A DNA stretch of 64,000 bases from Planctomycetaceae bacterium (lineage in GTDB: Bacteria > Planctomycetota > Planctomycetia > Planctomycetales > Planctomycetaceae), in assembly GCA_021732995.1 (NCBI GenBank), contig JAKFWA010000092.1:1-64000 (forward strand). The letters are read 5' to 3'. Position 1 is the stretch's first letter. Every line of letters starts with the position of its first letter. Positions 1 through 64,000 of the stretch are shown here, piece by piece. The position numbers and the translations under genes are program-made. The notes below the pieces were generated by a model. That model had not been told where the DNA came from. It did not search any database and saw only the letters and a list, made by a program, of their open reading frames with translations.

Positions 1-79
1 GGCCAAAGGCCAAGTCCGACACACTGAATGCCACGACCAACCCAACCGCCAACATCGAAATCCAAATCCGAGTCTTCAT
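1..79 (-). CDS. Exported protein, N-terminal fragment only
   Basis: Only the first 26 codons lie in the window; the gene runs off the left edge. The ATG at 79 opens a classic signal peptide: two basic residues near the start (MKTR), then a hydrophobic stretch of Ile, Met, Leu, Ala, Val and Phe, ending in small residues. No mature domain is visible, so no function can be given. It has the same orientation as the gene at 146-1093 and begins 67 bases after that gene ends, so the two could be cotranscribed. Confidence 0.5.
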   Translation of the reverse strand, partial: MKTRIWISMLAVGLVVAFSVSDLAFG

Positions 80-145
80 TACCTGTCTCCCGTCATGATT
101 CGTGAATGATTCTCAATACCACTGACCCATGCTGCGTGCCGGAAA

Positions 146-1093
146 TCACTTCCCGGGCGCGGGCGGGCGTCGGACGACGCGCACTGAGGTATCGGGCAAC
201 AGTTCGTTGCCAACGACGAGACTGGTCGAATCAATTTGGAAGGAGTCTGGACTGATCGGCGTCACCGTGCGAGTGACGGAAACGCCTTCACCAGCGGGAG
301 TTACTCCTTCAGCCTTCAGCACCCAGACATCTTCGACCGGAGTCCAGGTTGCTTCTGTAAAGGCTCCGCTGTGGTCGAAGGCCCACGAGCGAATTGTGCG
401 TCGCAGGCCGTCCCAGCCAATCCGCTGGGTCCCCTTGAGTTCGCCGCGACGGGACTTCACCACGTAATCTTGCAGCAGGTAGTTGCCATCCTCAGACCAG
501 CGGCAATCGGTTTCCACGCGTCCCTCGGGACTCTCATCAACCCAATGCCCAACGAGCCATTCGAGTTGCTGCAACTGCTCGTGTGCTGTCGCACCAGATT
601 CATCCGGTGGGAAATCACGGACGCTGCCGATCAACCACTTTCCGTCGCGTTTCAAATGTACGACAGAGTAAGCACTCCACGACCCCGGCTCTTCGGGAGT
701 CAGCGTTGTCGCACTGAACCCGTCTTCGACCGCTACGTCGGGACTGAGTTGCCGCAGCGACCTGATGTCAACTTCGATGTGGGCTTTGGGGAACTCTTTG
801 AAGAGCGCTGCGAAGCGAGCTTCGATCTTCGTTCGCCCTTGCGTGACTTCACCATCCTCGTCGACAGCTTCCGCGTTCTCTGTGAACTGGGCGCCGATGG
901 CTTTGGCATCACTTGCGTTGAACGCTTTTGCGAAAGCAGCGGCAGACGCTTTAAGGCTGTCCAACTCCGTTGCTTCAGCAGGCTTTTTTGACTTGGCTTC
1001 CTGCGACTGAGCAGCTCGAGGAACCGCCATCTGAGAAACGGCGAGGCCAATTAATAGACCCGCAAACACGGCGAACACAAATCTGGTGCGCAT
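146..1093 (-). CDS. Exported SnoaL/DUF4440-like (SgcJ/EcaC-type) protein
   Basis: A 315-residue protein with an N-terminal signal peptide (about residues 1-30, MRTRFVFAVFAGLL then a small-residue cleavage region). Residues about 43-165 read as an NTF2/SnoaL-type cone fold of the DUF4440 or SgcJ/EcaC group (FAKAFNASDAKAIGAQFTEN, and later a WLIGSVRDF strand). Residues about 172-310 form a second beta-rich domain starting EWLVGHWVDESPEGR, resembling lipocalin-like DUF1579-type domains. The ATG at 1093 is preceded by GGAG at good spacing. The SnoaL-like fold is known in isomerases and in non-catalytic binding proteins, so the activity is open; export to the periplasm or outside is inferred from the signal peptide. 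Confidence 0.8.
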   Translation of the reverse strand: MRTRFVFAVFAGLLIGLAVSQMAVPRAAQSQEAKSKKPAEATELDSLKASAAAFAKAFNASDAKAIGAQFTENAEAVDEDGEVTQGRTKIEARFAALFKEFPKAHIEVDIRSLRQLSPDVAVEDGFSATTLTPEEPGSWSAYSVVHLKRDGKWLIGSVRDFPPDESGATAHEQLQQLEWLVGHWVDESPEGRVETDCRWSEDGNYLLQDYVVKSRRGELKGTQRIGWDGLRRTIRSWAFDHSGAFTEATWTPVEDVWVLKAEGVTPAGEGVSVTRTVTPISPDSFQIDSTSLVVGNELLPDTSVRVVRRPPAPGK

Positions 1094-1502
1094 GTTAAAT
1101 CTCCGAATGCATCATGCATTGCTGCCACATCCGTGCGATTTGAACTGCCCGATGATGAATTGAACCAAGGCCCTGGTCGAGCGACCGGCGACGTGAGAAG
1201 TGTGAATCTAAACTGAAGGCCAGAAGTGAACCGAAGAGATGATTGCAGCCTGTTGCGGACCAACGCATTATTGAACCAGAACCCATCCAAATATTCAAGC
1301 AAGGACATGTCGTCGATCGCCTTCGGTTCATCGCCACGCACGTGGTTCACACCCACTCGGAGGTGGCGCTTGAGACGTGGTTGCACACAAGGGCGGGATA
1401 CACTGAACTCAAGACGGTGACAGCGGCCAGGCATTCCTATGAAGGAACGCGGCTTCGTGTCGTCACCGCTCAGACACGCTCATTCATCTGAAGGTTGACG
1501 CC
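1094..1502. other. Gene-free divergent intergenic region
   Basis: This 409-base gap separates two divergent genes and should hold both promoters. I find no convincing coding frame, tRNA or terminator. The only structured sequence noticed is a short palindrome next to the leftward gene, listed separately. Confidence 0.5.
1106..1120. promoter_or_regulatory. Palindrome AATGCAT-C-ATGCATT upstream of the DUF4440 gene
   Basis: Perfect 7-base arms around a single C, placed 13 bases upstream of the ATG at 1093 and just upstream of its Shine-Dalgarno. The position suits an operator, but a 15-base palindrome can arise by chance and no adjacent regulator is present. Confidence 0.25.
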
Positions 1503-3185
1503 ATGCTCCGAATGCTGCCGCTGATCACTTTCTTCTGGCTGCTAACAACCACTGGAGGTGCTGCGGAGCTGGCGTTGCCGCCTCTCAAGACTGACATCGA
1601 GTTTGCCAAAGTTGGCGATGTCAGCTTGACGCTCGATGCCTTTGTTCCGGAAGGAGCCGGCCCGTTCCCGACGTGCATTCTGGTGCATGGCGGCGGCTTC
1701 GTTCGGGGCGATAAGCAGAGCTACATCAAGCCACTGTTTGAACCACTCAGCAAGGCTGGTTTCACCTGGTTCACGATCAATTATCGACTGGCTCCCCAGC
1801 ATCGCTGGCCGGCGTGTGCCGAAGATGTCGAGACCGCGATTCGCTGGGTGAAGGCACACGCGAAGGAACACAAAGTCGATGCCAACCGCATCGCGCTCAT
1901 CGGCGAGTCGGCTGGCGGGCATCTGGTGTCATGGGTTGGCACTCACTTGAAGGAAGACACGCGTGTCACGGCAGTGGTGCCGTTCTACGCTCCGCATGAT
2001 CTGGAGTTGCAAGTCAAGCACCGCAATATGCTCGGCGAGTCCATGACGGGGCTATTAGGACTGACGGAGCTGAACGACGACGCCTGGAAGCGACTTCGTG
2101 AAGCGTCGCCGAGCAGCTACGTCCATAAGGGGATGCCGCCGTTTCTGCAGATTCACGGCGACAAAGACCCGACCGTGCCGTTTGAGCAATCGGCCCGGTT
2201 TCAGAAGCTTATGCAGGACGGTGGTAACCAGTGCGACTTGATCACGATCCCGAACGGCGTGCACGGAATGGGTGGCTGGGACAAGCTTGATCCGAACTAC
2301 AAGGACAAGCTGGTCGCGTGGCTCAATACTACGATGAAGCCGGTCGATGACACGGCCGCAGCGACAAAGCTGACTGAACTTGGAGCCCAACTGACGCAGG
2401 CGGGCGGCGTGATTACGAAGCTCTCGTTCAAGGATTGCTCGAAGCTGGGCGACGCCGAGTTTCGGATGATCGGGCAGCTTCGCGAACTCAAAAGCCTCAC
2501 CTTGTACGGGCAATGCAAAGGACTGACGGATGAGACGCTGCCGCATCTTTCCGGGCTGGTGAACCTTGAAGAACTGGGCACCGACGGTATCCAGGTCACC
2601 GACGCGGGTCTGGCCAAGTTCGCGGCGTTGACCAACTTGAAGTCGCTGTCGTTCTTTCATCCATCCTTCGGAATGAAGGGCTTTGACGGTTCGGGTTACG
2701 CGGCACTGAAAGCCTTACCCAAGCTCGAACGGCTGACGATCGCCGGTACTCCCTTCAATGACAAAGGGATGGCCGCCGTGGCAGAGATCAAGCAATTGCA
2801 CGACTTCCGCACGTGGCACACTTATCAAACTCCAGCAGGTAACGAGTCGCTGACGAAACTGCCGGAACTCAAATCGTTGTGGCTGGGCCAACGGCTGCGG
2901 CGTTACGACGGAGGGCCGAACTCGCTCAGCCTCGATGACCCGACTTTCGATGTGCTTACGAAGTTAAAGACGTTGGAGTCGCTCACGCTGGACGAAGCTC
3001 GGCTGTCACTTGCGGCGCTCACGCGGCTCAAGGAACTGCCGCGATTGAAGAAACTCGAACTTCGCCGCATTGATATCCCGGCGGCAGATATTGAGAAGCT
3101 CAAAACTTCGTTGCCCGCTGTCTCAATTGCTTGGACGCCGCTGACGGACGACGAACGCCAGAAGCTGGATGCGTTCCTGAAATAG
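1503..3185 (+). CDS. Exported alpha/beta-hydrolase (esterase) fused to LRR domain
   Basis: A 560-residue protein. Residues 1-21 are a signal peptide. Residues about 30-275 are an alpha/beta-hydrolase of the carbohydrate-esterase/lipase type (BD-FAE-like): oxyanion motif HGGG at 62-65, nucleophile elbow GESAG at 134-138 (Ser136), probable acid Asp222 in GDKDPTVP, and His254 in GVHG. Residues about 290-560 are short leucine-rich repeats of the Planctomycete type, with TDAGLAKFAALTNLKSL as a clear unit. The catalytic set is complete, so it is probably active on an ester substrate in the periplasm or outside. Leucine-rich repeats usually bind proteins; their role here is inferred. The ATG has AAGG upstream. 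The nearest rightward neighbour starts about 300 bases downstream. Confidence 0.85.
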   Translation: MLRMLPLITFFWLLTTTGGAAELALPPLKTDIEFAKVGDVSLTLDAFVPEGAGPFPTCILVHGGGFVRGDKQSYIKPLFEPLSKAGFTWFTINYRLAPQHRWPACAEDVETAIRWVKAHAKEHKVDANRIALIGESAGGHLVSWVGTHLKEDTRVTAVVPFYAPHDLELQVKHRNMLGESMTGLLGLTELNDDAWKRLREASPSSYVHKGMPPFLQIHGDKDPTVPFEQSARFQKLMQDGGNQCDLITIPNGVHGMGGWDKLDPNYKDKLVAWLNTTMKPVDDTAAATKLTELGAQLTQAGGVITKLSFKDCSKLGDAEFRMIGQLRELKSLTLYGQCKGLTDETLPHLSGLVNLEELGTDGIQVTDAGLAKFAALTNLKSLSFFHPSFGMKGFDGSGYAALKALPKLERLTIAGTPFNDKGMAAVAEIKQLHDFRTWHTYQTPAGNESLTKLPELKSLWLGQRLRRYDGGPNSLSLDDPTFDVLTKLKTLESLTLDEARLSLAALTRLKELPRLKKLELRRIDIPAADIEKLKTSLPAVSIAWTPLTDDERQKLDAFLK

Positions 3186-3482
3186 CCGAGCATATGAATA
3201 CTCACCGCCTGGGCCGCTGGCTGCTGAGGGTCGTCTCTGTGCGCCTGATATCAGTCGCGACCACACGATTGCTGATGAGTCGCTACGGAGTCTTGGTCCA
3301 CAAGCGGTGTCGACCATCAAGGTGAACTCGGATGGCAGTGTCATCACGGTGGGAACGATGGCGTTAGAATTTATTCAGAAGCTCGTCGTTCACACGCAGC
3401 AATCGTTGATATCCGCCACTGACGGAACAAAGAAATGAGGCGATTCGAAATGATCCATGCAGAAGACGGCAAACGAGAATAC

Positions 3483-4460
3483 GTGCAAAGAACCCGGCAG
3501 ACTTTGTTGAGCTTGAGTCTGCTCTTGCTTGTTGGCCTGCAGACCAGTCTGTCGGCCGACGAGTCCAAGGCGGCGAAGTCTGATGCCAAGACGGTAAAAC
3601 TGCTCACCGTCGGCAACAGTTTCTCGGCCAACGCGACTCGCTATCTTGGCGATCTGGCAAAGGCTCGCGGCAACGTCCTGATTCACAAGCCGATCGTGGT
3701 CGGCGGCGCGTCGTTGGAACTTCATTGGGGCAGGGCAGAGCGGCATGAAACCGATCCGCAAGATCCGGCCGGGTTGTACGGCAAGACCAGCTTGAAACAG
3801 GAACTCACAGCTCAGCAATGGGACTTCGTGACCGTCCAGCAGGCCAGTATCAAGAGCCACGACATCGCCACCTATCGACCATTCGCCAAGCAACTCACCG
3901 ACTACATCCGGCAGCACGCGCCGCAGGCGCGGTTGCTGATCCATCAGACCTGGGCGTACCGCAGCGATGATCCTCGGTTCTCGGTCGCAAAACCGAAGGC
4001 TGGCGAGCCCGCGAATCAAGCGGAGATGTATCGGTCGCTGACAGATGCTTACGCGACCGTCGCGAAGGAACTCGACCTGCAGCGAATTCCGGTGGGTGAT
4101 GCCTTCTACCTGGCTGACACCGACGAGCACTGGAGCTACCAGCCAGACAAAACGTACGACTTCGCTCAGAAGGAACCGACCACATTACCGAATCAGACGC
4201 ATTCACTACATGTCGGGTGGCGGCTGACGAAGGACAAGGATGGACATCAAAAACTCGCGATCGACGGACATCACGCCAATCTGGCTGGGGAGTATCTCGG
4301 GGCGTGTGTGTGGTATGAAGTGCTGTTCGATGAGAGCGCTGTTGGAAATGAGTTTATTCCGAAGGGCTTGGACAAGGACTACGCGAGATTTCTGCAGGAA
4401 ACGGCACACAAAGCCGTCGTTGCTGTGCGTACGCGGGAGTTGTCTGCGGGTCAGAAGTAA
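3483..4460 (+). CDS. Exported SGNH/DUF4886-like hydrolase
   Basis: The conserved start of the mature protein reads LLTVGNSFSANATRYL, the GNSFS block typical of DUF4886 and related SGNH hydrolases. Near the C-terminus DGHHANLAGEYL supplies the Asp-x-x-His block expected of the family, so Ser, Asp and His are all present. I prefer the GTG at 3483 because it places the hydrophobic run LLSLSLLLLVGLQTS directly after a short basic N-terminus (VQRTR), a normal signal peptide. The ATG codons at 3435 and 3450 would add a charged extension of 11-16 residues. The family includes esterases and acetylxylan-type deacetylases; substrate unknown. Two other exported hydrolases, the esterase-LRR and the nucleoside hydrolase, flank it in the same direction. 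Confidence 0.75.
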   Translation: MQRTRQTLLSLSLLLLVGLQTSLSADESKAAKSDAKTVKLLTVGNSFSANATRYLGDLAKARGNVLIHKPIVVGGASLELHWGRAERHETDPQDPAGLYGKTSLKQELTAQQWDFVTVQQASIKSHDIATYRPFAKQLTDYIRQHAPQARLLIHQTWAYRSDDPRFSVAKPKAGEPANQAEMYRSLTDAYATVAKELDLQRIPVGDAFYLADTDEHWSYQPDKTYDFAQKEPTTLPNQTHSLHVGWRLTKDKDGHQKLAIDGHHANLAGEYLGACVWYEVLFDESAVGNEFIPKGLDKDYARFLQETAHKAVVAVRTRELSAGQK

Positions 4461-4536
4461 ACGCGTCCCGGCTTCTCCGAGGACTTCCCCGATCACTCCT
4501 CGTCGTACAAAAGTCGCACCATGAGGCTGCACGAAT

Positions 4537-5553
4537 ATGCTAAAACACGTCTTGCTTCTTACACTGATGGCAGTTTTGTCTGCACCGGCGTTCGGCGAAC
4601 CGCCGCGAATCATTTTTGATACCGATATCACTGGAGACGTCGATGATGTGCTCGCGCTGACGATGTGCCACACGCTTGCGGATCGAGGAGCGTGTGAGTT
4701 ACTCGGGGTGACAATCTCGAAAACGAATCCACTGACTGCGAGCTTCGTCGACGCACAGAACACGTTCTACGGTCGCCCTGATCTGGTAATTGGAGTCACA
4801 CGCGACGCGACTGCTCAGAAGCGCGAGAGCAAGTACCTGAAGCTCGCCGAATCGGCAGACTATCCACACGATCTGCGGAACAACGATCCGGCCCGCGAGG
4901 CTGTCGATCTGCTGCGTGAACTGCTCGCCGCTCATCCCGATCACAGTGTGAGTATTATCAGCGTTGGTATCGCTTCCAACATGGCCAACCTGTTGAAGTC
5001 CAAACCGGACGCCCATTCATCGCTCGATGGTCCGGCACTGATTCGGCAGAAAGTGAAGCTGTTGTCGATCATGGCTGGAGCTTTCGCTTTCGCCAACAAC
5101 ACGAACTATCACCTGGAAGCGAACGTGATCAACGGGGTCGGCTTTATGCAGACCGTCGCCGAACAGTGGCCCGAGCAGGTTCCCATCGTCTGGAGCGGTT
5201 ATGAAATCGGCGAAGCACTGCCGTTCCCGCGACGAAACATCAACGAAGATCTCAACTACCGCTCACATCACATAGTAAAAGAAGCCTACTTGCTGCACAG
5301 CGGCCCTCAGCACGATCGCCCCTGTTGGGATCAGAGCAGCGTCTTGTACGCGGTGTTTCCGGATCGGGATTACTTTGGCCTTTCTTCAACAGGACGGGTT
5401 AGCGTCGCTGCTGACGGCTTCACACGTTTTTCCCCGACCAGCAAACAAGGCCAATTGAGCCAGCGCGATCGCTTCTTGACAGTGACGCCGACTCAGCGTG
5501 CTCGAGTTCTCGAAGCAATCGTGCAACTTACTCTGCAGCCACCGGCGAAATAG
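4537..5553 (+). CDS. Exported inosine-uridine-type nucleoside hydrolase
   Basis: A 338-residue protein with a signal peptide (residues 1-20, ending PAFG). The mature N-terminus reads IIFDTDITGDVDDVLAL, matching the calcium-binding aspartate cluster of the nucleoside N-ribohydrolase family (D28, D30, D34, D36, D37). A later stretch around residues 190-200, HLEANVINGVGFMQTVA, fits the family's conserved NxxxD-like region only loosely. Known members cleave the N-glycosidic bond of ribonucleosides to give base and ribose. A secreted form would suit nucleoside scavenging, or a hydrolase acting on another N-riboside. GAGG lies upstream of the ATG. Related Planctomycete exported proteins are often annotated DUF1593/nucleoside hydrolase. 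Confidence 0.82.
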   Translation: MLKHVLLLTLMAVLSAPAFGEPPRIIFDTDITGDVDDVLALTMCHTLADRGACELLGVTISKTNPLTASFVDAQNTFYGRPDLVIGVTRDATAQKRESKYLKLAESADYPHDLRNNDPAREAVDLLRELLAAHPDHSVSIISVGIASNMANLLKSKPDAHSSLDGPALIRQKVKLLSIMAGAFAFANNTNYHLEANVINGVGFMQTVAEQWPEQVPIVWSGYEIGEALPFPRRNINEDLNYRSHHIVKEAYLLHSGPQHDRPCWDQSSVLYAVFPDRDYFGLSSTGRVSVAADGFTRFSPTSKQGQLSQRDRFLTVTPTQRARVLEAIVQLTLQPPAK

Positions 5554-5587
5554 TTCGTTACTTCACTTCCTGACTGATGGTTTCGTC

Positions 5588-6754
5588 ATGGCTCGCTGCG
5601 ACATCTTCTGCACGGTGGTGGACAATCTCGGCGACATTGGCGTGTGCTGGCGGTTAGCTCGGCAGTTAGCTGAGGAGTACGGCTTCCGCGTACGTCTGTG
5701 GGTGGATGATCTCGTGAGTCTGAGTTGCCTGTGTCCCGGAGCTTCGGTTGACGCGACGTCTCAGCAGATCGGAGCGGTTGAAGTTCGTCGGTGGGACGCT
5801 GAGTTCCCGCTTGTGGATGTGGCAGATGTTGTCATTGAGGCGTTTGCTTGCGACCCACCGGCAACGTACATCGCCGAGATGGCTCGCCGAGACGTACCGC
5901 CGGTCTGGATCAATTTAGAGTACCTGAGCGCCGAGGACTGGGTTGAAGGCTGCCATCTGCTGCCTTCAACAGGCTCGGGGACGCGTCTGACCAAATACTT
6001 CTTCTTTCCAGGTTTCACGCCTCAGACCGGTGGGTTGATTCGTGAGCACGGCCTCACAGACGCACGCAAGGCCTTCGACGCTGTTGCGCGAGCCGAGTTC
6101 TTGCGCAGGCTGGGGATACAATCGGGCAAGAACGAGTTGCTCGTATCTCTCTTTTGCTATCGCAACTTGTCCTTACCGGGGTTGCTTGGACATTGGTCCT
6201 CAAGCGAGACGCCAATTCGAGTGTTGACGCTGGCTGGCCTTCCGACGGAACAAGTCGGACAGTGGTTGGGGGGAAGCCTGTCACCGGGAGCTGAAGTCCG
6301 CCGGGGATCACTCACCGTGAACGCGCTGCCATTCATTCCGCAGGAGGACTTTGATCGAATGCTCTGGTCCTGTGATCTGAACTTCGTGCGCGGGGAAGAC
6401 TCATTCGTGCGGGCACAATTGGCTCGCCAGCCGTTCGTCTGGCAGATCTACACCCAAACCGAACAGACACATTTGGTCAAATTAGAAGCGTTTCTGGCGA
6501 GATTCCTGAAAGGTTTCCCTCAGGCGAACTCGGTTCGGCGTTTCTGGGATGCCTGGAATAAGGAACTCGATGTCGTTCCTGCCTGGCGGGAGTTCGCCGC
6601 GGTCTTGCCCGAAGTGCGGAGCCGCTGTGAGGAATGGGCAAACCTGCTTGACCGGGTACCGGATCTAGCCAACAATCTGGCCCGTTTCGTGGAACGAACA
6701 ATGGGCTCCGCATGTTCACGGGGCAGCACCGACGCCAGCGGTGAGTGTCGTTAG
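5588..6754 (+). CDS. earP: EF-P arginine 32 rhamnosyltransferase EarP
   Basis: A 388-residue EarP (DUF2331). The family transfers rhamnose from dTDP-L-rhamnose to the tip arginine of elongation factor P in the cytoplasm, enabling EF-P to relieve ribosome stalling at polyproline. The N-terminal block VVDNLGDIGVCWRLARQL contains D12 and D16, corresponding to the catalytic/structural aspartates of characterised EarP, and R268-G-E270-D-S272 matches the conserved RGEDSF nucleotide-sugar loop. The start at 5588 is chosen because homology begins at once (MARCDIFCTVVDN); a longer in-frame extension back to 5498 overlaps the preceding gene and looks non-family. The substrate gene efp begins 21 bases downstream. 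No rmlABCD genes for dTDP-rhamnose occur in the window. Confidence 0.95.
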   Translation: MARCDIFCTVVDNLGDIGVCWRLARQLAEEYGFRVRLWVDDLVSLSCLCPGASVDATSQQIGAVEVRRWDAEFPLVDVADVVIEAFACDPPATYIAEMARRDVPPVWINLEYLSAEDWVEGCHLLPSTGSGTRLTKYFFFPGFTPQTGGLIREHGLTDARKAFDAVARAEFLRRLGIQSGKNELLVSLFCYRNLSLPGLLGHWSSSETPIRVLTLAGLPTEQVGQWLGGSLSPGAEVRRGSLTVNALPFIPQEDFDRMLWSCDLNFVRGEDSFVRAQLARQPFVWQIYTQTEQTHLVKLEAFLARFLKGFPQANSVRRFWDAWNKELDVVPAWREFAAVLPEVRSRCEEWANLLDRVPDLANNLARFVERTMGSACSRGSTDASGECR

Positions 6755-6775
6755 CCTGGCAGAATGGAACCTGGA

Positions 6776-7348
6776 ATGAGCATTAAGACCGCCGGCGAAA
6801 TTCGCTCAGGCAACGCTATCATCATGGGCACTGAGCCGGCGATGGTGATCAAGACGCAGTACAACAAGTCCGGTCGTAACGCCGCGGTTGTCAAACTGCG
6901 CGTCAAGAACCTGCTGACCGACCGCGTTTCCGAGTCGATTCTCAGAGCCGACGATAAGATCGAACAGATCGTGCTGGAGAAGAAGCCGTGCACCTACTCG
7001 TACTTCTCCGAGCCATTCCACGTCTTCGTGGATTCGGACTTTAACCAGTACGAAATCGACGCTGAGAGCCTCGCCGACCTCGAAAAATTCTTCTGCCCGG
7101 ACATGACGGACGTCTGCGAAGTGACGTTCTTCGAAGGCAAGCCGATCTCGGTTGTGCTGCCTCAGACGATCATTCGCGAAGTTGAATACACCGAGCCCGC
7201 CGTCCGCGGTGACACCTCGGGTAAGGTGATGAAGGCGGCCATCCTCAAGGGTAGCAAGCACGAACTGCAGGTTTCGGCCTTCGTCGAAATCGGCGACAAG
7301 ATCGAAATCGATACAGTCTCCGGCGAATTCAAGCGTCGTTGCACCTAG
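6776..7348 (+). CDS. efp: Elongation factor P, arginine type
   Basis: EF-P binds between the ribosomal P and E sites and stimulates peptide bond formation at consecutive prolines. All three domains are present over 190 residues, and the C-terminal region TEPAVRGDTSGKVMKAA and GDKIEIDTVSGEFKRR is canonical. The domain I loop reads YNKSGRNAAVV, with arginine (R34 from this start) where the lysine-type factors of E. coli carry Lys34. This is the signature of EF-P that is rhamnosylated by EarP. The ATG at 6776 gives the usual family length; the ATG at 6764 would add MEPG. It lies directly behind earP and is followed by a strong terminator, so the pair probably forms the end of one transcript. Confidence 0.96.
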   Translation: MSIKTAGEIRSGNAIIMGTEPAMVIKTQYNKSGRNAAVVKLRVKNLLTDRVSESILRADDKIEQIVLEKKPCTYSYFSEPFHVFVDSDFNQYEIDAESLADLEKFFCPDMTDVCEVTFFEGKPISVVLPQTIIREVEYTEPAVRGDTSGKVMKAAILKGSKHELQVSAFVEIGDKIEIDTVSGEFKRRCT

Positions 7349-7396
7349 TCTGAACATGCCAGCGGGGCCTCGCCCCGTCTGAGATTTGCTCTTGAT

Positions 7397-7431
7397 AACG
7401 GGCGGATGTAGAGATGCATCCGCCCGTTTTT
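7397..7431 (+). terminator. Rho-independent terminator after efp
   Basis: Perfect 12-base stem AACGGGCGGATG / CATCCGCCCGTT around an 8-base loop, followed by a T run. It begins 48 bases after the efp stop. A smaller GGGGC/GCCCC hairpin lies just before it at about 7364-7377. Confidence 0.9.
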
Positions 7432-7583
7432 GCTTTGGTGAGCGGTTTGATCGACCTCAAGTCCACCAGATTGCGTTGATACTGCCACTCTTTTACGAGT
7501 GAGGTGCGAATCGCTTTCGTCACATGTGGGATCTGCAGTTGTCCGATCGGTATTCTGAGTTACTTCTTCAAAGGATGATTTCG

Positions 7584-8117
7584 ATGGCACGTCTCTCTAC
7601 TTTGTTGCGCGTCTGTGGTTTGGCCGCCGCTGTTCTCGGCATTGCGTTGACGGCAGGACAATCGGCCTCGGCACAGGCACCGATTCCTTACGGCGAGGCG
7701 ATCTCACTCGAAAACGCCAGGAAGGTGATTGCGGCAGCGGAAGTGGAAGCGAAAAAGAACAACTGGCCGGTGGCGATCGCCGTTGTCGACAATGCGGGCT
7801 TTCTGGTGGCGTTTCAGCGGCTCGACAACACGCAACTCGGCAGTGTGAAAGTCGCCATCAAGAAGGCGGAAACTTCGGCCAAGTTCCGTCGTCCAACGAA
7901 AGCGTTTGAGGACACCCTCGCGATGGGTGGAGCAAACCTGAAGATCTTGTCGTTGCCGGGAGCGCTGCCGATTGAAGGCGGACTGCCCATTGTTCACGAG
8001 GGCAAGATCATCGGCGCGATTGGCGTTTCCGGCGTGAAGTCGACCGAAGATGGCCAGATCGCTGCTGCGGGACTGGAAGCTCTTAAACCCCCAACTGAAG
8101 CCAAAGCCGCTAAGTGA
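7584..8117 (+). CDS. Exported GlcG/HbpS-family haem-binding-like protein
   Basis: From the ATG at 7584 the protein has 177 residues: a signal peptide (MARLSTLLRVCGLAAAVLG then an AQA cleavage region) and a single GlcG/HbpS domain. Recognisable parts are ISLENARKVIAAAEVEAKKN, WPVAIAVVDNAGFLVAFQRL, and the C-terminal GLPIVHEGKIIGAIGVSGV. Family members include the Streptomyces haem-binding sensor HbpS and GlcG; many secreted bacterial copies have no assigned role. The start at 7584 has AAAGGA upstream at good spacing; ATG codons at 7575 and 7524 would also be in frame but add sequence before the signal peptide. The gene stands alone between two terminators. Confidence 0.85.
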   Translation: MARLSTLLRVCGLAAAVLGIALTAGQSASAQAPIPYGEAISLENARKVIAAAEVEAKKNNWPVAIAVVDNAGFLVAFQRLDNTQLGSVKVAIKKAETSAKFRRPTKAFEDTLAMGGANLKILSLPGALPIEGGLPIVHEGKIIGAIGVSGVKSTEDGQIAAAGLEALKPPTEAKAAK

Positions 8118-8131
8118 TTCGCGGTAGGACC

Positions 8132-8177
8132 AAAAGCCTTCCGGAGTTGTTACGCTCGGGAAGGCTTTTCTGTTTTT
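8132..8177. terminator. Bidirectional terminator between convergent genes
   Basis: Stem AAAAGCCTTCC / GGAAGGCTTTT (11 bases, perfect) with A-rich and T-rich flanks, 14 bases after the GlcG-like stop and just beyond the end of the leftward dehydrogenase gene. The symmetry and placement suit termination in both directions. Confidence 0.85.
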
Positions 8178-8186
8178 GCTTCCGGA

Positions 8187-8975
8187 TTACTTGCTACGAG
8201 GACGCACAGCCTGACCGGCGCAGCGGGCGGCGAACCAGCGCGGGATCAGCCGTGGGCCATGAGTCAGCAGCGAGTTCTTCAACCCGTCCGTCACGAGACT
8301 GCGTTTCTTGTCGAGTCCATTCAGAGCCGTTGCAACGACTTGTTCAACCGTGCGTGGCTTGCCAAGCGCCGCCTCGGGGGCGGATGCTCGATCAAACAAT
8401 TCGGTCGCCGTATTGCCGGGGCAGAGACCGAGCACGCAGACGTTTCGACCGCGGCATTCTTCATAGAGCGCCACAGAGAACGAAATCACAAACGCTTTCG
8501 TTGCGGCATAGGTCGCGAGATAGGGGATGGGCTGGAAGCCCGCGATGGATGCCACGTTGATGACTCCCCCCTCGCGTTGAGACAGCATGCGTGGCAGGAA
8601 GGCATGCGTCAGGCCCACCAGTGATGTGACATTGACCATGACCTCGGCTTGTTCAGCAGCGGTATCGATGGACTCAAACGGCCCGTGCGTCATGAACCCC
8701 GCATTATTGACCAGCAGATCAACCGTGAGTCCTCTTTCAGCGACGGCAGCGGAAACCACCGCCGTCGCATTCTCGCGACTAAGGTCTGCCACGATGACGT
8801 GGGCTTGAACCTGATGCTTCTGAGTGATCTCTGCCGCCAACGCCTTCATCGACTCTTCGCCGCGTGCCACCAGAATCACGGACATACCGCGAGCCGCCAG
8901 TGCTCGCGCAAACGCTTTACCGATGCCTGAAGACGCTCCTGTGACCAGTGCGGTCTTGCCACGATAGTTGAACAT
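8187..8975 (-). CDS. Short-chain dehydrogenase/reductase
   Basis: Classical SDR of 262 residues with a Rossmann fold. From the ATG at 8975: the cofactor motif TGASSGIG at 12-19, NNAG at 90-93, catalytic Ser143, and the YxxxK pair Tyr156 and Lys160 (YAATK). Arginine in LVARG after the second strand suggests NADP(H) preference. No signal peptide, so cytoplasmic. A TTG three codons upstream is a possible alternative start, but the Shine-Dalgarno AGGGA sits at the right distance only for the ATG. Substrate cannot be told; the closest general match is the DltE/YqjQ-like group of uncharacterised oxidoreductases. Confidence 0.9.
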   Translation of the reverse strand: MFNYRGKTALVTGASSGIGKAFARALAARGMSVILVARGEESMKALAAEITQKHQVQAHVIVADLSRENATAVVSAAVAERGLTVDLLVNNAGFMTHGPFESIDTAAEQAEVMVNVTSLVGLTHAFLPRMLSQREGGVINVASIAGFQPIPYLATYAATKAFVISFSVALYEECRGRNVCVLGLCPGNTATELFDRASAPEAALGKPRTVEQVVATALNGLDKKRSLVTDGLKNSLLTHGPRLIPRWFAARCAGQAVRPRSK

Positions 8976-9195
8976 TGGAATCAATCCCTGACTGCAAATG
9001 TTGTGATGTCGATCCGGAAGGGTGCATGTTGACGTTAAGGAGATTTCACCACAACGTGGCGGTGCTCATTGTCGCGTCACCATGCGAGTCTGCTGCGTTC
9101 TTTCTTCCAGGCAGAGTTCGTAGATTTACACCGATGCTGCGGATGTTTTCCCGGAGTCTGTCAGCGGCTACACACGACAAACGAAAAGTCCTTCC

Positions 9196-11886
9196 ATGAA
9201 AACTCTCCGAGTGGCGTTCATCGGTGCTGTTGTTTCCATGCTGTCTTCCAATGTCACCGCCGAATCGATCTGGGTGGAGGGTGAGAAGCCTGCGAAGTCC
9301 ACCATGAACCGGCATCCGTGGTGGTACGACCAGGTCAAGAAGGATCAGCTTTCCGGCGGCGACTGGATCAGCAACTTCGCGGAGAAGAAGCCGGGCGAAG
9401 CGGAGTACTCGGTGACGTCGAAGGACGGTGGCAAGTACGAGTTCTGGGTGCGAGCCAACCCTACCGCCACCAAGCTCTCGTACCGCGTGAACGATGCTGA
9501 CTGGAAGCCGGTCGAGTTCGAGAAGAACACGCGCGATGCCTCGAACATCGCGGGCGATGGCAAACTGGATTTGCGATTCGTGGCTTGGGTGAAGGTTGGC
9601 AGCGTCGAGCTGAAACGCGGAGCGAACACTGTTCGATTCCGCATGCACAGCGACAACAGCAATCACGGCGGGCTCGACTGCTTCGTGCTGTCCACAGAAC
9701 CGTTCACACCGCGCGGTCTGCTCAAGCCAGGCGAAGCGGCGAAGACCACAACCTCCAGCGAGAAGGATTGGTTCGCGTTCGATCCGTCCAGCGACAAGTT
9801 TGAAGCATCGTCCGCGATCGACTTGAGGTTCCTCAACGAGCGCGAAGCCGGCGAGCATGGCTTCATCGCCGCCAAGGACGGGCGGTTCGTGCATAGCAAG
9901 ACCAACGAGCCCGTTCGCTTCTGGGCGGTCAACGGCGCGGCTGCGAAGAATCGGGATGAACTCAAACGCGAGGCCCGGCAACTGGCCAAGTACGGAGTCA
10001 ATCTCGTGCGTCTGCACAGCCCGCTGTTCGACAAGCGCGGTGAGGTTGACCCAGCCAAGATTCAACGCGCGTTTGATGTCGTTGAGACCATGAAAGCGGA
10101 AGGCATCTACACACACTTTTCGATCTACTTCCCGCTGTGGCTGGATCCGCCAGCCGACCTGGACTGGCTGCCTGGCTATGACGGCAAGACGCACGCCTTT
10201 GCATCGCTCTACTTCAACGCGCAGTTTCAAGAGAAGTATCGCAACTGGTGGAAGGCACTGCTGACGACGCCGAGCCCGACGACCGGTAAGCGGCTGATTG
10301 ATGAGCCCGCCGTGTTCGGTGCGGAGCTGGTCAACGAAGACTCGTTCTTCTTCTGGACGTTCAATGAGAAGAACATTCCCGATCGTCAGTTGCGGATCAT
10401 CGAGCAGCAGTTCGGTGATTGGCTGAAGCAGAAGTACGGCTCGATCGACAAAGCCTTCGCCGCCTGGAAAGGTCAGAAGCTGGGCCGTGATAACTCTGCC
10501 GAAGGACGAGTAGGCTTTCGACCGCTGTGGAACATCGCCAACGAACGCACGCAGCGCGACCAGGACACCGCACGCTTCCTCACCGAGCTGCAACGCCGCT
10601 TCTACGATGAGTCTACCAAGTACCTGCACGACTTGGGTTTCAAAGGCCTGGTGACCGCATCCAACTGGGCGACGGCCAGCCCCGAGGTCTTCGGGCCACT
10701 CGAGAAGTTTACATATACCACTGGAGACTTCATCGACCGGCATGGTTACTTCGGCTGCCGCAACGAAGGCCAGTTCTCGGAATGGTCCATACGCGACGGC
10801 CATTCATGGGTGGATCGCAGCGCGCTGCGATTTGAGAGCGAGGAAGCGGGCAAGCCAGCGTCGTTCGTGCATCCCGTCATGGATCCGAGTTACGACAACA
10901 AGCCGTCGATGATTTCCGAAACGACCTGGAATCGCCCGAACCGTTATCGCGGCGAAGCACCTCTCTATCTCGCGGCGTTCGGGGCCTTGCAGGACAGCGA
11001 CTGCGTGGTGCACTTCGCCAAGGATGGAGTCGACTGGTCCGTGAAGCCGGGCTACTTCATGCAGCCTTGGACGCTGACGGCACCGACTCAATTCGGTCAG
11101 TTTCCAGCCGCCGCGTTGATCTATCGTCGCGGATTGATCAAGACGGGCGATGTGATGGCCGACATCACGCTAGCCGTGCCTGACTTGCTGAAACTCGGTG
11201 GCACGCCGCTGCCTCAAGATGCCGCCTTTGATGAACTGCGCCTGAAAGACGTCCCTCAAGGCAGTGCCTTCAAACCGGGTCAGCGCATTGATCCCCTGAT
11301 TCACTACGTCGGTCGCACGCGAGTCTCCTTTGTTCCCGAAGCCGCTGCTAAGAACGCTGCAGCGAACGTGAAGCTGCAGTCGCTGGCGTCTTACATTGAC
11401 CATTCGAAGAAGCAGGTCGCCAGTCAAACGGGCGAACTGAAGCTGGACTGGGGCAAGGGCGTGCTGACGTTCAACGCCCCGGCCGCTCAAGGGGCCAGCG
11501 GCAACCTGACTGCGGCGGGCGAGATCAAGCTCGCCGACATCACACTGTCGGTGCCGTTGGATGTCGCTCATGTAGTCGTCGTCAGTCTCGACAACCAACC
11601 GCTGGCAACGTCCAAACGCATGCTGTTGCAAGTGATGACCGAGGAGAAGCCGACCAACTTCAAGTCTGAATCACTGGGCGATCGACGTCATCGCATCACG
11701 TCGATTGGCGAGAACCCGTGGCTCGTTCACAAGCTTGAGGGAACTGTGCGTCTCCATCGCAGCGACGCCGCCAAACTGAAGGTCGTGGCCCTGGACCAAT
11801 TCGGCCAACCAACGAGCCGTTCGTCCAAAGGCGACTCCATCCCCCTTCAGCCCGAGACGTTGTACTACCTCATCGACGCATCCTGA
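9196..11886 (+). CDS. Large exported glycoside-hydrolase-like protein (clan A type)
   Basis: An 896-residue protein with a signal peptide (about residues 1-23). Residues about 25-165 look like a beta-sandwich carbohydrate-binding module (a galactose-binding-like fold with W, Y and G-rich strands). Residues about 230-620 look like a TIM-barrel glycosidase: YGVNLVRLHSPLF, then ELVNEDSFFFW with Glu381 after Asn380 as the probable acid/base, and MISETTW with Glu575 as the probable nucleophile. This Asn-Glu plus later Glu pattern is that of clan GH-A (GH5, GH42 and relatives). The last 270 residues are beta-rich accessory domains. I cannot assign a family number or substrate. It is convergent with the M56 gene; only 13 bases separate the stops. 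Confidence 0.75.
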   Translation: MKTLRVAFIGAVVSMLSSNVTAESIWVEGEKPAKSTMNRHPWWYDQVKKDQLSGGDWISNFAEKKPGEAEYSVTSKDGGKYEFWVRANPTATKLSYRVNDADWKPVEFEKNTRDASNIAGDGKLDLRFVAWVKVGSVELKRGANTVRFRMHSDNSNHGGLDCFVLSTEPFTPRGLLKPGEAAKTTTSSEKDWFAFDPSSDKFEASSAIDLRFLNEREAGEHGFIAAKDGRFVHSKTNEPVRFWAVNGAAAKNRDELKREARQLAKYGVNLVRLHSPLFDKRGEVDPAKIQRAFDVVETMKAEGIYTHFSIYFPLWLDPPADLDWLPGYDGKTHAFASLYFNAQFQEKYRNWWKALLTTPSPTTGKRLIDEPAVFGAELVNEDSFFFWTFNEKNIPDRQLRIIEQQFGDWLKQKYGSIDKAFAAWKGQKLGRDNSAEGRVGFRPLWNIANERTQRDQDTARFLTELQRRFYDESTKYLHDLGFKGLVTASNWATASPEVFGPLEKFTYTTGDFIDRHGYFGCRNEGQFSEWSIRDGHSWVDRSALRFESEEAGKPASFVHPVMDPSYDNKPSMISETTWNRPNRYRGEAPLYLAAFGALQDSDCVVHFAKDGVDWSVKPGYFMQPWTLTAPTQFGQFPAAALIYRRGLIKTGDVMADITLAVPDLLKLGGTPLPQDAAFDELRLKDVPQGSAFKPGQRIDPLIHYVGRTRVSFVPEAAAKNAAANVKLQSLASYIDHSKKQVASQTGELKLDWGKGVLTFNAPAAQGASGNLTAAGEIKLADITLSVPLDVAHVVVVSLDNQPLATSKRMLLQVMTEEKPTNFKSESLGDRRHRITSIGENPWLVHKLEGTVRLHRSDAAKLKVVALDQFGQPTSRSSKGDSIPLQPETLYYLIDAS

Positions 11887-11899
11887 CGATCGCTTTCGG

Positions 11900-14800
11900 C
11901 TAGTTGTCGGTAGGTTTGGTCGGAGCCTTGCGCTGGACCCACTCCGGCTCGAGGAACTCTTTGCGGATGCGTTCCTTATCGGCGATCAGAAAACTGCCGT
12001 GGCTTCTGGTCCAGTACTCGTAGAACTGGGTTCGCAGCTTGGGGTCGGTGATTTTGAACTGACCTTCCTTTTCCGCTGTTTCGAGGCAGGTACGCATCGC
12101 GTCAAAGGCTTCCATTCCGGCCTGTTGCCAGAGAACGCGTCCGCCGCCGAACTTGTCGTAAAGGCGCTTCTGGAGTTTCCAGTTGTCGAGCATGAAGTGC
12201 GCAAAGCCCGCTCCCGGCGGATTGAGGCGTGCGTTGAGGCTGGATTTCTCGCTGACCAGCTTCTGTTCGTCGGCGTCGGGCAGATCCGGCTGCAGCAGGC
12301 GTGACTCAACTTCCTTCAGCCGACTGCGCAATTGAGCCTCCTGGCCATCCGCCGCAAGCCGTTCCTTGTGTTTGCGATCAAAGTAGTCTGCGGCGAATCG
12401 GACCTCATCGGCTGTCGGCTCAATCGCCACACGGTTGTCTTCTCGATACTTGTTCGAGACCGGCCAGAAGAACGCCGTGTGAACGTCTCCGTCCTTGAGT
12501 TCATCCCGATAGACGGGTTTGCCAAACAGTTCGCCAATTTGCTCACGCTTGGCTGGTGGGGTAGCAGCCACGGCCTGCGATTTCTGTCCAAAGACTTCTG
12601 GCTTGATCCTGATCGTGCCCAGACTGTTTTCGCCGGGCTTGATCAGGAGCTTGAAAAGTCCCTTTGGCCAATGCGAGACATATCCAGCGCGTTCGTGCCA
12701 TGCGCGAAACTCCCACTCGCCAGGGGGAAGTTCTGGAAACGCGAAGGCTCCATCTTCGCTCGTGACGGCGACATACGGATTCTGCCGGATGACGAGCACG
12801 CCATTTGCCCATGCGGCTAATGTCGATTGATACCGGGCAGGTAGTCGCTCGGGAACGGGAAATGACAGGCGGACCGGCGTGTCGGTGTTGCGAGCCGGCA
12901 GGACCGTATTGAAGGAACTGTTCCGCATCATGTCAGCAGCCAGATTGAGCTGAATCGGATCGTGATTCTCGATCAGCAGATTTTGCCCCACCATGAGCGT
13001 AGTAACTCGGGGCAAGAAATTGCCGTCTTTGAGTTTCAGGACGGCAGGCTTCAGGTCCTCAGCCTTGCGAGCAGACCAGGGAATGTCCTTGCTCTCTACC
13101 CAGACAACAATGTTTGCCAGTCCGCCGTCCTTACCGACGACCAGGGTCTGGTCTGCGGTGCGCGGACGAATCTTCTGCTGCAGATAGCTGTGATAGGTTG
13201 CGGACACTCCCGCGACGCGCCCATCGAGACCTCGTGGGAGCGGAGCATCCGCCTGCAGTTTGGAAAGATCCGAATAGTAATCCACGGCTGCGGGAGGCTG
13301 GCCATCGAAGACGAATCTCCCGGAAAGTGTTGTCATGTCAGCCGACGGCTTCTCTGCTTGAACTGCTGCTGCCTTCTGACGGAACTGAAAGACATATTCA
13401 GCACGCGGCTTGCCCAGCGGTGTGGCGATCTCCACTTCGACTCCAGACTTCACTTGCTCATAGCCGGGCGGTGCTTTCCATACGCCGTACTTGTAACCCT
13501 CGTTGGTGCTCACGAATCGGCGAAAGTAACCGTCAGCGTCTGTCGTGTCGGGTTTGGCATCCTTCGTTTCTTCCATCACCGTGCGCTTCGCGCCCAGGTT
13601 GTCGCCACTAATGTCATGAGCCCAATATTCACCAAGTGCGTTCTCCATATAGAAGATCGCTCCGGGCAGGCCCTTACCTGTGTCTGCATCAACGGCGCGC
13701 AGAACAAGTTCGCAACCTGGGAGCAACGTGTAGGTCACGCGATGCGTGCGGTCGCCCTGAGCCGTCTGATTGCTGTCTGAGTCAATGGCTTGTCCGTTCA
13801 CCCACTTCGCGACTTTCGTCTCGGTAATCAGCAGGTCCAGCGTCGGAATGGGTTTCGGCAGGGGATTGCTCACCTGCATGTCGATCGGCAAGTAGACTCG
13901 CTCTTTCCCGGATTTCAGCAGCAGCGTGTAGAACTTGGGCGTGAGGGCCACTTTGATTCTTCCGGCGTCGTCGGTTCTGAACTTTCCGAACCGTTCCGGC
14001 GTTTGACCTCGCCCGGAGATGATCTCGACGTCCAATTCCGCGAGTGGCTCCTTCTTGGAACCACCCAACAAAGTAATCTCAACCACTTTGGCGCTCAGTG
14101 GCGCGTTTGCAGCGGGCTGGCCGGTATCCGAATGTCCCACCTGTATCTGGTTTCGCTGTTTTCTGGGGACTCGCACGCTACCTCCACCGGTCGCATGGTG
14201 AATCACGGTATTGGGCAGGGCGTCTTCAAGCTGATCGAGTTCATCGTCTCTGAGGTTTGTCATCAGCAGACTGAGTTCGTGAAGCTGGCTCAGATCCTTG
14301 AGGCCCATGAATCCGCCCGGCGATTGAAAGTTGGTTAACCACAACGTGCGGAGATCAGGAAGAGCGTTGAGTTGCTGAACCCCGCCGATCGTGAACCCAT
14401 TCCCGCCATAGAGATCGACACGAGTCAGCGATTTGATCTCGGCTAGATGCTTCAAGGATTCATCAGTCAATGCAGCTACTCGCAAGGAAGCGTGCTGCAG
14501 CTTTGCAAGTTTCTTCAAATGCTGGACGCCGGAGTCGGTTACGACCGCACTGTCGAGGTTGAGTCGCACCAAATCGGGGAGTTCAGCAATCCGTCGCAAG
14601 CCGACGTTCGTTATGCCAGTAAAGACGAGATTCAGTTCCTGCAGATCGCGGCAGGCAGCGATGCGGGCAGCGCAGGCATCGTCCACTTCAGTCCCGCCGA
14701 GGCTCAGCGTTTTGAGCTTCGGAAAGACCAGTGCGTCAGCGAGTGCCGCGTGACCGACCAAGTGCAGATGCTCAAGTTCCTGCAGTCCAGCCAGAGACTT

Positions 14801-17800
14801 CAGTCCCGTGAAGGTGAACCGCATCTGACCATACTGCTGCGTCGCCACGTAGCTGTTCAGACTGAGCGACTTCAGTTGCTTGAGTTTGCCGATCGATACT
14901 AGGGCTGCGTTGGTCAGTCGTCCTTCCTGACTCAAGCTCAGGTGAGTGAGGTGCGGTAGTGATTCGAGCAGTTGCGCCCCCGCGTCCGTTGTACCGCACT
15001 CGCCGACGGACAATTCACGCAACGACTTCAGACCAATGATCTGCTTGATGGCAGCGTCACCTAAGCCAGTTCCATCGTGAGCCACGCTGTAGAGCGACAG
15101 CTTCCGCAAGGACGCCATTTCTGAGAGATGAACTAATCCGACAGGCGTCAGTTCTTTCGTGGTCTCAATCGACAGTTCACGCAATCCCGGCAGTGTCTTG
15201 ATCTTCGCCAGCAATTCGTCGTTCACGACGTTGCCAGCAGTGATGGATATGACCTGATCATTGCCGTCGAGCTGCGCGAGTAGTCCGCCACGCTGATAGA
15301 CCGGTTGCAACCACTCGGGCAGGCGCCGCGCGATTTCCTGCTGGTCAGCTTGCAACGTCGTAATGATCAGCTTGCCGTTCTGAACCTTTCGAAATGCTCC
15401 CTGGTGACGATGCCAGGGAATCAATCGATTCAACGCTTCACCCAGCGGTGCGTTCTTGATGGTCAAGGTCATCGGCGAATCAACGTCGAGATCGACTTCC
15501 TTCAGGGCTTGAGCATCCAACCGCAACTCGACTTGCGCAGCTTGAGCCACCAACTTCAAAGCATCCTTGAGTGGCATGGCATTGGCCATCAGCGAAACAT
15601 GGCGGGCCAGGATGTCCTCGTCTCCGGTTTTGGCACTTGCCGTGGCTGGTGGGACGCTACGAAGTTGCCACACAGCCACGCCGTTCTTTGAATCTGTGAA
15701 GCTGACCGCGAACCAGCGCCCGTCACCCGAGAAGGAGCCGTCATGAGCTTCGGTCGGCAGTTCCGTGACGAGCTTTCCGGTCTTCATTGACCAGATGGGG
15801 ACAACTTTGTCAGTGGCGACTCGCGCGAGGAACTGGCCATCTTTGGAGAACACGAATCCGGAGCGACCGTAGCGGAATGGCGCATCGAACTGATGGATGA
15901 ATTCGCCGGATCTGACATCAAGCACCTTCACACTCAGCATGTCGCCCAGCGCGAGTTGACGGCCGTCAGGCGAGAACTTCAAGCACAGAACCTGGCTGGC
16001 TCCAGGCTCCATAATCATGGGATCGGGGTGCACGCGGCCGCGACTCTCATTGGGCACTGCTCGGGCGAGTCTTCCTGTGTTGACTTCCCAAATGCACGTT
16101 CCCTTCCGTTGCCCACCCGTCGCCAGCCACTGACCATCGGGCGAGAGGGCGAGAGATTGTACCTGCACGGCATCAGCATGCTTTACCGTCTGAATGACCT
16201 TGCCTGAAGCGACATCCCACACAATCGCATGAGCGTCGGCGTTGCCGAATCCACCGAAGCCGGGAGTTCGGCCGCAAGCGACTCGCGACATGTCCGGCGT
16301 GCAGGTCAGACCTCGAATGAAGCCGTGCTGCAACTCTTCCGGCAGTTCCAGCCATTTGACGAGTTTGCCCGTTGCCGCGTCCCAGATGCCGATCTTCCCA
16401 TCAAGCACCACAAGCACCCGCTGTCGATCGGCGGACAGCGTGAGGTGGCCACTGAGAAACATGTTGCCGTGCTTCTCGCTGACTAGTTTCACTTCGCTCT
16501 TGAGCTTCTTGTCGACCAGATCCCACGTGCGAATCGAGACGTCGTTCTCCGTGGAAACTGTCGTCAGATTCTTCGCGTCGCGATCAAACCCGACGGCCAT
16601 GACGTTCAGCCGATCGGGCAGCAGGTACGCTGGCTGAACGAGCTTCGCAGCAACTGGTTCGTCCGGCTCTTCGCGGGCTGATAGCACAGCGACAAGTTTC
16701 TCGGCCTCCTCACGTGTGAAATTGCCGGAGATCATGATCTCTGAGCCGATCTCACTGCGGATGACCGGCGCCGCGACAATCGCGCCATCGACGATAATCG
16801 CCAACTGCCGATCCATATGAGCTTTGGTCAGACGACGAAAAGTTGCGCCTGCGGCTTCATCCAGCTTGACGCGAATTGACCAGAGCGAATTCTGATCGGC
16901 CTCAGCGCCGCACTTGATAATGCGGTCCTGGCCGTCCAATACGAAGGCGGTGTCAGTGGTGTCTCCAAGCAATGCGCTCCGCGACTCTCCTCGAGTGCCC
17001 TCGATGGGCAGAATGACGCCGCCGTCTTTTGGCTTGGCAATAGGAACCCAGATGAATCCTCGATCCTTCGCCGCAGTCCGCCCCTCAGGCGTGTTGTCCG
17101 GATAGTGCCGCTGTGTCAGATCCTTCGGAACTCGTGGCTCAGCGTCTGAATCAGCAGGCTGCGCTGCCACGCGGAACTCCAGCGGGGGTAGAGAGAGCTT
17201 AGGCTTCGCCGCAGACGTTTCTTGAGTCCCAGCCTCGGGTGCTTTTTTATCGGCATCGTTGAGCGTAGCGACCTGTTCACGCTGGCCATCGACTAAGGGA
17301 TCATCGACCTCGAGATCCTTCGCCGATTCCTCAATCTGCATTTGGGCTATGTCTGAGTCGGACACGGAGGAGTCGAGGTTCGCGTTGTCTTTGGCGGCAA
17401 GCCCCCAGTTCGACAGCAACACGCACGCCGCACTTAACAGCATCAAACTTAAGAACGTCGCGGGCCAGCGGTTTCGCAGACGCGTTGCGCTACGATCAGG
17501 ACTGGTGCCAACAATCCGGCGAATGCGAGACAGCAGCGAGCCATCATTCGCTCCTAACGCCAGCACCGAGGTTCGTCCGCGACGTTCCTCGATCGCCAGC
17601 AGAGCGCGACCATACTCGACCCGGTTGTCGAACGATTTCACGACGAGATCATCGCAGCAATGCTCACGCTCGATCCGAATCCGTCGAGACAACCACCACA
17701 CCGCAGGGTGATAGAAGAACAGAGTTTCGACCAGTATTTGCAGCAGATTTACCACGAAGTCGTGCCGTCGCACGTGAGCCAGTTCATGGGCCAGGATGGC

Positions 17801-18538
17801 TTCCAATTGACCCGCAGGGATCTCGGTCAACAGAGACGCCGGTAGCAGGATCACGGGCTTGAAGTAGCCCACGACAACAGGAACCTGAGCCAGAGTTGAC
17901 TGCAGCACCCGAACGACGCACCGCAACCCAAGCCTCGAAGCTACCTCCTCTGCCGCCTTCAGGACTTCGTCCGGTACAGGTGACACGCCGACTCGCTTCA
18001 AACGCCAGAGCGTGTGCCATCCCCACAGCGGGCGCACGGAACACACCACAACGCCAGCACTCCAGGCTGCAACGATCCACGTCAGCCAGGGGCGCAGGAG
18101 TTTGGCGAGTTCTTGAGACCACGTGAGGCCAGCGTTCGCATCCAGCGGCGCAGCTGACGGGAACGAGGAAGTGACATCTGTAATACCTGAGGCAGTATCA
18201 AGATCAGACCCTTCGGGAAGTCCTTCGATGTCGCCGCGCAGGGAGTTTGACATCGTAGCGACTGCCTGCGCATCGGTAGGCGCTGACGTGGTTGTGCCGG
18301 GAAACGTTATCGCGTTGAGATCAAGGTTTGGCGAAGTGGCGAGCGGCGGCAATAGCAGCCATGTTGCAACGGGAGCGCTGGTGGCCGCAGTCAAGGCTGC
18401 TACCAATGCGACATATCGCAGCGATGCAGAACTGTACCGCATGACGCGCGCAATCCCTGCTGCAAGCAGCGCCACCGCTGCGAACTGCCAGAGCGAATGC
18501 ACCAGCACCCAACCGAGTTGCTCAACGAATTCGTTCAT
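11900..18538 (-). CDS. Giant BlaR1-type M56 metallopeptidase fused to SecD-P1-like, WD40, LRR and beta-sandwich domains
   Basis: A 2212-residue membrane protein. Residues 1-380 are an M56 peptidase with transmembrane segments near 8-31, 40-63, 151-168, 261-280 and 360-376; zinc motif HELAH at 251-255 and a downstream Glu in EREHCCDD near 290-296. Residues about 515-620 resemble the SecD periplasmic P1 head (LAIIVDGAIVAAPVI, ISGNFTREEAEKL). Residues about 630-965 are WD40-like repeats, 980-1046 an STN-like secretin module, 1110-1446 leucine-rich repeats, 1480-1720 carboxypeptidase-regulatory-like sandwiches, and 1730-1990 a cupredoxin-like module. The last 220 residues are a charged domain of unknown function. 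In the BlaR1/MecR1 family, ligand sensing outside activates the peptidase, which inactivates the BlaI repressor; the blaI gene lies 122 bases upstream. There is no penicillin-binding domain, so the signal is not a beta-lactam in the usual way. GGAG precedes the ATG. Confidence 0.88.
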   Translation of the reverse strand: MNEFVEQLGWVLVHSLWQFAAVALLAAGIARVMRYSSASLRYVALVAALTAATSAPVATWLLLPPLATSPNLDLNAITFPGTTTSAPTDAQAVATMSNSLRGDIEGLPEGSDLDTASGITDVTSSFPSAAPLDANAGLTWSQELAKLLRPWLTWIVAAWSAGVVVCSVRPLWGWHTLWRLKRVGVSPVPDEVLKAAEEVASRLGLRCVVRVLQSTLAQVPVVVGYFKPVILLPASLLTEIPAGQLEAILAHELAHVRRHDFVVNLLQILVETLFFYHPAVWWLSRRIRIEREHCCDDLVVKSFDNRVEYGRALLAIEERRGRTSVLALGANDGSLLSRIRRIVGTSPDRSATRLRNRWPATFLSLMLLSAACVLLSNWGLAAKDNANLDSSVSDSDIAQMQIEESAKDLEVDDPLVDGQREQVATLNDADKKAPEAGTQETSAAKPKLSLPPLEFRVAAQPADSDAEPRVPKDLTQRHYPDNTPEGRTAAKDRGFIWVPIAKPKDGGVILPIEGTRGESRSALLGDTTDTAFVLDGQDRIIKCGAEADQNSLWSIRVKLDEAAGATFRRLTKAHMDRQLAIIVDGAIVAAPVIRSEIGSEIMISGNFTREEAEKLVAVLSAREEPDEPVAAKLVQPAYLLPDRLNVMAVGFDRDAKNLTTVSTENDVSIRTWDLVDKKLKSEVKLVSEKHGNMFLSGHLTLSADRQRVLVVLDGKIGIWDAATGKLVKWLELPEELQHGFIRGLTCTPDMSRVACGRTPGFGGFGNADAHAIVWDVASGKVIQTVKHADAVQVQSLALSPDGQWLATGGQRKGTCIWEVNTGRLARAVPNESRGRVHPDPMIMEPGASQVLCLKFSPDGRQLALGDMLSVKVLDVRSGEFIHQFDAPFRYGRSGFVFSKDGQFLARVATDKVVPIWSMKTGKLVTELPTEAHDGSFSGDGRWFAVSFTDSKNGVAVWQLRSVPPATASAKTGDEDILARHVSLMANAMPLKDALKLVAQAAQVELRLDAQALKEVDLDVDSPMTLTIKNAPLGEALNRLIPWHRHQGAFRKVQNGKLIITTLQADQQEIARRLPEWLQPVYQRGGLLAQLDGNDQVISITAGNVVNDELLAKIKTLPGLRELSIETTKELTPVGLVHLSEMASLRKLSLYSVAHDGTGLGDAAIKQIIGLKSLRELSVGECGTTDAGAQLLESLPHLTHLSLSQEGRLTNAALVSIGKLKQLKSLSLNSYVATQQYGQMRFTFTGLKSLAGLQELEHLHLVGHAALADALVFPKLKTLSLGGTEVDDACAARIAACRDLQELNLVFTGITNVGLRRIAELPDLVRLNLDSAVVTDSGVQHLKKLAKLQHASLRVAALTDESLKHLAEIKSLTRVDLYGGNGFTIGGVQQLNALPDLRTLWLTNFQSPGGFMGLKDLSQLHELSLLMTNLRDDELDQLEDALPNTVIHHATGGGSVRVPRKQRNQIQVGHSDTGQPAANAPLSAKVVEITLLGGSKKEPLAELDVEIISGRGQTPERFGKFRTDDAGRIKVALTPKFYTLLLKSGKERVYLPIDMQVSNPLPKPIPTLDLLITETKVAKWVNGQAIDSDSNQTAQGDRTHRVTYTLLPGCELVLRAVDADTGKGLPGAIFYMENALGEYWAHDISGDNLGAKRTVMEETKDAKPDTTDADGYFRRFVSTNEGYKYGVWKAPPGYEQVKSGVEVEIATPLGKPRAEYVFQFRQKAAAVQAEKPSADMTTLSGRFVFDGQPPAAVDYYSDLSKLQADAPLPRGLDGRVAGVSATYHSYLQQKIRPRTADQTLVVGKDGGLANIVVWVESKDIPWSARKAEDLKPAVLKLKDGNFLPRVTTLMVGQNLLIENHDPIQLNLAADMMRNSSFNTVLPARNTDTPVRLSFPVPERLPARYQSTLAAWANGVLVIRQNPYVAVTSEDGAFAFPELPPGEWEFRAWHERAGYVSHWPKGLFKLLIKPGENSLGTIRIKPEVFGQKSQAVAATPPAKREQIGELFGKPVYRDELKDGDVHTAFFWPVSNKYREDNRVAIEPTADEVRFAADYFDRKHKERLAADGQEAQLRSRLKEVESRLLQPDLPDADEQKLVSEKSSLNARLNPPGAGFAHFMLDNWKLQKRLYDKFGGGRVLWQQAGMEAFDAMRTCLETAEKEGQFKITDPKLRTQFYEYWTRSHGSFLIADKERIRKEFLEPEWVQRKAPTKPTDN

Positions 18539-18660
18539 CGGGACTTCTCCTCGGAATCACTCGGCTTCCAGCAGAATTCCAATTGTGGCGCGAGCCTGCC
18601 TGCTGCACGCCGTAATCAGCATTTACGTCGCAGGTGTTACATTGGTGACGGAGATTGTCA

Positions 18661-19047
18661 TCATGATTTGCCGTCCAGTTCATCGAGCAGCTTGCGGGCC
18701 TCTTCGATTTCCGCCTTCGACGCTTTGCTGCCCGCGAGAGCTTGCAGCACGAGGCTCATGGCCGAACCGTCGTAAACTTTCTCGATCAACTCATTGAGAA
18801 ACTTCTTCGCCGCGCGATCGCGGGTGATCGCCGCGCGGTAGACATGGGGCGTCGCGGACTCATCGCGTTTCACGAGGCCTTTGGTCAGCATGACCGACAG
18901 CATTTTGACTGTCGTTGAATAGTTCGTGCCTTTGGCTTCGTTCAGCCGCGTGTGAATGTCACGCACGACACTGGGCCCTAGCTCCCACAGGATTCGCAGT
19001 ATCTCCAACTCGACTGCCGTTGGCTGAGAAGATCCCAACTCCCGCAT
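18661..19047 (-). CDS. BlaI/MecI/CopY-family transcriptional repressor
   Basis: A 128-residue winged-helix repressor. The start reads MRELGSSQPTAVELEILRIL, followed by the recognition region VVRDIHTRLNEAKGTNYSTTVKML and the wing around LVKRDESATPHVYRA; the C-terminal half is the dimerisation part that in homologues contains the cleavage site. The ATG at 19047 has GGGAGG six to eight bases upstream and begins exactly where homology begins; a longer frame to 19182 runs through the operator region and is not protein-like. It precedes the M56 gene, which should control it by proteolysis. Twin palindromes lie 52-97 bases upstream of the start, so autorepression is likely. Confidence 0.93.
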   Translation of the reverse strand: MRELGSSQPTAVELEILRILWELGPSVVRDIHTRLNEAKGTNYSTTVKMLSVMLTKGLVKRDESATPHVYRAAITRDRAAKKFLNELIEKVYDGSAMSLVLQALAGSKASKAEIEEARKLLDELDGKS

Positions 19048-19098
19048 GACCTGCCTCCCGGACTGACTCGCAACGGATCGATTCCATACCACACCGCC

Positions 19099-19114
19099 TA
19101 GCGAAAGGTTTCGC
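19099..19114. promoter_or_regulatory. Candidate BlaI operator 1
   Basis: TAGCGAAAGGTTTCGC contains the palindrome GCGAAA-GG-TTTCGC. It lies 52 bases upstream of the blaI ATG. As a whole it is the perfect inverse complement of the second site at 19129-19144. This is the only pair of this kind that I noticed in the window. Confidence 0.7.
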
Positions 19115-19126
19115 CAGAAGCGAATG

Positions 19127-19144
19127 TAGCGAAACCTTTCGCTA
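19127..19144. promoter_or_regulatory. Candidate BlaI operator 2
   Basis: TAGCGAAACCTTTCGCTA has 8-base arms around a central CC. Its centre lies 28 bases from that of the first site, between two and three helical turns. Both sites fall in the short gap between the end of the kinase gene and blaI, where the blaI promoter must be. Confidence 0.72.
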
Positions 19145-19194
19145 CGACAAGTGGAAAGTTTGAAGCAGTCCTTCAGTCGCAAACTGCCAACAAC

Positions 19195-22100
19195 TTATTG
19201 GGGTGCGGCGACTGCCTGGTGCACGGCGGGAACCTGCACGATCCGGAAGCCGACGCGCGATCCCCGAAACACGGGTGCGTAGTCATGCCTGTCGGCGGAA
19301 CGGCAGTCGCGAGCAGCGCTGCTCCAGCTTCCACCACGCAGGACTCGAGTCGCAGATTTGTTCATGCCAGTTGGATCGACATGCGAAGCCGTGAGGTCGT
19401 AGGGACCATACCAGTCGTGGCACCACTCCAGAATGTTGCCGTGCATGTCGAACAGACCTCGGCAATTGGGCCGCAGGCCGGCACCAATGCGAGTCTTGTT
19501 CGCGCTGACATCAAGATACGTGGCGTACTTCACCATCAAAGCCTTATCGCTTCCGAAGCCGTATAAGGAACGCATTCCTGCACGGCTGGCATATTCCCAC
19601 TCGGCCTCTGTCGGCAAGCGGTAGCCCGTACGTTGCAGATCCGTCGGCCAGTTGTCCGGGTCGGCGTTTGATGCTGCGCCGGGGGCTCGCTCAATCGTGG
19701 CAGGATCAGCGTAGCACTGATCTGCTTCCGGGCGTCCGGCCGCTTGAGTCAGCCAGCGGCAATACTTGAGCGCACCGTACCAGCTCGCCGAGTTCATCGG
19801 ATGAGCTGACGTCGGACTTTGCTCTGCGGCGACGGTGATGCCCGTCGGCGCATGAGCATTGAAGTGCTGCCATTGCGCGAGCGTGATCTCCCGATCGCAG
19901 AATGCGATCGGACGAGTTAGCCGAACGTGGTGTGGAGCCTCATCCTGCGACCGCTCTTTCTCGGACACCGGCGAACCCATATCGAACTCGCCGGGTTGAA
20001 AGACGACGAATGTGAAGCAGTCCACAAAGGGCTGGCCGTCAGCTGTCCCACGCACAACGTCGACGTACCAATCGCGTCGCCCAGTCGGGTCGTACGCGAG
20101 CGGCGTTTGGTCGACTTGAGTCACTACTTCTGTCTGGTTCCAGGATCTGAGTAACCAGCCCACGGCGCTATGAATTCCCGATTGGGGATCATGGCGATAC
20201 CAGTCTTCCAGCAGCGTCAGCACCTTCTTGCGGCGATCGGCGGGAATATCGGTCAGTTGAAACTCGCCCAGTGCAATCAGCAGTCCGAGTCGGATCGTGT
20301 AGAGTGGCCCCGTCGCGGATGCTTCAGCTTGCTCAAGAGCATCAAGCAGTTCGGACGTCGTGACTCCACGCGTGCTTTGGCTATGAGCAAACTGCGTCAT
20401 CGCCTCAGGATCATCACGCACTCGTAGCGCATCGAAGGCGTGTCGTGCATCCTTAAGCCGTACCAAGGCAACCGCAGCACCTGCCCGCTGCTTGCCGAGC
20501 GCCACGCGTTCAAACTCAGACAGTGTTGAATTGGGTTCTCGCGCGGCAATGTCCTGGAAGATTGGCAGCACGGCGTCCCGCTGGCTTTCGGCGAGCGGAA
20601 AGAGAATCTCGAACTGAGCGGGATCTGCCTCGGCTAATAGTCTGGCGATGCGAGGGGCGTCACTCTTGACGAACTCTGCCAATGCTGACGCCGCTGCACT
20701 GCGTTCCGTTTCACGCAGGCCAAGGTCTCGAAAGCGAGCTTCCAGATCGGGAGTGAGCTTTGTCGCTAATGGTTGCAGGGCACTGAGGAGCACCGATTGA
20801 TGAATCGGATTTTCTGCTGTGAGACGCTCTGCCAGAAAATGAATATCAGCGTCCGCCCATTCGCCCTGCTGATCCCAACTGGCCAACGCCATTCCCGCCT
20901 TCAGGCGAGCACGCTGCGAGGTGGACGATACCGCGCTGGAATCGCCGCTCGGACCGCGAAACACTGGCCAAAGTTGAGGAACCAGCCGTGCGATTCGCTC
21001 GCTGGACTTGGCCAATCGATCTCGGATGATCGGAAACTCGTCGTAGGACGAATCGAGCATGCGTTCGACAAGGAACGCCGTCTGAGAGTCATCGACATCG
21101 AGCAGAGCGAGACTTGCTCGCAGTTGGGCGACGTTCGAAGCGTCGAGCTCCTCTCTGGTCGTGAAGTATTCGCGGAGCAACGGATCTGCCCAACGGCGAT
21201 AACCGGGCAGGTCCTCATCCAGCAGTCTTGGAAGCTCTGTCGGCACCGCAGAGGCAATCTGCTGCACCAGACGTCGTCCCTGAGAGCGTCCGTTCGTGTC
21301 CCAGGCGACGACACTCAAGGACGTTACAGCCAGTAGCAGCAAAGCCAACAGGCTCCCGTACCAGTGTCGAGCGGCTCTCAGGAGTTGACGCTGCTCGGGC
21401 GATCGATGTGACCGCGGCACGCCAAGTTGAATTGCGATGTACTCAGCGATCGACGGATAGAAGCGTCGTTCTTTCGTACGCAGCCACTGAGTTGTTCGTT
21501 CGGCCAGCGCCAGCTCCGCGCGTCCTCGCCATGTTTCACGCTGCTTGCGAGTCAGCCAGTCGCGGATCGACGGCACAAGATAGTCGTGAGCCAACTGGTA
21601 CGAAGTTGTTTCAGTCTGAGCTGTGGCGGTTGAAGCATCTCCGTCTTCAGCGACCGGAGTAATGATGCGTAGTTCGCGATCCAGGATCTCAAGCAGGCGT
21701 TGAAAGCGCTGCTCATCTTCAAGATCAGACGCGACTCGCAAATCGTTGCGCGTGCGGCGCTGTCCTTTGATGTCAGTACCCACATTCGGCAGCAAGGCTT
21801 TCAGGACACCGCGCACTGGCTTCTCAAGGTGTCGCAGTTCGGGATGTCGAGCCTGACTCCCGAATGTTTCCTCGAGGAAGGCAACGCCGACACCGGCTGC
21901 ACCACCAACTTCGCGCAGCGTTGCAGGGGTCCATTCGCGTTCTCGCAGCATGTCCGCGAACAGACTGAGACGCACGCAGATCACACGTCGGTCTTCGGAC
22001 ATTCCGGTGACTGCGTCGTCCAGAAAATGCTCTTGAGCGGCTGATAACTTCACGTTCAAAGCTGGCAGTCGTCCATAAGCGGCTCCAAACGCATGCAGCA

Positions 22101-24012
22101 CTCGTCGCGCGTGCGACAGGTCAAACAAGTCCACCAGCCGTGAGTTCACGCCGTCAATCAGGGGGATTTCAAGCTCATGAAACAGCCGCGACGTTGGCAC
22201 CCAGAAGTCTTCGCGGATCAGCAACAAGAACTGGATGTTCTCACCATCCGCCTGCCGCAAGGCCCGCACGAGTTCGGTCGCTCGCATCTCAGAACGATTC
22301 ACGTGCAGCCACTGCTCGAACTGGTCAATGACAATCAGCAGCTTGCGACGTTTTCTGAGCAGCGGATCGCGGCGCAGCGTCTTCAGAAATTCATTCAGCG
22401 GCACTTCGGTCTGATTGCTTCCGCGTGCTCCGTCAACGGACTCTGCGTTGGCCTGAGCAAACGTTCCCGGGCATTCGCGACTCACCAGTTGTCGAATGCG
22501 GTCTTCCGTTCCAGACGGTGTTGCTTCCAGATAGACCGCCATCACCGATGGCGACAGTCTTGGAATCAAGCCGGCTTTCACAAGACTGCTCTTACCGCAT
22601 CCCGATGGGCCGTACATCAACCCGACGCTGAATGTTTCATCGCGCCGCGTCTGCTCGATCTGCCGTTTCCATTCGGAGATCGACATCGGCAAGCCGTGCT
22701 TGTCGCGAGTTCCCGGCAGCAGATGCAGGAAGTAGTCGGCGTCGTCTTTGTCGAACGAACGCAGCCCTTTCGGCTCGATCTGAGCAAGGGCCGTATCCGA
22801 GTCAGCAACGGTCGGTCGAGACGTCGTGCTCGCGGCTGCTGATTGATGACCAGTTGACTGTGCCGCAACGGAAACTCCCGACGATGTTGACTGCCCGGAC
22901 GCGGGGCTGGTATGCGTAGCCCAACTGGCGCTCACCGCCGAGTTCATTGAGCCGCCGGTCAGCGTTGGCAGTTCTTGCGGCCAACTCTGATTTGCGGCGG
23001 CGCTTGCGGGTTGTGCCCGCAACGCGATCGCGACTTCGCGCAGCTCCACCGCCATCTCGCCCGCGTGCCGATACCGTTCATCCTGCCGCTTGCGGAGCGC
23101 TCGCTGGCAAATGTGATCGAGTTCGTCCGGCAGCGAGGGGTTTTCGAGCTGCAGAGAGCGAGGCGGAGTCTCGAGGATCAGCCGCTTGAGCTGTTCTGAG
23201 TTGCGATGATCTGCAAAGGGAGGCTTACCGCACAGCATCTCATAGAGCGTCGCGCCGAGGCTGTAGATGTCCGTGCGATACGTGACGAGGTGCGGTTCAC
23301 CATCCGCCTGTTCGGGCGAGTAGTACAACGGCGTACCCGCTGCGGTATCGTCACGCCGCAGCATTTCAGACTCGGTCACCGCGAGGCCGAAGTCCGCGAG
23401 GTACGGCTCACCCCGCGAATCCAGCATGATGTTGGCGGGCTTGATGTCGCGGTGGATGAGCTTCTTGCGGTGAGCGACATACAGGGCATCGGCGAGCTTT
23501 GCCATGATGATTGCGGCGCTCAGGGGATCAAACGGCCCGGACTTCAACTGATCGCGCAGCGTGCCACCGTCGATGTAAGCGTAAACGAGATACCAGTCAT
23601 CCGGTTGACTGTCGGGCAGATGGAAGTCGAGCAGGCGAACAATGTGTGGATGCTCAAGGTTCCGAACCGCTTCGGCTTCTTGTTGCAGAGTTTGCTGAAT
23701 CCGCCTGACAACTTCGGGATGCGTCCCGGGCTTGAACTCAGCGATCTTGACCGCCGCCAGTTGCCCTGCATCATCAACGCCGAGGTAGACCGCTCCGAAA
23801 GAACCCTTTCCGAGTTTCTTTTGAATGCGAAACCGGCCAATGCGCTCGGGTAATTGGCCACTCAGCACCGCTGGATGAACCGCTGGCTTTGAGATCGCCG
23901 AGGCGTCTTCGATACGCGTTTCACCAGATTGAACCGATTCTGCGTCTGCGCCTTTTTGAATCGGTTCATTGGCCGTTGCCTGAGGCTCAAGTTCCTGATC
24001 GGGGTTGCTCAT
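19195..24012 (-). CDS. Ser/Thr protein kinase - STAND NTPase - SUMF1 fusion
   Basis: A 1605-residue membrane protein. Residues about 58-330 are a Hanks-type kinase: glycine loop GKGSFGAVYLG, Lys89, catalytic HRD at 187-189, and DFG at 207-209, all intact. A Ser/Thr/Ala-rich linker follows. Residues about 425-900 hold a STAND-type NTPase with Walker A GPSGCGKS at 468-475 and a Walker B-like LLIVIDQFEQWL. A single transmembrane helix (near 905-925, LLALLLLAVTSLSVVAW) is followed by an alpha-helical region. The C-terminus (about 1345-1590) is a SUMF1/FGE-sulfatase domain with GYRLPTEAEWEYASRAG, GNILEWCHDWYG and LRGGSW. The layout suggests an outer domain sensing something and a cytoplasmic kinase signalling it; the substrate is unknown. 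SUMF1-like domains in such fusions usually lack proven FGE activity. Confidence 0.9.
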   Translation of the reverse strand: MSNPDQELEPQATANEPIQKGADAESVQSGETRIEDASAISKPAVHPAVLSGQLPERIGRFRIQKKLGKGSFGAVYLGVDDAGQLAAVKIAEFKPGTHPEVVRRIQQTLQQEAEAVRNLEHPHIVRLLDFHLPDSQPDDWYLVYAYIDGGTLRDQLKSGPFDPLSAAIIMAKLADALYVAHRKKLIHRDIKPANIMLDSRGEPYLADFGLAVTESEMLRRDDTAAGTPLYYSPEQADGEPHLVTYRTDIYSLGATLYEMLCGKPPFADHRNSEQLKRLILETPPRSLQLENPSLPDELDHICQRALRKRQDERYRHAGEMAVELREVAIALRAQPASAAANQSWPQELPTLTGGSMNSAVSASWATHTSPASGQSTSSGVSVAAQSTGHQSAAASTTSRPTVADSDTALAQIEPKGLRSFDKDDADYFLHLLPGTRDKHGLPMSISEWKRQIEQTRRDETFSVGLMYGPSGCGKSSLVKAGLIPRLSPSVMAVYLEATPSGTEDRIRQLVSRECPGTFAQANAESVDGARGSNQTEVPLNEFLKTLRRDPLLRKRRKLLIVIDQFEQWLHVNRSEMRATELVRALRQADGENIQFLLLIREDFWVPTSRLFHELEIPLIDGVNSRLVDLFDLSHARRVLHAFGAAYGRLPALNVKLSAAQEHFLDDAVTGMSEDRRVICVRLSLFADMLREREWTPATLREVGGAAGVGVAFLEETFGSQARHPELRHLEKPVRGVLKALLPNVGTDIKGQRRTRNDLRVASDLEDEQRFQRLLEILDRELRIITPVAEDGDASTATAQTETTSYQLAHDYLVPSIRDWLTRKQRETWRGRAELALAERTTQWLRTKERRFYPSIAEYIAIQLGVPRSHRSPEQRQLLRAARHWYGSLLALLLLAVTSLSVVAWDTNGRSQGRRLVQQIASAVPTELPRLLDEDLPGYRRWADPLLREYFTTREELDASNVAQLRASLALLDVDDSQTAFLVERMLDSSYDEFPIIRDRLAKSSERIARLVPQLWPVFRGPSGDSSAVSSTSQRARLKAGMALASWDQQGEWADADIHFLAERLTAENPIHQSVLLSALQPLATKLTPDLEARFRDLGLRETERSAAASALAEFVKSDAPRIARLLAEADPAQFEILFPLAESQRDAVLPIFQDIAAREPNSTLSEFERVALGKQRAGAAVALVRLKDARHAFDALRVRDDPEAMTQFAHSQSTRGVTTSELLDALEQAEASATGPLYTIRLGLLIALGEFQLTDIPADRRKKVLTLLEDWYRHDPQSGIHSAVGWLLRSWNQTEVVTQVDQTPLAYDPTGRRDWYVDVVRGTADGQPFVDCFTFVVFQPGEFDMGSPVSEKERSQDEAPHHVRLTRPIAFCDREITLAQWQHFNAHAPTGITVAAEQSPTSAHPMNSASWYGALKYCRWLTQAAGRPEADQCYADPATIERAPGAASNADPDNWPTDLQRTGYRLPTEAEWEYASRAGMRSLYGFGSDKALMVKYATYLDVSANKTRIGAGLRPNCRGLFDMHGNILEWCHDWYGPYDLTASHVDPTGMNKSATRVLRGGSWSSAARDCRSADRHDYAPVFRGSRVGFRIVQVPAVHQAVAAPQ

Positions 24013-24141
24013 CCGCTACAGATCCGCCGCCGGTGTTGAAACAAGTCCTTGGCCCGCATACGGGCAATGAACTCGCCCGTGTCATGTTCTCGTTTCATAC
24101 CGAGTCTCGCGGTCGATCACCACTCGCCGCCCTGATCTTAA

Positions 24142-24399
24142 CTTGGTCTTCAAGAGCGAAGTTTCACACACGCTGCGGAACATTTACAAAGAGCGGCACT
24201 GTTCGATCCTGACGAGCCACTCTACGCCTACTTGCTGGCTTACTCGCAATATCGCGCGGGACGTGTCGATGATGCCAAGCAGACACTCCAGCGAGCGAAG
24301 GCACTGGAGGAACAACGCCCGATTCTGAAATGGGCGCAGCAGATGGAGCACTATCAGGGACCATCGCGTGCGTGGCTCGATCGTGGCCGCCGTAACTAA
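24142..24399 (+). pseudogene. TPR-protein C-terminal remnant
   Basis: An 86-codon open frame with no ATG, beginning just after an in-frame stop and ending TAA at 24397-24399. The translation is strongly protein-like: AEHLQRAALFDPDEPLYAYL, then AYSQYRAGRVDDAKQTLQRA, then KALEEQRPILKWAQQMEHY. It has the A/L/Y spacing of a tetratricopeptide repeat. No start codon, Shine-Dalgarno or upstream half is present, so this is most likely the tail of a gene whose front has been lost. It ends four bases before the broken gene on the other strand. Confidence 0.6.
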
Positions 24400-24403
24400 C
24401 GGC

Positions 24404-24795
24404 TCATTTCAGTTGCTGGAAGCTCAGCAACTGCGGCGGCTTCGGGAACTTCTCGGGGCCGTAAGCGACCGATGTCTTGCCCTGCATATCAATTCGCACG
24501 ATCTTCGTGACCTCCGTCACATACAACGCATCATGAAAGAACATGATGCCTTTGGGATCGTCCAGACCTCCCGCAAACGTGCTGGCCTTGCCGTCGCGAA
24601 TGACAGTGATCTTGCCGTCGCCCTTGACTCCCGCCTCAGCAATCTCGGTCACATCACATACGGCAAACCCTGCTGGCCGTAACACACGGACTCGGGATTC
24701 TTCATCCCGGACACAGTGGTCTGCGGGGTAGCAGCAGCGAACGCGACTGACGTCATGCAGAGCGCGCTCAGCACGCCTGACACCAGAATCCTCAT
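24404..24795 (-). pseudogene. Frameshifted, truncated exported NHL/SMP-30-like propeller gene
   Basis: The ATG at 24795 starts a good signal peptide (MRILVSGVLSALCMTSVAFA) and a mature part TVSGMKNPESVCYGQQGLPY. The frame then stops, but the next frame continues VTEIAEAGVKGDGKITVI, GGLDDPKGIMFFHDALYVTE and so on. The break is a five-base tandem duplication, TGTGA twice; removing one copy restores Tyr-Val-Thr-Glu-Ile. The second frame itself ends early at FPKPPQLLSFQQLK, where I would expect many more propeller blades. The gene therefore carries both a frameshift and a lost 3' part. Confidence 0.75.
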
Positions 24796-24955
24796 TACGA
24801 CTCCTTGACCAATGGGATCGATGCTCATCGCTGGCTCCGATACGCCAATCAATCAAGCATTCATTAGAATGATGAGGCTTCGCAGTTCGGGCATCAAGCG
24901 CCAGCCAAATGAAAGCGGCGCCGGCTCTAAAGCTCTCTGTGTGTGGTTCGCAGGT

Positions 24956-25963
24956 TCATTGACCGCGACGCCACTGAAACAGCTCGGAGCCCATCTTCAT
25001 CACGTAGAGCGTATCGTGACGCGCGTCGTATTCGACCCACGACAACGCTCCCGCTCCCTTCATCCCCGCCGGCAATGCGATCGCCGGTTGCCAGTTTACT
25101 CCGCCGTCTGTGGATTCGCGGATGCCACCCTGAGTCAGCACGAAGAAGTGTTGAGCGTTCTTGCCGAACACTGGGCCGCAAATGCCATCTTTGACGGCGG
25201 ACAACTGCTTCCAGGTTTGCCCCTTGTCAGAAGACGCAATCAGAGCATCGGTCAGGAGCCAGTAGACCGTTCCCGAATGAAAGCGAGGCAAGGCGCGGGC
25301 CGGACCGTCGCCAATGCGTTCAAAGGTCTTACCTGCGTCAGTCGTACGCAGCAGTCCGGGCTTCGAGTTTGATTTCGACTTAGCCTCAGAAACAACAGCC
25401 GTCTGGCCGTCAAAGATCCACGCTGGCCCGTAGCCGTTGCCGATCTCATCGAACGTCTTGCCGCCGTCACGAGAGACGAGCAGCAAGCCATCGGCCTCGT
25501 GCTTGAGCGTCAGAATGAAGCTCAGTTGCGGATCGCTCCAATCGACGGCACACCAATCCACGTGAGTCGACTTGGGAGACAGCGCCGTCCATGTTTCACC
25601 GGTGTCGTTGCTGGTGATCAGCGGCGAGCCATAGACCAGTGCCGACACCAACCGTTTGTGCCCAATCGGATCGATCATCAGGCAGGCTGGCGTTTCGGTG
25701 CGTCCCTTCAACTCCACAGAACCCATTCGATGCCAGGTCTTGCATTGATCCTGCGACCGAAACAGACCGCGATCACTCAAATTGATAATCACATCGCTGC
25801 TAGGCGAATGCACGACGACACCACACAACCCGCCGAAACCGGTCTTCTCCGCCTTCAACAGATCTGTGGTCACGGGCACCCACTCTTGTGCAGGAGCAGC
25901 TATACAGAGAACAAGAGTCAGCCCGATCGAGAGCGCAAGCCGAAAGAGCATGGTGGTATCCAT
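24956..25963 (-). CDS. Exported BNR/sialidase-repeat beta-propeller protein
   Basis: From the ATG at 25963 the protein has 335 residues with a signal peptide (MDTTMLFRLALSIGLTLVL, cleaved near AAPAQ). Asp-box (BNR) repeats recur along the chain: LFRSQDQCKTW, SNDTGETWTAL, VSRDGGKTFDEI, RTTDAGKTFERI, SSDKGQTWKQL and STDGGVNW. This is the pattern of sialidase-like and sortilin-like (VPS10) propellers. No catalytic arginine triad of true sialidases can be picked out, so a binding or unknown role is more likely. An ATG at 25951 is an alternative start. The gene precedes no obvious partner; the next gene upstream is another exported propeller protein in the same orientation. Confidence 0.8.
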   Translation of the reverse strand: MDTTMLFRLALSIGLTLVLCIAAPAQEWVPVTTDLLKAEKTGFGGLCGVVVHSPSSDVIINLSDRGLFRSQDQCKTWHRMGSVELKGRTETPACLMIDPIGHKRLVSALVYGSPLITSNDTGETWTALSPKSTHVDWCAVDWSDPQLSFILTLKHEADGLLLVSRDGGKTFDEIGNGYGPAWIFDGQTAVVSEAKSKSNSKPGLLRTTDAGKTFERIGDGPARALPRFHSGTVYWLLTDALIASSDKGQTWKQLSAVKDGICGPVFGKNAQHFFVLTQGGIRESTDGGVNWQPAIALPAGMKGAGALSWVEYDARHDTLYVMKMGSELFQWRRGQ

Positions 25964-26017
25964 TGAGGAGTTGCAGGAATCAAGACACACAGGGAAGGCA
26001 TTAGTATCTGAGGTGTG

Positions 26018-27325
26018 TCATTTGGCTGCGACGCAGAACACATTGCGGGTGCCCACGAGAAACAGTTTTCCGTTCGCGACCGCAGGCGAGGCGTGGTTGG
26101 GATCACCCAAGTCATTGATACTCAAGACGTCGAATTTGTCGCCCGACTGCAAGACATAGCTGACGCCCGCAGTCGCGAAGAACAACCGACCGGAAGAATC
26201 GGCGATCGGACTGGCCCACGTGCTCGTCAACTTATCGAGACGCTGTGCGTAGACAAGCTCCCCGCTCTCCGCTTTCCAGCACTTCAGGACGTTCGGCGAG
26301 TGCAACCGATAGACTCGCTGCCCGACGATAATCGGCGAGCCAATCCCTTCCGGAACCTGATTGATACGCCACCTGATGTGAGTCTTGGTGACGTCACCAG
26401 AACCCGTGGGATCAATCGCAATCCCCGGCCCGCCGCGTCCGTTGTCGCAGTACACAATGCCTGCTCCGAAAGCGATGGACGCGGCTTCGCCACCGCCGCG
26501 ACACCACCAGAGGAGTTCGCCATTCAGCGGATTGAACGACTGGATGCCGCGGTCAGATTCACCGCCGCCTGAGGCCGCAATCACCAGTTGTGGCTTCCCA
26601 TCGATATCAATCTTCACGGGAGTGCTGTGGGCGAACCCCGTCTGCGGTAGCGGCGTCGCCCAGCGAACCGCTCCGCTGGCCTTTTCATAGGCAATCAGCT
26701 TTGAGTCCTTCTTGTTGGACATTGCGCAGAGCATCAGCACCGTATCGTTGAACAAGACCGGACTGCTGCCGAGCGTCACATCGAACGAGTGCGGCACAAT
26801 GTCGTGACGCCAGACGATCTTTCCGTCCATGTTGAGGGAGGCGATCACGGAAGACCCAAACGCCACATACACGCGTTCGCCATCCGTAGCAGGAGTCGGT
26901 GCTGCATACCCGCCACCTGGTCCACTTCGGAAGTCATTCCGCAGCCAGGGTCCGGGCTCTACGACCGTATCCCACAACAATTTGCCCTCATTCACGTCGT
27001 AACACAGCACGTGGTGGTCAGGGATGACAGTCTTGCGATCTGTTACCGACTCCGCCCAGCGAACCGTGCAAACAAACAATCGCCCGCCCGACGCAACCGG
27101 ACTGGCCAATCCTTCTCCGACTAAAGGCGACTTCCACAACACGTTCTCATGATCTGCGCCGCCCCATTTGATGGGCAGATTCGTCTCCGTCGAGTGCCCC
27201 AACCCGGTCGGCCCTCGAAACTGCGGCCAGTCCTCGGCTCGTGCTGCGTCATGTACGACCAATGTCTGGCCGAGGGCTATCCACAGCACGGTCCCAGCCA
27301 ACTGCTTCAAGAATGGGGATGCCAT
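26018..27325 (-). CDS. Exported PQQ-like beta-propeller protein
   Basis: A 435-residue protein of the PQQ-binding-like (outer membrane BamB/quinoprotein-like) propeller family. The mature N-terminus EDWPQFRGPTGLGHSTETNL is the standard Planctomycete opening, and repeated blades follow: ENVLWKSPLVGEGLASPVAS, GERVYVAFGSSVIASLNMDG, GKPQLVIAASGG, NGELLWWC. The start at 27325 (MASPFLKQLAGTVLWIALG) gives a clean signal peptide and has AGGAG upstream. The longer in-frame opening at 27400 lacks such signals. These proteins are exported; whether they bind PQQ is usually unknown. Confidence 0.87.
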   Translation of the reverse strand: MASPFLKQLAGTVLWIALGQTLVVHDAARAEDWPQFRGPTGLGHSTETNLPIKWGGADHENVLWKSPLVGEGLASPVASGGRLFVCTVRWAESVTDRKTVIPDHHVLCYDVNEGKLLWDTVVEPGPWLRNDFRSGPGGGYAAPTPATDGERVYVAFGSSVIASLNMDGKIVWRHDIVPHSFDVTLGSSPVLFNDTVLMLCAMSNKKDSKLIAYEKASGAVRWATPLPQTGFAHSTPVKIDIDGKPQLVIAASGGGESDRGIQSFNPLNGELLWWCRGGGEAASIAFGAGIVYCDNGRGGPGIAIDPTGSGDVTKTHIRWRINQVPEGIGSPIIVGQRVYRLHSPNVLKCWKAESGELVYAQRLDKLTSTWASPIADSSGRLFFATAGVSYVLQSGDKFDVLSINDLGDPNHASPAVANGKLFLVGTRNVFCVAAK

Positions 27326-27501
27326 CTGAGATTCTCCTGGGAGCGCGCACCAGCGGAATGATGAAGCGTCGAATGAATGTCCGCGAGAACGCCCATTCAA
27401 AACTCACCGAGGTGGAAGTCGTAGGTTCATCGCCGCGAGAGATCAAATCGGGCGCCCCCCCAGCGACCGGTGTCCAAATGGCAGCCGTAGTCCGACAACT
27501 C

Positions 27502-27759
27502 CTACTGATCCTCATCCTCGTACTCGAGTTCGGCTCGGACGGTGGCGTTGCCGTGATCGTCGAGGTCGACGTGCAGAATGTTGGGATGGCAGCAGATGGG
27601 GCAGTCTTCGACGTACTCCTGGTGGTGACCCGCTGAGAAATCAATCGGGATCACGATCTCTTCACCACAGGCTTCACAGATGTAGGTGGCTTCGTCTCGA
27701 ATCATAATGAGGGTCTCGATCATCGGACCACGACGGTTGAAATCTCGACCAGACGCCAT
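27502..27759 (-). CDS. CPXCG-motif small cysteine-rich (zinc) protein
   Basis: An 85-residue protein. The core has two CxxC knuckles, YICEACGEEI and VEDCPICCHPN, about 25 residues apart, followed by an acidic C-terminus ending YEDEDQ. This matches the small CPXCG-motif family, which probably binds one zinc ion; its role is not known. The start is uncertain: ATGs at 27759, 27723 and 27705 are all in frame, and the last gives the usual family length of about 67 residues. It stands between the haem-binding dehydrogenase gene and the PQQ-like gene in the same direction. Confidence 0.85.
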   Translation of the reverse strand: MASGRDFNRRGPMIETLIMIRDEATYICEACGEEIVIPIDFSAGHHQEYVEDCPICCHPNILHVDLDDHGNATVRAELEYEDEDQ

Positions 27760-27837
27760 ATGGGCGGACGGTCAAGCAGCCTCCGTTTCGCATTATCCCC
27801 AGCAGGGCAGGGCGGGTGCAAATGAAGGACGGTAAGT

Positions 27838-30800
27838 TTATTTCGTGCTCTTCAGGAATGTGATCAGGTCCGCCATTTCCTGCACGCTGATCTGCTTATC
27901 GAGACCGGCTGGCATGACCGAGACCGTGCCCGGGCGTTGTTCTTCGATGTCGGACCGATTGACACGAGCTTCCTGATTGAGCCCTGTAGCCAGTGTGATT
28001 TCAGTCGCCGTTTCGCTACGGACGAGCCCGTTATAGACCTTGCCGTCTTGAGTGATGATCGTCACGGGTTCATAGCTGCGAACAAAGCTGAGGCTCGGGT
28101 AGAGAATCGATTCCAGCAGATCACGTTCGGTGCGGATGCCGCCGATCTTGCTCAAATCGGGGCCGACGTTGCCTCCGAGATAGGCTAGTTTGTGGCAGGC
28201 AATACAGCTCGCCTTCTGGCTGTTGAAGACCGCCAGGCCGCGACGCACGTCACCCTTCGTCATCTGTGGCAGCAGCTCTTCGATGCGAGCTTTCTGAGTC
28301 CCGGCGTCGACATTGACGAGCGAGTTCAACTCATCAACTCCCTTCTGGACTGCCGGGCTGTACTTCGCGAGTTTCTGCTTCACAACATCCATGCGCAGTG
28401 ACGCGAGGGACCTTGCCTGTTTCAGGGATGCGATCAACTTCATGCCAACAGCTTCGTCCGCGCTGCGTTCGTAGGGCCCGAGCAGCCGGTCAAGTTCAAT
28501 AGGACCACTCTCCTGAATGACTCCGGTAAGGGCGTCCAATTGAGAGCCCGACAATTTCGCCACCGCGATGATGTCGGCTGCAGCGGCACGATCGGCAATA
28601 CCGTCCGTCGGCTTCAGATGACTGGTGACGAACGTAAACTGGGCGTCATCGAGTGCAGACAAGCCATTGGCGATGGTGGCCATTGCAGCCAGTCTGACGG
28701 CTGGTTCGTTCGCGGTGTTGTTCGAGACCGCCAGCAGCGTCGCGTGATAGTCGGCATGCGGTTGCTTGGTGGCTGGCAAGCTGCGGGCTGTAACAACGGC
28801 TGACTTCCGTAGCTCATCGTCGGAGCTGATGAGCCTGGTGAGTGATTCCGCCCAGAGCGGTGAAAGCTCCTTGGGCTTTGACCGACCGATCGCACGCAGC
28901 ACCAGTTCCCTCGCCGGATTCGTGAGCGAACGGTTCACTACGCTCTTTGCGAGCAGTTCCTGAATCGTCGGATGCAGTGCGAACTGCGTCAGTTGCTCTT
29001 CCAGCAACTCGGCCTCGGTGGGCGAAGCTGCGCCAGCGCTCCCGGTAGTCGATTTGCTGACAGTTGGGTCGCGATCCACCTTCGAAAGCTGCTGTTCAAA
29101 GAATCCAGCGAGCGCTCCACCCCACTCAGGGTGATGACCAACAATCCAGCGCGCAGTGTCCTTCAGGGCCACGTCAGTTGATGTGAGTAGCGGCGTCACT
29201 TGCTCAGCTTTCAAGCCGGCGTCCGCTAGTTGGTCGGCGGCAATTAAAGCGACGCGACGCACGTTCGAGTTATCGATCGTCAAACCTTCGGTAATCGCTT
29301 TCACATCGCCGATCTCGACGAGTGCATACGAGTAAGCATGTTGCTCAGCGCGGTCAGGACCACGTTCCGCGGCATGCAGAATCGCGCGACTGATGGCGTA
29401 CTTCGACTCCACACCCATCCGGCCGATCGCTTCTGCCGCCAGACGTCGAGTGGTTGACGAGTTCGCTTCCAGCAGTTTGCCCACCAGGCACAATGCAGTC
29501 TTGTCACGTTCAGCGCTGACGATGTGCAGCGCAGCCTGCTGAATCGTCGGGTGTGCGTCCTTACTGAGATGACCACGCACATAGGGCAAGGCGTCGCGAC
29601 CGGCGACTCGGTAGGCACTCCAGAGCATGTTGCGAACAGACGGAGCAAACACACCGACCGACTGCTGGGCGAGCGGCGGAAAGTGCATCGTGATGTGACA
29701 TTGGTCCTTCGGCGGTTGCTTCAAGTTGGGATCGGCCGCGAACTCCAGTTGAGTGCGACGGTCACGAGCCTTCTGTGAGACAATCGGCCGCTTGTCGGCG
29801 ATCAGTCGCTGCAATGCCCCACGGTCGAGCTTGTCTTCTTCAAGATCGTTCAGCTTCGACCAGTCGATCTTCAGGCCGCGCGGATCATCAATCTTCGACG
29901 CGTCGATCCGGCGTACCCGATAGATCGCGCCGAGGATATCCGGCTTGTGCAACTGCGACGTCGGGCAGCAGAGTTTGTACCAGCCGCCAGTGTCGACAAT
30001 CAGCAGGCTGCCGTCCGCGTCTTCAAACACGTCGGTCGGGTGGAAGTCGATGTTGTTCGAGACCACGAAGTCTGAGTCCGCAGATTCGTATCCGGCACCT
30101 TTCGTCGTGAGAACGTGCCGCGAGACTTTGTGCTTGTTGAACTGGCAAGTGAAGAGATTGTCTCGGTAATCGGAACCAAGCACGTCGTTGTCGTAGCGCG
30201 TCAGGCCGCACGGTGCGGCGGCTCCCATGTGAGACAGGATCGGCATCAACTCGCCGGTGCGGACATGGCCATCGAGCACATTGTGCTCTTTGCCAAACAC
30301 GCTGCCGTGGATGGCGTGAATCAGGCCGTCTCGTTCTCCCGCCTTGCCGCTGCCGGGATGAACCAAAAACGTGTTGGAAACAATGCGATCGCCATTCGGC
30401 ATGAACGCGATATCGACGGGATTATCCATGCCGCCGGTCATGACAACGTCGAGGCCGCTGCCATCCGGTCTCGCACGAAATACATGTGAGGCCTTCGTCT
30501 TGAAGGGCTTGCCGTTGATAGTGTGGTTCTGCTCGGCAAAGGCTCCCTTGCACCAGTAGATCCACCCGTCTGGTCCCAGGAACGGACCGTGCAGATCATT
30601 CGCGCAACCGGTCAGCGTTTCGCCTTTGAACCACTCTTCCCGCTTGTCAGCAACGCCGTCGTTGTCGTTATCTGTGAGCTTCCAGATGCTCGGCGGAGCA
30701 GCAACGTAGAGCGAGCCCGCGTGCCACAACGCACCTTCAGGGAACATCAGCTTGTCAGCCCAGACGGTCGACTTATCAAACGCGCCATCGCTGTTCGTAT

Positions 30801-31068
30801 CTTCGAGCCGCACGATGCGATGAGGTTTGTCTTCCAACTGCTTCTTAGATGGATCGTTCGTGCCGGACGAATCCGTGACGTACAGCCGCCCGAGTTCATC
30901 GAAGTCCGCTGAGATCGGGTGCGGCACCAGCTTCGCATCAGCAGCCAGTTCGATCGTGAAACCATCGGGCAAAGTGAAGACATGCCCGTTGAGCGGTACT
31001 TCAGCCGCCTGAGATGATGACAGGAACAACCCCAGACTGAACAGACCACTCATCCAGCGTAATGCCAT
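27838..31068 (-). CDS. PVC-type haem-binding membrane-bound dehydrogenase with HEAT repeats
   Basis: A 1076-residue exported protein. Signal peptide at residues 1-22. Residues about 25-390 form a glucose/sorbosone-dehydrogenase-like propeller (GRLYVTDSSGTNDPSKK, FPEGALWHAGSLYVAAP, GPDGWIYWCKGAFAEQNHT). The middle (about 480-930) is helical with HEAT-like repeats. The C-terminus carries a c-type cytochrome motif CIACH at 955-959 with a downstream axial Met candidate (VSVMPAGLD), as in the Planctomycete haem-binding domain family. These proteins are thought to oxidise an unknown substrate and pass electrons through the haem. AAGGAG is six bases upstream of the ATG. Confidence 0.9.
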   Translation of the reverse strand: MALRWMSGLFSLGLFLSSSQAAEVPLNGHVFTLPDGFTIELAADAKLVPHPISADFDELGRLYVTDSSGTNDPSKKQLEDKPHRIVRLEDTNSDGAFDKSTVWADKLMFPEGALWHAGSLYVAAPPSIWKLTDNDNDGVADKREEWFKGETLTGCANDLHGPFLGPDGWIYWCKGAFAEQNHTINGKPFKTKASHVFRARPDGSGLDVVMTGGMDNPVDIAFMPNGDRIVSNTFLVHPGSGKAGERDGLIHAIHGSVFGKEHNVLDGHVRTGELMPILSHMGAAAPCGLTRYDNDVLGSDYRDNLFTCQFNKHKVSRHVLTTKGAGYESADSDFVVSNNIDFHPTDVFEDADGSLLIVDTGGWYKLCCPTSQLHKPDILGAIYRVRRIDASKIDDPRGLKIDWSKLNDLEEDKLDRGALQRLIADKRPIVSQKARDRRTQLEFAADPNLKQPPKDQCHITMHFPPLAQQSVGVFAPSVRNMLWSAYRVAGRDALPYVRGHLSKDAHPTIQQAALHIVSAERDKTALCLVGKLLEANSSTTRRLAAEAIGRMGVESKYAISRAILHAAERGPDRAEQHAYSYALVEIGDVKAITEGLTIDNSNVRRVALIAADQLADAGLKAEQVTPLLTSTDVALKDTARWIVGHHPEWGGALAGFFEQQLSKVDRDPTVSKSTTGSAGAASPTEAELLEEQLTQFALHPTIQELLAKSVVNRSLTNPARELVLRAIGRSKPKELSPLWAESLTRLISSDDELRKSAVVTARSLPATKQPHADYHATLLAVSNNTANEPAVRLAAMATIANGLSALDDAQFTFVTSHLKPTDGIADRAAAADIIAVAKLSGSQLDALTGVIQESGPIELDRLLGPYERSADEAVGMKLIASLKQARSLASLRMDVVKQKLAKYSPAVQKGVDELNSLVNVDAGTQKARIEELLPQMTKGDVRRGLAVFNSQKASCIACHKLAYLGGNVGPDLSKIGGIRTERDLLESILYPSLSFVRSYEPVTIITQDGKVYNGLVRSETATEITLATGLNQEARVNRSDIEEQRPGTVSVMPAGLDKQISVQEMADLITFLKSTK

Positions 31069-31127
31069 GAAAGGCTCCTTCGGTCAAACACTTCGCCCAG
31101 ACCTGGTGGACCGTTCGAGATGAACCA

Positions 31128-31808
31128 CTAGTGCCAGAACGCTCCCACTACCGGCTGGTTGCCATCCCCAAAATCGATTTCACACTGCGGGAGGGCAGCT
31201 TGAAGCTTAGCAACTCCGTCTGCTGTCACAGCAGTGCCACGGACGCTCAAGCTTCGCAACTTATCGAGCTGACTCAGGACAGGAATGCTCGCGTCGGTGA
31301 TCTCTGTGGCGTGCAGGTCCAGCGCGATTGCTTTTTGAAGTGACCAAAGGCTGGGGAGTGACTCATCCGTAATCGGGTCTTTGATCAACAGCCTCACGTC
31401 ACGAAATCGAAGCGCACAGGTATCAGGCGAGGAATCCCAGCGTTCCGACTCATCCCAGATCCATTGCAGCGTCGTGAGATCGACTTGGCCTTTCCGGCGT
31501 TCCGCGAGGTCTTCAGCCAACTTACGAAAGCCCGGCAATTCCTTTTCGTCGTAGCCGAAGAAGACCTGCGCGATGATGTTCGAAGTCCACGCGACTGCGA
31601 GCTCCCATTGCCTCTCCGGAACGTCTGCTGGGCGTTGGCTCTTCATGTCCGTGATCGACTGCTGCACGTCCCTCGACAGACCGATAGCCTCGCGAATCAA
31701 CATCACATCTCGCACGACGGGAACCAGGCAGATGAGCACTGCAACCATGAAGATCACACATCCCAACTTCAGACAACTTTTGATCTCGTTTCGCGTGAGC
31801 TGAGCCAT
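31128..31808 (-). CDS. Membrane-anchored short LRR protein
   Basis: 226 residues. An N-terminal transmembrane segment (about 13-34, LGCVIFMVAVLICLVPVVRDV) follows a short basic cytoplasmic tail. The outer part is helical to about residue 120, then leucine-rich repeats: PSLWSLQKAIALDLHATEIT, DASIPVLSQLDKLRSLSV, RGTAVTADGVAKLQAALPQC. The ending ALPQCEIDFGDG is shared in form with other LRR proteins in this window. GGGAGAGG lies upstream of the ATG. No enzymatic motif; probably a protein-binding surface or periplasmic protein. Function unknown. Confidence 0.75.
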   Translation of the reverse strand: MAQLTRNEIKSCLKLGCVIFMVAVLICLVPVVRDVMLIREAIGLSRDVQQSITDMKSQRPADVPERQWELAVAWTSNIIAQVFFGYDEKELPGFRKLAEDLAERRKGQVDLTTLQWIWDESERWDSSPDTCALRFRDVRLLIKDPITDESLPSLWSLQKAIALDLHATEITDASIPVLSQLDKLRSLSVRGTAVTADGVAKLQAALPQCEIDFGDGNQPVVGAFWH

Positions 31809-32032
31809 TGTGTGCCTCTCCCATCATTGGATGTCGGGCGAGCGGACATTCACAATCGCCAGTATAGCAACATAGGCACTCGTGCCCGACACGCCACTTG
31901 GCAAAATCCGTTGCACGCTGGCGGACGAATGCGGCTTCGATGCTGCATCTCAAGCAATCGGTTCTAATACAGCTCAGTTGGGTTTATTCCCTCAATCGAG
32001 CTGGTCGATCAGAGTCAAAGGCAGTGAACGCT

Positions 32033-33049
32033 ATGGATGCTCAAGTTTTCCGTTTGAGTGAAATGAAGCCCGGACAATCGGGTGACGTGTTTGCTTTGCT
32101 CGGAGCCAAAGAGCAGGCCCGAACTCGGGACGATAAGCCGTACTTTCGAGCCACGTTCAAAGACGCGAAGCGTTCTGCCGTGGCGATGATCTGGGCGGAT
32201 CACGGACTGTTTCAGGACTGCCAGAACAATTGGGCTCCCGGAACCTTCTATAAGATTCGCTGCCGCTACGATGAGAACTCGTACGGCTCGCAGATTGAGA
32301 TCGATCGCATTCGGCCGCTGAATGATGCCGATCGGCAATCTGGGTTCGAGGAAGCCGACTTCTTCGCAGCGACGCGTTTTGATCGCGAGACGATGTTCAC
32401 CGAACTGCTCGGCATCGCGAACGAACACATCACCGAAGCACCATTGCGTCGCGTCGTGGTGGAACTCCTCACCGACAACGCCGAGCAGATCAAACGCCAC
32501 TCGGCGGCAGCTCAAAACCATCATGCGTTCATTGGCGGTTATCTGGAGCACACGCTCTCAGTCACGAAGAACGCGATTTATCTCGCCGACAAGTACGTGG
32601 CCTACTACACCGATATGCAACCACCGCTGCAGAAGTCGCACATCGTCGCCGGGGCGATCCTGCACGACATTGGCAAGCTCTACGAATTGGAACTCAAGCC
32701 CGAAGGTTGGCAGTTCACCGCTCAAGGCCGGCTGGTCGGTCACATCATGATTGGCCGCGACATGTTTCGTGAGAAAGCTCGCACCGTGGAGGACATCAGC
32801 CCCGAAACAGTGCTGCGGCTGGAGCACATCATCCTCTCGCACCAAAATCTGCCTGAATGGGGTTCGCCGGTTGCGCCACATACGCCGGAAGCTTTACTGG
32901 TGCATTTTGCCGATGACATCGATGCAAAGTTTCACCAGATGGCGGTGCATTATGAGGCACGCTGGCCTGAACAATCTGAGTTCACCAGCCGTCATAACGT
33001 GCTGAAACGCAGTTTCTTTCTGGGCTTGCCGAACCGGGACGCGAAATAG
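32033..33049 (+). CDS. YhaM-type 3'-5' exoribonuclease (OB fold plus HD domain)
   Basis: 338 residues from the ATG at 32033. An N-terminal OB-fold (about 1-105, with KPYFRATFKDAKRSAVAMIW) is followed by an HD hydrolase domain with HAFIGGYLEHTLSV, the metal-binding HD in ILHDIGKLYEL, and later LEHIILSHQ and FADDIDAKF. This order is that of B. subtilis YhaM/Cbf1, a 3'-5' exonuclease acting on RNA and single-stranded DNA. A longer frame back to 31898 overlaps non-family sequence. It is cytoplasmic, without signal peptide, and is followed by hisB after 120 bases. Confidence 0.88.
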   Translation: MDAQVFRLSEMKPGQSGDVFALLGAKEQARTRDDKPYFRATFKDAKRSAVAMIWADHGLFQDCQNNWAPGTFYKIRCRYDENSYGSQIEIDRIRPLNDADRQSGFEEADFFAATRFDRETMFTELLGIANEHITEAPLRRVVVELLTDNAEQIKRHSAAAQNHHAFIGGYLEHTLSVTKNAIYLADKYVAYYTDMQPPLQKSHIVAGAILHDIGKLYELELKPEGWQFTAQGRLVGHIMIGRDMFREKARTVEDISPETVLRLEHIILSHQNLPEWGSPVAPHTPEALLVHFADDIDAKFHQMAVHYEARWPEQSEFTSRHNVLKRSFFLGLPNRDAK

Positions 33050-33169
33050 TCGCTCCAGAAGGAACGCGCTGCCGATGAGATGAATTCCAACTTCGGCGCT
33101 GATTGTCACAATGTCGCTTCGTTGCCCCGCGAACGATCAAGCTAACTAGCCAGACCTGAGAAAGTTGCC

Positions 33170-33781
33170 ATGTCCCGTCGCATTGGATCCGTGACTCGCA
33201 AGACCGCCGAAACCGACATTCTGTTGCAGATCAACCTCGACGGATCCGGCCAAACCGAGATCGAAACTGGCGTCGGTTTCTTCAACCACATGCTCACGTT
33301 GCTCGCTAAGCACGGCTTGTTTGACCTGACTGTCCAAGCCAAAGGTGATATCGACGTGGATTTCCATCACACGGTCGAAGATGTCGGCATCTGTCTCGGC
33401 CAGGCCATCGCTCAAGCGATCGGTGATAAGGCTGGAATTACGCGTTACGGCAGCATTTCGTTGCCGATGGAAGAAACGCTGGTAACCAGTGCCGTCGATC
33501 TCAGCGGACGCATGGCGTTCGTATTTCGAGTGGACTTTCCCACCGAAAAGATCGGCGATTTCGATTGCCAGCTCGTCGACGTTTTCTGGGAAGCCGTTGC
33601 CGCGAACGCCCGCATGAATCTGCACCTGCTGCTGCATCACGGACGCAACAGCCACCACATCTCTGAGGCTGTCTTCAAGGGCACAGCCCGCGCATTGAGA
33701 CAAGCCGTCGCGGTTGATCCACGTCAAACCGGCGTGCCGTCATCGAAGGGCTCGCTGACCGAAAAGAAACCGGACCAGTAG
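33170..33781 (+). CDS. hisB: Imidazoleglycerol-phosphate dehydratase
   Basis: A complete 203-residue HisB. It removes water from imidazoleglycerol phosphate to give imidazole acetol phosphate in histidine biosynthesis. Family motifs are all present: [28 protein letters not shown] (metal-binding histidines), PMEETLV and [19 protein letters not shown]. It is the single-function dehydratase, not fused to a phosphatase. No other his genes are in the window, so the pathway is scattered. The ATG has weak upstream pairing (GAGAAAG). Confidence 0.97.
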
Positions 33782-33874
33782 GACCACAATCTCTGAAAGG
33801 TTTAGCGCTGTTCGTGCATTTCCTCTCCATGACCGTTTCTGAAACCAAGAAACCGGGGCCGTGGAGAAGAGATC

Positions 33875-36800
33875 ATGAAACTGACGACAGCACGCTTCGG
33901 AGCGTTTGTTAAGAGTCTACTGGGCGGCGTGTGGAAGAACTCGAAGCCACGTCGTGGACGCGCTCAACGACGTTATTCCCGAGACGGGTTCGCACACGTT
34001 GAGAATCTGGAAGCTCGCGAAGTCATGTCCGCGACGCCGATGCAAGTCGGTATCAACCTGGACAACGTCAATGACTACACGCCGAACTGGATGTTCACGG
34101 ATGCGTTCCAGCATTCTCGACAGTGGATCAGCCATTCGTTCAACACCGTCACGCAGACGCAGGACTTCAACGGTGGAGCCTTCATCCCCGTGCAAACGGA
34201 TGCCAATGGCTGGCCGACACAACTGGCGACTTGGACCAACGCCCACGGTCATCTGATGCAGCAGCGGCTCGGGACGCTCATGTTCCGCGAGCTTGACGGA
34301 AAGTACCCAGCCGGAACTTACCGTGTGGAATGGGATGGGACCGGCGATGTGGTCTTCAACTTTGATGCTCGTGAGACGTCGCGCGGCCGCACTGCCGATG
34401 GTCACAACTTTGCCTTGCTGAACGTCACGCCCGGCAGCGGCGGGATCTATCTGGGCATCAACTCGATGAGTTCCACTGACCCGATTCGCGACATCCATGT
34501 GTGGCTGCCGGACTACAACGGACAGAGCTTTGCGGGTCAGAGATGGCAGCCCGGTGCGAACTTCTCACCGTTCCATCCGCTTTACAAAGAACGCATCGAC
34601 GACTTCGGCATTCTGCGATTCATGCAGACTCAAGAGACCGTGACCTCGGACATCGTGAGCTGGTCAGATCGCCGTGATGCCAATGATGCGCGGCAGTCAT
34701 CAGGTGGCAACGGACCGATGGCAAACGGCATTTCTGTCGAGCACATGGTGCAACTGGCGAATGAACTCGACGCCGATCCGTGGTTCAACATGCCTCACAT
34801 GGCGGACGACAACTTCGTGCGTAACTTCGCCAGCTATGTGCGCGACAACTTGGAACCGGGGCTGACGGCGTATGTCGAATGGTCGAACGAAGTCTGGAAC
34901 TATGCACCCGGCTTCGAGACGTATTACTGGATCGCCGATCAAACTCGATTGCCCGAGAATGCCGGGTTGACTCACTGGCAGATTGCTGGCCGCGAGGCGG
35001 CGCGCGATATGAATATCTGGAGTGACGTCTTCGCCGGTCAGACCGACCGTATTGTGCGCACGGCAGGCGGCTTTGCGGTCAATCCGTGGATCACCGAACG
35101 CATCATCGAGAACATGGGCGGCAGCTTCGACGCAATTGCCATCGCCCCGTATTTCGGACCAAGTGATGCGCAGCGAGCCTCGTACTCCGCGTCTACGACA
35201 GTGGATCAAGTGCTCAATGACATGCGGGGCAACATTGCCTTTAGCGCGCAGATGACCCTAAACCACCAACGGCTCGCGGATGATTACTCCGTCAGACTGG
35301 GTCGCGACATTCAAGTGGTCGCGTATGAAGGCGGACCGCATTTGAATGGCAACAACGCTGCCTATCAAAGCGCCTTGTTCCAGGCCACGAAAGATCCGCG
35401 GATGGCGGACATCACCCGCGACTATCTGCGGATGCAGAATGCAACTGGCCTTGATGCCTACGTGCACTACAAGCTCACCGATCGCGACCGGGCGACGCAG
35501 TATGGACTGTTCGGCGTCTTACTGGCTCAGGATCAACCCACGCGTGAAGCGCACATCTATCGTGCTCTGCTGGATGCAGATGCCGGCACACTCTTCACAT
35601 CAACGCCAACGCTGGTGACGTTGAACGCCGCTGATCCAACGGCCAACGAATCAGGCCTTGGTACCGCGTCCTTCCGGGTCACTCGCGGCGGCGATCTGTC
35701 GCAACCATTGACCGTCAACTACTCGGTGAGCGGCAATGCGATCGCTGGCACGGATTACAACGCTCTCAGTGGTACAGTGACATTCCCGGCCAACGAGAAC
35801 ACGGCCTTCATCACCGTGACACCACGCGACGATGCGACGATCGAAAGTAACGAGGCTGTTACGGTCACGCTGCAGGCAGGTAGCGGATACTCCCTCATCG
35901 GTGCCGAGGCCTCGACCGGCACCATCAACATTGTCAGTGACGATCAGGTTCCGAATCTGTCAACGATCAACATCGTGGCGACCGATCCAAATGCTTCCGA
36001 GGCGGCACGTGATCCCGGTGTGTTCACCGTCACTCGAACGGGCGGTAATACGGCTGCAGCACTGACCGTCTGGTTCCAGAATGGCCAGCAGACTGCAGCG
36101 GGGGCGGATTACGATTCGATCCCGATGAACGTCACGTTTGCCCCAGGTCAGACGACCTCCACAATCACGATTCGTCCCGTCGATGACGCGACGGTGGAGA
36201 ATCGTGAAAGCGTCATCCTCTATATGAACGAATCGACGATGTATCGGCTCGGTGCCAGCAGTGCGGCCCGAATTGATATCTCGGATAACGACGTCGCACC
36301 GCCGCCGGTCACTCCTCTGATCGCCGTCGCGGCAACAGATGCCGATGCTGGTGAGGCGGGTACGAATCCTGGCACATTCACCCTGACACGCACGGGTGCG
36401 TTAAATAACACTCTGACCGTTCGCTACACGGCTTCAGGTACAGCGACGGGCGGCTTTGACTTTGGCGCATTGGGCGGATTTGCCTACTTCGAGTGGGGCC
36501 AGACGACAACCACTGTGGTTGTGAATCCGTATAACGACCCAACGTTCGAGCCGGTTGAAACCGTGATTCTCAATCTCACCGATGGCGCTAGTTACGACCT
36601 CGGTGCAACATCTTCCGCGACCGTGAATGTCACGAGTGATGACGCTGCTCCAGCACTGCCCACGGTGACCATTGTGGCGACGGACGCCAACGCTGCTGAG
36701 CGAAATCGCGATGTTGCGACCTTCACTGTCACTCGGACGGGAAGCTCGACCGCTGCTCTGCAGGTGAACTACTCGCTGAACGGATCAGCGACCAATGGAA

Positions 36801-39800
36801 GCGACTTCGATGCTCTTGGCGGCTCCGTCGTAATTCCTGCGGGACAGGCCTCAGCAATGATCACGGTACGGCCGATCGACGACACTGCCATCGAGTCCAA
36901 TGAAACCGTCGGCCTGACGCTTGTCACCAACGCGGCGTACCAATTGGGAGCAGCCAACTCCGCGACCGCGACCATTGTGAGTGATGACGTTGCCACCGCG
37001 CCACCTACCGTGACAATCTCCGCGGTCGACGCCAGTGCTGCTGAACTGAACCTGGATGTGGCCATGTTCCGTGTGAGTCGCACGGGCGCTACGACGGCTC
37101 CACTGACAGTGAACTACACCGTCGGTGGCACGGCGACCAACGGTGCAGATTACAACCAACTGACTGGCAGCATCATCGTTCCGGCTGGAGCCAGCTATGC
37201 CACGATCACAGTGACACCGATCGATGATACTGCGGTTGAAACCGCCGAATCGATTGTGGTGAACCTGGCCCGCAACGCGGCTTATCAACTCGGCACTACG
37301 GTTTCAGCGACAGCAACACTTGTCAGCAACGACGTAGCACCAATCTTACCAACGGTGACGATCCGGGCGACAGACCCGACTGCCGCCGAAGCCAATCGAG
37401 AGACAGGTAACTTCACTGTCTCTCGAACCGGATCGGCTACGAATCCATTGGTTGTGAACTATTCACTGTCCGGCACCGCGACCAATGGCTCTGACTTTGA
37501 CAGCCTCAGCGGTTCAGTAACGATCCCGGCCGGACAGTTTTCCGCGCCAATCGTGTTACGCCCGGTTGACGACACGACGGTTGATCCCAACGAAACCGTA
37601 ACTGCCACTCTAGTTGCCAATGCGGCTTATCAGTTAGGGACTTCGCAAGCTGGCACGGTAACGATCACCGACAACGACACGCCTACGCAGGCTCCTCTAC
37701 CGGTCCTGTTGGTCATCGCGAACAACGACTTCTACTACCAGGAGTATGCTGACCCACGAACTCAGTTCCTCGCCGCCGGGATACCGGTTGTTGTTGGTGC
37801 TGGCCGTCGAGAACTCTCAACGCCACACCCGAATTCAGGACAGGGCTCAGCGTCTGGTCAGGTGATGCCGGATATCGCACTCGCAGATGCAAGTGCTACC
37901 AATTACTCAGCGATTGTCTTCGTGGGTGGATGGGGAGCGACGCAGTATCAGTACGCGTTTTCGGGCGTCTACAACAACCCCGCTTACAACGGCACTCCTG
38001 AGATTCGAGCCGCCGCGAATCGGTTGATCAATGAGTTCATCGCTCAGAACAAGGTCATTGCAGGCGTCTGCCATGGTGTCAGCGTGCTGGCCTGGGCTCG
38101 AGTCAATGGACAGAGCCCACTGCAGGGACGCACGGTGACGACTGCTGAGTTCTATTCACCGGCCAACAACCTGCCTGATGCCAACTCCTATCGCTGGCAC
38201 TCGGAGACCAACGGCGCGACCGTGTTCACTGCTGGTGTTCTTGGTGATGTGAGTACTCGCAACGACGATGTCATGGTAGATGGCCGCATCATCACCGGTG
38301 AGAACTTCGATTCGGCTCGTCAGTTTGGCATCACGATCGCCGACCGTTTGCGAAATGGAGCAACCACAACCGCGACCATCGCCGCAACCGATGGGTCCGC
38401 TGCAGAAACAGCTCGTGAGACCGGCACTCTTTCTGTGACGAGAACCGGATCGACAGCAGCCGCTTTGGCTGTGAACTACTCGCTGGGCGGGACGGCCACA
38501 AACGGCACTGACTATGACGGCCTGCGTGGTACTGTGGTTATTCAGCCGGGCCAGACGACAGCACCAATTACCGTTCGCCCGATCGACGACACTGTTGTCG
38601 ATGCTAACGAAACGGTGAACGCGACGCTCGCAGCAAATCCAGCCTACAACCTGGTCAGTGCTGTCTCCGCGAGCGTCTTGATCGCTGACAACGATACGGC
38701 CGCCCCCGTTTTGCCCACAGTCACGATTGCTGTCACGGATGCCGCTGCTGCTGAAGCCAACCGTGAAACTGGAGCATTCACGGTCTCACGAACAGGTTCG
38801 ACGGCCGCTCCTCTGGTCGTGAACTACTCACTGTCAGGCTCTGCGACCAACGGCTCCGATATCGACAACCTCAGCGGCTCAGTGACGATTCCCGCCGGAC
38901 AGTCAGCAGCCACGATTGTTGTGCGCCCCGTCGACGACACGCTGGCGGACGCCAACGAAACTGTGATGCTGACGCTTGCGGCGAATGCTGCGTATCAAAT
39001 CGGTGCAGCCCAGTCAGGAACGGTCACGATCACCGACAACGACGCTCCCACACAGGCTCCGCTGCCGGTGTTGCTAGTAATTGCTAATAACGACTTCTAC
39101 TACCAGGAGTATGCTGACCCGCGAGCCCAGTTCCTCGCCGCCGGGATACCGGTTGTTGTTGGTGCTGGCCGTCGAGAACTCTCAACGCCACACTCGAATT
39201 CAGGACAGGGCTCAGCGTCTGGTCAGGTGATGCCGGATATCGCACTCGCAGATGCAAGTGCTACCAATTACTCAGCGATTGTCTTCGTGGGTGGATGGGG
39301 AGCGACGCAGTATCAGTACGCGTTTTCGGGGGTCTACAACAACCCCGCTTACAACGGTACTCCAGCGATTCGAGCTTCCGCGAATCGCTTGATCAATGAG
39401 TTCATCGCTCAGAACAAGGTGATTGCGGGCGTCTGCCATGGCGTAAGCGTGCTGGCCTGGGCTCGTGTCAATGGACAAAGCCCGCTCCAGGGACGCACCG
39501 TGACGACTGCTGAATTCTATTCACCCGCCAATAACCTGCCTGATGCCAACTCGTATCGCTGGCACTCAGAAGCGAACGGGGCGACCGTGTTCACCGCTGG
39601 TGTTCTCGGGGATGTCGGTACCCGCAACGATGATGTGCTCGTCGATGGTCGCATCATTACTGGCGAGAACTTTGATTCGGCTCGTCAATTCGGCATTACG
39701 ATTGCCCAACTTATCCGCAACGGAGCCGAGACGACCGCAACGATCTCTGCGACGGATGCTTCGGCTGCGGAAGCGAGTCGCGAAACGGGCACGCTGGCCG

Positions 39801-41098
39801 TCACTCGCACCGGCTCAACAGCGGCTGCTCTCGCCGTGAATTACTCGCTCGGTGGAACAGCGACGAACGGAGCAGACTACGACAATCTGCGCGGCACCGT
39901 TGTGATTCATCCCGGCCAGACGACCGCTGCGATTGTGGTTCGTCCTGTCGATGACGCGACCGTCGATCCCAATGAGACCGTGATTGCTACACTGGCCGCG
40001 AATTCGTCTTACTTGCTGGGCTCGGCGACAGTCGGAACAGTCACCATCGCGGACAATGATGTCGCCGCTCCGGTCACTCCCACAGTGACCATTGCCACGA
40101 CTGACTCTTCCGCCGCAGAAGCGAATCGCGAAACGGGAACCTTCACGGTGACTCGCACGGGTTCCACCGCTGCAGCACTGACCGTGAACTACACGCTCAG
40201 CGGAACCGCGACGAATGGCTCTGACTATGACAGTCTGACAGGCAGCATCACGATTCCCGCCGGACAAGCATCGGCAACGATCGTGGTGCGACCAACCGAT
40301 GACACGGCCGTCGATGCCAACGAATCTGTGATCGTGACTTTGGCTTCCAACGCGGCTTATCAACTGGGCGCCACCACTGTCGGAACAGTGACGATCGCCG
40401 ACAACGACGCGCCCACTCAAGCTCCGCTGCCGGTGCTGATCGTCATTCCCAACAATGACTTCTACTACCAGGAATACGCTGATCCGCGGGCCCAATTGGA
40501 AGCCGCTGGAATCGGAGTTGTCGTTGCAGCCGGACGTCGTGAACTTTCCTCGCCGCATCCGAACTCAGGGCAGGGCTCTCTCAGCGGAACCGTGATGCCG
40601 GACCTCACGCTGGCAGACGCGAATGCCTCGAACTACTCGGCGATTGTCTTCGTCGGCGGTTGGGGAGCTAGCCAGTATCAGTACGCGTTCTCCGGCACGT
40701 ATGCCAACGCGGCTTACAACAGCACGACCGCCATCAGGGCTCGAGTGAATCAGTTGATCAACGACTTCGTCGCTCAGAACAAACTGGTAACGGCCCTGTG
40801 CCACGGAGTGAGCGTGCTGGCCTGGGCTCGCGTGAACGGCCAAAGCCTGCTGCAGGGACGCAACGTGAGCGTCTACAACGGTGCATCGCCACCGAGCAAT
40901 GTAGCGGCTGCTCAATCGTCTCGCTGGCACTCTGACGTGAACGGCGCGACGGTCTTCACGAACGGCCAAGTCGGCAATCCCACGACGCGAACCGATGACG
41001 TCATCGTGGATGGTCGCATCATCACGGCTGAGAACTTCGATTCGGCCCGGCAGTTCGGCATCACGATCGCCAATCAGGTGCGAGCCGCCGCCCAATAG
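33875..41098 (+). CDS. Giant exported Calx-beta protein with GH-like head and three DJ-1/PfpI domains
   Basis: 2407 residues. Residues 1-55 are basic, then carry the Planctomycete export or anchoring signature VENLEAREVMSA. Residues about 55-570 contain a beta-rich part and a TIM-barrel-like region with YVEWSNEVWNY (Glu339 as a possible acid/base), suggesting a glycoside-hydrolase ancestry. Ten Calx-beta domains follow from about 585. Three DJ-1/PfpI-like domains are placed after Calx-beta 6, 8 and 10, each with a nucleophile-elbow CHG: Cys1399, Cys1854 and Cys2309, exactly 455 residues apart. There is no dockerin or LPXTG signal; the protein ends with the third DJ-1 domain. Calx-beta domains usually bind calcium and mediate adhesion; the role of exported DJ-1 domains is not known. 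GGAGAAGAG precedes the ATG. The gene stands alone between hisB and a leftward cluster. Confidence 0.85.
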   Translation: MKLTTARFGAFVKSLLGGVWKNSKPRRGRAQRRYSRDGFAHVENLEAREVMSATPMQVGINLDNVNDYTPNWMFTDAFQHSRQWISHSFNTVTQTQDFNGGAFIPVQTDANGWPTQLATWTNAHGHLMQQRLGTLMFRELDGKYPAGTYRVEWDGTGDVVFNFDARETSRGRTADGHNFALLNVTPGSGGIYLGINSMSSTDPIRDIHVWLPDYNGQSFAGQRWQPGANFSPFHPLYKERIDDFGILRFMQTQETVTSDIVSWSDRRDANDARQSSGGNGPMANGISVEHMVQLANELDADPWFNMPHMADDNFVRNFASYVRDNLEPGLTAYVEWSNEVWNYAPGFETYYWIADQTRLPENAGLTHWQIAGREAARDMNIWSDVFAGQTDRIVRTAGGFAVNPWITERIIENMGGSFDAIAIAPYFGPSDAQRASYSASTTVDQVLNDMRGNIAFSAQMTLNHQRLADDYSVRLGRDIQVVAYEGGPHLNGNNAAYQSALFQATKDPRMADITRDYLRMQNATGLDAYVHYKLTDRDRATQYGLFGVLLAQDQPTREAHIYRALLDADAGTLFTSTPTLVTLNAADPTANESGLGTASFRVTRGGDLSQPLTVNYSVSGNAIAGTDYNALSGTVTFPANENTAFITVTPRDDATIESNEAVTVTLQAGSGYSLIGAEASTGTINIVSDDQVPNLSTINIVATDPNASEAARDPGVFTVTRTGGNTAAALTVWFQNGQQTAAGADYDSIPMNVTFAPGQTTSTITIRPVDDATVENRESVILYMNESTMYRLGASSAARIDISDNDVAPPPVTPLIAVAATDADAGEAGTNPGTFTLTRTGALNNTLTVRYTASGTATGGFDFGALGGFAYFEWGQTTTTVVVNPYNDPTFEPVETVILNLTDGASYDLGATSSATVNVTSDDAAPALPTVTIVATDANAAERNRDVATFTVTRTGSSTAALQVNYSLNGSATNGSDFDALGGSVVIPAGQASAMITVRPIDDTAIESNETVGLTLVTNAAYQLGAANSATATIVSDDVATAPPTVTISAVDASAAELNLDVAMFRVSRTGATTAPLTVNYTVGGTATNGADYNQLTGSIIVPAGASYATITVTPIDDTAVETAESIVVNLARNAAYQLGTTVSATATLVSNDVAPILPTVTIRATDPTAAEANRETGNFTVSRTGSATNPLVVNYSLSGTATNGSDFDSLSGSVTIPAGQFSAPIVLRPVDDTTVDPNETVTATLVANAAYQLGTSQAGTVTITDNDTPTQAPLPVLLVIANNDFYYQEYADPRTQFLAAGIPVVVGAGRRELSTPHPNSGQGSASGQVMPDIALADASATNYSAIVFVGGWGATQYQYAFSGVYNNPAYNGTPEIRAAANRLINEFIAQNKVIAGVCHGVSVLAWARVNGQSPLQGRTVTTAEFYSPANNLPDANSYRWHSETNGATVFTAGVLGDVSTRNDDVMVDGRIITGENFDSARQFGITIADRLRNGATTTATIAATDGSAAETARETGTLSVTRTGSTAAALAVNYSLGGTATNGTDYDGLRGTVVIQPGQTTAPITVRPIDDTVVDANETVNATLAANPAYNLVSAVSASVLIADNDTAAPVLPTVTIAVTDAAAAEANRETGAFTVSRTGSTAAPLVVNYSLSGSATNGSDIDNLSGSVTIPAGQSAATIVVRPVDDTLADANETVMLTLAANAAYQIGAAQSGTVTITDNDAPTQAPLPVLLVIANNDFYYQEYADPRAQFLAAGIPVVVGAGRRELSTPHSNSGQGSASGQVMPDIALADASATNYSAIVFVGGWGATQYQYAFSGVYNNPAYNGTPAIRASANRLINEFIAQNKVIAGVCHGVSVLAWARVNGQSPLQGRTVTTAEFYSPANNLPDANSYRWHSEANGATVFTAGVLGDVGTRNDDVLVDGRIITGENFDSARQFGITIAQLIRNGAETTATISATDASAAEASRETGTLAVTRTGSTAAALAVNYSLGGTATNGADYDNLRGTVVIHPGQTTAAIVVRPVDDATVDPNETVIATLAANSSYLLGSATVGTVTIADNDVAAPVTPTVTIATTDSSAAEANRETGTFTVTRTGSTAAALTVNYTLSGTATNGSDYDSLTGSITIPAGQASATIVVRPTDDTAVDANESVIVTLASNAAYQLGATTVGTVTIADNDAPTQAPLPVLIVIPNNDFYYQEYADPRAQLEAAGIGVVVAAGRRELSSPHPNSGQGSLSGTVMPDLTLADANASNYSAIVFVGGWGASQYQYAFSGTYANAAYNSTTAIRARVNQLINDFVAQNKLVTALCHGVSVLAWARVNGQSLLQGRNVSVYNGASPPSNVAAAQSSRWHSDVNGATVFTNGQVGNPTTRTDDVIVDGRIITAENFDSARQFGITIANQVRAAAQ
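37681..38352 (+). repeat. DJ-1/PfpI repeat unit 1 within the giant gene
   Basis: First of three DJ-1-like modules. Key motifs: NNDFYYQEYADPR, FVGGWGA, GVCHGVSVLAWARVNGQS. From about 37757 to 37990 it is nearly base-for-base identical to unit 2 (two differences in about 230 bases), though the flanks differ more. Confidence 0.9.
39046..39717 (+). repeat. DJ-1/PfpI repeat unit 2 within the giant gene
   Basis: Second module, offset 1365 bases from unit 1. Same key residues; the nearly identical tract runs from about 39122 to 39355. Preceded by two Calx-beta domains of its own. Confidence 0.9.
40411..41095 (+). repeat. DJ-1/PfpI repeat unit 3 within the giant gene
   Basis: Third module, again offset 1365 bases. 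It keeps the YYQEYADPR, FVGGWGA and CHGVSVLAWARVNGQS motifs but has drifted in DNA and in the segment after the nucleophile elbow (NVSVYNGASPPSN replaces the TTAEFYSPANN of the others). It forms the C-terminus of the protein. Confidence 0.9.
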
Positions 41099-41121
41099 CA
41101 GGTACGGAGAGCGTGAGAGAC

Positions 41122-41958
41122 CTAGCGAGGATCGGCACGTCCTATCTTCAACCGATAAGGATGTGCCGGTCCTCCAAGGTCGTGAGCATCTTGCAACGCC
41201 AGGTAGAAAACGCCCGATGACGGCAGGGTGATCTCCAGCCGCGAGTCACGCCGGCTCAAGTCTTCCGTGCCGGTGATCGCCGTTCGCGCCTGACTACCCG
41301 GCAGGTCGTCGGCGGTGGCCACTAGTCGCTGTCGAGCGTCGTACAGACTCAGGAGTGAATCCAGCACCGAACCACGTCGAGCAGCAGTCACTTCGCAAAC
41401 CAGCTTGTCGCCGGCTTTGCCTTCAATGCGAAAGACATCGACGTTCTGTCCCTGATGCAACGTGCCCTCAACAACCTTGCCGATCTCGACGAGCTGTGAC
41501 TGGGCGAACCCATCGTTCGGCTCTTTCTCTTGAACGACAGGTTCTGCATCGATCACCAGCTTGAAGACTTCGCTCGTCCCGGCATCGCTGACCGCGACCA
41601 GTTCACCGTCGCCAGGCTTCAGATCGGCCGGCACGGTCAGTTCAATCTCAACCTGCGAGTCACCAGCGCGGTTCGCTTCCTGCTTCTGAGGAACTCCGGC
41701 TTTGCCCTTATTGAGCAATTTCACGGGGGCAGATTGCCCGTTGAAGCGAACTTCTTTGACCTCGTCCAGCTTCTTTCCGCGCACGACAACTTTCGTCGTT
41801 TGTCCGGCGGAGACGCCCAGCGGAGTTGCCACTAGAAGCTGCGGCAGATTGTCGGGCTTCTTGTCCTGAGACTGGACGATCGAACTCAGCGTGACGACGC
41901 AGACGCACAACGATGATACCAGCCATCGACTCTGCAGAGGCTTACGCAAACAAATCAC
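41122..41958 (-). CDS. Exported PPC/IPT-domain protein
   Basis: 278 residues with a signal peptide (residues 1-30, WLVSSLCVCVVTLSSIVQS). Residues about 40-135 resemble an IPT/TIG-type beta-sandwich (VSAGQTTKVVVRGKKLDEVK). Residues about 145-275 are a bacterial pre-peptidase C-terminal domain: EKEPNDGFAQSQ, VDVFRIEGKAGDKLV, and SGVFYLALQDAHDLGGPAHP. Translation starts with GTG at 41958 and overlaps the stop of the DUF1501 gene by 17 bases, so it is probably translationally coupled to it. A binding or adhesion role with the DUF1501 protein is inferred from this coupling. Confidence 0.83.
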   Translation of the reverse strand: MICLRKPLQSRWLVSSLCVCVVTLSSIVQSQDKKPDNLPQLLVATPLGVSAGQTTKVVVRGKKLDEVKEVRFNGQSAPVKLLNKGKAGVPQKQEANRAGDSQVEIELTVPADLKPGDGELVAVSDAGTSEVFKLVIDAEPVVQEKEPNDGFAQSQLVEIGKVVEGTLHQGQNVDVFRIEGKAGDKLVCEVTAARRGSVLDSLLSLYDARQRLVATADDLPGSQARTAITGTEDLSRRDSRLEITLPSSGVFYLALQDAHDLGGPAHPYRLKIGRADPR

Positions 41959-43234
41959 GAATCAGTTCTCCAGAGTCCAGAATCTCGACCGGGCGACCAT
42001 CGGGCGTATGAATGTGACGTCGCGGATCGATGCCCAGGTGCGACAGCACCGTGTACGACACATCGGCCGGTGCAATGGGCCTGTTGGTCACGTAGGCACC
42101 GTGCTTGTCGGTAGCACCGATCACTCGACCCACTTTCACGCCGCCGCCTGCGAAGAGCATCGACGCGGCGGGAGCCCAGTGATCGCGGCCGTTGTCCTTG
42201 TTGATCTTTGGGGTGCGACCGAACTCGCCCATGCAGACGATCAGAGTCTCGTTGAGTAGGCCGCGACTGGTCGTGTCATCGACCAAAGCCGAGAAACCGC
42301 GATCGAACTCGGGCAGCTTCTTTTCGAGTCCTTCCCAGATCTTGGCGTGATGGTCCCAGCCACCGAAGTTGACGGTGACAAACCGCACGCCCGATTCGAT
42401 CAGGCGGCGAGCCAGCAGGCAGCTTTGACCGAACGTGTTGCGACCATAACGGTCGCGAACTTTGTCCCCCTCTTTCTCAATCGCGAAAGCCTCACGCGCG
42501 GTGGATGAGAGGATCATGTTCGCCGCCCGCTGATGAAACTCGTCGTAGGTCGCGATCTGATCGTTGCCTTGAACCTTCGTCGCCAGACCATCGACGGACT
42601 TCAGCAGATTGCTTCGGCGAGCAGCCCGGGCATCGCTGAGCGGTTCACCCGGCGAGATATCTCGTACGCGGTAGTTCTGCTCGTTCGGATCACCCGCCTT
42701 GAAGGATTCAAAACGACCGCCGAGGAAGGCGCTCTTGCCTAATTCCCAGGTGAAGCTCGGATTGCGTGGCACTGCCACATACGGCGGTACGCTGCCCGTG
42801 AAACCCAACTGCTGAGCAGCCACAGCTCCCATCGCCGGCCAGTCGCCGAACGCGGAGCCAAAGCGGCCAGACATCACCCAGTTGGTCGCGGTTTCGTGGT
42901 GGTCGTTGTTGTGAGCGCCCGATCGAACGAGGCACACCTTGTCCATCGTCTGAGCCATCATCGGCAGCAGTTCACCAACCTGCAGGCCGGTTAGATTCGA
43001 ATCGATCGGCTTGTACTTGCCGCGGATTTCTTCGGGTGCTTCGGGCTTCAAGTCGAAGCTGTCATGATGTGACAAGCCGCCGCCTAAATAGACTAGTATC
43101 ACGGACTTCAGCCGCTGATTTCCCGCAGGTTTCTGAGCCTGCTCGGACTCGGCGCGCAGCAAAGTTGGCAGCGAGACACCGAACGCGGACAGTGCCCCAA
43201 CTTGCAGGCAAGTACGACGATTGACGGATTGCAT
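41942..43234 (-). CDS. DUF1501 exported protein (Tat-type signal)
   Basis: 430 residues from the ATG at 43234, which has AGGAG upstream. The N-terminus SVNRRTCLQVGALSAFGVSL is a twin-arginine-type signal. Conserved parts include VILVYLGGGLSHHDSFDLKP, VNFGGWDHHAKIWEGLEKKL and MGEFGRTPKINKDNGRDHW, which place it in DUF1501, a family in the alkaline phosphatase/sulfatase superfamily. It sits directly behind the DUF1553 gene (24-base gap) and overlaps the PPC gene. Planctomycetes have many DUF1553-DUF1501 pairs; their substrate is not established. Confidence 0.93.
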   Translation of the reverse strand: MQSVNRRTCLQVGALSAFGVSLPTLLRAESEQAQKPAGNQRLKSVILVYLGGGLSHHDSFDLKPEAPEEIRGKYKPIDSNLTGLQVGELLPMMAQTMDKVCLVRSGAHNNDHHETATNWVMSGRFGSAFGDWPAMGAVAAQQLGFTGSVPPYVAVPRNPSFTWELGKSAFLGGRFESFKAGDPNEQNYRVRDISPGEPLSDARAARRSNLLKSVDGLATKVQGNDQIATYDEFHQRAANMILSSTAREAFAIEKEGDKVRDRYGRNTFGQSCLLARRLIESGVRFVTVNFGGWDHHAKIWEGLEKKLPEFDRGFSALVDDTTSRGLLNETLIVCMGEFGRTPKINKDNGRDHWAPAASMLFAGGGVKVGRVIGATDKHGAYVTNRPIAPADVSYTVLSHLGIDPRRHIHTPDGRPVEILDSGELIRDLFA

Positions 43235-43257
43235 GAAGTTCAGCTCCTGAGGAAATC

Positions 43258-45648
43258 TCAGTGGTTGAAGGCAAATTCTTTGGAGTTCAGCAGCGCCCAA
43301 AACAAATCACGCAACTTCTCTTCGCGGCTGCCATCACCGTTCAACGACTGCCGCACGGCATCGGCTTCAGCCAAAGTCGGTCGGCGGGCCAAGCAGGCGA
43401 TGAACAGGTTTTCGACGACCGTGTTGTCGTCCGCAGTCGACTTCATCAGTTCCGCCAGCCGACCTTGTCCAGACGCAATCTTGGACAGCACAGCCTCGCC
43501 GTTCTGCATCTGCAGCAACTGTGGCAACGTGATCTCACCCTGACGCTCGCAGGCACAAGCCGTGACGCGTTCTGATCGTCCAAAGGTCGCCAGGAAGTAC
43601 GAGTTCAACCCCGAGTCCGGTAACTGCAGGGCTTTCACTCCCACGGGGTAACCCGAGAAGGATTCCGGCACGGCGGTGACATCACTGACCGCGTCTAGCA
43701 AGACTTCGGCCTGCAGGCGGCGAGCGTAGTAATGCGAGTAGAACCGTGTGTCGTTGGCATTGGCCGGAGTCGTCGCTGATGCCAGCTGATAGGTGCGCGA
43801 ATTCAGAATGAGTCGCATCAGGTGCTTCAGGTCAAAACCACTGCTGACCAATTCGTTCTGCAAGGACTTGAAGAGTGCCGGGTTCGATGGCGGATTGGTC
43901 GCTCGCAGGTCATCGACCGGCTCAACCAGCCCCGTCCGCAGGAAATGCTTCCAGACCCGATTTACAATCGCACCCGAGAAGAACTCATTCGACGGAGACG
44001 TGATCCAGTTCGCCAGCACGACTCGCGGATTCTGGCCGGCGTCAACCGGAGTCTCGCTGCGATCCAATGGTCGAGCCGCCAGGAACTGCCCGGTGCGCGG
44101 CTGTCCTGTGCCGACGGGACGCTTCAGTTGCTCAGCCAGACGCTTATCAAGATCCGCGATCCGTTTGGTCTGTTCTTCCAGTTTCTTCTTCAGCTCAGCC
44201 AGCTTAGCCTCATCCTGAGTGGTCGAGGACATTGCTTCGAGCTGTGTGATTTCTTTCTGAGCATTCTCGCGTTCGCGCCGCCAGTTGAAGGTCTCGCCAG
44301 TTGCGGTCAGCAAGATGGTCGAGTCTTGCTCGGGCGGCTTGCGGTCAAAGCGGACACGGCTGAAGAAGCCCGCGAAATGGTAGTAGTCGTCCTGTGTGTA
44401 TTTTTCGAGCGGATGATTGTGGCACTGAGCACAACCGATTCGCGTGCCTAAAAACGCTTGAGCCACCGACGCGACAACCTCGGATCGCTCGGCCTCACCA
44501 TGCTCACCGACCGTGACGATGAAGTAGCCCACAGCCGGGTTCTCAGCGTTGCTGCCCTCAGCAATGAGGATCTCTCGACAGAGCTGATCCCAGCGTCGAT
44601 TCGCAGCAACCTGCTGCCTCAACCACGCATGAAACTGCCGCACGCCCTTCGTCCCGCGCACGTCGTGGTCACGCTCCTTGCGGTTCTGAAACAGATCCGC
44701 AAATTGCAGCGTCCAAAAGTCGACAAACTCGGGCCGTTCCAGCAGCGAATCGATCAGCTTCGCTCGCTTATCAGCAGAGTTGTCAGCCAGAAAAGCCTTG
44801 GTCTCATCAGGAGTCGGCAGAGTTCCGATCGAATCCAGAAACACTCGCCGCAGAAATTCTTCGTCAGACGCAAGACCAGCCGATTCGATGCGCAACGCGG
44901 TCAGCTTCGCAAAGACATGCGGATCAATCGCGCCGCTGAGATTCGATGGTGTGACTACTGCTTGTGAACCGAACGGAATCGTCACAATCGCGGTCGCTAC
45001 CTGCCCATCGAATGTGGCCACGACCGCCGTCTCACCCGAACGCACCGCTGTCAGTTTGCCATCGCGATCAACATCAGCGACCGCTGTATCATTCGCTGCG
45101 AACTTCGTCAGCCAGGTGACGTCCCTCTTGCGGCCATCAGAGTATTCCGCCTCAACCGTCAGCGGCTGCGACTGATTCGCAGACAACACCACATTCGTGG
45201 GGGAGACGATCAGCTTTGTAACTATCGCTTCATCTTTGATCGGCCCGGGGGCACCCGCCTTCAACCAATCCGCCAGCAGCCGAGTTTCACGACTGTCCGC
45301 TTTGAGCAATCGTCCCCCGGCATGAGGCACAATTCCCAGCGGCTTGGACAGCAACAAGCTCTCTTCGGGTCGAGCCCCCGCAATACGGCGTCCGTAGAAC
45401 TCACGAGTGATCCACGGATGGTCCCACTCCGGAGCAAACCCGCGCAGCGACAACCGAAATCCGTTCTGACCGGCGAGCTTGCCGTGACACGCACCCTGGT
45501 TGCAGCCCAGCTTAGTCAGCAACGGCAGCACATCGCGACAGAAAGACGGTTGCGCGACTTGATCGGCGCTAGCTTGTTGACTGAGGCAACAAGCCGTGAT
45601 CAACAGCAACCAGACAAAGCGTTGGAACAACGATTTGACGAGCTTCAT
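43258..45648 (-). CDS. DUF1549/DUF1553 exported cytochrome-domain protein
   Basis: 796 residues from the ATG at 45648 (MKLVKSLFQRFVWLLLI, signal peptide). In order: a Planctomycete cytochrome c-like motif CNQGACHG near residue 47; a BIG2-type Ig-like domain (about 160-235); DUF1549 with CAQCHNHPLEKYTQDDYYHF as a second haem-like site; a coiled-coil stretch rich in Glu and Lys (near 465-510); and DUF1553 at the C-terminus (NRVWKHFLRTGLVEPVDDLR). It is followed by DUF1501 and PPC genes in the same direction, the standard pair. A periplasmic electron-carrying or substrate-binding role is inferred; no activity is known. Confidence 0.92.
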   Translation of the reverse strand: MKLVKSLFQRFVWLLLITACCLSQQASADQVAQPSFCRDVLPLLTKLGCNQGACHGKLAGQNGFRLSLRGFAPEWDHPWITREFYGRRIAGARPEESLLLSKPLGIVPHAGGRLLKADSRETRLLADWLKAGAPGPIKDEAIVTKLIVSPTNVVLSANQSQPLTVEAEYSDGRKRDVTWLTKFAANDTAVADVDRDGKLTAVRSGETAVVATFDGQVATAIVTIPFGSQAVVTPSNLSGAIDPHVFAKLTALRIESAGLASDEEFLRRVFLDSIGTLPTPDETKAFLADNSADKRAKLIDSLLERPEFVDFWTLQFADLFQNRKERDHDVRGTKGVRQFHAWLRQQVAANRRWDQLCREILIAEGSNAENPAVGYFIVTVGEHGEAERSEVVASVAQAFLGTRIGCAQCHNHPLEKYTQDDYYHFAGFFSRVRFDRKPPEQDSTILLTATGETFNWRRERENAQKEITQLEAMSSTTQDEAKLAELKKKLEEQTKRIADLDKRLAEQLKRPVGTGQPRTGQFLAARPLDRSETPVDAGQNPRVVLANWITSPSNEFFSGAIVNRVWKHFLRTGLVEPVDDLRATNPPSNPALFKSLQNELVSSGFDLKHLMRLILNSRTYQLASATTPANANDTRFYSHYYARRLQAEVLLDAVSDVTAVPESFSGYPVGVKALQLPDSGLNSYFLATFGRSERVTACACERQGEITLPQLLQMQNGEAVLSKIASGQGRLAELMKSTADDNTVVENLFIACLARRPTLAEADAVRQSLNGDGSREEKLRDLFWALLNSKEFAFNH

Positions 45649-45856
45649 AAGGCAGGCATCGGTGGGGGAGGGATGAGTTGGCAGGGCGCCAACGGGGGCA
45701 GGAATGTTTATGCGAGTCTCGACTTGCTTCCAGTCTAGAGTGAACCCGTTTCTGTCGAGTAACAGAAATTCCGTAAATGGAATCAAGCTAAGAAGATTGA
45801 GCGATGGATGGCAGGTTCGACTGATATCACCCGAGCAGGCGAGTCAGAGTTCGTGG

Positions 45857-48631
45857 CTATTGTGCGAGTTGGCTGATTTCAGCGGGCGTCAAGGCCCGAT
45901 CAAAGACCAGCGTGCGGCCGATGAGTCCTCGATAGTAGGCATCATGCAAGTAGAAGATCTCCGCTCCGAGAATGATCGAATGCGGAACGGGTCCGTCCGC
46001 CGCGAACTTGGTTGTCCGCCCCTCGGCAACCTGCTGCCCGTTGAGAAATACTCGAACCTGCCACTGTCCGGCGTTTGGCTCGGCAGTCAGGGCGACGTGA
46101 TGCCATTGGTCGGCGTCCAAAGTGGCCGACGAAACGAAGACATCGTTCACGTTGAGACGCGCAGCCAGTTGGTACGGAGCACGCTGATTGTGCAGGCTCA
46201 GGATGAACCGTCGGGCGCCGTAGCCAATGATGTCACCCTTGCCACCGTGCGTGCTCTTGCCCATTTCGGACGCGGGTTTGATCCAGGCGGACAAGGTCAG
46301 CCCTTTCAGGACCTGCCCACCGCCGTGGTGTCCGGCTGTCGCTACAGGCAGCGAACCTTTGCTCTCGTATGCCGGATGGTCCAGGTAGAACCGGGCCAGA
46401 CTGCTGTCCCGGCGGTAGCTCTGCTGGCCGGTTGGATTGTCGGCGAAGAGCAGGGCGGGACGATTGCCATCCTTGGCCCACTTGAGATTGGCCAGCGAGA
46501 GATGTTCGCCGCCAGCGGAGTTCAAGACGTCGAGTCCCCGACCTTCTTCCATGCGGTAGTCGGCCAGCGTGCCTGCAGGAGCCGGCAACGCGAGTTGCGG
46601 CGCTGGTTGGGCCTGACTGGCCACACCCGGCGGCAGAGATTGTCCTTCGGGAAGCCGGCGGAACTCAACATCGGTCGCGAGCACATCACCAGTGCCTGAA
46701 TTTCCGAAGGCGATGTTCAACGCCGCGGCTTCTTCCGGCAGCGTGAACGCGAACCCTTGCTGCTTCCAATCGAACGAGCCGTTGCCGACGAAGTGCGTCG
46801 CTGCCGCTACCCGTTTGTTGGTCTTGGCCTGAGTCGCTTCCAATTCGATGCGGCCACCGGGGCCGTGGGTGTTGTCGGATTTAACCAGTGCGGTCAACAC
46901 GTAGCGCCCGGGTGCCAATGGCTGAGGTAGCGGCCAGTTGGCTTTGCCGAAGGCTGCGGGGCCAAGCTTCATCGCGAAACCACTTCCCGCGCCGCAGTTC
47001 TTTTCCAACTCGTACGTCGGTCGCTGATTGTGAGAGGTCATGAACGGAGTACGACCATAGATCCACGTCTGACTCATCGGCACGAACTTGCTGAACGTCA
47101 ACTTCGGCCACTCGTCGGCGAAGATGTAGTAGTGATTCGGATCCAGAGTCGGACTGGAATAGACCTTCGACTGCTCAAACAGTTTCTCGGCTTCACCAGC
47201 GGGATACCCGGTGTAGCGATACTTCACGCGTACCTTCGTGCCCGGTAGCGCCGTCTCAGGTTCGAAGCTCACGCCAGTATCATAAAATGCCGCGCAGACC
47301 GCCGTGTTAAGCTTGCGGGCGACGGTCTTACTCGCATCCAGCTTGAGCAAATTCCAAGTGGGATCGATCTGATACTCAACAGCAGGAGCAACCTGCAGAC
47401 GCTCGTTGTGCCGACCGTACCAGACGCGCAATCCGTGATACTGCTCAAGGTCGTTCTGCGGTCCCGGGTCAATCGGGTAGACAGGTCGATGATACAACTC
47501 GCCGCCGCGTTTGCGGGCAATCAGGTACTGCCAGTTGAAAGGATCGAGCGGCGTGTGGTGCTCGAAATCGTAGCCATAGCGAAAACGAAACGGCTCGCCA
47601 GCAAACACTTCGAGTTCACTGTCAGTGTCATAGACATAGGTGCCGCGTTCCTTATCGAAACTGATCTGCAGGCGAGTGCTCGTTCCAAAACGCTCCTTGG
47701 TGTGTTTTCCTCGCCATGTGGCTGTTAACGATTCGCCGCCACCGCTGGTCTTCACATCAACCGTATGATTCGTTGCTTCCGCGTACGCGCCCTGGTTCTG
47801 AGTATCCCAGTGGCTGTTCCAACTCAGTTGCGGCTTGTATCCGGGCTTGAGCTTCACGTTGTTGATGTAGGACGACTCCGGCGACGGCAGCAGCAGAACG
47901 GGCTCGTCACCATCGAAGACCCACTGTCGACCGCCCAGCCATGTCCGCACTCGGAAGTTCGGATTATGTGGCTGAGCGGCTGGAACAACCGCGGCATCCA
48001 CGGCCGCAATCCTGGCTTCGGAGAACGTGGCCTTAGCGGCACTACAGACACCGATTCCAAACGTCCCTACTGTCACTACCGGTTCCAGCCGATCCACATA
48101 GTGAATGAGTTCACGACCATCGACAGACACTTTGATGACGCGTCCTGAAACAGAAACCACTAACTGGATCGGGGCTTTCAATTTCACTTCGCAGGGTACG
48201 CTGCGCAAGTAACCGCCATCCGGGAATCGGACCAGCGCCACTTCCTGCAGCTTGTGAGACAACTGCACCCGGTAGCCGCTGGTCCCTTTGGCGTCTCCTC
48301 TCAGCAGCAGACCTGCATCGAAGCCCTGATCTCCATAGGTGTGGTCCGGCCACACAGACCACGATTCTCCGAAGAATCGAAACTGCTTTGCGGGCTCTTC
48401 GATCGTCACCGTTGTGTTGATGACGGCGTTCGAGATTTCGCTCGGCGCGATCAAGTACGACCAGCTACTCCCCTGAAGCGTTGCGGACTGCGCCGTCGCC
48501 GATGCGCCGGTCCATTCTTTGGGCTGCCGTTGCCATTGGGCGAAATCCTGAGCTTGCGCTGCTGACATTCCGAAGATCGTCCAGCACAGGATGAACAGCC
48601 AGGACGCCTTGCGATCGACGTGTTGCAACAT
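45857..48631 (-). CDS. Exported LamG-domain protein
   Basis: 924 residues from the ATG at 48631, with a signal peptide (MLQHVDRKASWLFILCWTIF, cleaved near AQA). Residues about 45-220 are a concanavalin-like sandwich of the DUF1080 type (GFDAGLLLRGDAKGTSGYRV). The middle (about 230-580) is beta-rich and unrecognised. The C-terminus (about 700-924) is a LamG/concanavalin-A fold with LDADQWHHVALTAEPNAGQW and RALTPAEISQL. It probably binds or cleaves carbohydrate, as similar Planctomycete proteins do. It lies upstream of the DUF1553 gene in the same direction after a 208-base gap. Confidence 0.8.
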   Translation of the reverse strand: MLQHVDRKASWLFILCWTIFGMSAAQAQDFAQWQRQPKEWTGASATAQSATLQGSSWSYLIAPSEISNAVINTTVTIEEPAKQFRFFGESWSVWPDHTYGDQGFDAGLLLRGDAKGTSGYRVQLSHKLQEVALVRFPDGGYLRSVPCEVKLKAPIQLVVSVSGRVIKVSVDGRELIHYVDRLEPVVTVGTFGIGVCSAAKATFSEARIAAVDAAVVPAAQPHNPNFRVRTWLGGRQWVFDGDEPVLLLPSPESSYINNVKLKPGYKPQLSWNSHWDTQNQGAYAEATNHTVDVKTSGGGESLTATWRGKHTKERFGTSTRLQISFDKERGTYVYDTDSELEVFAGEPFRFRYGYDFEHHTPLDPFNWQYLIARKRGGELYHRPVYPIDPGPQNDLEQYHGLRVWYGRHNERLQVAPAVEYQIDPTWNLLKLDASKTVARKLNTAVCAAFYDTGVSFEPETALPGTKVRVKYRYTGYPAGEAEKLFEQSKVYSSPTLDPNHYYIFADEWPKLTFSKFVPMSQTWIYGRTPFMTSHNQRPTYELEKNCGAGSGFAMKLGPAAFGKANWPLPQPLAPGRYVLTALVKSDNTHGPGGRIELEATQAKTNKRVAAATHFVGNGSFDWKQQGFAFTLPEEAAALNIAFGNSGTGDVLATDVEFRRLPEGQSLPPGVASQAQPAPQLALPAPAGTLADYRMEEGRGLDVLNSAGGEHLSLANLKWAKDGNRPALLFADNPTGQQSYRRDSSLARFYLDHPAYESKGSLPVATAGHHGGGQVLKGLTLSAWIKPASEMGKSTHGGKGDIIGYGARRFILSLHNQRAPYQLAARLNVNDVFVSSATLDADQWHHVALTAEPNAGQWQVRVFLNGQQVAEGRTTKFAADGPVPHSIILGAEIFYLHDAYYRGLIGRTLVFDRALTPAEISQLAQ

Positions 48632-48756
48632 GGTAGCTCTCTCAACACGAAGCGTGGTTCGGAATTGTCGAGACAGAAATGAGCGTCCGCGAATCAACGC
48701 GGCGGAGGACTCACTGGAGACATGGCTTATCGCGATTCGCGGCGGATGTGGAACTG

Positions 48757-49596
48757 TTAGCGTCCGTCGGCTGCGCGGAACAGGGTCAGCAGATGAGGCA
48801 AGTCATTGACGATGTAGCTGGGCTGCGGATTTGCCGCTTCCCATTCGGGGCGGGTAGTGACTCCGGTGAGAATGCCGGCCGTTTGCAGGCCCAACGGGAT
48901 CGCGCCGCGGATGTCGGTGTCGTAGCGGTCACCGACCATCAGAGTTTCGGAAGGCCGAACGCCGAGGCGATGCATCGCCTGATCGAACATGCCGCGATTA
49001 GGTTTGCCGATGACGAGCGGTTCAACGCCCGTCGCCGTCGAGAGCAGAGCAAGGATGCTGCCCGCACCGGGCAACTGTCCGCGCTCGGTCGGGTAGCTGG
49101 CGTCTGAATTCGTGCCGATGAATTTCGCTCCTGCGCGGATCGCCAAGGCGACGCGAGCGAGGTCTTCATAGGTCAGCTTGAAGTTGATTCCGGCGACGGC
49201 GTAGGTCGCGGCATGCGGGTCGTCGGTGAGTTCGAAGCCGCGACTCGTCAGCGCGTACTGCAAGCCTTCCTGCCCCATCACGATGATCTTGCCGTTGGGC
49301 CAGGCATTGCGATCGACCTGTTCGCGCAACCATCCTGCAGTGGCTTCAGCGCTGCCAAGGATCTGTTCAGGCCGAGCCCGCACTCCCATCTCCGCCAGCT
49401 TGTCGACGAACTGTTGCGGGGTCTTGCTGGCATTGTTCGTCACGCACAACCACTGGCGGCCCGATAACTCCAGATAATCAAACATCTCTTGCACGGCGGG
49501 CAGCAGTTGATTGCCGACATAGATCACTCCGTCCATGTCAAACAGAACGGCCCGAACAGCACGCAGGGCAAGGGAAGACGTCGCGGGGAGTGTCAT
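48757..49596 (-). CDS. HAD-IIA phosphatase (NagD/PGP-like)
   Basis: 279 residues, cytoplasmic. Motif [12 protein letters not shown] with nucleophile Asp20 and Asp22; motif [11 protein letters not shown]; Lys in [13 protein letters not shown]; motif [14 protein letters not shown]. This is the HAD superfamily subclass IIA, whose members include NagD, phosphoglycolate and 4-nitrophenyl phosphatases. Substrate cannot be fixed from sequence. It is followed after 32 bases (upstream on the strand) by the flagellar-rod-like gene, so the two may be cotranscribed. Confidence 0.92.
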
Positions 49597-49628
49597 TGGG
49601 GCAGGCTCTCGTGTGGAATGACGAACCG

Positions 49629-50840
49629 CTACTGCGGTGGAACGCGCGGAGCATCGTCGGCACCAGCCATCTGTGACAACCGACGGATCTGGTCGAGTTC
49701 GTACTCGGAGTCCACATTCGACCGTTCCAGCGTGCGCGACCGCAAGATTCCGAGTCCTCGTTCACCGGGCACAGCCTGCCAGATTGGCCCAGACTTGTCG
49801 GTCGCGACGTAACAGCCATCGTCGGTGACTTGCAACTGGGACGCATTCAGACAGTTTGCCAGTTTGATTCGACCACAGATCTGAGGCTCAGCGGACTCGG
49901 CGTTCCAGACCTGACAATCGCCACTGGAAAGGATCTCCAGCCGTTCTGCATTGGCGGGAACAAGCATTTCCGGTTCAAGTGGCAGCACTCGTTGCAACGT
50001 CTTGATCGCGAGCTTCCGATCGTCAGAGATCGTTAACAGCCCACACCGCGTCACAAGCTGCGTGCCGGTTACGGCGTCCTTCACGAGGAACCAGCCTGCA
50101 CCGCTGATCGCAACATCCAGAGGGTTCTCGGTGGATTGCGAGACGCCTTCACGCAGGTCAATGCGTTGTTCAGACGGAGTCGGAGCCAATAGGAACACGG
50201 AGCGCCGAAATCCCGGCAGCGGTTGCAACGCCAGATTGCGCTGATGAATTGCAATCACCTCCCGCAACTGACCTCCACGCGCCCGGTCCTCAACGGAGAC
50301 CTGACGGATGGCCTGCTCGGCGTCCGCAACCGTGAACTTGGCTCGCGGCTCGGCGGGCTTCAGAGAGCCGTCTCGCGGAATGTCGACGAGTTCGGGCTCC
50401 GCGGTTGTCGATTGCAGCGCGGTCAGTCCGAGCGATTGAGCGGCGATGCTGCCGAGCCTCGTTCGCAACTGCTGAATCTCGTGCGACTGCTCGGGCGGCA
50501 GATCTGCCAGTTCCCGCTGCCAGATCGCTTGCTGTTCTGAAGAGATCGTCGATCCAGACTCAGTGGCACTAGCGGACACAACCGAGGGGAAGTAGGCCAC
50601 GTCGGGACCGGTGCCGGATGTCGGCGTGATTTCAAGCTTCGCCGGTTCGTCTGGCAGGAGCGGAGCGACAGGCTGCTCGGAATAGGCTGCCAGCAGCGTC
50701 TGCAGGTTCGCGTTCAACGAGTCTCGGCCATCGCCGCCTTGCGGCAGCGGGCGGCTCGCGGCGAGAAATCCCCCGGCGGCTCCGAAGCTGGCAATCACGA
50801 GCACCATTCCCGCTTTGCCGCCGATCTGCTTCCACTGCAT
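49629..50840 (-). CDS. Membrane-anchored flagellar rod/hook-like (FlgF/FlgG-type) protein
   Basis: 403 residues from the ATG at 50840, which has GGAGG five bases upstream. An N-terminal hydrophobic anchor (about 10-30, [19 protein letters not shown]) is followed by a low-complexity linker to about 190. Residues about 215-403 match the FlgF/FlgG core: [65 protein letters not shown]. No other flagellar gene is nearby. True rod proteins lack a transmembrane anchor, so this is either an adapted or a non-flagellar relative. Confidence 0.72.
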
Positions 50841-51109
50841 GCTGGCCTCCGCTGCGCCATGTGAAATCCGTTTCAAGCACTCTTGCAACTGCGGGGAGCT
50901 TAGAAGGGCGAAGTTCTGCCGTCATCAGGAGATGAGCAAAATCAGCGGGAAACTGTCGCAGGGCCGGGAATCCGGATTATCAGAAGTGATAGAAGAGCGA
51001 TCCTCAACGAGTATCCGCTTGCTGAGTCGAACCTGCACTATCAAGTTGAGGTCGATAAGACCGTTGCACTTCACCGGCAGCCAGCCCGAAGTCAGAGGAG
51101 AGTTCATTC

Positions 51110-51532
51110 GTGACACGAGTTCCGTTCAACGAAGCGTATTCCCGAGCCATCCGCTTGCGATGTCCGCGCTGTGGTCAGGGCGAGCTGTTTGCCGGTTTCT
51201 TCCGCATGCACGAACGCTGTTCTGGATGCGGGATGAAGTACGAGCGGGAGCCTGGCTACTTCCTCGGTTCGATCTACTTCAACTACGGCTGGACGGCGAT
51301 GTCGATGTCGTTCCTGTACATCGTCCTGCGGTACGTCTTCGAATTGCCGAACAGCTATGTCGTGCCGCCGCTGCTGGTCTACGTGGTCGTCGTGCCGACC
51401 GTGCTGCATCGGTACTCGCGAGCCGTCTGGCTGGCCTTCGATTGCCATTTTGACCACACGGACCTGCCGGATGTGGCGAATCCCGCTGAAAACCAGCCAG
51501 AAGCGACCACGAGTGACAGCGCTGGCGTTTGA
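51110..51532 (+). CDS. DUF983 membrane protein with zinc ribbon
   Basis: 140 residues. The N-terminus carries a zinc ribbon, RCPRCGQGELFAGFF and CSGCGMKYE, followed by the family motif EPGYFLGSIYFNYGW and two transmembrane helices (about 60-80 and 85-103). Translation starts at GTG 51110 with GGAG upstream. DUF983 proteins are widespread inner-membrane proteins of unknown role, often near cytochrome oxidase genes; no oxidase genes are here. It is divergent from the rod-like gene with 269 bases between them. Confidence 0.88.
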   Translation: MTRVPFNEAYSRAIRLRCPRCGQGELFAGFFRMHERCSGCGMKYEREPGYFLGSIYFNYGWTAMSMSFLYIVLRYVFELPNSYVVPPLLVYVVVVPTVLHRYSRAVWLAFDCHFDHTDLPDVANPAENQPEATTSDSAGV

Positions 51533-51667
51533 GCGTTGCGTACGACCCGGGCCGTGGAACCCGCGACGCCACAGCCATTTATTGAACAAATGTCGCGAAA
51601 GGCAGGGCTTTTCAGCCGATAATCAAATCAGTTTCTCCGTCGGAGTTGGCCATACTTTCAGGGGATT

Positions 51668-51696
51668 TCTTGACGGTCTTTACGGGCAGCGATACA
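51668..51696 (+). promoter_or_regulatory. Sigma-70-like promoter of infC
   Basis: TTGACG (51668-51673) and TACAAG (51691-51696) with a 17-base spacer, in the leader of infC. Transcription would begin near 51703, giving a leader of roughly 100 bases. Confidence 0.6.
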
Positions 51697-51801
51697 AGGG
51701 TAGGCCACTTCTGGCATCATATGGACACGCCGCAGAGTATTGTCATTGAGGACAAGGGCTCCTGCCGCGTCTTTCCGAACCCTGCATGAAAGGACATTGC
51801 G

Positions 51802-52344
51802 ATCGACCGAAATCCGCGGTTTAACGACCAACAGGCGAAGGCGCCGCAGCAGCGTCTTAACGAGCAAATCCGTATTACTCCCATTCGAGTCATCGACCAA
51901 AACGGCGTGATGATCGGAGTAATCGCCACGCTGGAAGCACTCCGCATGGCTCGCGAAGCGGATATGGATTTGGTCGAAGTCAGTCCGAACGAACGTCCGC
52001 CAGTCTGCCGAATCATGGACTTCGGCAAGTTCAAGTATGAGCAGAAGAAAAAGCAGGCAGCCAAGACTGCCAAGCAGCATCAGACCCAGTTGAAGGAAAT
52101 TCGACTGCGGCCGAAGACGGGTGACCACGACATCGAGTTCAAGGTCAAGCAGGCCCGCGAATTTCTGGCTCACAAAGACAAAGTCAAGGTCCACGTCGTT
52201 TTTCGTGGACGTGAACATGCTCACCACGAGCGCGGCAAGGAAGTCTTGGATGCCGTGATCAAACTGCTGGAAGACGTGGCAAAAATCGAAAAAGCCGCGT
52301 CATTGGAAGGCAAATCCATGAGCATGGTGATCGCCCCCAAGTAA
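51802..52344 (+). CDS. infC: Translation initiation factor IF-3 (non-AUG start)
   Basis: IF-3 binds the 30S subunit, prevents premature 50S joining and checks start codons. The conserved N-domain reads [20 protein letters not shown], then GFKY-type linker [15 protein letters not shown] and a complete C-domain to MVIAPK. No ATG, GTG or TTG exists in frame before 51904, and a start there would delete the conserved N-domain. An in-frame TGA at 51787 limits the frame, leaving ATC at 51802 or ATT at 51796. AAGGA lies seven bases before the ATC, so I choose it, giving 180 residues. Non-AUG starts are typical of infC and allow autoregulation. rpmI and rplT follow. Confidence 0.95.
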
Positions 52345-52449
52345 TCGGCGATCGTTGATATGTCGGGTGGGAAGTTGGCTCGGATCGTGATTTCTGCCTT
52401 GGCTGGCTGGAAGTTACGTTTTCGTCCCGACTATAGTCCCCGCCCCAAA

Positions 52450-52497
52450 CTTGCCGGGTAGGTGCTCGGCAAGCTTTCGGAACACACGCGAGTGTGT
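52450..52497 (+). promoter_or_regulatory. Two hairpins in the infC-rpmI leader
   Basis: CTTGCCG/CGGCAAG around a 10-base loop, then ACACAC-GCGA-GTGTGT with a GNRA-type tetraloop. They lie in the 245-base gap between infC and rpmI. In other bacteria L20 represses this operon by binding leader structures; these hairpins could serve that role, or could be chance. Confidence 0.35.
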
Positions 52498-52589
52498 TTG
52501 TGCCTCGGATCCGGCTCAGTCTTCTGCCCCGTCGCCGACATCCGGGCCTTGTTAACGCTCTCACTTAGAAAAAGAACGGAGCTCGTAAG

Positions 52590-52790
52590 ATGCCTAAACA
52601 GAAGACTCACAAAGGAATGGCGAAGCGCTTCAAAGTGACGGCAAAGGGGAAGGCGACCAAACGCAGCCCCAGCCGCGGTCACTTGCAGAGCAGCAAAACC
52701 CCGAAGCGGAAGCGTCAGCTCCGAACGGGCGCGGTTGTGACAGGGACACAGGCCAAGATCATCATCGAGGCCCTGCGACCCAGCCTGTAA
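52590..52790 (+). CDS. rpmI: Ribosomal protein bL35
   Basis: 66 residues, strongly basic, with the family opening MPKQKTHKGMAKRFKVTAKG and the ending QAKIIIEALRPSL. Part of the large ribosomal subunit. It follows infC and precedes rplT by 50 bases, the standard order. An ACGGAG Shine-Dalgarno lies upstream of the ATG. Confidence 0.97.
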   Translation: MPKQKTHKGMAKRFKVTAKGKATKRSPSRGHLQSSKTPKRKRQLRTGAVVTGTQAKIIIEALRPSL

Positions 52791-52840
52791 TCGCGACCAA
52801 GTTTCGAATCTGACTTTCAAATCAAGGGGAAATATCAGCC

Positions 52841-53209
52841 ATGCGTATTAAGTGCGGTAAGACAAGTCGTAAGCGTAAGAAGAGAATCTTCCGTGAAGCC
52901 AAGGGCTTCCGCGGTGGCCGTAGCCGGCTCTGGCGTCAGGTAGTGGTCGCGGTCATCCGTGCCCGCGTGTACGCCTACCGTGACCGTCGAGTGCGTAAAC
53001 GTGAGTTCCGCTCGCTGTGGATCATCCGCATCAACGCGGCTGTCCGAGCTCGTGGACTGTCCTATTCGGCGTTCATCAACGGCCTGAAGCTGGCGAACCT
53101 GACGCTCAACCGCAAGTCGTTGAGCGAACTGGCTATCAATGAGCCAGCGGTGTTCGATCAAGTCGTTGAAATTGCGAAGGAAGCGCTCGCCAAGAAGGCC
53201 AAGGCGTAA
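52841..53209 (+). CDS. rplT: Ribosomal protein bL20
   Basis: 122 residues, essential for early 50S assembly and the usual autoregulator of this operon. The N-terminus contains [20 protein letters not shown], and the C-terminal globular part [20 protein letters not shown] is intact. Its gene is followed by a strong terminator that closes the infC-rpmI-rplT transcript. Confidence 0.97.
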
Positions 53210-53236
53210 CCTGCTTCGCAGTGTCTGAAGCGAACT

Positions 53237-53277
53237 AAAAACAGCCCATCTGAGCGTTCGCTCGATGGGCTGTTTTC
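53237..53277 (+). terminator. Terminator or attenuator between rplT and pheS
   Basis: Long hairpin: AAAACAGCCCATC pairs with GATGGGCTGTTTT, with an inner GAGCG/CGCTC stem, flanked by A and T runs. It sits 28 bases after rplT and 41 bases before the pheS ATG, so it could be a simple terminator or a partial read-through site controlling pheS. Confidence 0.88.
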
Positions 53278-53317
53278 GTATGGCCTGCCGTTTAACTTCG
53301 TCGTGATAGGTCGTCTG

Positions 53318-54328
53318 ATGGATCACAACGCCGCGTTCCAAGCCTATGAAACCGCCGCCCTGAGCGCTATTGCCGCCGCCACAGATGCTGCCGGTCTGGA
53401 GAAAGTCCGGATTGAGTTCCTCGGCAAGAAGCAGGGGCAACTCAAGGACCTGCAAGCAGTTGTCGGCAAGGTTGCAGCGGATCAGCGGCCTGCAGTCGGA
53501 AAACTCTTCAATGACGTGCGCGACAAGGTGACCGCGGCCCTTGAGGAACGTCAGAAGCTGCTGGAGAAGCCCAAGAAGTCGCTGACGGCGATCGACATTG
53601 CGCTGCCCGGCACCGAGTTCAAACTCGGCAAGCGACATCCGCTCACGCAGACAATGGAAGACTTCAAGGACATCATCGGCCGCTTCGGCTTCACGGTCGC
53701 GGATGGTCCCGAGATCGAAGACGAATACCACAACTTCAAAGCGCTCAACATTCCTGACGATCACCCAGCGCGTGATCCGCTCGAGAATTTCTACTTGTCG
53801 ACGGCGTCTTATGCGGCGGGCCAGCCATTGCAGCCGCGTCTGTTGCGCAGCCAGACCTCGACGGTCCAGATTCGAGTGATGGAACAGCAGCAACCACCAA
53901 TTCGCATCGTGTCGCTGGGTCGCGTCTATCGCCCGGACACCATCGACGCGACGCACTCGTGCATGTTTCATCAGATGGAAGGTCTGATGATCGGAGCGGA
54001 CGTCACGATGGCTCAGCTCAAGACTGTGTTGCGACTCTTCGCGACAACGTATCTGGGCCAGGACGTCACGATTCGCTTCCGTCCGTCGTTCTTCCCGTTC
54101 ACCGAGCCCTCCGTGGAAGTCGACATGAGCTGGGGCAAAGACTGGCTCGAAATCGGCGGTGCAGGCATGGTCGATCCCAACGTGCTGAAGGCCGTTGGTT
54201 ATGACCCGGAAGTCGTGACTGGCTTCGCGTTCGGCCTGGGCATCGAACGCTTCTGCATGCGGCGCCACCAGATCAAGGACATTCGCCGCTTCTACGAGAA
54301 CGATGTCCGGTTCCTGGCTCAGTTCTAA
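53318..54328 (+). CDS. pheS: Phenylalanyl-tRNA synthetase alpha subunit
   Basis: 336 residues from the ATG at 53318 (a GTG at 53303 is possible). PheS forms an alpha2-beta2 enzyme with PheT and carries the class II catalytic core that activates phenylalanine and charges tRNA-Phe. The N-terminal coiled-coil ([17 protein letters not shown]) is followed by motif 2-type [15 protein letters not shown] and motif 3 [20 protein letters not shown]. Most bacteria have pheT directly after pheS; here the next gene is a pseudopilin on the other strand, so pheT must be elsewhere. Confidence 0.96.
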
Positions 54329-54333
54329 ACGGC

Positions 54334-55146
54334 CTATTCGCTGATCACGTCCGAATTGCTGCGGGTCGCATACGCCTGCAGCACGGACTTGTCAGTGCTG
54401 TAAGAGAAGAAGCGGGCGCTGCCATCCATCAGCAGGAAGTTAGCGCCGCCTGCATGCCAGCTCCAGAAGTGATCGTTGTGGTTGCCTGAATCGTCACCCT
54501 GACTCAGCGTGATATCGAAAGCCTGGATCGAATCCTGAACGTCGCCACACAGCGTCCAGCCTTTGTTGAGTGCTTTGGGAATGCCGCGTTCGCCGAGCCC
54601 AAACGTGGTTGATGTTCCGTCGGTAATGTCACTCATCCGCACCGCGCTGTTCACGAACAGCACGCCATCTTTGGCGGACGCCGTTGAGCCGCTGACTCCC
54701 AGATAGCTGCCCGGCATGTGATCGCCGAAGAACACGTCTGAGAACTTGCGTTGCGAGTTTGGGTCGCTGGGGCAGGCATAGAACGGAAAGAAGTCGTCGG
54801 CCGGGTTGGCTCCGGGACTTAACGGCTTGATGTAGCCGAAGCACTGCACGTTGAAGTCCACCAGATTGTAGACGGCTTGCTGATCCATCTCGGGCAGCAG
54901 CATGGCTCGAAACGTCCAATGAGTGGTGTTGATCTTGCCCATCGGCAGGATGTTGCGTGACTCATGATAGTTCTGCAGTGCCGTCCCCCATTGCTTGAGG
55001 TGATTCAGGCACTGGCCTTTGCGAGCCGATTCTCGGGCATTCTGCACTGCGGGCAGCAACAACGCGACCAGCACCGAGATGACTGCAATCACCACCAGCA
55101 GTTCAATCAGCGTGAATGCGCGACGTGTTGGCCAGCACGATGGCAT
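54334..55146 (-). CDS. DUF1559 pseudopilin-like protein
   Basis: 270 residues. A type IV pilin-like leader, [21 protein letters not shown], is followed by the DUF1559 (SBP_bac_10) body, with [20 protein letters not shown] and the closing [18 protein letters not shown]. These proteins occur in large families in Planctomycetes; they are probably processed by prepilin peptidase and exported as minor pseudopilins. The stop lies only five bases from the pheS stop. Confidence 0.93.
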
Positions 55147-55367
55147 ACGGACAGGCTTTGCAAAAGAAGGAGATCACCCTCGCCAGAGGCGAATAGGCGC
55201 TCACTGACGGATGCAATTCCACCTTGAGAACACGACGCTCGCAAGTCGCGACTGATTTCCAGACGCGGGAAATCGCATCGTCGCCACGCACATTCGGTGA
55301 AATCGGTAAACGCTGCTGCCTATTACGCAGACAGAACCTGCTTCTGAGCACAATGTTTCGGCGAAAC

Positions 55368-56789
55368 CTAAGAATTCATGAGGCCGCGTACGACCTCGCC
55401 ATGCACGTCGGTCAGCCGAAAATCCCGCCCGGCATGGCGATACGTCAATCGCAGATGATCGAGTCCCAGCAGGTGCAGCATCGTTGCGTGCAGGTCGTGC
55501 AGATGGACTTTGTCTTTCACGGCGTAGTAACCGTAATCGTCCGTTTCTCCATAACGGATGCCGGGTTTCACTCCGCCGCCAGCCAGCCACATCGTGTAGC
55601 CCTGCGGATTGTGGTCACGTCCGTCGCCACCTTGAGCTACCGGCGTACGCCCGAACTCGCCGCCCCAGAGCACCAGAGTGTCCTCTAACAGTCCACGCTC
55701 TCTAAGGTCGTCCAGCAAAGCGGCGATGGGCTGATCGACTTCCATCGCATTCGACGAGTGACCGTTGCGCAGTTCGCCGTGTTGATCCCACTTGTAGCTG
55801 TGAGTGCACTGGACGAAGCGGACACCGCGTTCCAGGAACCGGCGAGCCATCAGGCACTGACGTCCGAAGTTCCGCGTCTTGGGTTGATCGAGGCCATATC
55901 GCTGCTGAGTCTTGTCCGTTTCAGAACTGATGTCTTGCAGGTCTGGAGCAGCAGTCTGCAGGCGAAAAGCCAGCTCAAACGAGTTGATTCTGCCTTCCAA
56001 CGCCGGATCGGGACCGCTGAGCGACAAGTGATCGCGGTTCATTTCCTGCAGGAAGTTCAGCTCCTGAGCCTGCCAGTCACGCGGCAGGTGATCCGCATTC
56101 TCAATGAACGGGATCTTGGCCTGATCGGACGGAATGCCTGCGTTGCCCAGCGGCGTGCCGTGATAAATCGCCGGCAGAAACGCCGAGCTGTAGGCATTCA
56201 CTCCGCCATGCGTGAGCGTCGGGCACATGGTGATGAAGCCCGGCAGATTCTGGTTCTCGGTACCGAGCCCGTAGGTGATCCAAGAACCCATGCTCGGCCG
56301 CACGAAGGTGTCACTGCCAGTGTGCAGTTCCATCAGGGCACCGCCGTGCCGCGAGTTGGATCCCCACATCGAATTGATCATGCAGAGCTGATCCACCTGC
56401 TTTGCCACGTGCGGAAACAGTTCGCTGACCCAAGTGCCGCTTTCACCGTGCTGCTGAAACTTCCACGGGGATTTCAACAGGTTGCCGGTCGCCGCTGAGA
56501 ACACGCGAGGTTTGTTGAAGGGCAGGGGCTTCCCGTGATCGCGCTCCAGAAGAGGCTTGTAATCAAAGGTGTCGACCTGTGATGGCCCACCGTGCATGAA
56601 CAAAAACAGGACTCGCTTCGCACGAGCTGGGAAGTGAGGCGCGCGAGGTGCCAACGGATCGTTGGCACTCGACGCCGCGCGGGCTTCGTCCTGGGCGACT
56701 CCTGCGAGAGCCAGCATGCCAAACCCGGCAGCAGATTGCCGTAACCAATCTCGACGTGATGTCACCGGCGTGAAGCTGAAGCAATTCAT
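55368..56789 (-). CDS. DUF1501 exported protein 2
   Basis: 473 residues from the ATG at 56789, with a twin-arginine-type signal SRRDWLRQSAAGFGMLALAG. Conserved parts: VLFLFMHGGPSQVDTFDYKP, RFVQCTHSYKWDQHGELRNG and LWGGEFGRTPVAQGGDGRDH. The frame continues upstream to 57044, but the sequence there is not protein-like and overlaps the neighbouring gene's start. Divergent from the third DUF1501 gene with 238 bases between starts, an arrangement that may share a control region. Confidence 0.92.
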   Translation of the reverse strand: MNCFSFTPVTSRRDWLRQSAAGFGMLALAGVAQDEARAASSANDPLAPRAPHFPARAKRVLFLFMHGGPSQVDTFDYKPLLERDHGKPLPFNKPRVFSAATGNLLKSPWKFQQHGESGTWVSELFPHVAKQVDQLCMINSMWGSNSRHGGALMELHTGSDTFVRPSMGSWITYGLGTENQNLPGFITMCPTLTHGGVNAYSSAFLPAIYHGTPLGNAGIPSDQAKIPFIENADHLPRDWQAQELNFLQEMNRDHLSLSGPDPALEGRINSFELAFRLQTAAPDLQDISSETDKTQQRYGLDQPKTRNFGRQCLMARRFLERGVRFVQCTHSYKWDQHGELRNGHSSNAMEVDQPIAALLDDLRERGLLEDTLVLWGGEFGRTPVAQGGDGRDHNPQGYTMWLAGGGVKPGIRYGETDDYGYYAVKDKVHLHDLHATMLHLLGLDHLRLTYRHAGRDFRLTDVHGEVVRGLMNS

Positions 56790-57027
56790 GGGCGGGTTCT
56801 TCGGCGAGTAGGCAGGCAGGATCAGGCAGATCTCGGTCAAGATTCTGCGGCCGATGTTCGATGGCACAGATGGCTCGGCAGAGATCCTCAAAACAGAGTC
56901 TGGAGGGTTCTCGGGCAGGTCCGCAACAATCTTCTCACGGGATGGCGATTGTCTTGGTCGGTGTCCGGTAAGTATCTTCACCACGCTTTGTGAACGGTAA
57001 GACACAAATTCCGACGAGGTACGGCCT

Positions 57028-58500
57028 ATGAGTGCTGCACTCAACCCGTCTTCTCTGCTTCATCCGCAGTTGACGCGACGCACCGCCGTGCAGGCGGGAG
57101 CCATCGGACTGCTCGGCCTGAGCATGGCTCAACAGCGCTCAGTGCAGGCGTCTGAAGGGCAGGGGGCCGCTGCCACTGGAACTGCAAAGTCGTGCGTCTA
57201 CATCTTTCTGAGTGGCGGACTAGCTCAGCAGGATTCGTTCGACTTGAAGCCTCACGCACCGAGCGAGATTCGCGGCGAGTTCCAGCCCATCGCCACGCGA
57301 ACACCCGGCATTGAGATCTGCGAGCACCTGCCGCGACTGGCCGAACGCAGCAACGACTGGGCCGTGGTCCGCTCGCTGACGCACCCCACCAACGATCACA
57401 CGCTCGGCCACTATTTCATGCTGACTGGCCGCAGCGTGAAATCGGTGGGCTTCACGGGTGACCGGAAGCCACGTCCGAGCGACTGGCCTTCGATCGCGTC
57501 GACCGTGGGCGATGCGCTGCCCAGCCGCAACAACCTGCCGCCGTCAATTGTGCTGCCTGAGCGTCTGGTGCACTGGTCGGGCGGGGTCATTCCCGGCAAC
57601 TACGGCGGCCTGATGGGCCATCAGCGTGACCCGTTCTTCATCGAGGCGTCTCCCTACGGCGACCCGATGTGGCGTGGCGCATATCCGGAATACACGTTCC
57701 CGAACCAAACCAAGAAGCCGCCGCAAAGTCCTGATGCACGGACCTATCGCGCTCCGCAGTTGACCCTCAGCCCAGGTCTGACGCGCGGCCGGCTGGATGC
57801 CCGCATGAGCCTGCTGCAGGACCTCGACGAGCAACGCCGCGAACTGGAAGAGTCTGTCGCGGTAAAGAAGTACGACCAGCAATGCGAAGCCGTCATCTCG
57901 CTGCTGGCGGATCAGAAGATTCGCAGCGCGTTCGACGTCACCAGTGCAGATGATGCCACACTGCGACGCTACGGCCGCAATAGTTTCGGCTGGTCGATGC
58001 TGATGGCGTTTCGCCTGGTTTCTGCCGGCGTCAACATTGTGCAGGTCAATCTCGGCAACAACGAGACTTGGGACACCCACGGCGACGCGTTCTATCGCCT
58101 GAAAGAGAAGTTGTTCCCGCCTACAGATCGCGCGTTGTCGGCATTCATGGATGACCTGAAGGAGACCGGACAGCTCGACAGCACCTTGGTCGTGATGGGC
58201 AGCGAGTTCGGCCGCACCCCGAAGCTGTCGACGCTGAAGGAGTCCTATACCGGCGCGGGACGCGACCACTGGGGCGCAGTGCAGAGCGTCTTCTTCGCGG
58301 GTGGCGGCATTCGCGGCGGTACGGTCATCGGATCTTCCGACAAGAACGCCGCGTATCCGGCCAGCAATCCTCAGACGCCCGAGAACATGGCCGCGACGAT
58401 CTACAGCGCCCTGGGTATTCCGCGCACGGCCTACTGGCTGGATGACGTCAAACGCCCGCATCACCTCTACAACGGCGAACCGATCGCCGGGCTGTTGTGA
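57028..58500 (+). CDS. DUF1501 exported protein 3
   Basis: 490 residues. Signal with TRRTAVQAGAIGLLGLSMAQ (Tat-type), then VYIFLSGGLAQQDSFDLKPH, VVRSLTHPTNDHTLGHYFML, NLGNNETWDTHGDAFYRLKE and VMGSEFGRTPKLSTL, the DUF1501 hallmarks. GAGG precedes the ATG. It differs enough from the other two copies to suggest another substrate. No DUF1553 partner lies next to it. Confidence 0.93.
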   Translation: MSAALNPSSLLHPQLTRRTAVQAGAIGLLGLSMAQQRSVQASEGQGAAATGTAKSCVYIFLSGGLAQQDSFDLKPHAPSEIRGEFQPIATRTPGIEICEHLPRLAERSNDWAVVRSLTHPTNDHTLGHYFMLTGRSVKSVGFTGDRKPRPSDWPSIASTVGDALPSRNNLPPSIVLPERLVHWSGGVIPGNYGGLMGHQRDPFFIEASPYGDPMWRGAYPEYTFPNQTKKPPQSPDARTYRAPQLTLSPGLTRGRLDARMSLLQDLDEQRRELEESVAVKKYDQQCEAVISLLADQKIRSAFDVTSADDATLRRYGRNSFGWSMLMAFRLVSAGVNIVQVNLGNNETWDTHGDAFYRLKEKLFPPTDRALSAFMDDLKETGQLDSTLVVMGSEFGRTPKLSTLKESYTGAGRDHWGAVQSVFFAGGGIRGGTVIGSSDKNAAYPASNPQTPENMAATIYSALGIPRTAYWLDDVKRPHHLYNGEPIAGLL

Positions 58501-58681
58501 ACTGCGTCTGAGAGAAGCGTGTCGAACGTTCCGAACAAACTCGCTCGTCTCGCAGCAATTTCTGCGGTTTCGGGCGAGGAATGTTTCGTTGAGCGACACA
58601 AGGCGGCGAAGACGTAACAATCCGGATACGTCACTCGTGTGGCCAGCGACTTAACGTCGCGAGCACCTCTTCGCACTAGAT

Positions 58682-58707
58682 CATAGAAGTTAATTTGCAG
58701 TTCTATG
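58682..58707. promoter_or_regulatory. Dyad upstream of the DAHP synthase gene
   Basis: CATAGAA and TTCTATG, 7-base perfect arms with a 12-base spacer, ending 18 bases before the GTG start. It may be an operator or a leader hairpin controlling the first step of aromatic biosynthesis. No regulator gene is adjacent. Confidence 0.3.
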
Positions 58708-58725
58708 TGTTAGGATAGATTCTCC

Positions 58726-59772
58726 GTGACCGCTTCCAAGACTCAGTACATCCACGTTCGCGACATCATTCCTCTTATCTCCCCCCGCGAACTGAAAACC
58801 CTGATCCCCATCACAGATTCTGCCGCGCAGGCCGTCGTTCAATCGCGCGAGGCCCTGATGCGAATCCTCAGCGGCGAAGACGACAGGATCGTGGTCGTGG
58901 TGGGACCGTGCTCGATTCACGACACCAAAGCCGCGATGGAGTACGCCCGCAAGCTGAAGAAGCTCTCGGATGAGGTCGCCGACAAGTTGCTGGTCATCAT
59001 GCGGGTCTATTTCGAGAAGCCTCGCACTACCGTCGGCTGGAAGGGTTTGATCAACGACCCGCATCTGGACGACACGTTCGACATTCAAACCGGCTTGAAG
59101 TTGGCGCGGCAGATTCTGCTGGATGTTGTGAACATGGGTTTGCCTGCAGCAACAGAACTGCTGGAGCCCGTCGCACCGCAGTACATCGCCGACTTAATCA
59201 CATTGACGGCGATCGGTGCACGCACGACCGAATCGCCCACTCATCGCCAGATGGCCAGCGGGCTGTCGATGACCGTTGGCTACAAGAACGGCACAGACGG
59301 CGAACTGCAGGTCGCGATTGACGCCATGATCTCGGCGCGTTCGCCGCATGCGTTCCTGGGCATCAATCCGGACGGGCAGACGTGCATCATTCAGACAACC
59401 GGCAACCCTTCAGGGCATGTGATTCTGCGAGGTGGACGTTCTGGGCCGAACTACAACGCAGCCGGCGTTGCGGATGCCGCAGCGCTACTCGCGAAGGCTG
59501 GTCTGCCTCAGAAGCTGATGGTCGATTGCAGCCACGCGAATTCCAACAAGGACTTTGCCAAGCAGTCCATCGCCTGGAACGACGTGATTGAGCAACGCGC
59601 CGCTGGTAACAAAGCCATCATGGGCCTGATGCTGGAAAGCAACCTCAACCCCGGCAAGCAGGATTTGAAAGATCCGAAGCAGCTCCAATACGGCGTCTCA
59701 ATCACCGATGGCTGCATTGGCTGGGATGAGACCGAGCGACTGCTGCGTGACGCTCATCGCAAGCTGAGCTAA
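58726..59772 (+). CDS. 3-Deoxy-7-phosphoheptulonate synthase, class I (AroG/F/H type)
   Basis: 348 residues. The enzyme joins phosphoenolpyruvate and erythrose 4-phosphate in the first step of the shikimate pathway. Landmarks are VVVVGPCSIHDTKAAMEYAR, MRVYFEKPRTTVGWKGLIND, GARTTESPTHRQMASGLSM, FLGINPDGQT and MVDCSHANSNKD, all typical of the E. coli-type class I alpha enzymes. The N-terminal segment IPLISPRELKTLIPIT is the type that carries feedback inhibition in AroG. Start GTG at 58726 with AGGA upstream. Its stop overlaps the stop of the LRR lipoprotein gene by three bases. Confidence 0.95.
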   Translation: MTASKTQYIHVRDIIPLISPRELKTLIPITDSAAQAVVQSREALMRILSGEDDRIVVVVGPCSIHDTKAAMEYARKLKKLSDEVADKLLVIMRVYFEKPRTTVGWKGLINDPHLDDTFDIQTGLKLARQILLDVVNMGLPAATELLEPVAPQYIADLITLTAIGARTTESPTHRQMASGLSMTVGYKNGTDGELQVAIDAMISARSPHAFLGINPDGQTCIIQTTGNPSGHVILRGGRSGPNYNAAGVADAAALLAKAGLPQKLMVDCSHANSNKDFAKQSIAWNDVIEQRAAGNKAIMGLMLESNLNPGKQDLKDPKQLQYGVSITDGCIGWDETERLLRDAHRKLS

Positions 59773-60293
59773 CGGGTAATCAGACAGGCGGGGAGCGCCT
59801 TGCTTAATTGTTCGGCTCCCTCGTCTGTAATGCGCGTCCGTTGCAGGCTGATAGCCTTCAGCCCTCGAAGTTGAACCAAATCTGTCACTGCAGCATCGGT
59901 GATCGCGTTGCCATCCAGCGCCAGGGTCTCAATCGAGCCCAGGCGGACGAGTAAAGGAGAGGCAGCGTCGGTCAGCTTGTTGTCTGAGAGATCGAGCAGC
60001 TTCAATCGAGGAATAGACGGCAGCTTGTTCAAGTCAGCGTCTGTGAATTCCGTGCGAGCCAGAATGAGGGTGTCGAGTGTCGGCAACTTATTGAGGCACT
60101 CCAGCCACTCCGGCTTCGGACGCTCTGCAGGGAACTCGACCCAAAAGACATCGAGCCCCTTAGCCGCTGGCCGCGAGCGGACATCGCAGCCGGCTTGGCG
60201 CAACTGATCTGCCGCCACCTGCTGCACCGACCGACCGCACCCGGCAACTGCCAATGACAGTAACACCAGCGCTGCAACCATCCGTAGCGGCAT
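59769..60293 (-). CDS. Short LRR lipoprotein
   Basis: 174 residues. A lipoprotein signal with lipobox LAVAGC (Cys19) is followed by leucine-rich repeats: LPTLDTLILARTEFTDADLN, RLKLLDLSDNKLTDAA, IETLALDGNAITDAAV, LKAISLQRTRITDEGAEQL, and the closing SKALPACLITR. GAGG lies five bases upstream of the ATG. It should be lipid-anchored to a membrane and bind a protein partner; nothing further can be said. It is tail-to-tail with the DAHP synthase gene with overlapping stops. Confidence 0.85.
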   Translation of the reverse strand: MPLRMVAALVLLSLAVAGCGRSVQQVAADQLRQAGCDVRSRPAAKGLDVFWVEFPAERPKPEWLECLNKLPTLDTLILARTEFTDADLNKLPSIPRLKLLDLSDNKLTDAASPLLVRLGSIETLALDGNAITDAAVTDLVQLRGLKAISLQRTRITDEGAEQLSKALPACLITR

Positions 60294-60352
60294 AACGCCC
60301 TCATCTTCAGCGTCAGTTCAACGCATCAGAGCTAACCAGTCCGCAGCACCTG

Positions 60353-62254
60353 CTAGTAGATCCGCCGCATGCTGCCGAAATTGGGATAGAAGGGGAATCG
60401 CAAATCGGGCACCCGATCCTGGCCATCAGGAGAGTTGAAGTAAGTGATGGGATAGCCCTGACCGTCGTTCAGGAACGACACTCCATGCGGCCAGTAGACA
60501 AAAAACGCGCGGCCGACGAGAGCTGATCGCGGCACCGCATGGCGACGGATGGCTCCTCTCGAATTTGGCCAGACTCGACTGTCCTGACTGCGGGGGCTGT
60601 TGTCACCCAGCATCAGGTACTCGTCGTCTCCCAGCGTGAACTTTGCCTCGCGGGCTCGAGCGAAGTAGACCTTCGACCATTCAGCGGGATCCTTCAGGCT
60701 GCGCCACAGCGAATATGTGTCGGCGTGCTCCTCGTCGTCAGCACGATGAAAGCGACCCGGATCCTGACCATCCAACTGACTCGCGCGGTAATAGATGTCC
60801 CGTTGAATCAGCAATTTCGACACGCGAGCCGACACTCCGCTTGCAGCGACAGCCACCGGCATCAAGTCGTCGTCACGCGGTCCCGGTTGAGTTGCGGCGT
60901 CTACCCGATACTCAGCCTTGGCGCCAAAATCAACGAGAGTCTCGTCCACCCAGAAGCACAGCCGGTCGTCCACGTTCGCAAATCGAACACTGTGCTTGCC
61001 GGTGCCTTGCAGCTTTGTCGGGGCCTCTCCGAGCAGATCCTCTTCTTCACTTCCCGGATTCAATCGCACAACCGAGATCAGCTTGGCCTGGCCGGTCGCC
61101 ACGTCAACGCGGACTCGATAACAGCGCACGCCCTCGTTCAGCTCAAACACAAACTCCGGCTTCTCTCCCACCGACTGCACAGTGACGGTGGCCGTCAGAG
61201 TCAGGTCACCCACCCAGAAGGGATCGTCGTCAACTCGGCCATTTCCGCCGGTGTAGCTGTTGTAGCCACAGAAATCCGTAATGAGCTGGGGGCGCGGGCC
61301 ACCGAGATCATTGTCTTGAGCGAAGAAGTTCGGATCTCGCCCGCCGAGTTTCTCCGGATGCACCAAAGCCCAATCTCGGGGCGATGGGATGATATGCCGA
61401 TAGCGCAGCCACTTGAGTTCTGACACCTTGTCCGCATTTAGGGCAAAGGACCGGGTGGCATCGTCTTCTTCCCAGCCATTCTTGCTGTCCACCCATCCGG
61501 CGACCTTGCCAATCGCCAGCTTACCTTCCGGCGCGGCCACATCCGCGTCCGTGCGTTCCATCGGAGCCCAGCGCCGCGGCCAGCCCACCTGATGCAGCGA
61601 GCTTTCCGCGTAGTCGTTGTCGTAGACGGGTATCTGCAGAACCTTCTGCTTGTAAGGCTCCTTGCGCAGGATCGTCAGACTGCGATCCTCTTCCTGCCGG
61701 TACACGTCGCCACGCTTAATGACCAAGGTCTCGTTGGGCAAACCCACCAGCCGCTTGATGTAGTTCGTGGTTGGCTTCTCGGGGTACTTGAAGACGGGCA
61801 CATCCCAGCGTTCCGGATCATGGAACTCGTAGGGAAACTTGTTGACGATAATTCGATCGCCCTTGAAAGCTGGCTCATCCTTCACGGCGTTTTCAAAGCG
61901 GCAGTTCGGACACAGCGCCGTCAAGATTCGAGGTCCGACTAGCTGCCCGCTGTTCTCATCGATTTCATCGCTCGCCCCGAAAGCATAGTGATACCCGCAG
62001 GCGTGGCAGGTGGCTTCCTTGTGGCGGCCGAAGAGTGTCGGAGCCATTGAACCTGTGGGGATGACGAACGCTTCAGCTTCGAAGGCTCGAAACAGGAACG
62101 CCAGCACAAACGCGACCACGAATGACTCCGTGATCTCGCGCAGGCCATCCTGCTGAGGCTTCTTCTTCGCAGCCTTTGGCTGGGATGTCGTGGCAGTTGG
62201 TGTCGCACTGGCTGCCGCAGTATTCGCGGCAGCCGGGGGAGTAGGCTCAGCCAT
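60353..62254 (-). CDS. Type I signal peptidase with zinc-ribbon and large insertion
   Basis: 633 residues from the ATG at 62254, about twice the length of E. coli LepB. Low-complexity Pro/Ala/Thr N-terminus, then one transmembrane helix (about 44-57). Box B PTGSMAPTLFG holds catalytic Ser69. Two CxxC pairs follow at 83/86 and 115/118, spaced like a zinc ribbon. Box D NYIKRLVGLP holds Lys167. An insertion of roughly 400 residues, with beta-rich parts, separates box D from box E (LGDNSPRSQDSR). The catalytic pair is intact, so it should cleave signal peptides at the outer face of the membrane. A second copy lies directly upstream in the same direction. Confidence 0.9.
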   Translation of the reverse strand: MAEPTPPAAANTAAASATPTATTSQPKAAKKKPQQDGLREITESFVVAFVLAFLFRAFEAEAFVIPTGSMAPTLFGRHKEATCHACGYHYAFGASDEIDENSGQLVGPRILTALCPNCRFENAVKDEPAFKGDRIIVNKFPYEFHDPERWDVPVFKYPEKPTTNYIKRLVGLPNETLVIKRGDVYRQEEDRSLTILRKEPYKQKVLQIPVYDNDYAESSLHQVGWPRRWAPMERTDADVAAPEGKLAIGKVAGWVDSKNGWEEDDATRSFALNADKVSELKWLRYRHIIPSPRDWALVHPEKLGGRDPNFFAQDNDLGGPRPQLITDFCGYNSYTGGNGRVDDDPFWVGDLTLTATVTVQSVGEKPEFVFELNEGVRCYRVRVDVATGQAKLISVVRLNPGSEEEDLLGEAPTKLQGTGKHSVRFANVDDRLCFWVDETLVDFGAKAEYRVDAATQPGPRDDDLMPVAVAASGVSARVSKLLIQRDIYYRASQLDGQDPGRFHRADDEEHADTYSLWRSLKDPAEWSKVYFARAREAKFTLGDDEYLMLGDNSPRSQDSRVWPNSRGAIRRHAVPRSALVGRAFFVYWPHGVSFLNDGQGYPITYFNSPDGQDRVPDLRFPFYPNFGSMRRIY

Positions 62255-62413
62255 ACAACAAAAAACCTTGAACAGGAATAAAAGCTGTTGGAACGAGTCG
62301 CGGAGTATGCCGCTTTCGGCATCGCACTGCATCAGCAGATGACCTGCCAACTCAGTACCCCGAACTCCAAGCATCAGGTTTCGATGACCCGGCCGCAGTT
62401 ATCAGCAATGCCG

Positions 62414-64000
62414 TTATCGAATCCAACGCATCCGCTCGAAGTCGGGAAGGCGAATGTAGTTCACAGACTCGCCCACGCGAATGCGAACCGGCTTCGACGG
62501 GAGGTGCACCATCATCGGTCGCCCGACCAGCAGGTGGCGTTTCACAGCCGGATGCTTCCAGCCGCGGCTGTCGAGCGACACCGGGCTATTATCACCCAGG
62601 AAGAAGAATTCGTCCGACTCGAGTTGGTGCGGTTGATCGGTCGCGTGCTGACCGGCTTCAGACAGATAGTGCACGTCGCGAAACAGACGCAGCGAGCGAA
62701 CGCGGAACGCACCGCCCGTCGAACCAATCCGAACCGGGACCGGCTTCTGTTTCACGCTGGCTCCTGAATCGCCAAAGGTGAGATCCAAGGGCGGCGCCAG
62801 ATCCATGTCGTCCTTCGACGTTCGACCAGCGATCGTGATCTCAGCTCGCGCGGGAATCGTGCCGCCGGGCAACGGCAAGCCGCCTTCCGACATGTTCTCT
62901 TCAGGAGCCCGGACCAACTCATCCACGATTGGCTGCGAACTGCGTGACTTCACCGGCCTCTGACGACGACGTTGTGCTTTGCCGGGCGATTGCTGCGGAA
63001 TATCCTGAGTCAGCAACGTGTCACCGTTCACGGCGATGAGCAACTGCTGATCGAAGTTGGAGAACTCGAACTCGACGCTGCTCCCCAGCCAGTTCTTGTT
63101 AAGCGGGGCGACCGCGATTGGCTCGATGCCTGCGGCCAGGGCGCGCGGGACATCTTCTTCGCGCTTCAGCAGCCACAGCCGCAACTGCGTGGCATCCAGA
63201 TCAAACGCGGCGAGAGCGACACTGCCGCCTGCCGGCAGAACCGATGCAAACTGACCGCTCTGGGGCAAATCGATCTGCGCCGCGAGCATCAGATCGCGAA
63301 CCGGCCGCTCGTCATCCATGCCAATGATGCGGTTGTAGCCGTAGAAATCCATGATGGGCGTCGTTTGCGGTCGCGGTGCGGCATGAGGTGTCACGATGCG
63401 ACGCCCCCAGTTCAGGTACTGCAACCAGCGATAAGCGTCCGAGTCCGCAGTGCCGCGCACAAAGCCTTGATCCACAGCTCCCCAGCCCGTGTCTGCCAGC
63501 CAGCGAGGCACCCAGTCGGCTTCCAGCGAAGGATGATCGTGATTGAAGACCGGAATGCGCATCGAACGTTGAACGTCCAAAGACTTCCGCTGAACTTGCC
63601 CGTTGATGTGCACGTCCCCATCGACCACCTGAATCGCTTCGCCGGGCAATCCCGTCACACGTTTGACGTAAGCCACGTTCGGACTGGACGGATTCAGGAA
63701 GACCACCACTTCCCAACGCTTCGGATCCTGAAACGCGTAGGCATTCTTGAAGACAAGCAACTGATCGCCGTCATTGCGCGGGACATCAGAAATGTCGATC
63801 TGCGACTGTGAGCAGTTCGGGCAACGCGCGATCTGGCTGGTGGTCACTTCACGATCAAACGCGACGCCGTAACCAAACCGGAAGCCACAATCCGGACAGA
63901 CCACTCGTTTGTGATAGCCGAACAGGCTCGGAGCCATGGACCCCGTCGAGATGATGTAGCCTTCGAGCGCGAAGGTGCGAAAGAGCACGACTGCAACCGC
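62414..64000 (-). CDS. Second type I signal peptidase, 5' end beyond the window
   Basis: At least 528 codons; the frame is open to the right edge, so the start is missing. Box B STGSMAPSLFG (catalytic Ser) is followed by CxxC pairs VCPDCGFRFG and ARCPNCSQS, then box D AYVKRVTGLPGE (catalytic Lys), a long insertion, and box E LGDNSPVSLDSRGW. The insertion includes a Pro/Gly-rich stretch and differs strongly from that of the neighbour. The stop is 159 bases before the ATG of the first copy, so they are a tandem pair, probably from an old duplication. Confidence 0.88.
   Translation of the reverse strand, partial: AVAVVLFRTFALEGYIISTGSMAPSLFGYHKRVVCPDCGFRFGYGVAFDREVTTSQIARCPNCSQSQIDISDVPRNDGDQLLVFKNAYAFQDPKRWEVVVFLNPSSPNVAYVKRVTGLPGEAIQVVDGDVHINGQVQRKSLDVQRSMRIPVFNHDHPSLEADWVPRWLADTGWGAVDQGFVRGTADSDAYRWLQYLNWGRRIVTPHAAPRPQTTPIMDFYGYNRIIGMDDERPVRDLMLAAQIDLPQSGQFASVLPAGGSVALAAFDLDATQLRLWLLKREEDVPRALAAGIEPIAVAPLNKNWLGSSVEFEFSNFDQQLLIAVNGDTLLTQDIPQQSPGKAQRRRQRPVKSRSSQPIVDELVRAPEENMSEGGLPLPGGTIPARAEITIAGRTSKDDMDLAPPLDLTFGDSGASVKQKPVPVRIGSTGGAFRVRSLRLFRDVHYLSEAGQHATDQPHQLESDEFFFLGDNSPVSLDSRGWKHPAVKRHLLVGRPMMVHLPSKPVRIRVGESVNYIRLPDFERMRWIR

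Follow-up and report, generated by a model that had tools for sequence, protein, structure and literature searches.

DJ-1/PfpI modules on a planctomycete Calx-beta giant and a possible sigma-factor and receptor-kinase circuit around them

Described systems closest to the locus

DJ-1 has been studied mainly as an intracellular single domain, and its function is disputed. The modules described here resemble the members of the DJ-1/PfpI family (PfpI, YhbO, SAV1875, and human DJ-1) in their fold, in a nucleophilic cysteine placed after a strand, and in a glutamate of the N-terminal part, glutamate and cysteine being the working pair of DJ-1 proteins. However, they measure about 215-225 aa against the 165 positions of the PF01965 profile, they are repeated within a giant protein built on Calx-beta domains, and the histidine of their CHG motif is variable. 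Large-subunit catalases, which carry a DJ-1/Hsp31-like C-terminal domain, are like the giant in that the DJ-1 fold forms part of a longer chain, but the giant has no catalase domain and keeps the active-site cysteine. With the giant surface proteins of planctomycetes it shares an N-terminal motif of the LEPR type, a repeat stalk, and its large size, and the DJ-1 modules are what it adds to them.

Among regulatory systems, EcfP/ECF43 resembles the circuit proposed below in that a sigma factor gene adjoins a Ser/Thr kinase gene. The acidic DAED motif is replaced in EcfP-type ECFs regulated by Ser/Thr kinases (STPKs), according to PMC8103513, whereas the sigma factors linked to the kinases of our loci, which end in a DJ-1-like domain or in the ND domain introduced below, retain acidic residues there. 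Class I anti-sigma factors have Hx3Cx2C as their zinc-binding signature, as given in PMC7406223; our kinases share this N-terminal signature, membrane location, and a gene beside an ECF gene, but continue into a Ser/Thr kinase domain and end in an ectodomain of the DJ-1-like or ND kind.

The main text of a study on planctomycete giant genes (PMC5177795) mentions neither Calx nor DJ-1, and that of a study on planctomycete kinases (PMC11032199) neither DJ-1 nor ThiJ. A literature search, whose scope left out most subscription papers and the whole of bioRxiv, found nothing that treats PfpI and Calx-beta together. Planctomycetes with Calx-beta returned, judged by title, Zobellia work alone; anti-sigma factor, protein kinase, zinc finger, ECF, and Planctomycetes returned no joint literature; and for DJ-1 with receptor kinases, or ECF with kinases and Planctomycetes, nothing was relevant by title among the matches listed. 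Every part is thus known already, and the combination appears to be new. The sequence-only reading of this DNA had proposed an undescribed cell-surface system; its PfpI/Calx-beta pairing is indeed one we did not meet in the literature, and its export and enzymatic role are putative.

The giant and its three DJ-1 modules

The window, by which we mean the whole stretch of DNA that was analyzed (64,000 nucleotides, positions 1 to 64,000 of contig JAKFWA010000092.1 of Planctomycetaceae bacterium, GCA_021732995.1), contains an ORF that starts with ATG and encodes 2407 aa with no internal stop. The gene and its features, all on the + strand, are as follows.

33875..41098, +, whole gene, 2407 aa: N-terminal surface motif, head, 10 Calx-beta repeats, 3 DJ-1 modules
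34007..34033, +, LEAREVMSA, residues 45-53: pattern of a planctomycete-type surface motif
34037..35638, +, head, residues 55-588: uncharacterised family with invariant N338-E339, E485, and H489
35609..37678, +, Calx-beta repeats 1-6 (Pfam)
37691..38353, +, DJ-1 module 1, residues 1273-1493: E1290, H1318, C1399
38069..38071, +, codon of the nucleophile Cys1399 of module 1
38366..39043, +, Calx-beta repeats 7-8 (Pfam)
39056..39718, +, DJ-1 module 2, residues 1728-1948: E1745, H1773, C1854
39434..39436, +, codon of the nucleophile Cys1854 of module 2
39731..40408, +, Calx-beta repeats 9-10 (Pfam)
40421..41095, +, DJ-1 module 3, residues 2183-2407: E2200, H2228, C2309
40799..40801, +, codon of the nucleophile Cys2309 of module 3

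Pfam detected ten stretches of Calx-beta (PF03160, E 3.8e-92) and three of DJ-1_PfpI (PF01965, E 2.5e-33) in the protein. The Calx-beta repeats lie at residues 579-690, 696-806, 813-923, 928-1038, 1043-1153, and 1158-1268 (repeats 1-6), 1498-1607 and 1613-1723 (7 and 8), and 1953-2062 and 2068-2178 (9 and 10). Since the modules start at residues 1273, 1728, and 2183, they are placed after the sixth, eighth, and tenth repeats, as the sequence-only reading had described, and its CHG cysteines at 1399, 1854, and 2309, exactly 455 residues apart, were recovered from the translated ORF, where they are the sole cysteines among the 2407 aa. This spacing is explained by duplication of a Calx-Calx-DJ-1 unit, because modules 1 and 2 are 91% identical in DNA and module 3 is 71% identical to either; a search for tandem repeats detected no arrays. 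Comparison of modules 1 and 2 gives 48 silent and 7 replacement codon differences (dN 0.016, dS 0.41), and therefore the copies have been maintained by purifying selection.

Each module alone was recognized by PF01965, with 44.4, 45.0, and 54.1 bits for modules 1, 2, and 3 against a curated cut-off of 26.6. In an alignment of 44 de-duplicated modules longer than 180 aa, the window copies included, the nucleophile cysteine (module position 128), its partner glutamate (position 19), and a second histidine (position 47) are invariant (44/44 each). The titles of the PDB entries for SAV1875 mutants (E17, C105) agree with glutamate and cysteine as the working pair. The histidine that follows the cysteine in the PfpI-type CHG is present in all three window copies and in 29/44 modules across the family, so the neighbouring His and Glu expected by the sequence-only reading are both there in the window, but the former varies within the family.

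An AlphaFold2 model of module 3, built from five sequences, had a mean pLDDT of 55.9 and a pTM of 0.63, with a better first half and a weak C-terminal half; its strand 123-128 terminates at the cysteine, where the local pLDDT is ~60. The best Foldseek match of the model was SAV1875 (E 5.7e-7), and the other top matches included a ThiJ/PfpI protein of Brachyspira and a PfpI-type protease of Pyrococcus; YhbO and DJ-1 ranked lower. VIA-align superposed 149 residues on 4hcj (Z 12.6, rmsd 3.5) and gave many KatE rows with Z of about 12, which align through the C-terminal, DJ-1-like part of this catalase. Structure prediction, proposed earlier as a check of the DJ-1/PfpI identity, thus agrees with it. 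The DJ-1/PfpI domains that the giant carries on its Calx-beta scaffold are real and have their Cys/Glu site intact, and this architecture exceeds chance, as judged by the Pfam scores, the Foldseek matches, dN/dS, and its recurrence in other genomes.

The giant is probably a cell-surface protein, as suggested by LEAREVMSA, which we take to be a LEPR-type planctomycete surface motif. The pattern occurs in 5/7 related giants versus 0/25 of the shorter ND+DJ-1 proteins described below. The export assumed by the sequence-only reading gains from this motif and loses from the N-terminus itself, which has no hydrophobic signal segment. PF07595 (Planctomycete extracellular) was undetected in the window protein by Pfam and stayed below the cut-off in three relatives (L052, L193, and L195), and an NCBIfam search with the first 75 aa gave no matches. 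A lineage that keeps the DJ-1 site in a probably exported protein, in several copies and with a genetic tie to a receptor kinase and a sigma factor, would offer an independent route to what this site senses or does.

The head belongs to a family whose 14 relatives, at 34-88% identity, all keep N338-E339, E485, and H489. An N-E and E...H pattern resembles that of clan-A glycosidases, which makes the glycosidase-like head of the sequence-only reading a lead and no more: the pattern is invariant, but a Pfam or PDB sequence match to go with it is absent. The head alone had no match in Pfam or among PDB sequences, a profile of 15 heads had 0 matches among PDB sequences, Pfam on the 15 heads gave a single, spurious match (E 0.093), and NCBIfam matched neither the head nor three N-termini. 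An AlphaFold2 model from two sequences reached a pLDDT of 29.5. The head is present in 26/170 genomes of the order, frequently in giants without DJ-1 and also in ORFs of 541-542 aa (L106 and L107). In a distant planctomycete family, an 893-aa ORF (L197, 6754-9432) has head and DJ-1 in one chain without Calx-beta, so the pairing of the two is independent of the stalk.

Relatives and neighbouring sigma factor and kinase genes

Relatives of the module were found in 37/150 genomes of the order (E 1e-10 or better) and in 10/392 genomes sampled across the phylum (E 1e-15), the latter including six that belong to a different family in the class and one from further away. The census does without two module fragments of genome G084 (contigs C509 and C161), and the counts exclude L108 (on the contig of L061), L069-L071 (pieces of the window gene), and L068 (the same as L062). 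The Calx-beta/DJ-1 order, which the earlier reading had suggested looking for in other planctomycetes, was found at seven other loci, the head, Calx-beta, and DJ-1 design being shared by the window, L041, L042, L043, L044, L045, L054, and L061. Three modules, true of the window protein, make it an exception among these relatives, as L061 (MAG Planctomyces sp. isolate F1-80-MAGs005) has two and the others one, with L054 cut by a contig end. A contig scan with two peptide patterns from the near-identical modules hit one locus, L061, and because only these two patterns were scanned, the single match is no gauge of spread.

Other designs carry the module as well. Surface DJ-1 proteins of 640-810 aa combine it with cadherin and RTX by Pfam in the three that were scanned (L048, L056, and L058), and DUF1349 accompanies it in L052 and L193. 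Proteins of the ND+DJ-1 design are ~500 aa long, ND being the N-terminal domain before DJ-1, with a likeness to 3-keto-disaccharide hydrolase that is weak and below Pfam's cut-off; one of them (L055) is encoded in the window's genome. The same genome encodes, at 3861-5933 of L063, a 690-aa protein with a part that we read from its sequence as nitrilase-like and a C-terminal DJ-1-like domain that matches PF01965.

ECF and STPK genes within 2.6 kb accompany 17/31 non-ND loci versus 0/25 ND+DJ-1 loci (Fisher p 3.4e-6), a contrast that was picked after the data were seen and a p-value that ignores relatedness. Scored as misses among the 31 were the window itself, five short pieces at contig ends or with broken frames (L060, L128, L201, L205, and L218), and four loci at contig ends (L044, L052, L057, and L134). 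A kinase gene alone lies near 6/25 of the ND+DJ-1 genes, and an ECF gene near none.

The arrangement varies among the linked loci. In L041, L043, L045, L061, and L133, the order on one strand is ECF, kinase, surface gene; the kinase upstream of the giant ends in a DJ-1-like domain in the first four, and in L133 the surface DJ-1 protein that follows the DJ-1 kinase is of the 650-aa type. The linked kinase of L042 (G139) is at a contig end with its frame broken. All six genomes of the other family have ECF, kinase, and surface DJ-1 genes in this order on one strand, with a kinase that ends in the ND domain; these ectodomains score 230-240 bits against a profile of the ND domain of ND+DJ-1 proteins. 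Divergent from their ECF and kinase genes are five loci of the 640-810-aa type (L051, L056, L058, L132, and L135), whose kinases lack both a DJ-1 ectodomain and a zinc finger, and a Calx-DJ-1 gene (L046). Of the five kinases only that of L056 was tested for its outer domain, which is LamG.

The window, on the other hand, has no ECF gene by two profiles, and its sole kinase match, at 19198-24015 on the - strand, is of a different kind from the DJ-1 kinases. The giant of G084 (L054) is likewise unlinked. In G110, 790 bases separate the start of the giant (L044) from a contig end, and the DJ-1 kinase reaches within about 240 bases of the end of another contig, so the two might adjoin.

ECF and kinase genes are likewise neighbours of head giants without DJ-1 (L103, 483-9463; L110, 1677-9236; also L105 and L109), with a kinase C-terminus of the ND type at L110 and of the FGE-sulfatase type at L103. 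A broader rule for the surface giants of planctomycetes could lie behind this, and the linkage may therefore belong to the whole surface protein rather than to DJ-1. At L176 (5224-9268), a head fragment of which ~65 aa matched immediately precedes the genes of an ECF factor and a DJ-1 kinase, and it looks like the remains of a lost giant.

The distribution of DJ-1 kinases was followed with an ectodomain profile, A4, made from eight kinases. It identified ten genomes at >=188 bits, the next match having 97 bits, and ORF reading added G110 (88.9 bits), G054 (77.8), and G063 (50), for a total of 13/170 genomes; a frame-broken candidate in G098 (L198) stands outside the 13. DJ-1 kinases occur in 9/9 giant-bearing genomes, among them G142 with a giant cut by a contig end, versus 4/161 others (p 2.7e-12), and by genus in 5/5 with a giant versus 4/53 without (p 2.7e-5), p-values that were computed on related genomes ignoring kinship and a co-occurrence that the profile favours, since 6/8 of its seeds come from giant-bearing genomes. 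In the window's genome, the DJ-1 kinase (735 aa, cysteine kept) is on contig C20, unlinked to the giant, and none of the ORFs listed around it is an ECF gene. In that genome, 17 ECF matches reach at least 54 bits in the linked sigma-factor subfamily, and a chance ECF neighbour should therefore be uncommon.

DJ-1 and ND kinases have a common build. Hx3Cx2C precedes the kinase domain in 11/12 DJ-1 kinases (the twelfth, L114, is cut by a contig end), in 7/7 ND kinases, and in 4/19 other kinases, one of the four being the frame-broken DJ-1 kinase of L042. Between the kinase and the outer domain, 19/19 DJ-1 and ND kinases have one or more hydrophobic segments, two of them in L061. The outer DJ-1 domain has lost its cysteine in 8/11 kinases (L041, L043, L045, L061, L127, L175, L176, and L177) and retains it in those of L062, L126, and L133; the eight would thus be incapable of the same chemistry as the module. 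Whether the ectodomains originated from the neighbouring secreted modules was examined by a tree, which held only one intracellular DJ-1 and had very long branches: the 12 kinase ectodomains (93/100 support) and the secreted modules split apart.

A possible sensing circuit and other readings

Surface DJ-1 genes that, in related bacteria, often stand beside a kinase with an outer domain sometimes of the same fold point to an undescribed sensing system. In the reading that we prefer, and that we hold to be evenly balanced between right and wrong, the giant would serve as the exported protein that displays DJ-1 in a three-part circuit, whose other members are an ECF sigma factor and a membrane kinase; export, the chemistry, and contact with the kinase are what we infer here. 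The head and Calx-beta stalk would display the DJ-1 modules, one to three across the family, with their reactive Cys-Glu site kept, and this site may bind or chemically handle an outside compound, an electrophile or oxidant being a first guess from DJ-1 chemistry. The kinase would combine a zinc finger of the anti-sigma type with a Ser/Thr kinase domain, a membrane segment, and, on the outside, a DJ-1-like or lectin-like ND domain that senses either that compound or the surface module once loaded; it would then free or phosphorylate the sigma factor, which would activate the surface protein's own gene. We infer the ligand, the contact between the two DJ-1 domains, and the release of the sigma factor as we do export. 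Control of the EcfP type was ruled against because the linked sigma factors retain the acidic DAED motif, and release from an anti-sigma factor therefore looks the likelier switch. Because the kinase is unlinked in the window's genome, its regulating this particular giant would be a further step drawn from the relatives. A receptor of this design, with anti-sigma zinc finger, kinase, membrane segment, and matched outer domain, may explain how planctomycetes control some of their many giant surface proteins.

A stricter form, in which reactive surface modules and the mostly cysteine-less DJ-1 domain of an anti-sigma receptor kinase form a matched pair that senses by DJ-1-to-DJ-1 contact, we consider unlikely. 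If true, the kinase would sense the oxidised or adducted cysteine of the surface modules, and the cell would use the surface array as a sacrificial probe of the chemistry around it or of contact with kin.

The invariant Cys and Glu of all 44 modules would also be expected if the modules were surface enzymes only, which detoxify aldehydes or cut peptides, with the sigma factor and kinase regulating an ordinary surface protein. That none of the 25 ND+DJ-1 genes lies near an ECF gene fits this as well, as the module is there used without a circuit. However, such enzymes leave unexplained both the DJ-1-like or ND ectodomains of the linked kinases and the DJ-1 kinase in every giant-bearing genome, and we regard this explanation as possible, if rather unlikely. 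DJ-1 and PfpI are oligomers, and the modules might instead pair between cells or chains as an adhesive cross-linker, their cysteine being only structural or redox-tuned; Calx-beta, cadherin, and RTX, which accompany the module, are typical components of adhesion proteins, and the module count runs from one to three along with the Calx-beta spacing. An invariant Cys and Glu, though, exceed what pairing needs, which makes a cross-linker distinctly unlikely to our minds. Planctomycetes are rich in giant genes, mostly for surface proteins or synthetases according to PMC5177795, and a DJ-1 domain could have been captured by such a gene with no selected role. This is highly improbable given the dN and dS of modules 1 and 2 and the spread of the module, with its sites intact, across two families and a third, distant genome.

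Beyond the preferred circuit, the window holds other large multidomain genes on the - strand. The protein that gave its sole kinase match (1605 aa) joins a Ser/Thr kinase to an nSTAND1 NTPase and a C-terminal FGE-sulfatase domain, resembling a signalling or conflict protein. Another, of 2212 aa at 11903-18538, has an unusual mix of domains, with an M56 peptidase of the BlaR1 type, a part that resembles the SecDF P1 head, WD40, and leucine-rich repeats.
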